IMG/VR virus record: IMGVR_UViG_3300005582_000096
Coordinates: 1-24,946 of that record
DNA length: 24,946 nucleotides
Source: a virus
Reading direction: 5' to 3' (one strand)
The notes under the pieces were generated by a model. It had not been told where the DNA came from and did no database searches. It saw only the letters and a program-made list of their open reading frames with translations. Both the position numbers and the translations under genes were made by a program. This document shows, piece after piece, positions 1 to 24,946 of this stretch (positions are counted from its first letter, which is position 1; each line of letters starts with the position of its first letter).

Positions 1-21
1 CCCAATTACCCGCAAAATGGG

Positions 22-40
22 TTGAGGGAGGGGGCCTCAA
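22..40 (+). other. Small hairpin upstream of terS
   Basis: TTGAGG (22-27) and CCTCAA (35-40) form a 6-bp stem around a 7-base G-rich loop. It can be lengthened by G21-T41 and G20-C42. There is no T-tract, so it is not an intrinsic terminator. It lies in the 64-base leader before the small terminase gene, which otherwise shows no convincing promoter and only G-rich sequence far upstream of the ATG. A role is not known. Confidence 0.25.
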
Positions 41-64
41 TCAAAATCTGATACGATTCCCGGC

Positions 65-520
65 ATGAACCGACTCCCACCCGAACTCCACATTGTTCAC
101 GGCACCAAAGCTGAGCATAAAGGCAGGCCGCTGCCCGAGGCCATACGCCAACGTATACCCAAGCCCGTTTGGCTGGACGATCCTGACTTGTGGGACATGG
201 ATGTTTTTATTACCACCACCGCAGATTTCTTGTGGGACACGTATGGCATCGGCTCAGCGCAAGATCAGCACCTGCTGGGCGCTTTGGCTTTCCAACTTGA
301 CGTTTTTGTCAAGTGCATCAAAGGAGCGAGAGCCGGTGGGCCAGTGACTAAATTTAATGCCGGGGCAACGGTTGGAACAAACCCATATCTGACGACAGGC
401 GAACGGGCGCTAGGCCGAGCTATTATGATAATGAACGAATTAGGCTTGACACCCAGGGGCAGACTGGCAACCAACAAAGTTGAAAGCGGCAAATTTGCTG
501 CACTGATGGCTGGCCCGTGA
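65..520 (+). CDS. terS: Terminase small subunit, P27 family
   Basis: This is the DNA-recognition subunit of the packaging motor, which binds the phage DNA and hands it to the large terminase. The 151-residue product has the P27-family layout. An N-terminal basic stretch (HGTKAEHKGRPLPE, about 12-25) is followed by a proline-rich segment and a helical middle. The C-terminal signature reads TNPYLTTGERALGRAI (about 105-120) and then ELGLTPRGRL. The gene lies directly before the large terminase and overlaps it by four bases (GTGA), which fixes its identity by context. No strong Shine-Dalgarno sequence is seen before the ATG at 65, so the start is the least certain part. The family call is by recognition of the motif and not by a search. 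Confidence 0.82.
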   Translation: MNRLPPELHIVHGTKAEHKGRPLPEAIRQRIPKPVWLDDPDLWDMDVFITTTADFLWDTYGIGSAQDQHLLGALAFQLDVFVKCIKGARAGGPVTKFNAGATVGTNPYLTTGERALGRAIMIMNELGLTPRGRLATNKVESGKFAALMAGP

Positions 521-2178
521 ACTTTGAAGATGGCATCCTATATGCCGTGCGGGTTGTCAAAGGCGAAATACCTGTTTGCCGTAACGTCACGCTTGCCTGC
601 CAGCGGTTTTTAAATCAAATTGAAGATAAAACCTGGGCATACGAATTCCATGCTGATTTTGTAAAACATTTTTTAATGTTTGCTAGCGAGTTGCGTCACA
701 CTAAAGGCCCAGATGCTGGCAAGCTGCTGGTGCTGGAACCGTGGCAGTTATTCATAATCTGCGCCATCTACGGATTTCGAAACAAGCGAAACAAATCGCA
801 GCGCATGGTCACAGATGTGATTGTGTTTGTACCCCGCAAGGCAGGCAAGAGTACATTGACAGCAGTCATTGCCCTGTATGAACTAATCTGGGGCGAAGCA
901 GGCGCAGAGGTTTATACGCTGGCAACAACCAGGGAGCAGGCCGGGATTGTGTTTCATGCTGCCACCGGCTTTGTTGAGGCCATGCCGCAAAACATTGCTG
1001 CCCTGTATAACGTCAGCCGCCATCAGATTACCAAGGCAGGCGACAGTCAGACAGTATTCAAAGCATTGTCTAGGGACACCAAAAAGACAGGCGATGGCAT
1101 GAACCCAGCCTGCGCCATTGTGGACGAAGCCGCTCAGATTGTTGATCGCAACAGCATTGAAGTACTGCACAGCGGCATGGTTGCCAGGCTTAACCCGTTG
1201 CGGATTTACATCACCACCGCCAGTTTTACCAAAGAAACCAAATTCCACGAAGATTTAACCCTGATGGAATCCATGCTGACGGGAGAGGCAACCGACAACC
1301 CACATTGGTTTGGCCTGCTGTACAGTTTAGACGCCGGTGACGATTGGCGAAATCCGACGACCTGGGCCAAAGCAAACCCGATGCACGGCATATCGGTTTT
1401 TGAAAGCGCAATCGCTGAACGGGCAGAAATGGCAAAGCACAAGCCTGCTGCCCTAAACGAATTTCTGTGCAAAACGCTAAACGTCTACGTGAGCGCAAAT
1501 AGCGCCTGGGTTGATCGTGCATACTGGGATGACGCCAAATGCGCTCTGGTGCCCGATAGACAGCCCGAGGCGGTATTTATCGGATTTGACTTGGCAGCTA
1601 CCCGAGACTTGAACGCAGTCTGCACGCTCAAGCGGTTTTCTGATGATGACTACGAAGCAGAGTTTAAATTCTTTTTGCCGTCTGACGGCTACGATTTAAT
1701 TCCCAAGCACTACGGCGACATTTTTGCAATGGCTCGGAAATCAGGCATCCTGCACATTACGCAAGGCAATGTCATGGATGACAGGGAAATCAGCGAGTAC
1801 ATCTTAAAGCAGTGCGAAAAGTACGAAGTCAAGGAAATTGGCTTTGATGCTTACAACGCCGCCAGCCTAGTGGCTCGGCTAAATGATGCTGGCCTGCCGC
1901 TCAAAAAAGTGGGCCAAGGCATGGCAGTTTTAAGCAACCCAAGCAAACACGTAGAGAAGTTGCTGATGCAATACAGTATCAAGCATGACGGCAACCCGTT
2001 TGTAGGATGGCAGCTTGGAAACTGCGAAGTCTACGAAGATGTTAACGGCAACGTCAAAGTCAGGAAAAATGAAGCGGACAAGTCTGCCAAGGTGGACGGC
2101 ATCATATCTCTCATCATTAGTATGCACTGCAACCTTGATAATCCAGTACAATCTGGATTCGGTTTCAGAACTTTTTGA
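517..2178 (+). CDS. terL: Terminase large subunit (ATPase and nuclease)
   Basis: This is the motor and nuclease of DNA packaging. It docks on the portal, pumps DNA with its N-terminal ATPase and cuts concatemers with its C-terminal RNase H-like nuclease. In the 553 residues a variant Walker A reads PRKAGKST (106-113) and Walker B reads CAIVDEA, with D203 and E204 as the likely Mg/catalytic pair. The nuclease acidic residues are probably D358 (FIGFDLA), D444 (IGFDAYN) and D527 (KVDGII). Length and order fit the Terminase_1/HK97-type large subunit. The start is a GTG at 517 inside the stop of terS. The next in-frame Met is about residue 53, too late to keep the N-terminus. The portal gene follows 9 bases later. 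Confidence 0.93.
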   Translation: MNFEDGILYAVRVVKGEIPVCRNVTLACQRFLNQIEDKTWAYEFHADFVKHFLMFASELRHTKGPDAGKLLVLEPWQLFIICAIYGFRNKRNKSQRMVTDVIVFVPRKAGKSTLTAVIALYELIWGEAGAEVYTLATTREQAGIVFHAATGFVEAMPQNIAALYNVSRHQITKAGDSQTVFKALSRDTKKTGDGMNPACAIVDEAAQIVDRNSIEVLHSGMVARLNPLRIYITTASFTKETKFHEDLTLMESMLTGEATDNPHWFGLLYSLDAGDDWRNPTTWAKANPMHGISVFESAIAERAEMAKHKPAALNEFLCKTLNVYVSANSAWVDRAYWDDAKCALVPDRQPEAVFIGFDLAATRDLNAVCTLKRFSDDDYEAEFKFFLPSDGYDLIPKHYGDIFAMARKSGILHITQGNVMDDREISEYILKQCEKYEVKEIGFDAYNAASLVARLNDAGLPLKKVGQGMAVLSNPSKHVEKLLMQYSIKHDGNPFVGWQLGNCEVYEDVNGNVKVRKNEADKSAKVDGIISLIISMHCNLDNPVQSGFGFRTF

Positions 2179-2187
2179 GGTGAAAAC

Positions 2188-3576
2188 ATGGCTTTATTTG
2201 ACATTTTCAAGCAAAAAGCTGTAAAAGAATCTAATTCAATGTTTGGGCAGACTGCCCTTGGCAATAATGTATTGTGGGGCAGCAGCAACAAATACAACAG
2301 CGCCAACAGCCAAATTCTCTACGTCACCACGGGCAGCAGTACAGACGCTGGCAGACCCGTGGACATGAGCATGATGAGTCGAAATTCGACAATTATGGCC
2401 TGTGTTGGAGCCAAAGCCAGGGCAATGGCTCAACTGCCTGTCCGAATTATGTGCGATATGGATGACGGCGGCTATCATGATGCCGTAAAAAGCCCAGAGG
2501 TAAGCGCTAGGGATAAAGCCAAAGCCAAGCAAGTGGCTTATCTATTAGGCAACCCAAACAACTTTCAAAGTGCCTACGAATTCCTGTACCAGTACATTAT
2601 GTGGCATGAGTTATCGGGCGAGGTTTACATCCTGTGGTGGCGCAAAGATCAGGAAAGCAGCACTCAAACCCCGCTAGAAATGTACGTTTTTGATAGCACG
2701 TTAATCAGTACAACCGTCAATGTAACTCGATACCCAAGTTACAGACTTAGTACCCCGGCATACGGTTTTAACCGGGACGAACCGCTTGCAGCGCATCAAG
2801 TTATGCACCTTGTGGACGCTGCCTGGCAGGGAAATGGCGGTTTTAATAAGGGCATTTTGGCGGCAGAATTGATTGGCCTAGATCAAGATATTGACTTGTA
2901 CGCTAACTACGTAATGCAAAACGGGGCCAAGCCTAGCGGAATGTTTGTCACCGAGAACGTCATTCCTGACGGCAAGTACAAGGAAATTGCGGCACGCCTC
3001 AAGGAAGCATGGTCATCAATGACAGGCAGCCGCAACGCAGATCCAAGCAAGCCAGGGCAGGGAATGTTGCTAGATCAGGGCATGAAATACCAACCGCTGG
3101 ATATGTTGACGCTGCAAGATACTGACTGCGCCAAGCTAAAAGAGCAAACTATGAAACGCATTTGCGGTTTGTTTGGCGTGCCGCCAGCAATGATTGGCAT
3201 TGCCGATCAGAAATACAACAACACTCAAACTATGCTGGATGAATTCTACAAAAGCAGTATGTACCCGTTGATCGTCAATGTCCAGCAAAAGCTAAAACAA
3301 CACCTGCTTGTTGGATATCCTAATTTGTGTGTAGAATTTGACACAAGGGCATTTTTGCGCGGTTCACCAGTAGACCAGATGAATTTTTCGGTGGCTGGTG
3401 TAAATGCAGGCATAATGACGGCAAATGAGGCACGGGAATATCTTGGCATGAAAAACATCGACGGCGCGGATGAATTGAAAGCAGGAAAGCCTGGTGATAC
3501 AATTCCCGGCAGCAGCCCTCAAGATACTGGTGGCGGCGGCGGTGGGCAGAGTAGGAAAATGAACATTGGCAAATAA
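2188..3576 (+). CDS. Portal protein, HK97 family
   Basis: This is the dodecameric portal at one capsid vertex, the channel for DNA and the docking site for terminase and connectors. The 462 residues follow the HK97 portal plan. After a short N-terminal MALFDIFKQK comes the segment NSTIMACVGAKARAMAQLP. A clip/stem region follows (AAELIGLDQDIDLYANYV, about 230-247). The family hallmark lies at about 325-360, with ICGLFGVPPAMIGIAD and then YNNTQTMLDEFYKSSMYPL. The C-terminus is Gly/Ser-rich (GGGGGGQSRK) and probably disordered. A good ribosome site (GAGGTG) precedes the ATG. It lies between terL and the protease, the standard order. Confidence 0.93.
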   Translation: MALFDIFKQKAVKESNSMFGQTALGNNVLWGSSNKYNSANSQILYVTTGSSTDAGRPVDMSMMSRNSTIMACVGAKARAMAQLPVRIMCDMDDGGYHDAVKSPEVSARDKAKAKQVAYLLGNPNNFQSAYEFLYQYIMWHELSGEVYILWWRKDQESSTQTPLEMYVFDSTLISTTVNVTRYPSYRLSTPAYGFNRDEPLAAHQVMHLVDAAWQGNGGFNKGILAAELIGLDQDIDLYANYVMQNGAKPSGMFVTENVIPDGKYKEIAARLKEAWSSMTGSRNADPSKPGQGMLLDQGMKYQPLDMLTLQDTDCAKLKEQTMKRICGLFGVPPAMIGIADQKYNNTQTMLDEFYKSSMYPLIVNVQQKLKQHLLVGYPNLCVEFDTRAFLRGSPVDQMNFSVAGVNAGIMTANEAREYLGMKNIDGADELKAGKPGDTIPGSSPQDTGGGGGGQSRKMNIGK

Positions 3577-3739
3577 ACCGCCGCACGAACTGGCAATGTT
3601 GCTTGCAAAGTTTAAGCAAAAAAAGCCGCAGACAATACACGATATGGATAAAACCAAAACAACCGAGGTAATCCATGAACGATCTGTTAATAGTCTGCGA
3701 AGCGCAACTAAATCTCGACAAAAAACCAGGGCTAATTGA
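3566..3739 (+). CDS. Possible small ORF between portal and protease
   Basis: A 57-residue frame (TTG start, beginning MANKPPHELAMLLAKFKQKK) overlaps the end of the portal gene and runs 65 bases into the protease gene in another frame. An AGGAAA lies about 8 bases before the TTG; an ATG at 3596 is the alternative start. The first 20 residues look like a real helical peptide. The last third is only the shifted protease sequence (Arg/Ser/Lys-rich) and looks random. I do not recognise it. The stretch may equally be plain spacer holding the protease ribosome site GAGGTAA. Confidence 0.25.
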   Translation: MANKPPHELAMLLAKFKQKKPQTIHDMDKTKTTEVIHERSVNSLRSATKSRQKTRAN

Positions 3740-4430
3740 AGCCAGGGTTACAAGCTGGGGGCCGAGAGAAGGCGCAGACGGGCGCAGGTTCAACTATCAA
3801 GCTGAAGGCTTTGCAGATTGGGCCAAAGAATTTGAGGCAATGGGCAGGCCGCTGCCAATGTTTGTCAATCACAGCGCAGACGCAATTCCTGTTGGCGAGT
3901 GGATGCATTTTGAGTTTGACGACACCGGCATGACTGCAATGGGCCGACTGTTTACCAACACCACTCAGGGCAGCGACCTTTACAACATAATGCGGGAATC
4001 GCCTGCTATGTTTGGCGGGGTATCTGTTGGCGCATATGCGGAAACGTATCAAATGGTTAACGCTGACGGCGAACCCGATCAATCTGATGAGGCATATTTC
4101 CAGATCACAAAAGGTGGCTTGCGGGAAGTGTCCGTGGTGATGTATCCCAACAATCCAGAAGCCTGCGTCAGCAAGCTGGAATACTTTAGGCCAGATGGGT
4201 CTGCTAATTTAAAGATTTTGGAGCAAGCCTTGCGTGATGCTGGGCTATCTAAAAGTGATGCGGTTGCCGCTGCATCGACTTTCAAAAAGGTGCTGGAGCA
4301 GCGTGATGTTGTCCAAATACCTAATGAAACTGCGCCGAACCAGAGCGACTCTGATGCGGAGGCAACCATACTCGCAGCCCTTGAGCAGCGGGAATTACTG
4401 CAAACTTTGTCTAACCGTCTAAGGAAATAA
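3675..4430 (+). CDS. Prohead (capsid maturation) protease, HK97 type
   Basis: This serine protease with a herpesvirus-protease-like fold is packed into the prohead and trims the N-terminal delta domain of the capsid protein before expansion. The likely catalytic His is H66 (MFVNHSAD) and the Ser is S117 (FGGVSVGAY), followed by the conserved strand GGLREVSVVMYPNNPEA (about 147-163). Residues 175-251 form a charged, helical tail (for example RDAGLSKSDAVAAA) that could mediate scaffold contacts. The length of 251 is usual for the family. The ribosome site GAGGTAA lies 6 bases before the ATG. The stop is 2 bases before the first capsid gene, its expected substrate. Confidence 0.88.
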   Translation: MNDLLIVCEAQLNLDKKPGLIEARVTSWGPREGADGRRFNYQAEGFADWAKEFEAMGRPLPMFVNHSADAIPVGEWMHFEFDDTGMTAMGRLFTNTTQGSDLYNIMRESPAMFGGVSVGAYAETYQMVNADGEPDQSDEAYFQITKGGLREVSVVMYPNNPEACVSKLEYFRPDGSANLKILEQALRDAGLSKSDAVAAASTFKKVLEQRDVVQIPNETAPNQSDSDAEATILAALEQRELLQTLSNRLRK

Positions 4431-4432
4431 TC

Positions 4433-5776
4433 ATGTCCCAAGTCATCATCGAAAAACTTGACGCTATCGAAGCCGCTAATGCCGCCAAGATTGCTGAAGT
4501 TACCAGCGCAGCTACTGCTGCAATTGAAACCGCCAAAAATGAAATGGCTGAGAAAATCTCGGCGCTTGAGGCAAAAATCAGCACGCTGCAAATGCCTGCC
4601 GTTATTCGTCCGATTGCCAAAACAATTCGAACCGATGTGAATCGCTCTGTTCGTGAGCAACTGAAATCATTTTATTCCGCAAACAATCGTGTAGAAAAAG
4701 CACTCAAGATTTTTGCCGATGAAAATCAATATCTAGCCTATATGAACGAAGCCAGTGCGCTAACTGGCGGCGGCAATGGTATTGGTGGACGCACGGGTTA
4801 CGATCCTGTGTTTGCTGCAATGCGCCTGGCTAATCCAATGCGTGGCTTGAGCCGCACCGTGGTTACTGATGGCTCTAGCTACCAATTCCGCAGCAAAACG
4901 GGCAACGCAGGCGCAACCTGGGGTTACACCGTGCAAAACAACGGCGGCGCTACAACCCAGGACATGAACATTTGGCAACTGGTGCTGCAAGATTTGAACG
5001 TGCAATTCCCTGTTCGTACTGCTGCATTGGACGACATTGACGGGCTAGAAGGCACCATTGTTGACGATATGCTGATGGAGTTTGCCCAGGCCGAAGCGCA
5101 GTCCATGATTCAGAACAGCGATCAAACCAACTCGCCTAATACTTACGGCGGCACATCTGGTTTGCGTGGCCTAGATCAGTATCCTGGCGCAAATGCTACG
5201 TATACCGGCGGCACTACCAGCGCAGCGGCTTACGGCACCAGCGGCACGGGCAGTGCTACCGGCCTGCACAGCATTGCAACCTACGATCAATTGACTAGCA
5301 ACGTCAATACTGTTGGCGCAAATGCAATAACGTACAAAGACGTTATTAATCTTTGCTACGCATTGCCTCAGCAATATTGGACGACTAGCGCCTGTTTTAT
5401 GGTCAACCCTGTGCTGGCGCAAGCTATCCGTGGCCTGCAAGACACCAATGGACGCCCAATTTTTAACAGCATGGAATCGCTGAATCCAGACGGCATCATT
5501 GGGCAACTGTTGGGCTTTAATGTCGTGATGAACAAATATCTCGACAACCCAAGCCAAGCAACCACCGGCAGCGCAGGCACCACATCCATGTATCCGATGT
5601 ATTTTGGCGATTGGCAAACCGGCCACACCATCATTGATCGTATGGACATGGTGATGCGCCGCTACGATCAAACGCTGCCCGGCTCGATAACTTTCTACGG
5701 CGAAAAACGGTTGGCAACCAGCATCCGTGATCCGAACGCCATTATTCGTTATCGCTCCACCGGCACAGCGACCTAA
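4433..5776 (+). CDS. Major capsid protein 1, HK97 fold, with N-terminal delta-like arm
   Basis: This is the shell protein of the head. The 447 residues divide into two parts. Residues 1-55 are an Ala/Glu/Lys-rich helix of coiled-coil type (IEKLDAIEAANAAKIAEV and on), the expected delta/scaffold domain. The HK97-fold body runs from about residue 100 to the end. The body begins with ASALTGGGNGIGGRT (107-121) and continues with FAAMRLANPMRGLSRTVV, PVRTAALDDI and DDMLMEFAQAEAQSM. It ends with SITFYGEKRLATSIRDPNA. The junction near residue 105 is a plausible protease cut site, but none is proven. The ribosome site AAGGAA is 7 bases before the ATG. A strong terminator follows, after which a second homologous capsid gene begins. 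Between the terminator and this gene's stop there is no other gene. Confidence 0.92.
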   Translation: MSQVIIEKLDAIEAANAAKIAEVTSAATAAIETAKNEMAEKISALEAKISTLQMPAVIRPIAKTIRTDVNRSVREQLKSFYSANNRVEKALKIFADENQYLAYMNEASALTGGGNGIGGRTGYDPVFAAMRLANPMRGLSRTVVTDGSSYQFRSKTGNAGATWGYTVQNNGGATTQDMNIWQLVLQDLNVQFPVRTAALDDIDGLEGTIVDDMLMEFAQAEAQSMIQNSDQTNSPNTYGGTSGLRGLDQYPGANATYTGGTTSAAAYGTSGTGSATGLHSIATYDQLTSNVNTVGANAITYKDVINLCYALPQQYWTTSACFMVNPVLAQAIRGLQDTNGRPIFNSMESLNPDGIIGQLLGFNVVMNKYLDNPSQATTGSAGTTSMYPMYFGDWQTGHTIIDRMDMVMRRYDQTLPGSITFYGEKRLATSIRDPNAIIRYRSTGTAT

Positions 5777-5785
5777 GTTGCCATT

Positions 5786-5818
5786 GCAGGGAGGGGTTGG
5801 ACTCTCCCTGCCTTTTTT
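5786..5818 (+). terminator. Intrinsic terminator between the two capsid genes
   Basis: An 8-bp perfect stem GCAGGGAG (5786-5793) / CTCCCTGC (5804-5811) with a 10-base loop is followed by C and six T (5813-5818). It lies 9 bases after the stop of capsid gene 1 and 19 bases before the start of capsid gene 2. This is the only clear intrinsic terminator in the window. It should end a share of transcripts after capsid gene 1, giving more capsid 1 than capsid 2 and downstream products unless antitermination acts. Confidence 0.85.
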
Positions 5819-5837
5819 AACCATTCGGGAAAATCAA

Positions 5838-6875
5838 ATGATTACAGAACGCATTTTGTCGGGCATCAAGAAAACTTTGCACGAAGGCCATGCAGTCAAA
5901 ATTGATTTAACCGAAGCCTCAGCCCTCACTGGTTCCGGAAACGGAATTGGTGGGCGCACTTTCTTTGATAACGCCTTTGCCGCGCTGCGTTTTGCAAATC
6001 CAATCCGAGAATTGTCTAGGGTAATTCCTGCGGCTGGCTCTAGCGTGCAGTTTGTCGCAAAGACAGGTAACGCTGCAAACTCGACAAACCCTTGGCTTTA
6101 CGCTGCCACCCCTGACACTGGCTCACCTAACACTGCCACCAGCATTTGGCAATTGCCAACCCGAGTAGTCAGCGCCAGCTTGCCCGTGCGTACGGCGGTA
6201 ATGAGCGACATCAATTATTTGAATGAAACTCTGGTTGAAGACATGATGCTTGAATTTGCACAGTTGGAAGGTGCAAGCATGGTGCTTAATAACGATCAAA
6301 CCGGCTCTAGCACGACAAGCACAGGCAGCACTAATGGATTGCGAGGGCTTAATTACTACACGACTAGCAGCAGCGCAGCCGCTTATGGCTCATCTGGCAC
6401 TGCAATTACAGACGGCATCCACACTTTGCTGACGGTATCGCAAAACGGCGCAGCACTTGTATACGATGATTTAGTCAATCTGGCAAAAAGTTTTCCCGCA
6501 CAATATTGGAATCTGCCCGGCTGCGCTTGGATGATGCATCCAAACACGATTCACGATTTGCGTCAGCTTAAAGCGGCAAGCAGCGGTAACGCTAGCCGAT
6601 TGTTGGCAGAAACTGGTGATGATGATGGTGGCGCCGTAGCTAATATTTTTGGCTGGCCTGTAATTGCAAACCCAAATATGGAAACCGTTGCGGCTGGCAA
6701 ATTTACAATGTATCTTGCTAATTGGCCCCGGTTTGTAACCATTGCAGATGTTGAGGAAATGACTGTGCAAGCGATGGAGCAAAGCGCACCAGGGTTTATC
6801 ACACTGTACGCCGAACGCCGAATGGTAAGCACTGTGCGTGATCCGTTTGCAGGCGTGCGTCTGGTTGGAGTTTAA
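5838..6875 (+). CDS. Second HK97-fold major capsid-like protein, without delta arm
   Basis: This 345-residue protein is homologous to capsid protein 1 along the whole HK97-fold body. It shares EASALTGSGNGIGGRT (26-41), FANPIRELSRV, AKTGNAA, LPVRTAVMSDI, VEDMMLEFAQLEG and the C-terminal LYAERRMVSTVRDPFAG. It has only about 26 residues before the shared ASALTG, against 106 in capsid 1, so the coiled-coil delta arm is missing. The chosen start ATG at 5838 has GGGA 7 bases upstream. The frame is open further upstream, but only through the end of capsid 1 and the terminator. Likely roles are a vertex (penton) form, a co-assembling subunit or a capsid paralogue with a new function. Synonymous positions differ widely, so the duplication is not recent. 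Confidence 0.85.
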   Translation: MITERILSGIKKTLHEGHAVKIDLTEASALTGSGNGIGGRTFFDNAFAALRFANPIRELSRVIPAAGSSVQFVAKTGNAANSTNPWLYAATPDTGSPNTATSIWQLPTRVVSASLPVRTAVMSDINYLNETLVEDMMLEFAQLEGASMVLNNDQTGSSTTSTGSTNGLRGLNYYTTSSSAAAYGSSGTAITDGIHTLLTVSQNGAALVYDDLVNLAKSFPAQYWNLPGCAWMMHPNTIHDLRQLKAASSGNASRLLAETGDDDGGAVANIFGWPVIANPNMETVAAGKFTMYLANWPRFVTIADVEEMTVQAMEQSAPGFITLYAERRMVSTVRDPFAGVRLVGV

Positions 6876-6877
6876 CA

Positions 6878-7537
6878 ATGTCCAGCGAAATCCTTGGCGC
6901 ACAAGGTGGGGCAACCCGCAACCCGTTTAATTACTCAAAAATTGAGCAGTTAAACCGGGATGTAGTGACGCCCTGGCTAACGCTGGAAGAAATAACCCAG
7001 CAGCTAAATCTGTTTGACGATGAAAGCCAAGACGCCTATTTGAGTAGCCTGGAACTGGCGACAAGGTTTGCGATTGAAGACTATTTGGGAATGTCCATAT
7101 TTGCGATGACGTACCGGGTTTGGTACGGCGCACAAGGAACCATCACCGCACCGATGGCGCTAGATTTGCCAGCAGTCAGCCAGAATCAGTACCCTACACA
7201 GGCCGGGATAACAATTAACTCAGTCGGCTACTACAACAACAGCGCACCGCCAACCCTTACCCTGCTAACAGCATCAACTTACTACTACGATGCCAGCGGC
7301 AACCGGGTTATCCTGACTAGCCTGCCGACGATCACCAGCGACATGGCAAACCCGATTGTTGTTAACTACACAACCGCCGCTAACCCGCTACAGACGTATC
7401 CTGCCATTAAACAGGCTGGTTTGCTGCTGCTTACGCACCTTTACAACCAGCGCAGCAACAGCACTGAGGCATCGCTCAAAAATATTCCGTTTGGCGTAGA
7501 TACACTTTTGCGCCCGTACAAAGAATTGGTAATGTAA
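6878..7537 (+). CDS. Head-tail connector protein, gp6-like
   Basis: This protein probably forms the first ring below the portal. The 219 residues hold the connector signature PWLTLEEITQQLNLFDD (about 32-48) followed by a helix with the family pattern SSLELATRFAIEDYLG. After it come a beta segment (MTYRVWYG) and C-terminal helices with PAIKQAGLLLLTHLYNQR, the last part being the typical end of gp6-like/TIGR02215 connectors. An insertion of about 60 residues rich in Thr/Tyr/Asn lies in the middle. The gene starts 2 bases after capsid 2 and shares one base with the next gene (TAATG). Confidence 0.82.
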   Translation: MSSEILGAQGGATRNPFNYSKIEQLNRDVVTPWLTLEEITQQLNLFDDESQDAYLSSLELATRFAIEDYLGMSIFAMTYRVWYGAQGTITAPMALDLPAVSQNQYPTQAGITINSVGYYNNSAPPTLTLLTASTYYYDASGNRVILTSLPTITSDMANPIVVNYTTAANPLQTYPAIKQAGLLLLTHLYNQRSNSTEASLKNIPFGVDTLLRPYKELVM

Positions 7538-7881
7538 TGGCGATTGCACGTTTTGAAAACATTGCAATCAATAATCTAACCTTCAGCCTAACGGCTTTTG
7601 GTGAGCAAACCACAACCACGACAAAATGGTTTGACACCCGAGCAACAGTGTCGGCGGTAGGCAATAATCTAAAAATCTCAGAAAAATATCGGCTGTACGA
7701 TAACCTAGTGCGGTTTCGTTTGAACTACACACCGAATATGCGGACAATTGCTAACTCGCAGCATTTGTTTTCAATTACGTACAGGACGCAAGATTGGCGC
7801 ATTAATGATGTGCAAGAATCAGATGATCGCATGAGCGTGTTAATAATGGCGTACCGCAATGATCCGGTAACTGCAACATGA
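7537..7881 (+). CDS. Head closure / head-tail joining protein
   Basis: This is the small beta-barrel protein expected to plug the connector after packaging. The 114 residues follow the head-tail adaptor pattern. A central strand KWFDTRATVSAVGN is followed by YDNLVRFRLNYTPNMRTI, then FSITYRTQDWRINDVQ and a final strand RMSVLIMAYR. The strand with a conserved aromatic residue and a WRI near the end is typical of the Phage_H_T_join family. It is coupled to the connector before it (TAATG) and overlaps the next gene by four bases (ATGA). The family is inferred from pattern and position; sequence conservation in this family is low. Confidence 0.72.
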   Translation: MAIARFENIAINNLTFSLTAFGEQTTTTTKWFDTRATVSAVGNNLKISEKYRLYDNLVRFRLNYTPNMRTIANSQHLFSITYRTQDWRINDVQESDDRMSVLIMAYRNDPVTAT

Positions 7882-8297
7882 CGGCACAGCAAAACCCTGT
7901 TACCTATGCCAGGGCCATCCAAGCGGCATTGACAACCATTGTCACGCCTGTGCCCGTTTATGCTACCTTTAACCGTAACTTTGCAACCGAGCCAAAATTT
8001 GTAACTTGGATGCTGCGAAACATTCATCAGCCCGTCTACACCGGCAGCGTGCAATCCGTCAAGGGAATTGATACGCCAGTATTTCAAATCAGTATTTTTA
8101 CCCAAGTCATTGAAGACGGTTTTACAATCAGCAATCAGATACTACAATCGCTCCACGGCTACTCTGGATTGTTTGGCGGTGCAACCTACGGCATACAGAT
8201 CAGCAAGGCCGATGTGCAATGGCTTTACAACACCTACGACAACGACGAGAAACTTGGACAAGTAATCTTAGACTGCACACTAGATATACCAACCTGA
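7878..8297 (+). CDS. Putative tail terminator / neck protein (DUF3168-like)
   Basis: This 139-residue protein has an N-terminal helix with AIQAALTTIVTPVPVYAT (about 13-30), the usual opening of DUF3168-like tail terminators. Beta strands with PVFQISIFTQV follow, then a helix and a closing beta pair. It lies right after the head closure gene and right before the major tail gene, the normal place of the tail-terminator ring that caps the tail tube. Members of this family are very divergent, so position carries much of the call. An HK97 gp9-like neck protein is the alternative. Confidence 0.55.
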   Translation: MTAQQNPVTYARAIQAALTTIVTPVPVYATFNRNFATEPKFVTWMLRNIHQPVYTGSVQSVKGIDTPVFQISIFTQVIEDGFTISNQILQSLHGYSGLFGGATYGIQISKADVQWLYNTYDNDEKLGQVILDCTLDIPT

Positions 8298-8340
8298 TAA
8301 GACAATAAATTTTTTACCCTCCCAACAAAGGAACTTATCA
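8295..8340 (+). promoter_or_regulatory. Inverted repeat around the major tail start
   Basis: TGATAAG (8295-8301) and CTTATCA (8334-8340) are a perfect 7-bp inverted repeat with a 32-base loop. The left arm includes the stop of the gene before, and the right arm includes the first base of the major tail ATG. The ribosome site AAAGGA lies in the loop. The RNA pairing could slow or couple translation of the major tail gene. A run of six T (8310-8315) lies inside the loop and is not after a stem. Confidence 0.3.
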
Positions 8341-8834
8341 TGGCTCTCCCGACAAAAGTGTTACCCGGCTTTACCGCCACAATGTATGCTCAACCTAGCG
8401 CAACGCCAACGCCTATTACTACTGCGAATTTGAGCGTTTTAGGCAGCATTTCGCCACTGGCAATCAGCGGCAACTTGGTGCCTGTTGAAGCAATCCCGGC
8501 ATTTGGGCAAGACGATGCCGTAGCATCCTTTATGGTTGCTGGCTCCCGTCAATCCGACAAAATCCCGGTGCAATCAGCACCGACTAGCATGAGCATTACA
8601 GCGGCATGGAATCCAAGCGATACAGTGTTGCTGCTTTTGCGTGCAGACGCCTACAACGGCACTATAGATCGCACCTACGTGATTGCTGCAACCGATGGCA
8701 CTAATACTATCTATTACGCTTTCAACGGCAGGGTTAGCCAGTGGACAATTGACAGCGCACCTGGTGCCGAGGCCAAAGTTAACTTTACGATCCAGCCCCG
8801 TGGCAACCAGTACGGCTGGAGCAACACGGTATGA
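8340..8834 (+). CDS. Major tail protein (tail tube)
   Basis: This is probably the repeating subunit of the tail tube. The 164 residues are Ser/Thr/Ala-rich and beta-type. Single strands such as ASFMVAGSRQSDKIPVQ (about 61-77) and a C-terminal YYAFNGRVSQWTIDSAPG followed by VNFTIQPRG resemble the closing strands of lambda V/HK97-type tube proteins. Its own ribosome site (AAAGGAAC) after a 42-base gap is stronger than those of neighbouring genes, as expected for an abundant protein. Position between tail terminator and chaperone genes agrees. The fold is inferred. Confidence 0.75.
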   Translation: MALPTKVLPGFTATMYAQPSATPTPITTANLSVLGSISPLAISGNLVPVEAIPAFGQDDAVASFMVAGSRQSDKIPVQSAPTSMSITAAWNPSDTVLLLLRADAYNGTIDRTYVIAATDGTNTIYYAFNGRVSQWTIDSAPGAEAKVNFTIQPRGNQYGWSNTV

Positions 8835-9022
8835 CAGCAATAGATGCGGTGCTGGCAGAAATGACTGCCAGTTACGGCGACCTAGCTGCGCTTGCACGGC
8901 AGCAGGTAGTCAGCGCCGAGGATATTGCCGAGGCGCTGGCAGAGGCAGACACAGATTCAGCGGAGTATGTCTGCCTCAAACTCTTGGAAAAAAATGTCCG
9001 ACAAGATACAGAACACGAATGA
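8831..9022 (+). CDS. Small acidic protein of unknown function
   Basis: This 63-residue acidic, Ala/Glu-rich, mostly helical protein (AEDIAEALAEADTDSAEY) begins in the ATGA overlap with the major tail gene and ends inside the next small gene. I do not recognise the family. Genes at this place often encode tail assembly factors. Here the true chaperone pair lies further down, so a distinct small tail factor is possible. Start choice rests on the overlap only. Confidence 0.55.
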   Translation: MTAIDAVLAEMTASYGDLAALARQQVVSAEDIAEALAEADTDSAEYVCLKLLEKNVRQDTEHE

Positions 9023-9215
9023 TCTGCTGAATTTTTTGGTAACTCAAGCCGAATCCCGCAAGGATTGGTTTGGGTTTACCCAGCAAAAGATGACAGGCAT
9101 CCAACTTGTGCATCAAATAGCCGCCAATCATGCCGACACAATGACGCCAGAACAGATCGTAAAATTTGTCGTAGAACTTAACAACTTAATGTACAAAGAT
9201 ATTATCCGAGGATGA
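8994..9215 (+). CDS. Small helical protein of unknown function
   Basis: The 73-residue product starts MSDKIQNTNDLLNFLV and contains two predicted helices (QLVHQIAANHADTMTPEQIVK is the linker region). The start ATG at 8994 follows GGAAAAAA; the frame is open upstream to 8925, but that part is the shifted sequence of the previous gene. It overlaps the end of the 63-residue gene by 29 bases and ends one base before the gp10-like gene. The family is not known to me; it is conserved-looking but without a motif. Confidence 0.55.
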   Translation: MSDKIQNTNDLLNFLVTQAESRKDWFGFTQQKMTGIQLVHQIAANHADTMTPEQIVKFVVELNNLMYKDIIRG

Positions 9216-9216
9216 C

Positions 9217-9690
9217 ATGAGCGTCAGCATAAAACTTGAAGGCGTTGGCAGTGTCCAGGCAGTCTTTCGAGAATTAGCTGACGAAATTGGCGACAAAAAA
9301 GCCAACAGCAAAATCCTAATCCCGGCAGTGCGGGAGGCCATGAAGCCAGTATTGGCTAAAGCAATTGCAGAAGCACCAGAGGATACTGGTGGCCTCAAGC
9401 GTAGTTTGCAAGTAGAAGCACGCCGCCCTAATCGCAAAGACAAACGATCGAAATACATCGCCAACACTGACACCGTTATCTCGCTGGTGACAACCGCATC
9501 AGGGAAAAAATTAGCCAAACTGGGCATAAAAAGCGATGCTAGGGCAATGGCTCAAGAATTTGGAACCGCACGTAATCCAAAACATTCTTATTTGCGTGTT
9601 GCGTTAGAATCTGAATCGCAGAGTACAGTAAACACTCTTGCCCAAATATTGGCAAGACGGATTGACAAATACAAGAAAGCAAATCTATGA
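9217..9690 (+). CDS. HK97 gp10-like tail component
   Basis: This protein belongs to the HK97 gp10 family, which acts at the head-tail interface (neck or tail-completion). The 157 residues contain the two hallmarks of the family. APEDTGGLKRSL (53-64) matches the AP-DTG-L pattern. EFGTARNPKHSYLRVA (114-129) matches the EFGT...PFLRPA pattern. The C-terminus is a basic helix. The ribosome site GAGGA precedes the ATG. In HK97 this gene is before the major tail gene; here it lies after it. It shares ATGA with the chaperone gene. Confidence 0.82.
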   Translation: MSVSIKLEGVGSVQAVFRELADEIGDKKANSKILIPAVREAMKPVLAKAIAEAPEDTGGLKRSLQVEARRPNRKDKRSKYIANTDTVISLVTTASGKKLAKLGIKSDARAMAQEFGTARNPKHSYLRVALESESQSTVNTLAQILARRIDKYKKANL

Positions 9691-10154
9691 CAAGATTATC
9701 CAGCGCACTGGGAACAGGCGCAGAATTCCGCATCAAAAAGTTTGAACTTGGGGGCCATGCCTTCCGAGTGCGAGTGCCATTGGTGAGCGAAAGCGATGCC
9801 ATGCACAGCCGCATCATCAAACCTGACAGCGCAGCAATTGACAAAATTTACGCTGACTTGACAAAATCCCTAGACGAATTTAAAACGCTAAAAAACGAAG
9901 AATTGGTTTTTACAGAAAACGATGTTGTCGTGTCTGGGCGCTCAATGCGGGAGGCCGCTACAAACAAGGCAATGATGGAGGCACGCATCACCGAGATGAT
10001 TCGCCTGCTCCAGCCAGAAAACCCAGCTAACACACTGGACGACATTACCTACGCTGAGATTGAACTGGAATGGCCCTTGAGTGTTCAGTTGGCCCTAGTA
10101 GAAAAGATCAATGAAGTTATCAGCCCAGGCTATAAGGAGAACCGGGGAAACTGA
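9687..10154 (+). CDS. Tail assembly chaperone, short (G-like) form
   Basis: The 155-residue product is the likely G-like chaperone that keeps the tape measure in an assembly-ready state. FELGGHAFRVRVPL (19-32) and DSAAIDKIYADLTKSLDEFK are visible. A long acidic/helical C-terminus ends in PGYKENRGN. The gene ends in a GGGAAAC slippery heptamer followed directly by TGA, so part of the ribosomes should shift to -1 and make the longer form. It starts in the ATGA overlap with the gp10-like gene and lies upstream of the tape measure, the usual place of this pair. The name G is by analogy with lambda; sequence similarity to lambda G is not claimed. Confidence 0.8.
   Translation: MTRLSSALGTGAEFRIKKFELGGHAFRVRVPLVSESDAMHSRIIKPDSAAIDKIYADLTKSLDEFKTLKNEELVFTENDVVVSGRSMREAATNKAMMEARITEMIRLLQPENPANTLDDITYAEIELEWPLSVQLALVEKINEVISPGYKENRGN
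10145..10151 (+). promoter_or_regulatory. Programmed -1 ribosomal frameshift site GGGAAAC
   Basis: The heptamer G GGA AAC sits exactly in the zero frame of the short chaperone gene (codons GGA AAC, next codon TGA). This is the X XXY YYZ form of a -1 slippery site; lambda uses GGGAAAG at its G/GT junction. After slipping, reading continues as CTG ATT GGC and stays open to 10510. The second frame has no ATG near its beginning. No strong downstream stem was seen by eye. Confidence 0.88.
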
Positions 10155-10510
10155 TTGGCTCGTTGAGAGAACAAGTCGCAGCGGCGATGGTCTTCAACGG
10201 GCATACACCAGAATCAATTGCTGCCTTAGATCAAATCACCATGCTGCAAATCCAAACAATGTACGCTGACGGGGTAATTGGCAATCATGGCCTGCTGGCG
10301 CAGCTTGCCGTATTGACAACCGGCGTATTCAACTACATCCGTCCCCCCCACGCAGCCCCGTACAGGCTTGCAGGCACGCTCGGCGCAGTGCATGACTACC
10401 TTTACCCTCCAGCAAGCCAGGAACAGCTTGCAGCGCAGGCCAATGACAGCCTGTTAGCGTTTATGGTGCAGGCACCAGGCTTTAATTCGGAGAAATTTAA
10501 TTATGGCTAA
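10151..10510 (+). CDS. Tail assembly chaperone, T domain made by frameshift (GT-like fusion)
   Basis: This frame supplies the C-terminal part of a predicted 274-residue GT-like fusion: 155 residues of the short form plus 119 from this frame, starting LIGSLREQVAAAMV. The frame opens right at the slippery site and has no ATG or ribosome site near its start, only a TTG at 10163, so frameshift expression is much more likely than separate initiation. The T part would recruit the tape measure and tail tube subunits, as in lambda. Residues such as QTMYADGVIGNHGLLAQL are helical. It overlaps the tape measure start by 8 bases, which ties the chaperone to its client. Confidence 0.82.
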   Translation: MIGSLREQVAAAMVFNGHTPESIAALDQITMLQIQTMYADGVIGNHGLLAQLAVLTTGVFNYIRPPHAAPYRLAGTLGAVHDYLYPPASQEQLAAQANDSLLAFMVQAPGFNSEKFNYG

Positions 10511-13097
10511 CATTGCTCGGCTCGGTGTAGCCCTTGGCCTAAACAGCGCCGAATTTGTTACTGGTATAGATGCCGCATCTAGAAAATTAGATAACTTTGG
10601 CGCAGCAGCAATTGGCATGGCTAAAAATGCTGTGGCAGTGTTAGCTGCTGCTTTTGTTGCGGCGACTTTTAAAGCAGTTGCGTATGCTGATGAAATTGCA
10701 GATGTAGCAGCAGCCAATGACATTGCAATTGACTCAATTATCAAATTAACCAATGCTTTGGAAAATTCTGGAGGCAAAGGTGAAAACGCTGGGAAGATGA
10801 TTGCCAGCTTTACCGATTTTGTAGACAAAGCGGCAAAAGGCTCATTTGAAGGACAAAAAACTTTTAGCGATCTAGGCATATCACTTCAAGACATTGGCAG
10901 TATGTCTACGCAGCAGTTGTTGCAAAAAACAACTCAAGCAATAGCAGACATGGAAGATCCACTAACCCGAAACGCTCGGGCTGCTGACGCATTTGGTAAA
11001 TCTGCCAAAGGCGTGGACATGGTGGAACTTGCCAGGGGGTTTAAAGAAGGCACTGGAGCAACACTAGAACAGGAGCAGGCAATCAAAGATGCAGCAGAAG
11101 CATTTGACACTTTTAGGAGCATCGGCAGAGATATTGCCCTGTTAATTCTTACCTCAATTGGGCCTCAATTAAAAGCTGTTGCTGATTACATGAAATTAGC
11201 ATCATCAGAAACCAGTGCTTTTGGTGTTGTTTTTGGTTCAGTTTTTAAAACAATTGCACACGGAATGTCAGACTTGGCATTTATAACTAAAGGTTTTTCG
11301 GATGATATTGCACACGCAATAAAAAGTTTAGAAACTTTAACCTTATATTTAATGATAGGGAAATTATCAAAAGGCTTTGACAAATTTGCTCAAGACGTAA
11401 AAGAATATAACAAAAAACGTAAACAAGCTAGAGAAGAATTAGATGCATTTCAACAACAATTATTAGGCAATGAAACAAAAGCACAACGCATGGGGGCGGG
11501 TTTCCAAGATCCTCGGATTGTCACGCCAGATGATGATGTACAACGTGAAGTAAAAACTCCAAAAGAAGTTTTTGCAAAGAATTTTGAATTAGAAAAAGCA
11601 AGATTGGCAAATCAATATGCCGTTACAAATAATCTTATTAAAAGTTATGAAGCAGAAGCTAATCAAATAAAGCAAGATCAAAACAAAGCGTATGCAGAAG
11701 CAAGATTAGAAATAAAACAAAAAAACATTACAGAAGAAAATAAATTTGAATCAATAAATGCCAACATATTAAAAGAAAAATTGTTAAGCATTGATAAAAA
11801 TTATCTTGAAAAAATAGCGGCATTGAAATACAAATACAAACAAGAAGCAATTAAAAAAGAATTTGATTTAGACAAACTCAGATTAGAAAATGAATTTGCT
11901 GCAATTGTAAAATATAACGATGATGAGGGTAAATTACAATTTGCATTTCTTAGCGAAGAATCCAAAATAGAAAAAGAATACAAAGGCAAAACAGCGCAAG
12001 CAATTTTAGAAAATAAGCAAAAAAATATACTTGAAGAAAATCAATTTGTAGGTGCAAATGCTTTGCAGTTAACGTACAAATTAGGGGCAATTGATGCCGA
12101 ATATTATGCAAATAAAAAAGCGCGTGCTGATAAATATAGAGAAGAAGAAGCGCAACGCAACTTAGATCAAACAAATGAAATAAACGAAATATTTAATAAA
12201 GAAGAAATTAGAAGAGGGCAACGACTAAAAGCCATAGAAGATATTGCAGATCAATCCAGAGCGCAATTGGTTAATTTGGAAATGGCTCAAGAATTATTTC
12301 TAATAGATCAAAAATCTAGGTACATGAAAAAAGAAGACGTGGACTTAGAAAAAGAATTGCTACAGATCAAATACAAGCATGACGAAGTAGTATTAAGTAT
12401 TTACAAAAATACTCAATTAACTGAGGACGCAAAAGAAATAGCCAATGATTTAGAAAACAGAAACCTAGCAATAACAATTGCACTAGCCAAGGAACGTTTG
12501 CAAATATTAAAAGATCAAAAATCAGGCGGCATGATGGAAGGTTTTCTATTCCGCATGGACACGTTTGGCAAAGACATGGAAACCAGTTTTGAAGCTGGCG
12601 GCAAAGCATTTGACTCAATGATGGGCAGCATGACTAAAGCCTTAGACGAATTTGTAACCACAGGCAAATTAAATTTTGGAGATTTCGCAAAATCAGTCAT
12701 TAAAGATATGTTGGCAATACAACTGCGAGCATCTGCAACTAATTTGTTTTCCATGTTGGGAAAAGCATATGTGTCAACAGTAACAGGAGGCAATACAGCG
12801 CAACAAAACTTTCGAAAATTAGAGTACAGAGCAGAAGGTGGCCCGGTAGACAGCGGCGGCGCATACATGGTTGGCGAACGTGGGCCAGAATTGTTTGTAC
12901 CTCGCAGCGCAGGCGCAATCGTGCCCAACCACTCAATGGCAATGATGGGCGGCTCTACCAACAACATCACAAACTATAATATTCAAGCAATTGATACCAA
13001 GTCATTTGAAGATCGCATCCTGGGCAGCAGCAAAGCAGTCTGGGCAGCAAACGCCTACGGAGCCAAAAACTTATCGCTCGGCAGGGGAAGAACATGA
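10503..13097 (+). CDS. Tail tape measure protein
   Basis: This protein sets tail length and is ejected with the DNA. The 864 residues are arranged as follows. The N-terminus contains a hydrophobic Ala-rich segment (about 32-65) that may cross or insert into a membrane. Residues 80-290 are mixed helical. A long charged coiled coil spans about 300-670. The C-terminus is lambda-type, with LDEFVTTGKLNFGDFAKSVI (about 713-732) and the tail AEGGPVDSGGAYMVGERGPE. The Gly-rich end stays close to lambda gpH-type proteins. At about 0.15 nm per residue it would give a tail of roughly 130 nm. The coiled-coil part is markedly A-rich in DNA and holds a duplicated unit (11580-11860 and 11860-12160). It starts inside the GT frame. 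Confidence 0.92.
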   Translation: MANIARLGVALGLNSAEFVTGIDAASRKLDNFGAAAIGMAKNAVAVLAAAFVAATFKAVAYADEIADVAAANDIAIDSIIKLTNALENSGGKGENAGKMIASFTDFVDKAAKGSFEGQKTFSDLGISLQDIGSMSTQQLLQKTTQAIADMEDPLTRNARAADAFGKSAKGVDMVELARGFKEGTGATLEQEQAIKDAAEAFDTFRSIGRDIALLILTSIGPQLKAVADYMKLASSETSAFGVVFGSVFKTIAHGMSDLAFITKGFSDDIAHAIKSLETLTLYLMIGKLSKGFDKFAQDVKEYNKKRKQAREELDAFQQQLLGNETKAQRMGAGFQDPRIVTPDDDVQREVKTPKEVFAKNFELEKARLANQYAVTNNLIKSYEAEANQIKQDQNKAYAEARLEIKQKNITEENKFESINANILKEKLLSIDKNYLEKIAALKYKYKQEAIKKEFDLDKLRLENEFAAIVKYNDDEGKLQFAFLSEESKIEKEYKGKTAQAILENKQKNILEENQFVGANALQLTYKLGAIDAEYYANKKARADKYREEEAQRNLDQTNEINEIFNKEEIRRGQRLKAIEDIADQSRAQLVNLEMAQELFLIDQKSRYMKKEDVDLEKELLQIKYKHDEVVLSIYKNTQLTEDAKEIANDLENRNLAITIALAKERLQILKDQKSGGMMEGFLFRMDTFGKDMETSFEAGGKAFDSMMGSMTKALDEFVTTGKLNFGDFAKSVIKDMLAIQLRASATNLFSMLGKAYVSTVTGGNTAQQNFRKLEYRAEGGPVDSGGAYMVGERGPELFVPRSAGAIVPNHSMAMMGGSTNNITNYNIQAIDTKSFEDRILGSSKAVWAANAYGAKNLSLGRGRT

Positions 13098-13744
13098 GTT
13101 TCCAAACCATCTTTGAAATCAGCCAAAGCATTAGCGTCCAGAACCGGCGCACTGTCGGCCAGCAAGTCAGCAGATCAGGCCAGGTGCGGGTTGCTGAATA
13201 CTTAACGTCTGTGCCGTGGTCATTTACCGTCAGGCCACATTCGTATCTGTACTATCCGCAAGTGCGTGGCATCATTCAAGTGATTGACAACAAAGATCGG
13301 CAATTGCCCGAGACAATCACTTTTGCCAGCAGCTTGTTGAGTTGGTTTGACGAATATAAAGGCGGCTTAACAAGTGGGCAGGCAGCAGCCCTAACGCTTG
13401 CAGCAGTGCCAGCAGCCAACGCCACCACAATCACAGTTGGCAACCTGCCAAGCGTTTCAGCAGGTACTGTGGTGTTTGCGGCGGGTGATTTTCTTCAAAT
13501 TGGCGTGTACCCGTACAAAGTTACCGCCGAGGTTTTGCGAGGCGGCGGCTCTACAGTCAGCGTCACCTTGCACCGCCCTGTAATTGGCACGCCCACGACA
13601 GGCACCCTAACCGCAGTTGGCTCGGCCTGCACGTTTTATCTGCTGGCGGCACAATGTCCTACCTACACACTTAACCCGATGACCTCGGGCGCATTTGTCC
13701 AGTGGGACGGTGACTTTGTGTTTATTGAGGACATTGTCGGATGA
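13094..13744 (+). CDS. Putative distal tail / minor tail protein
   Basis: The 216-residue protein follows the tape measure in ATGA overlap, where lambda encodes gpM and other phages encode the distal tail ring. The N-terminal half contains SGQVRVAEYLTSVPWSFTV (about 28-46) and RPHSYLYYPQVRGIIQVI, mixed beta strands. An Ala/Thr/Val-rich stretch follows (112-180). The C-terminal VQWDGDFVFIEDIVG closes the fold. A link between tube end and tip complex is the likely role. I do not recognise a specific motif; the call rests on position and on the beta-rich composition. Confidence 0.6.
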   Translation: MSFQTIFEISQSISVQNRRTVGQQVSRSGQVRVAEYLTSVPWSFTVRPHSYLYYPQVRGIIQVIDNKDRQLPETITFASSLLSWFDEYKGGLTSGQAAALTLAAVPAANATTITVGNLPSVSAGTVVFAAGDFLQIGVYPYKVTAEVLRGGGSTVSVTLHRPVIGTPTTGTLTAVGSACTFYLLAAQCPTYTLNPMTSGAFVQWDGDFVFIEDIVG

Positions 13745-14394
13745 CTACCACAATGGCTGCATTGAGCAGCCCATCCATTATCCAAGCCGAATTTATTCGG
13801 CTAGTTACCAGCACGCAAACTTATTATTTTTGTAATGCCGCAGCGCCCATTACTGTAAGCGGCATGACGTTTAGCAACCTGGGCAGCTTGTTAAGTATTA
13901 GCGCAATTGACAGAAATATCAAAGCCAACAGCGCAGACTTAGCAATTTCTCTTACTGGTGTAGACGGTACTAATGTTGCGCTAGTACTTGCAGCCAATAT
14001 TAAAGGCAGTGAAATATTTGTTTATCGTGGATTTTTAGATAGCAATAATCAAATTATTATGACGCCAAGCCAGCAATGGTTTACACGATATACCGGCATT
14101 GTCAGCAACTGTTCTATTACTGAAGATTTTAACGATCAGCTAAGAACAAGAATTGCCACTGTAGGCATTACCTGCGCCAGCTTTAGAACCATACTAGAGA
14201 ACCGAATCCAAGGCATTAAAACGACTCCCAAGGCGTGGAATTTTATTTATGCAGCAGACACTAGCATGAACCGTGTCCCAGTGATTGCAGCCACCTATTT
14301 TGATTTTGGCAAGCCGCCGCAGTCTGCAACCGTCAGTAGCAACACATCAAACGTCCAAACAACTTTCCTCGAAGGCGGGAGGGATAGCGGATGA
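13741..14394 (+). CDS. Putative minor tail protein, gpL-like position
   Basis: The 217 residues are beta-rich and Thr/Ser-rich. Features are an N-terminal RLVTSTQTYYFCNAAAPITV, the segment GFLDSNNQIIMTPSQQWFTRY (about 97-117) and a C-terminal KAWNFIYAADTSMNRVPVI followed by a Thr/Ser tail. The pattern of a reported beta domain plus an assembly tail is common for proteins between the tape measure and the tip protein. It lies in the gpL slot and shares ATGA with both neighbours. A zinc or iron-sulfur cluster pattern, as reported for lambda gpL, is not visible: the Cys residues are few and spread. Confidence 0.55.
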   Translation: MTTTMAALSSPSIIQAEFIRLVTSTQTYYFCNAAAPITVSGMTFSNLGSLLSISAIDRNIKANSADLAISLTGVDGTNVALVLAANIKGSEIFVYRGFLDSNNQIIMTPSQQWFTRYTGIVSNCSITEDFNDQLRTRIATVGITCASFRTILENRIQGIKTTPKAWNFIYAADTSMNRVPVIAATYFDFGKPPQSATVSSNTSNVQTTFLEGGRDSG

Positions 14395-14840
14395 TCCGTG
14401 AAGCCAACAAGCACGATATGCCTGCATTGCTGCAAATGATGCGGGACTACAGCACTCAGACGCCTGTGCCTGCATTGCAAGAGGCGGCAGCGCATGACGA
14501 GGCGCACGTTGCAAACTTGATGACGCAAATGATGGCTGGGCGTGGCTTTGTGTTAATTGACAACGAGTGCCGAGGATTTATTGCGGCACTTATTACCACC
14601 AATGTCTGGTGCCCAGAAGTTTACGAACTGCACGAACTGGCCTGGTGGGTAAAGCCAGAACATAGAAACGGAACCGTGGGCGGCAGGCTTTGGAAAGAAT
14701 TTGATCGGCTGGCAACAGACTTAATTGATGACGGGCGCATTGATGTAGCAGTCACCGCTGTGATGGCTAACAACTCATGGATTGATTACACCAAACGAGG
14801 TTATGCTCCAATGCAAGCCACATTCTTTCGGGTGCAGTAA
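14391..14840 (+). CDS. GNAT-like acetyltransferase inside the tail operon
   Basis: This 149-residue protein has the GNAT layout. The opening is MIREANKHDMPALLQMMRDY (1-20). Strand 4 and the acetyl-CoA loop read HELAWWVKPEHR (81-92) and RNGTVGGRL (92-100), a variant of the R/Q-x-x-G-x-G/A loop with Thr at the first Gly. The closing motif reads NNSWIDYTKRGYAP, the usual C-terminal alpha4-beta6 region. An amine or acyl-acceptor protein, or a small metabolite, could be the substrate. It lies between the minor tail gene and the tip gene, overlapping both, in the place often held by the NlpC/P60-type tail peptidase. A tail role, a cargo role or modification of phage or host proteins cannot be told apart from sequence. 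Confidence 0.8.
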   Translation: MIREANKHDMPALLQMMRDYSTQTPVPALQEAAAHDEAHVANLMTQMMAGRGFVLIDNECRGFIAALITTNVWCPEVYELHELAWWVKPEHRNGTVGGRLWKEFDRLATDLIDDGRIDVAVTAVMANNSWIDYTKRGYAPMQATFFRVQ

Positions 14841-17800
14841 TGGTTGCAACAATTATTGCGTATGGAGCAAGTTTATTAACAGCAGCCGGGGCAAGCGCAG
14901 CATTTGCAACAGCAGCCGCTACTTTTGCTGTTAATTTTGCCGTCAGCTATGTTGTCAGTCGGGTGTTTGCGCCAAATGATCCATCAGCAAACCAACCCGT
15001 AGATCAGGGCGTTAGACAGCAGGTAGCACCCAATACCACCAACTCAATTCCAATTGTTTATGGCAGCGCCTTTATGGGCGGCACATTTGTCGATGCTGTT
15101 TTAACCACAGATCAGAAAACAATGTACTACGTGCTGGCAATCAGCAGCATTAGCCCCAATGGGCAATTTAGTTTTGATCGCACACAGTTTTATTACGGCG
15201 ATCGTTTGGTTGCTTTTGATGGCAGCGATTTAACCAAAGTTGTCAGCTTAACAGACGGTGCTGGCAATGTTGATACAAAAATCAATGGTTTTCTTTTTAT
15301 CAATTTGTACACTTCTACCAATGCAGGGGTAATCACAAACGTCACTGGCACAGCGCCAAGCACTTACATGGGCGGCTCTGACATTGCATCTGCTGAACGC
15401 TGGACAGGAACCCGGCAAATGAACGGGCTGGCCTTTGCAATTGTTAAACTTATTTACAGCCAAGATGCTGGCACAACAAATCTACAGCCAATTACCTTTA
15501 ACGTCACGCAAAATCTAAATGGCACTGGCGTTGCAAAACCTGGCGATGTTTGGGCAGATTATTTAGGCAATGATGTATACGGCGGCGGCATGGCGGCAGG
15601 TTTGATTGACAGCGCATCAGCCACGGCACTTAACACCTACTCAGATCAAACAATTACTTTTACTAATAGCAGTGGCAACCCTGCAACCCAGGCTAGGTAT
15701 CGCATCAACGGCGTCCTAGACACGGGGCAAAATGTCTTAGCTAACATCGATCGCATTATGCTGGCCTGCGATTCTTGGAATGCCTACAACGCAACTTTTG
15801 GTAAATGGTCAATTGTCATCAATAAAGCAGAAAGCACATCCTACGCTTTTGATGACACAAACATTATTGGTGAAATTAAAGTCAGTCTGACAGACATTAC
15901 AAATTCAATCAATCAAATTGAAGCGCAATTCCCTAACAAAGTAAACCGAGATCAACGGGATTTGGTTTATTTAGAAACCCCTGCTAATTTGCTATATGCC
16001 AACGAGCCGATCAATAAATTTTCTTGCAATTTTGACTTGATAAACGAGTCTGTGCAAGTTAGTTATCTGGCAAACCGAGTGCTTGAGCAGGCCAGAGAAG
16101 ATTTAATTGTTACCATCAACGCAGCATATCCGGCTATACAACTAGATGCTGGCGATGTGGTGTCAATTACAAACACTAGCTACGGCTGGAGTGCTAAGTT
16201 ATTTCGGGCAATGAAAGTCAGCGAGATATCGTTGCCAGACGGCAATCTTGGCGCAAGTTTAGAATTGTCAGAATACAACGCTGCCGTTTATGACGATGTT
16301 GCAATCACTCAATACAGCCCAGCACCTAATAGCAATCTGTCGTCTGCAAGTTTCTTTTCGGCACTTAGCGCACCAGTAGTAAGCGCATCACGCCCAACAA
16401 ACAATGTGCCGTCATTTGATATCCAAATTACAACGCCAAGCATAGGACGCACAACAAGACTGACATTGTTTTATTCCACATTTGCATCACCAACCGCAAG
16501 CCAGTGGACTTTGCTGGATACTTTTGTTTCGTCAGCATCAACACCATTGACGCCAAGCACGACATTTACATTTTTAAATTTGATACTGCCAGCAGGAACA
16601 TATTATTTTGGGTTTATTGCTGCAAACGATATTTCGCAATCGCAAATTAGCGGCACAAGTTCTGGGCTAGTGTGGGCACCTACGGGTACTGTAGGCACGC
16701 AAACGGCAATCGTGTATCTATACCAGTGGGCAAACAGCACGCCAGGCAATCCTAGCGGTAACTCAACGTGGACATGGGCAACCGCATCTAACGCATCGTA
16801 CACAGGCGGCAACGGCTGGACGGTAACAATACCTGCTAACCCGGGCACGGCAAGCACTTACCTTTGGCAAGCCAGCACCAGCATTTCAGCATCTGCCGGG
16901 ACGACAACGACAACTGTGTCATGGGCCAGCGGCTTTAGCGTGCAGGCAATCGCTCAGAACGGCGCTACAGGAAGCACAGGCGCAACAGGTGCCACAGGCG
17001 CTACAGGAAATACTGGCAACAGCGCAGTGATCTGCTACTCTATATACGCTGGCAATCCAACAGTCACCGGCTCGGCAGTAACGATTGCTGGGACGGGTTT
17101 GCCAAACACAACCAGCTTTTCGCCTACGTCTGCAACCGCATTTTCTTATGCCGTGCAAACCCCTGGCGCATCGCAGGCAATGTTTCAAAGCGATGGCATT
17201 TACTATCCAGTTGCTAATCAAACAATTTGGAACACGCCATACCTGTCTAATTTAAAAGTTGGCAATCTATCAGCAATTAGCGCCGATCTTGGAACAATTA
17301 CAGCAGGTTCAATAAGTTCCAACACCTATACAATGACATCGACAAATGGTTTTGTGATAAGACTAGGACAAAGTTCGGGTGCTGTTCCAATTGCATTAAA
17401 CATCACTGGAATTACTGTCAATGATTGGGCTATCCACACTTACGGCAGTATGCTGATCGGCGATATATTTAGTGGAAATATTCGCTCGGGATATATGTAT
17501 AGTTCAAATTCCAATGCGGCTTATACTGGCATATTTATGAATGCCCTTTGCAATAACGTTGGCATTTATGGACGAGGTAATGCATCATATGGGGGTGCTA
17601 GTCACGCAGTCTTGGGGCAATGCTTTGGTGGCGCTACAGGAAATTTAAATACAAGCGGCATTGTAGGCACCACAATAAATTACGATTTTTATGCAGACGG
17701 GGCAGGCGTTAACTATGGGCCATTTACGGGGGCGCACGATGCGCTCATACCTATAGATGCAACAATAACTGAAGGCGACATTGTTATAGATTGCGGAGTT

Positions 17801-18274
17801 GCAGCACGCAAAAATTTTAGCAACACAATATGTTTTGTGGAAACTAGCAGCAGCCCAAATCAAAAAGGCGTTGTGGGAATGTTGGTGGGAAGTTCACGGC
17901 TGCTTGATGTTGAATTTTTACCTGCTGCTTTAAAAGATGATCCAACAATTACTATTGAGACAGTCATGGAGATGGGCATAGAAACCGAACGTGAAATAGT
18001 AACCGTTAATCCAAAACCAGAAGTAGCATCCCTTGCACTTACGCACAAAGTTATTACGATGAATGCCTTGGGAGAAGGACAAATTAACGTATGCGGAGAA
18101 GGTGGCAACTTGCAAATTGGCGATATGATCGTAACAAGTTCAATGCCTGGCAAAGGTATGAAACAACCGGACGACATTGTTAGAAGCATAACAGTGGCAA
18201 AATCACGAGAAAATGTGACTTTTATTTCGTCAACTGAAGTTAAACAAGTTGCTTGCATCTATCTTTGCGGGTAG
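14840..18274 (+). CDS. Tail tip / host-specificity protein, gpJ-like
   Basis: This 1144-residue protein forms the tail tip and contacts the host receptor. An N-terminal hydrophobic Ala-rich segment (about 4-44) resembles the gpI-type tail assembly part. Then comes the tip body, with NSIPIVYGSAFMGGTFVDAV (about 70-89). The tip-ring signature is RYRINGVLDTGQNVLANIDR (about 289-308), followed by LDAGDVVSITNTSYGW (about 435-450) and VSEISLPDGNLGASLELSEY. An FN3-like segment (about 505-615) follows. A collagen-like Gly-Ala-Thr run covers about 708-725. Then LKVGNLSAISADLGTITAGS leads to a beta-rich adhesin region. The C-terminal domain (about 960-1144) starts FTGAHDALIPIDATITEGD and ends TEVKQVACIYLCG, a module I recall from many phage tail proteins. 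It starts in the TAATG overlap with the acetyltransferase. Confidence 0.88.
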   Translation: MVATIIAYGASLLTAAGASAAFATAAATFAVNFAVSYVVSRVFAPNDPSANQPVDQGVRQQVAPNTTNSIPIVYGSAFMGGTFVDAVLTTDQKTMYYVLAISSISPNGQFSFDRTQFYYGDRLVAFDGSDLTKVVSLTDGAGNVDTKINGFLFINLYTSTNAGVITNVTGTAPSTYMGGSDIASAERWTGTRQMNGLAFAIVKLIYSQDAGTTNLQPITFNVTQNLNGTGVAKPGDVWADYLGNDVYGGGMAAGLIDSASATALNTYSDQTITFTNSSGNPATQARYRINGVLDTGQNVLANIDRIMLACDSWNAYNATFGKWSIVINKAESTSYAFDDTNIIGEIKVSLTDITNSINQIEAQFPNKVNRDQRDLVYLETPANLLYANEPINKFSCNFDLINESVQVSYLANRVLEQAREDLIVTINAAYPAIQLDAGDVVSITNTSYGWSAKLFRAMKVSEISLPDGNLGASLELSEYNAAVYDDVAITQYSPAPNSNLSSASFFSALSAPVVSASRPTNNVPSFDIQITTPSIGRTTRLTLFYSTFASPTASQWTLLDTFVSSASTPLTPSTTFTFLNLILPAGTYYFGFIAANDISQSQISGTSSGLVWAPTGTVGTQTAIVYLYQWANSTPGNPSGNSTWTWATASNASYTGGNGWTVTIPANPGTASTYLWQASTSISASAGTTTTTVSWASGFSVQAIAQNGATGSTGATGATGATGNTGNSAVICYSIYAGNPTVTGSAVTIAGTGLPNTTSFSPTSATAFSYAVQTPGASQAMFQSDGIYYPVANQTIWNTPYLSNLKVGNLSAISADLGTITAGSISSNTYTMTSTNGFVIRLGQSSGAVPIALNITGITVNDWAIHTYGSMLIGDIFSGNIRSGYMYSSNSNAAYTGIFMNALCNNVGIYGRGNASYGGASHAVLGQCFGGATGNLNTSGIVGTTINYDFYADGAGVNYGPFTGAHDALIPIDATITEGDIVIDCGVAARKNFSNTICFVETSSSPNQKGVVGMLVGSSRLLDVEFLPAALKDDPTITIETVMEMGIETEREIVTVNPKPEVASLALTHKVITMNALGEGQINVCGEGGNLQIGDMIVTSSMPGKGMKQPDDIVRSITVAKSRENVTFISSTEVKQVACIYLCG
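16961..17014 (+). repeat. Collagen-like Gly-X-Y repeat in the tip protein
   Basis: Six Gly-X-Thr-type triplets (GAT GST GAT GAT GAT GNT; residues 708-725 of the tip protein) are coded by 9-base near-repeats of the GGCGCTACA kind. Such runs form triple helices and act as flexible, trimerising links between tip body and adhesin part. The codons vary, so the tract is not a fresh slippage product. Confidence 0.8.
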
Positions 18275-18296
18275 AATTACAGTACAAGAATCGTAG

Positions 18297-18314
18297 CCCT
18301 GCGAGTTAGCAGGG
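18297..18314 (+). promoter_or_regulatory. Hairpin in the gap before the fibre genes
   Basis: CCCTGC (18297-18302) and GCAGGG (18309-18314) pair around a 6-base loop GAGTTA. It lies 22 bases after the tip protein stop and 31 bases before the TTG start of the next gene. No T-tract follows, so it is not a normal intrinsic terminator. It could be an mRNA-processing or stability element at the border between tip gene and fibre genes. Confidence 0.4.
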
Positions 18315-18345
18315 AGCGTCACTACCCGAGGAAGGGGAATCAGTC

Positions 18346-18831
18346 TTGGCCATCTTTCACAAGAATACCCTGGCGCAAGTCAGCGGCTTTAGCAACAGCA
18401 TTATTGCTGGCGAGTTGGTTTACAACCAGCAAACGTACTGGAATCTTGCGCTTACCGATACGGCTGGCACTGCTGTTAATTTGACAGGGGCCACAATTGA
18501 TGCGTCAATTTTGCGCCGATCAGTCACAAACATCATTGACACTCGCAATGGGCTGACGTTTGATATTGCCGATTACACGGTTACCACGCCTAGCCCAATT
18601 GCTTTAACGATATCTAACCGTGTCAATGCCTCTGGCACGTTTACTTTGCTAATTGACGAGTCAACTTGGAGCGTGGCATCCAATGACACCCAGCTAGACA
18701 TAAATGCAGCAAACTGCGTGGGATTCAGCGGCAGACTAAAAATAGCTTTTCCCGCATCTGGTACAACGCCTGCTGATGACAGCATAATTTTCTTGCTGTT
18801 CTTGGTACGCTCAGATGGAGTGACAAACTGA
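18346..18831 (+). CDS. Tail fibre-associated beta protein (BppU-like N-terminus)
   Basis: This 161-residue beta protein is likely part of the fibre or tip attachment. It starts at a TTG with the strongest ribosome site of the region (GAGGAAGGGG, 8 bases upstream); no in-frame ATG is near. The stretch LVYNQQTYWNLALTDTAG (about 25-42), followed by GATIDASILRRS, looks like the beta-sandwich of baseplate upper proteins and of many fibre-linked proteins. FSGRLKIAFPASG and IFLLFLVRSDGVTN close the fold. Its stop overlaps the next start by one base (TGATG), so the two are coupled. The BppU link is a pattern judgement. Confidence 0.65.
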   Translation: MAIFHKNTLAQVSGFSNSIIAGELVYNQQTYWNLALTDTAGTAVNLTGATIDASILRRSVTNIIDTRNGLTFDIADYTVTTPSPIALTISNRVNASGTFTLLIDESTWSVASNDTQLDINAANCVGFSGRLKIAFPASGTTPADDSIIFLLFLVRSDGVTN

Positions 18832-19652
18832 TGGCTAATATCGCAGTTAGCGTTGCCGATGGCAACAACATCAACGTAGTTGTCACACCGCCAACGACTC
18901 AAATTGTTACGGTTGACAGAGGCGTGGCTGGCCCAACAGGTGCAGCAGGCGCTACTGGAGCAACAGGGGCCACTGGAGCCACGGGTGCCACGGGTGCCAC
19001 GGGAGCCACAGGCGCAGGCGTTGTTGTTGGTGGTACGGTGGGCCAGGTGCTTGCCAAATTAAGTTCAGTAGATTACGACACAAATTGGGTAACGGCTGGC
19101 GGCTTGGGCACTGTTACATCTGTCGCCACGGGCACAGGTTTGACAGGAGGCCCGATAACCACATCGGGCACGGTTGCTTTGGCAAACACAGCAGTTACTG
19201 CTGGCACCTACACATCAACAAATTTGACGGTAGATGCCCAAGGCCGAATCACAGCAGCATCAAGCGGTGGCGGCGGCGGGACAGTTACAAGTGTTGCCGC
19301 TACAGTACCATCTTTTTTATCGGTTGCTGGCTCGCCAATCACCACGTCAGGAACGATTGCAATTAGCTATTCGGGCACGGCTTTGCCAATCGCAAATGGT
19401 GGTACAGGAGCAACATCAGCGGCAACGGCTCTTACTGCGCTTGGCGCTTACGCAGCAACCAACCCGTCAGGATTTACTAGCACGCAATACGCCACAATCT
19501 CAAACGACACCACAACTAATGCAGTGCGTTATCCATTATTTGCTGATGCGACAAGTGGTAATTTGACAACCGGCTACGCATCCTCTACAAAATTAAAATA
19601 CAACCCGTCTACAGGTGCGTTAACGGTTTCTCAACTAATTATTGGCCCGTAA
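18831..19652 (+). CDS. Tail fibre protein with collagen-like run
   Basis: This 273-residue Gly/Thr/Ala-rich fibre has the N-terminus MANIAVSVADGNNINVVV, then a Gly-Pro-Thr/Gly-Ala-Thr collagen-like run (about 34-63). Beta-repeat modules follow: [19 protein letters not shown] and LTVDAQGRITAASSG (about 93-146), then [19 protein letters not shown] and LPIANGGTGATSA. It ends KYNPSTGALTVSQLIIGP. The module at 93-146 recurs with the same 54-residue length in the next gene. GGAG stands 10 bases before the start. The next fibre gene is in the same frame, separated by only TAA AAA ATC. Thus this may be the first part of a longer fibre. Confidence 0.78.
   Translation: MANIAVSVADGNNINVVVTPPTTQIVTVDRGVAGPTGAAGATGATGATGATGATGATGATGAGVVVGGTVGQVLAKLSSVDYDTNWVTAGGLGTVTSVATGTGLTGGPITTSGTVALANTAVTAGTYTSTNLTVDAQGRITAASSGGGGGTVTSVAATVPSFLSVAGSPITTSGTIAISYSGTALPIANGGTGATSAATALTALGAYAATNPSGFTSTQYATISNDTTTNAVRYPLFADATSGNLTTGYASSTKLKYNPSTGALTVSQLIIGP
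18930..19019 (+). repeat. Collagen-like triplet repeat in the fibre
   Basis: Ten Gly-X-Y triplets in a row (GPT GAA, then GAT units, ending GAG) are coded by imperfect 9-base repeats such as GGTGCCACG, with two identical copies side by side near 18975-18995. The near-identical units could change number by slippage, changing fibre length. Confidence 0.8.
19107..19268 (+). repeat. Fibre repeat module A, copy 1
   Basis: This 54-codon module begins [19 protein letters not shown] and ends VDAQGRITAASSG. It matches copy 2 at 20100-20261 in the next gene, at the same length with only about seven amino-acid changes. The DNA differs at many third positions, so the copies are old or kept by selection at protein level. 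Confidence 0.85.
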
Positions 19653-19658
19653 AAAATC

Positions 19659-21884
19659 ATGGGAAAAATTACATTTGAATCTGCGCTCGGGGGCGTTGCC
19701 GATTTAGTCGGCCCCTCTACCGCAACAACCGTAACGCTTAATTTGCCTGCAACGTCTGGAAATATTGTTGGCACAGGCTCTACTGGTGTTGTCACAACAG
19801 CAATGATCTCGGGACAAATTGCGGTAGCGCAAGGCGGCACAGGCGTGGCTACCAGTACCGGCACAGGCTCAGTTGTCCTTAATACATCACCGACTTTGAT
19901 AACCCCGGCACTTGGCACACCGGCATCTGGGGTATTAACAAACGCAACCGGCCTGCCTTTAACGACAGCAGTCACTGGCATATTGCCGGTAGCAAACGGC
20001 GGCTCTGGCACCGCAACGCCTGCAATCGTCGCAGGTACAAACGTGACAGTAAGCGGTGCTTGGCCCAATCAAACCATTAACTCAACAGCAAGCGGCAGCG
20101 GCACAGTCACTAGTGTGGCAACCGGCACTGGTTTGACAGGTGGGCCAATTACCACAACCGGCACTGTAGCCCTTGCAAACACTGCTGTTACCGCAGGAAG
20201 CTATACCGCAGCTAACATTACTGTTGATGCCCAAGGACGGCTTACAGCGGCTGCAAGTGGCTCTGCTGGAGGCGGCACAGTCACATCTGTTTCGGTAGTG
20301 TCGGCAAATGGATTAGCTGGCACTGTTGCTACTGCAACATCAACGCCTGCAATCACTTTGTCAACCAGCGTGACAGGCGTGCTAAAAGGCAACGGCACAG
20401 CAATCAGCGCAGCAACCGCAGGCACAGACTATCTAGCCCCTGGCGGCGCACTTGGCACACCGGCTAGTGGCACGCTAACCAACGCCACGGGGTTGCCGTT
20501 ATCTACAGGCGTGACAGGAAATTTGCCGGTAACTAATCTCAACTCAGGAACATCTGCAACTGCAAGCACATTTTGGCGTGGTGATGGTATTTGGGCTACG
20601 CCGCCCGATGTAGACACAGGAATTACACAGCTAACTGGCGGGGTAATTGCTGGCCCTGGAAATGGAAGTCAAATTGCAACAGTAGTAACCAACGCAAATT
20701 TAACAGGGGATGTAACCTCAATTGGCAATGCAACAACTTTGGTAGCTATTCCAGCTATTAGCGGCGCAAATTTAACCAACCTAACAGCAGCTAATATTGC
20801 AGCAGGAACGGCTGGCATTAACATTTCTGGCAATGCTGCCACGGTTACGACTAATGCAAATCTTACTGGCCCAATAACCTCAACAGGCAATGCAACAGCA
20901 GTAGCTGCACAAACTGGGACAGGTTCCACATTTGTCATGCAGGCCAGCCCAACGCTGACAACTCCTAACCTTGGTACTCCTTCAGTAGCGGTGCTAACCA
21001 GCGCAACCGGGTTGCCGTTAAGCACTGGGGTGACAGGTACTTTGCCGGTAGCAAACGGCGGCACAGGTACAACGACTCCTAGCATTGTGGCTGGCACTAA
21101 TGTGACGGTATCAGGCACGTGGCCCAATCAAACAATTAATTCCACTGCTAGTAGTTCTGGCACAGTTACCAGCGTAGATGTTTCTGGCGGCACAACAGGC
21201 TTAACTACATCGGGTGGGCCAATTACTACGTCTGGGACAGTTACTTTAGCAGGAACATTAGCGGTTGCAAATGGAGGTACGGGAACAACAACTCCAAGTA
21301 TTGTTGCGGGGACAAACGTAACCGTTACAGGCACTTGGCCTAATCAAACTGTAAATTCAACTGCAAGCGGATCAGGAACAGTCACTAGCGTTGCAGCAAC
21401 AGTTCCAAGTGTTTTTAGCATTTCTGGCTCACCAATTACAACCTCTGGCACGCTGGCAATAACTTACTCTGGCACTGCATTGCCCGTAGTAAACGGCGGC
21501 ACGGGAGTGACGACAAGCACGGGCACTGGCGATAATGTTTTATCAACGTCACCGACTTTAATTACGCCTATTCTTGGCACGCCAACATCTGGCACGCTTA
21601 CCAATGCTACGGGTTTGCCATTAACTACAGGCGTGACAGGCAATCTTCCGGTAACTAATCTTAATTCTGGAACATCTGCAAGTTCAAGCACATTTTGGCG
21701 TGGTGATGGTGTTTGGGCCACAGTGTCTGGCGGCGGCGCAACGCCAATTGTGGAAAATGAAAACACAATCTCGGCAAATAGAACCATTACGGTTGGCAGC
21801 AACGGCATGAGCGTGGGCTATATGACTGTAAACACTGGCGTATCGGTAACAGTGCAGCCAAATCAGCGCTGGGTAGTACTTTAA
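19659..21884 (+). CDS. Long repetitive tail fibre protein
   Basis: The 741 residues are almost wholly Gly/Thr/Ala/Val/Asn-rich beta repeats. The opening is [18 protein letters not shown] followed by [15 protein letters not shown], a phrase that in related fibres normally lies inside a longer protein. Repeat types are module A (about 148-201), module B ([16 protein letters not shown], about 206-261) and three copies of [20 protein letters not shown] (about 109, 462 and 533). Two copies of a unit end in [12 protein letters not shown] (about 306 and 680). C-terminal [20 protein letters not shown] looks like a closing beta cap. No clear ribosome site lies before the ATG at 19659. It likely forms the elongated shaft of a trimeric side or tip fibre. 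Confidence 0.78.
20100..20261 (+). repeat. Fibre repeat module A, copy 2
   Basis: This 54-codon unit begins [19 protein letters not shown] and ends [13 protein letters not shown]. It is the partner of the unit at 19107-19268 in the gene before, in the same order and length. Confidence 0.85.
20274..20441 (+). repeat. Fibre repeat module B, copy 1
   Basis: This 56-codon unit ([19 protein letters not shown] ... GTDYLAP) recurs at the same length at 22057-22224 in another fibre gene, with roughly nine to ten amino-acid changes. Confidence 0.85.
20451..20600 (+). repeat. Fibre repeat module D, copy 1 (with copy 2 at 21573-21722)
   Basis: The unit [20 protein letters not shown] ... [12 protein letters not shown] occurs twice in the long fibre. 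Copy 2 at 21573-21722 keeps 50-codon length and most residues, while third positions differ. A partial third version ([20 protein letters not shown]) lies near 19911-19970. Confidence 0.75.
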
Positions 21885-21900
21885 TTTTTGGAGCAATAAA

Positions 21901-22674
21901 ATGGCAGTGATTATTAACGGCAACAACACGCCCACGGCTGGCGGGGTTGGCTACGGCAATGCGACTGAATTAGCGTTTACAGCAGCAGGAACAGCAGGCC
22001 AAGTATTAACCTCGGCAGGCGCATCTGCTCCAACGTGGGCAACGCCAACTGCTGGCGGTACAGTTACAAGCGCAAGTGTTGTATCTGCTAATGGCTTTGC
22101 AGGAACAGTAGCAACCGCAACTACCACACCAGCTATTACGCTTACTACATCTATCACAGGTGTTTTAAAAGGCAATGCAACGGCAATATCGGCGGCAGTA
22201 GCGGGAACAGATTATGTAACTCCAACAGGCACAGAGACGCTAACTAACAAAACCCTAACAAGCCCAACATTAACAACGCCTGCGCTGGGTACGCCAGCCA
22301 GCGGAACATTGAGTTTTTGCACTGTTGACGGAACGGATGAAGTAGGCTTTAGAAACATTCCGATCAACAGCAACAGCGCAGCATACACAACAGTTCTGGC
22401 AGACTCAGGTAAAGTAATCTTCCACCCTTCAACAGACGCAAATGCAAGGACATTTACCATTCCTGCAAACGCATCAGTTGCCTACCCACTAGGCACAGCA
22501 ATTACTTTTATCAATATGACAAGCCAAGTGGTAACTATTGCGATTACCACAGATACCATGTATCTAAGTTCAACAGGCACCACAGGATCACGCAGTTTGG
22601 CTCAATACGGCTCAGCAACCGCAATTAAGATGACTAGCACAACTTGGTTAATTAGCGGGAGTGGATTAACATGA
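21901..22674 (+). CDS. Tail fibre protein sharing repeat module B
   Basis: This 257-residue fibre protein has the N-terminus MAVIINGNNTPTAGGVGYGN, then TAGQVLTSAGASAPTWATP, a phrase common in marine and freshwater phage fibres. Module B follows (residues 53-108, shared with the long fibre), then TETLTNKTLTSPTLTTPALG, another widespread fibre phrase. The C-terminal half is a distinct beta domain (SKVIF-like strand GKVIFHPSTDANARTFTIP, about 175-193, ending WLISGSGLT), a likely head or capping domain. The ribosome site TTGGAG lies 8 bases before the start. It overlaps the next gene by four bases. Confidence 0.75.
   Translation: MAVIINGNNTPTAGGVGYGNATELAFTAAGTAGQVLTSAGASAPTWATPTAGGTVTSASVVSANGFAGTVATATTTPAITLTTSITGVLKGNATAISAAVAGTDYVTPTGTETLTNKTLTSPTLTTPALGTPASGTLSFCTVDGTDEVGFRNIPINSNSAAYTTVLADSGKVIFHPSTDANARTFTIPANASVAYPLGTAITFINMTSQVVTIAITTDTMYLSSTGTTGSRSLAQYGSATAIKMTSTTWLISGSGLT
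22057..22224 (+). repeat. Fibre repeat module B, copy 2
   Basis: This 56-codon unit (GTVTSASVVSANGFAGTVA ... GTDYVTP) matches copy 1 at 20274-20441. It lies in a different gene and frame. Confidence 0.85.
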
Positions 22675-23534
22675 GCGGCGCACTTCAAGCGGTTTATAAA
22701 AATTTAAGATCATTTGGCGGTGGCGTAACGCCCACAGTTGAATACCTGATAGTGGCTGGTGGTGGAGGTGGCGACACAAATCGTGGCGGCGGCGGTGGTG
22801 CTGGTGGTTATTCAACCGCATCTGGCTTTGCAGTTGCTGCAAATAATCAAATTACAGTTACGGTTGGTGCTGGTGGTAATGCTGGTACTACGGCAGGTGG
22901 AAATTCAACTAACGGTGGCTCCTCTGTGGTTGCCGCCGTGCCCGTAACCATTACCTCAGCAGGGGGTGGACGCGGTGGTTATGGCGCCAGCGCTGGTCAA
23001 AACGGTGGGTCTGGTGGAGGCGGAGGCGGCTCTGGTGCACCTGGAAGCCCAAGAACATTTACCGGCTTTGGTACAGGAACTGCTGGGCAAGGCAATAATG
23101 GGGGGCAAGGTGCAAATGCAGGTGGTGGTGGTGGTGGTGCCGGTGCTGTTGGCTCTAGTGTTGCGTCAAACTCTACATCAGTAGGAGGAGCCGGAGGTGT
23201 TGGACTAGCATCTGCTATTTCCGGTACATCAATATACTATGCTGGTGGTGGTGGTGGTGCCGGTTTAGGTGCTGGAGGCACCGGCGGCGGCGGGGATGGT
23301 GGTGCATATAGCGCTGGGCCGGGAACTGCTGGAACTGCAAATACTGGCGGCGGCGGCGGCGGTGGCGGCGACAGTGGCACCGTAAATGGTGGAGCAGGTG
23401 GTAGTGGCATTGTAATTATTCGCTATGCAGACATTTATGCAGCAGCAACAGCAACAACCGGTTCACCAACAATTACAGTAGCCGGTGGTTACAGAGTCTA
23501 CAAGTGGACAGGCAACGGCACAATTACTTTTTAA
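22671..23534 (+). CDS. Glycine-rich adhesin-like fibre tip protein
   Basis: The 287 residues are extremely Gly-rich. After a 23-residue leader the body starts with VEYLIVAGGGGGDTN. It then alternates short beta strands (for example NQITVTVGAGGNAG, about 61-74) with many runs of 4-8 Gly. The end is GGSGIVIIRYADIYAAAT (about 243-260) and a last strand GGYRVYKWTGNGTITF. This glycine-rich pattern is widespread in phage tail proteins. Polyglycine-II sandwiches with variable loops are known in phage S16 gp38, a receptor-binding tip, so receptor contact is plausible. It is the last large fibre gene before the small fibre-linked gene. Confidence 0.75.
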   Translation: MSGALQAVYKNLRSFGGGVTPTVEYLIVAGGGGGDTNRGGGGGAGGYSTASGFAVAANNQITVTVGAGGNAGTTAGGNSTNGGSSVVAAVPVTITSAGGGRGGYGASAGQNGGSGGGGGGSGAPGSPRTFTGFGTGTAGQGNNGGQGANAGGGGGGAGAVGSSVASNSTSVGGAGGVGLASAISGTSIYYAGGGGGAGLGAGGTGGGGDGGAYSAGPGTAGTANTGGGGGGGGDSGTVNGGAGGSGIVIIRYADIYAAATATTGSPTITVAGGYRVYKWTGNGTITF

Positions 23535-23541
23535 AAATATC

Positions 23542-23901
23542 ATGGCACATTTTGCAAAACTTGATAATATAAACACAGTGCTGGAAGTGCATTGTGTACA
23601 CAACAACGAACTGTTAGACAACGGCGTTGAAAGCGAAGCGAAAGGCATTGCGTTTTTAACCGATTGGAGTGGCGGCTACACAAATTGGAAACAAACGAGC
23701 TACAACGCTACATTCCGTAAAAATTACGCAGGCGTAGGGTACACATATGATGCAACCCGAGATGCCTTTATAGCGCCAAAACCATTTGCTAGTTGGCTAT
23801 TAGATGAAGAATCTTGCCAATGGATAGCACCTGTTGCATACCCCACTGACGGCAAAATGTACCGCTGGGATGAATCAACAATTGCATGGGTGGAATCATG
23901 A
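23542..23901 (+). CDS. Conserved phage tail-associated protein
   Basis: The 119-residue product starts MAHFAKLDNINTVLEVHCV and carries a conserved core: NNELLDNGVESEAKGIAFL (about 20-39), WKQTSYNATFRKNYAGVGY (about 49-67) and YDATRDAFIAPKPFASW. It ends YPTDGKMYRWDESTIAWVES. I recall this family as common near fibre genes of cyanophages and other aquatic phages, often annotated as hypothetical. The real start is the ATG at 23542; the frame is open upstream only inside the Gly-rich gene. A role in fibre assembly or host contact is guessed from position. Confidence 0.72.
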   Translation: MAHFAKLDNINTVLEVHCVHNNELLDNGVESEAKGIAFLTDWSGGYTNWKQTSYNATFRKNYAGVGYTYDATRDAFIAPKPFASWLLDEESCQWIAPVAYPTDGKMYRWDESTIAWVES

Positions 23902-24065
23902 CAGAAACCGAAGCCAGGCTTAACAGCCACGAAGCAGTTTGTGCAGAGCGTTACGCACAAATTAATGCTCGGTTAAAACGCATTGAAAGCGTGTTGATGC
24001 GAGTGGCAGGCGTAATGATAATGGCTATGGGCGGCGTAGTGTGGGCGTCAATGACGTTGCGGTAA
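23898..24065 (+). CDS. Small coiled-coil plus one-helix membrane protein, holin-like
   Basis: The 55-residue product has a charged amphipathic N-terminal helix (TETEARLNSHEAVCAERYAQ and then INARLKRIESVL). A single membrane helix follows at about 36-52 (VAGVMIMAMGGVVWASM). This shape is like XhlA-type small phage membrane proteins that sit in the lysis region. It starts in the ATGA overlap with the gene before and shares one base with the next gene (TAATG). An accessory lysis or holin partner role is inferred from size, topology and place. Confidence 0.65.
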   Translation: MTETEARLNSHEAVCAERYAQINARLKRIESVLMRVAGVMIMAMGGVVWASMTLR

Positions 24066-24211
24066 TGGATTTCTTTGAAATCTTGGCAAAGGCATGGCCC
24101 ATCCTGCTGGCAATCATCACGCTGATTATTGTTTTGGCAAAGTTAGATTTACGGGTAGCTGTTTTGGAAGAAAAGATTAAATCTCTATTTGAGATGTGGA
24201 ACAAGAAATGA
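24065..24211 (+). CDS. Very small one-helix membrane protein
   Basis: The 48-residue protein has one membrane helix (WPILLAIITLIIVLA, about 11-25) followed by a charged helix LDLRVAVLEEKIKSLF. It starts inside the stop of the gene before (TAATG) and ends in an ATGA overlap. It could be a holin, pinholin or antiholin, or the small partner of the 55-residue protein. No family was recognised. Confidence 0.6.
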   Translation: MDFFEILAKAWPILLAIITLIIVLAKLDLRVAVLEEKIKSLFEMWNKK

Positions 24212-24663
24212 TTGACGTAACCAAAGCCATTGGAGCAGTCGCAGCCAGCATTGCAGCTATTGGCGGCGGGTACACGCTTGCAGACAAGGTTGGTTGGTTT
24301 GATCGGGCCATCCTTGAGTGGTCACCAGAGCATTTTAAGATTACAGCAGCGGCAGGGCAGCCTATCAATGTGACAGTAGCTCGGATCAAAAAGCGTGATG
24401 ACTGCTCAGTAGAGAGTTTTACCCCAAGCATTAGGGATGCCGCTGGCATGGTGCATGAGGCGACCACCACCGCAAGCAAGTTCAGCGGCCCAGCAGGGCC
24501 AACGATTGACACGTTTACATACCAGCTTACGATGGTGAAAAAAGAAAAGATTGCGCCCGGCACAGCTACATTGCTGGCAACGATCAAGTACAAATGCCCC
24601 GAGGGTGAGCGAGTGGTGCAGTACCCTCGCCATGCCAATTTGAGTTTTGACCTTAAAGGCTAA
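24208..24663 (+). CDS. Membrane-anchored protein with a secreted beta domain, unknown
   Basis: This 151-residue protein has an N-terminal hydrophobic helix (AIGAVAASIAAIGGGYTLA, about 7-25) and a soluble, probably periplasmic or surface domain. The domain has exactly two Cys (C66 in KKRDDCSVES and C130 in KYKCPEGE), which could form a disulfide bond. Other strands are INVTVARIKKR and DTFTYQLTMVKKEKI. An upstream GTG at 24196 would add four residues; I prefer the ATG at 24208 because it overlaps the stop of the gene before (ATGA). It looks like a conserved unknown of phage lysis regions; spanin-like function is possible but not shown (no lipobox, no long coiled coil). Confidence 0.6.
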   Translation: MIDVTKAIGAVAASIAAIGGGYTLADKVGWFDRAILEWSPEHFKITAAAGQPINVTVARIKKRDDCSVESFTPSIRDAAGMVHEATTTASKFSGPAGPTIDTFTYQLTMVKKEKIAPGTATLLATIKYKCPEGERVVQYPRHANLSFDLKG

Positions 24664-24665
24664 TT

Positions 24666-24946
24666 ATGCTTACCCTACTCTCTACCCTTATCAGCTTCCT
24701 TGCCGGGGGTCTGCCCAAGCTGCTTGGCTTTTTCCAAGACAGGGCCGACAAGAAGCATGAGATGGCGATGGCCCAGTTGCAGATTGAGCGTGAGTTGGAT
24801 TTACGCAAAGCCGGGTTTGAAGCGCAGCAGCGGGTGGAGGAAATCAAAGTAGAGGGCCAAGCGATTGAGGCAGAGGCATCAGAACGTGCTGCACTCTACG
24901 CACACGACATAGCCATTGGACAGGGTGCATCACAGTGGATGATCAA
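24666..24946 (+). CDS. Holin-like membrane/coiled-coil protein, cut by window end
   Basis: The visible 93 residues begin with a hydrophobic/amphipathic helix (LTLLSTLISFLAGGLPKLLG, 2-21). A long charged coiled coil follows (HEMAMAQLQIERELDLRKAG, about 31-50, then VEEIKVEGQAIEAEASERA). The reading frame runs off the window, so the C-terminus is unknown. I recall phage holin-like proteins with such an N-terminus, a coiled coil and C-terminal membrane helices; the last part would decide. AAAGG lies 6 bases before the ATG. Confidence 0.6.
   Translation, partial: MLTLLSTLISFLAGGLPKLLGFFQDRADKKHEMAMAQLQIERELDLRKAGFEAQQRVEEIKVEGQAIEAEASERAALYAHDIAIGQGASQWMI

Follow-up and report, generated by a model that had tools for sequence, protein, structure and literature searches.

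Two adjacent HK97-fold capsid genes in a freshwater phage group and a possible minor shell role of the second protein

Two capsid genes in one head operon

The window analysed in this study is a linear IMG/VR record of 24,946 bases (IMGVR_UViG_3300005582_000096). Its structural operon is read in the forward direction and contains the genes of a TerS-like protein, TerL, the portal protein and an S78 protease, followed by two capsid genes, designated cap1 and cap2, the gene of a head–tail adaptor, further connector genes and the genes of the major tail protein, the tape measure and the tail tip. This gene content and order indicate a siphovirus-type head–tail module. A gene coding for a GNAT acetyltransferase (14391–14840; phrog_1249, PF00583) was also seen within the tail-tip cluster, just 5' of the long tail protein gene. 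The features of the head region are the following:

517..2178, + strand: terminase large subunit (PF20441, 8e-37; PF03354, 5e-29)
2188..3576, + strand: portal protein (PF04860, 9.9e-59)
3675..4430, + strand: prohead protease of the S78 family, 251 aa (PF04586, 7.2e-9)
4433..5776, + strand: cap1, major capsid protein with a delta-like N-terminal tail, 447 aa (PF05065, 1.1e-31)
5786..5818, + strand: intrinsic-terminator-like hairpin between cap1 and cap2, a 10-pair stem (5786–5811) followed by CTTTTTT
5838..6875, + strand: cap2, a second capsid paralogue with the HK97 fold but no long tail, 345 aa (PF05065, 2.3e-21); proposed minor or vertex protein
6878..7537, + strand: head–tail adaptor Ad1 (gp6-like), directly after cap2 (PF05135, 2.5e-6; phrog_40, 1.1e-11)

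A preliminary description of this DNA had placed two neighbouring homologous capsid genes at 4433–6875, and the comparison of their products bore this out. Both open reading frames are intact (4433–5776 and 5838–6875). BLASTP aligned the two proteins over the whole capsid domain with 127 of 345 residues identical (37%, E 2e-62), a profile–profile comparison covered 314 columns (E 9e-87), and both proteins passed the 24.2-bit cut-off of PF05065 (Phage_capsid), Cap1 with 110.7 bits and Cap2 with 76.9 bits. The first open reading frame call had set the start of cap2 at GTG 5727, inside cap1; this start was rejected, as the homologues begin at the conserved MxITExIL, which corresponds to ATG 5838.

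The unequal N-termini pointed out in the same description were likewise found: 105 residues precede the EASALTG motif in Cap1 and 25 in Cap2. From residue 104 on, Cap1 comprises 344 aa (36.8 kDa), while the entire Cap2 has 345 aa (36.7 kDa). The delta-like tail of Cap1 spans residues 1 to about 104, with helices predicted at 2–51 and 65–82 in the AlphaFold model. Cap1 thus has what marks an HK97-like delta domain, namely a helical tail of ~100 residues before the N-arm and a protease gene upstream, and this tail is the expected substrate of the S78 prohead protease. Cap2, with its 25 residues, has no tail of this kind. The earlier claim that Cap2 is devoid of a delta arm holds as far as the long helix (2–51 in Cap1) is concerned, but a short N-terminal helix, predicted at residues 2–16, is kept.

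The predicted structures of both proteins matched HK97-fold capsids, with the RcGTA capsid on top, and the sequence profiles agree with this assignment. The AlphaFold models, which were of low confidence (pLDDT 55 for Cap1 and 62 for Cap2), gave Foldseek E-values of 7.4e-10 for Cap1 against the RcGTA capsid, and of 1.5e-14 and 1.8e-11 for Cap2 against the RcGTA and HK97 capsids, respectively. Since these models were too weak for the mapping of interfaces, the domain borders were taken from the alignment to HK97 and RcGTA. The consensus shared by Cap1 and Cap2 amounts to 62% in the N-arm, 56% in the spine region, 41% in the E-loop and 38–43% in the A domain, which is the more variable part also within Cap1 and within Cap2. 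The higher identity of the N-arm and spine compared with the A domain and E-loop would be expected of proteins having common inter-capsomer contacts and a differing capsomer centre, and may faintly hint at such an arrangement. The loops after GLRGL.QY, before the Y-D-V helix and at about 374–383 are longer in Cap1 than in Cap2, and these differences are consistent.

Conservation and origin of the pair

The scans of viral contigs revealed at least 593 confirmed relatives with Cap2 and at least 572 with the joint profile. The loci were sampled among the matches listed, starting from Cap2, from Cap1 or from the joint profile. Both genes were present in the same order in all 231 judgeable loci among these matches (229 with cap1 followed by cap2, and two with both genes, one frame being broken), and no loss was observed; the check on whether the pair stays together in metagenomes therefore came out in its favour. 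The lone copies among the matches listed all end within 90 bases of the contig end on the side of the partner (20/20). One further locus, in which too little of the gene was present, was left out of the pair count. It should be noted that some contigs occur twice in the sample: the 198 complete pairs correspond to 169 distinct sequences and to 116 clusters at 95%. The existence of this family rules out that cap2 is a contig-specific artefact or an assembly duplicate. The frame breaks lie in cap1 of locus L181 (4491–5840) and in cap2 of locus L190 (5880–6865), and are either assembly errors or real. One contig, IMGVR_UViG_3300022748_000017 (75,987 bases; L163 and L241), bears two cap1/cap2 pairs that differ from each other and are separated by about 40 kb, as though the assembly had fused the genomes of two related phages.

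Among the named phages, the pair was detected in only one of 50,697 records, that of the Methylophilaceae phage P19250A (KX815270). This cultured member of the group has a genome of 38.7 kb, its two proteins are 59% and 56% identical to Cap1 and Cap2, and they are annotated as a "gene transfer agent capsid protein" and a "hypothetical protein", respectively, with no role given to the latter. The pair was also present on three MAG contigs. The marine OM43 phage Venkman, which is reported to be close to P19250A (PMC8163748), gave no match to the pair in the collection scanned. The pair had been called unusual, and this is true in comparison with the named phages, but within a large freshwater phage group, most of it uncultured, the presence of both genes is the rule. 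No description of the capsid pair in these phages was found in the literature searched, the paper on the genome of P19250A (Moon et al. 2017) lying outside that search. A wide PF05065 search for tandem genes in bacterial genomes recovered only a single copy in a genome that is known to have two, so the base rate of such tandems obtained in this way is unusable.

In the phylogenetic tree, all Cap2 proteins group in a single clade (100/100) with a stem of 1.79, Cap1 is placed on the opposite side, and four single-capsid phages lie outside both. One clade on such a long stem points to a single old split, which, judging from these sequences, predates the whole sampled group. The AU test of Cap1 as a clade of its own versus Cap2 arising inside Cap1 gave p 0.64. 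The median pairwise dN/dS of about 0.12 for cap1 and about 0.10 for cap2 shows that purifying selection acts strongly on the two genes. We consider it very unlikely that cap2 was acquired from another phage instead of by duplication of cap1, a scenario that concerns the origin only and would fit any role of the protein. The long stem of the Cap2 clade would agree with it, but the nearest known relatives of Cap1 are the Cap2 proteins and vice versa, while the named single-capsid phages show only about 20–30% identity over a partial length and branch outside both.

The hairpin between the genes and the expected dose of Cap2

The strong hairpin at 5786–5811 with its CTTTTTT tract is the top terminator-like site within positions 1–20,000 of the window (dinucleotide z-score −2.1). 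A terminator-like site was found between cap1 and cap2 in 38 of 43 representatives versus 6 of 860 shuffles, while elsewhere it was seen in 0/44 cases before cap1 and in 1/44 after cap2. The hairpin as such was present in all 43 representatives. Its arms form 6.0 of 6 pairs with their own partners and 4.3 when swapped among the members, so the pairing is kept although the letters change. In one locus (L252), about 310 extra bases lie between cap1 and cap2, and the hairpin after cap1 is still present.

Nearly all cap1 genes are preceded by the Shine–Dalgarno sequence AAGG or AAGGA, and most cap2 genes by AGGA or none. Together with the terminator hairpin, this weaker site suggests that less Cap2 than Cap1 is probably produced, which is compatible with any minor role. 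Meanwhile, a putative terminator is annotated after gp5 of HK97, and the single-capsid phages Bcep176, VW-6S and Azospirillum phage Cd also have a hairpin after the capsid gene. The hairpin is thus older than the pair and marks the insertion site of cap2 rather than being a new dose device. A hairpin immediately downstream of the gene for the major capsid protein, as in HK97, T4 and further phages with one capsid gene, perhaps belongs to the general layout of head operons; cap2 lies downstream of the capsid terminator, where its dose is predicted not to go alongside that of cap1.

On balance, we lean towards the explanation that Cap2 is a dedicated, lower-dose minor capsid subunit derived from a duplication of cap1, most likely forming the pentons at the 11 vertices without a portal, and that it evolved independently of T4. 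According to this proposal, Cap1 would be the scaffolded major capsid protein, the delta-like tail of which (~104 residues) would guide prohead assembly and would probably be cut off by the S78 protease. Cap2, having arisen through duplication of cap1, would be produced in a smaller yield from a gene with a weaker ribosome site behind an intrinsic terminator. Having no long tail of its own, it would enter the shell built by Cap1 and take the penton sites of the 11 non-portal vertices in a gp24-like manner, with Cap1 scaffolding the hexamers. We infer the lower dose of Cap2, its presence in the virion, its vertex position and the cleavage of Cap1.

Other roles of Cap2 were weighed against this proposal. 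A co-major role in a mixed shell, with hetero-capsomers of Cap1 and Cap2 throughout the head as in Family 2B encapsulins, has a precedent in HK97-fold proteins encoded by one operon (PMC12407261), and the two proteins are still 37% identical with common N-arm and spine motifs. However, in almost every member the genes are set apart by a terminator-like hairpin, the Shine–Dalgarno sequence of cap2 is weaker and the loops of the two proteins are consistently different, so we regard such a shell as unlikely. The invariant pairing, the terminator, the weaker ribosome site, the purifying selection and the layout resembling T4 genes 23 and 24 favour the minor, gp24-like role over it. Another arrangement, in which the two HK97-fold proteins of this widespread lineage of small freshwater siphophages would meet in a manner unlike that of T4, the tail-less paralogue of mature size being mixed into the capsomers or occupying particular positions and its share being set by the intergenic terminator, seems to us rather doubtful.

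It is quite unlikely that Cap2 acts as an assembly factor in a few copies, either beside the portal or in setting the size or shape of the head, instead of being a regular part of the shell. The gene directly precedes that of the head–tail adaptor and both are predicted to have lower expression, but the capsid domain of Cap2 is complete, and the motifs conserved between it and Cap1 in the N-arm and in the C-terminal P-domain are not obviously needed off the shell. The same conserved motifs argue for shell contacts and make a role outside the virion, as a decoy or a regulator, highly improbable; the gene being a remnant is no more credible, given its dN/dS of about 0.10 and its loss in none of the judgeable loci.

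Relation to known two-protein and single-protein shells

In HK97-fold shells, one protein normally forms both hexamers and pentamers. Besides the two-component encapsulins, T4 is named as the other known case of such a shell made from more than one protein (2025 paper, PMC12407261). This kind of system, in which HK97-fold paralogues split the work of the shell, is known from T4; in small siphophages, an independently evolved example would be a novelty. Our results suggest a second, independent origin of a dedicated minor shell protein in a simple phage family, with the head corners as its most likely place. A second phage lineage with small genomes, paralogues of 37% identity and a cultured member would provide a simple system for asking what turns an HK97-fold subunit into a pentamer former, and whether scaffolded proheads admit subunits that lack a delta domain of their own.

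At the sequence level, Cap2 was rejected as a homologue of gp24: BLASTP of Cap2 versus gp24 gave no significant match, and gp24 belongs to PF07068, whereas Cap1 and Cap2 belong to PF05065. T4 also differs in being a large prolate myophage that encodes its scaffold in separate genes, and its gp23 and gp24 are about 20% identical compared with 37% for Cap1 and Cap2. Meanwhile, the T4 genes follow the order protease, scaffold, 23, a hairpin with TTTTTT, the homing endonuclease gene segD and 24, and the number of N-terminal residues removed is 10 in gp24 versus 65 in gp23 (PMC9958956). Both systems thus have HK97-fold paralogues in the order protease, major capsid protein, hairpin with a U tract and paralogue with a shorter N-terminal extension, and gene duplication is thought to be the origin of gp23 and gp24, as of Cap1 and Cap2. 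The duplication and the T4 analogy put forward in the preliminary description are upheld. As known here from the genes, Cap2 corresponds to a T4-type vertex protein in being a downstream paralogue of the major capsid protein with a shorter N-terminal extension. Since Cap2 has no sequence homology to gp24, the parallel in gene order, terminator and N-terminal extension supports the vertex role by analogy only.

The Family 2B encapsulin of Streptomyces lydicus has two HK97-fold shell proteins, which are encoded by one operon and form mixed capsomers of variable make-up (PMC12407261). It is not a virus and has no portal, terminase or tail genes; its shell operon stands alone, whereas the pair described here sits between the portal and protease genes and the head–tail adaptor gene. 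The nearest solved relative of both Cap1 and Cap2, in sequence and in structure, is the major capsid protein of RcGTA (6tba, 6tb9), which has a single capsid protein. HK97 shares with this locus the same order of the portal, the protease, the major capsid protein with a delta tail of about 100 residues, the terminator and Ad1. The difference is that HK97 has one capsid gene, while here cap2 occupies the place between the terminator and Ad1.
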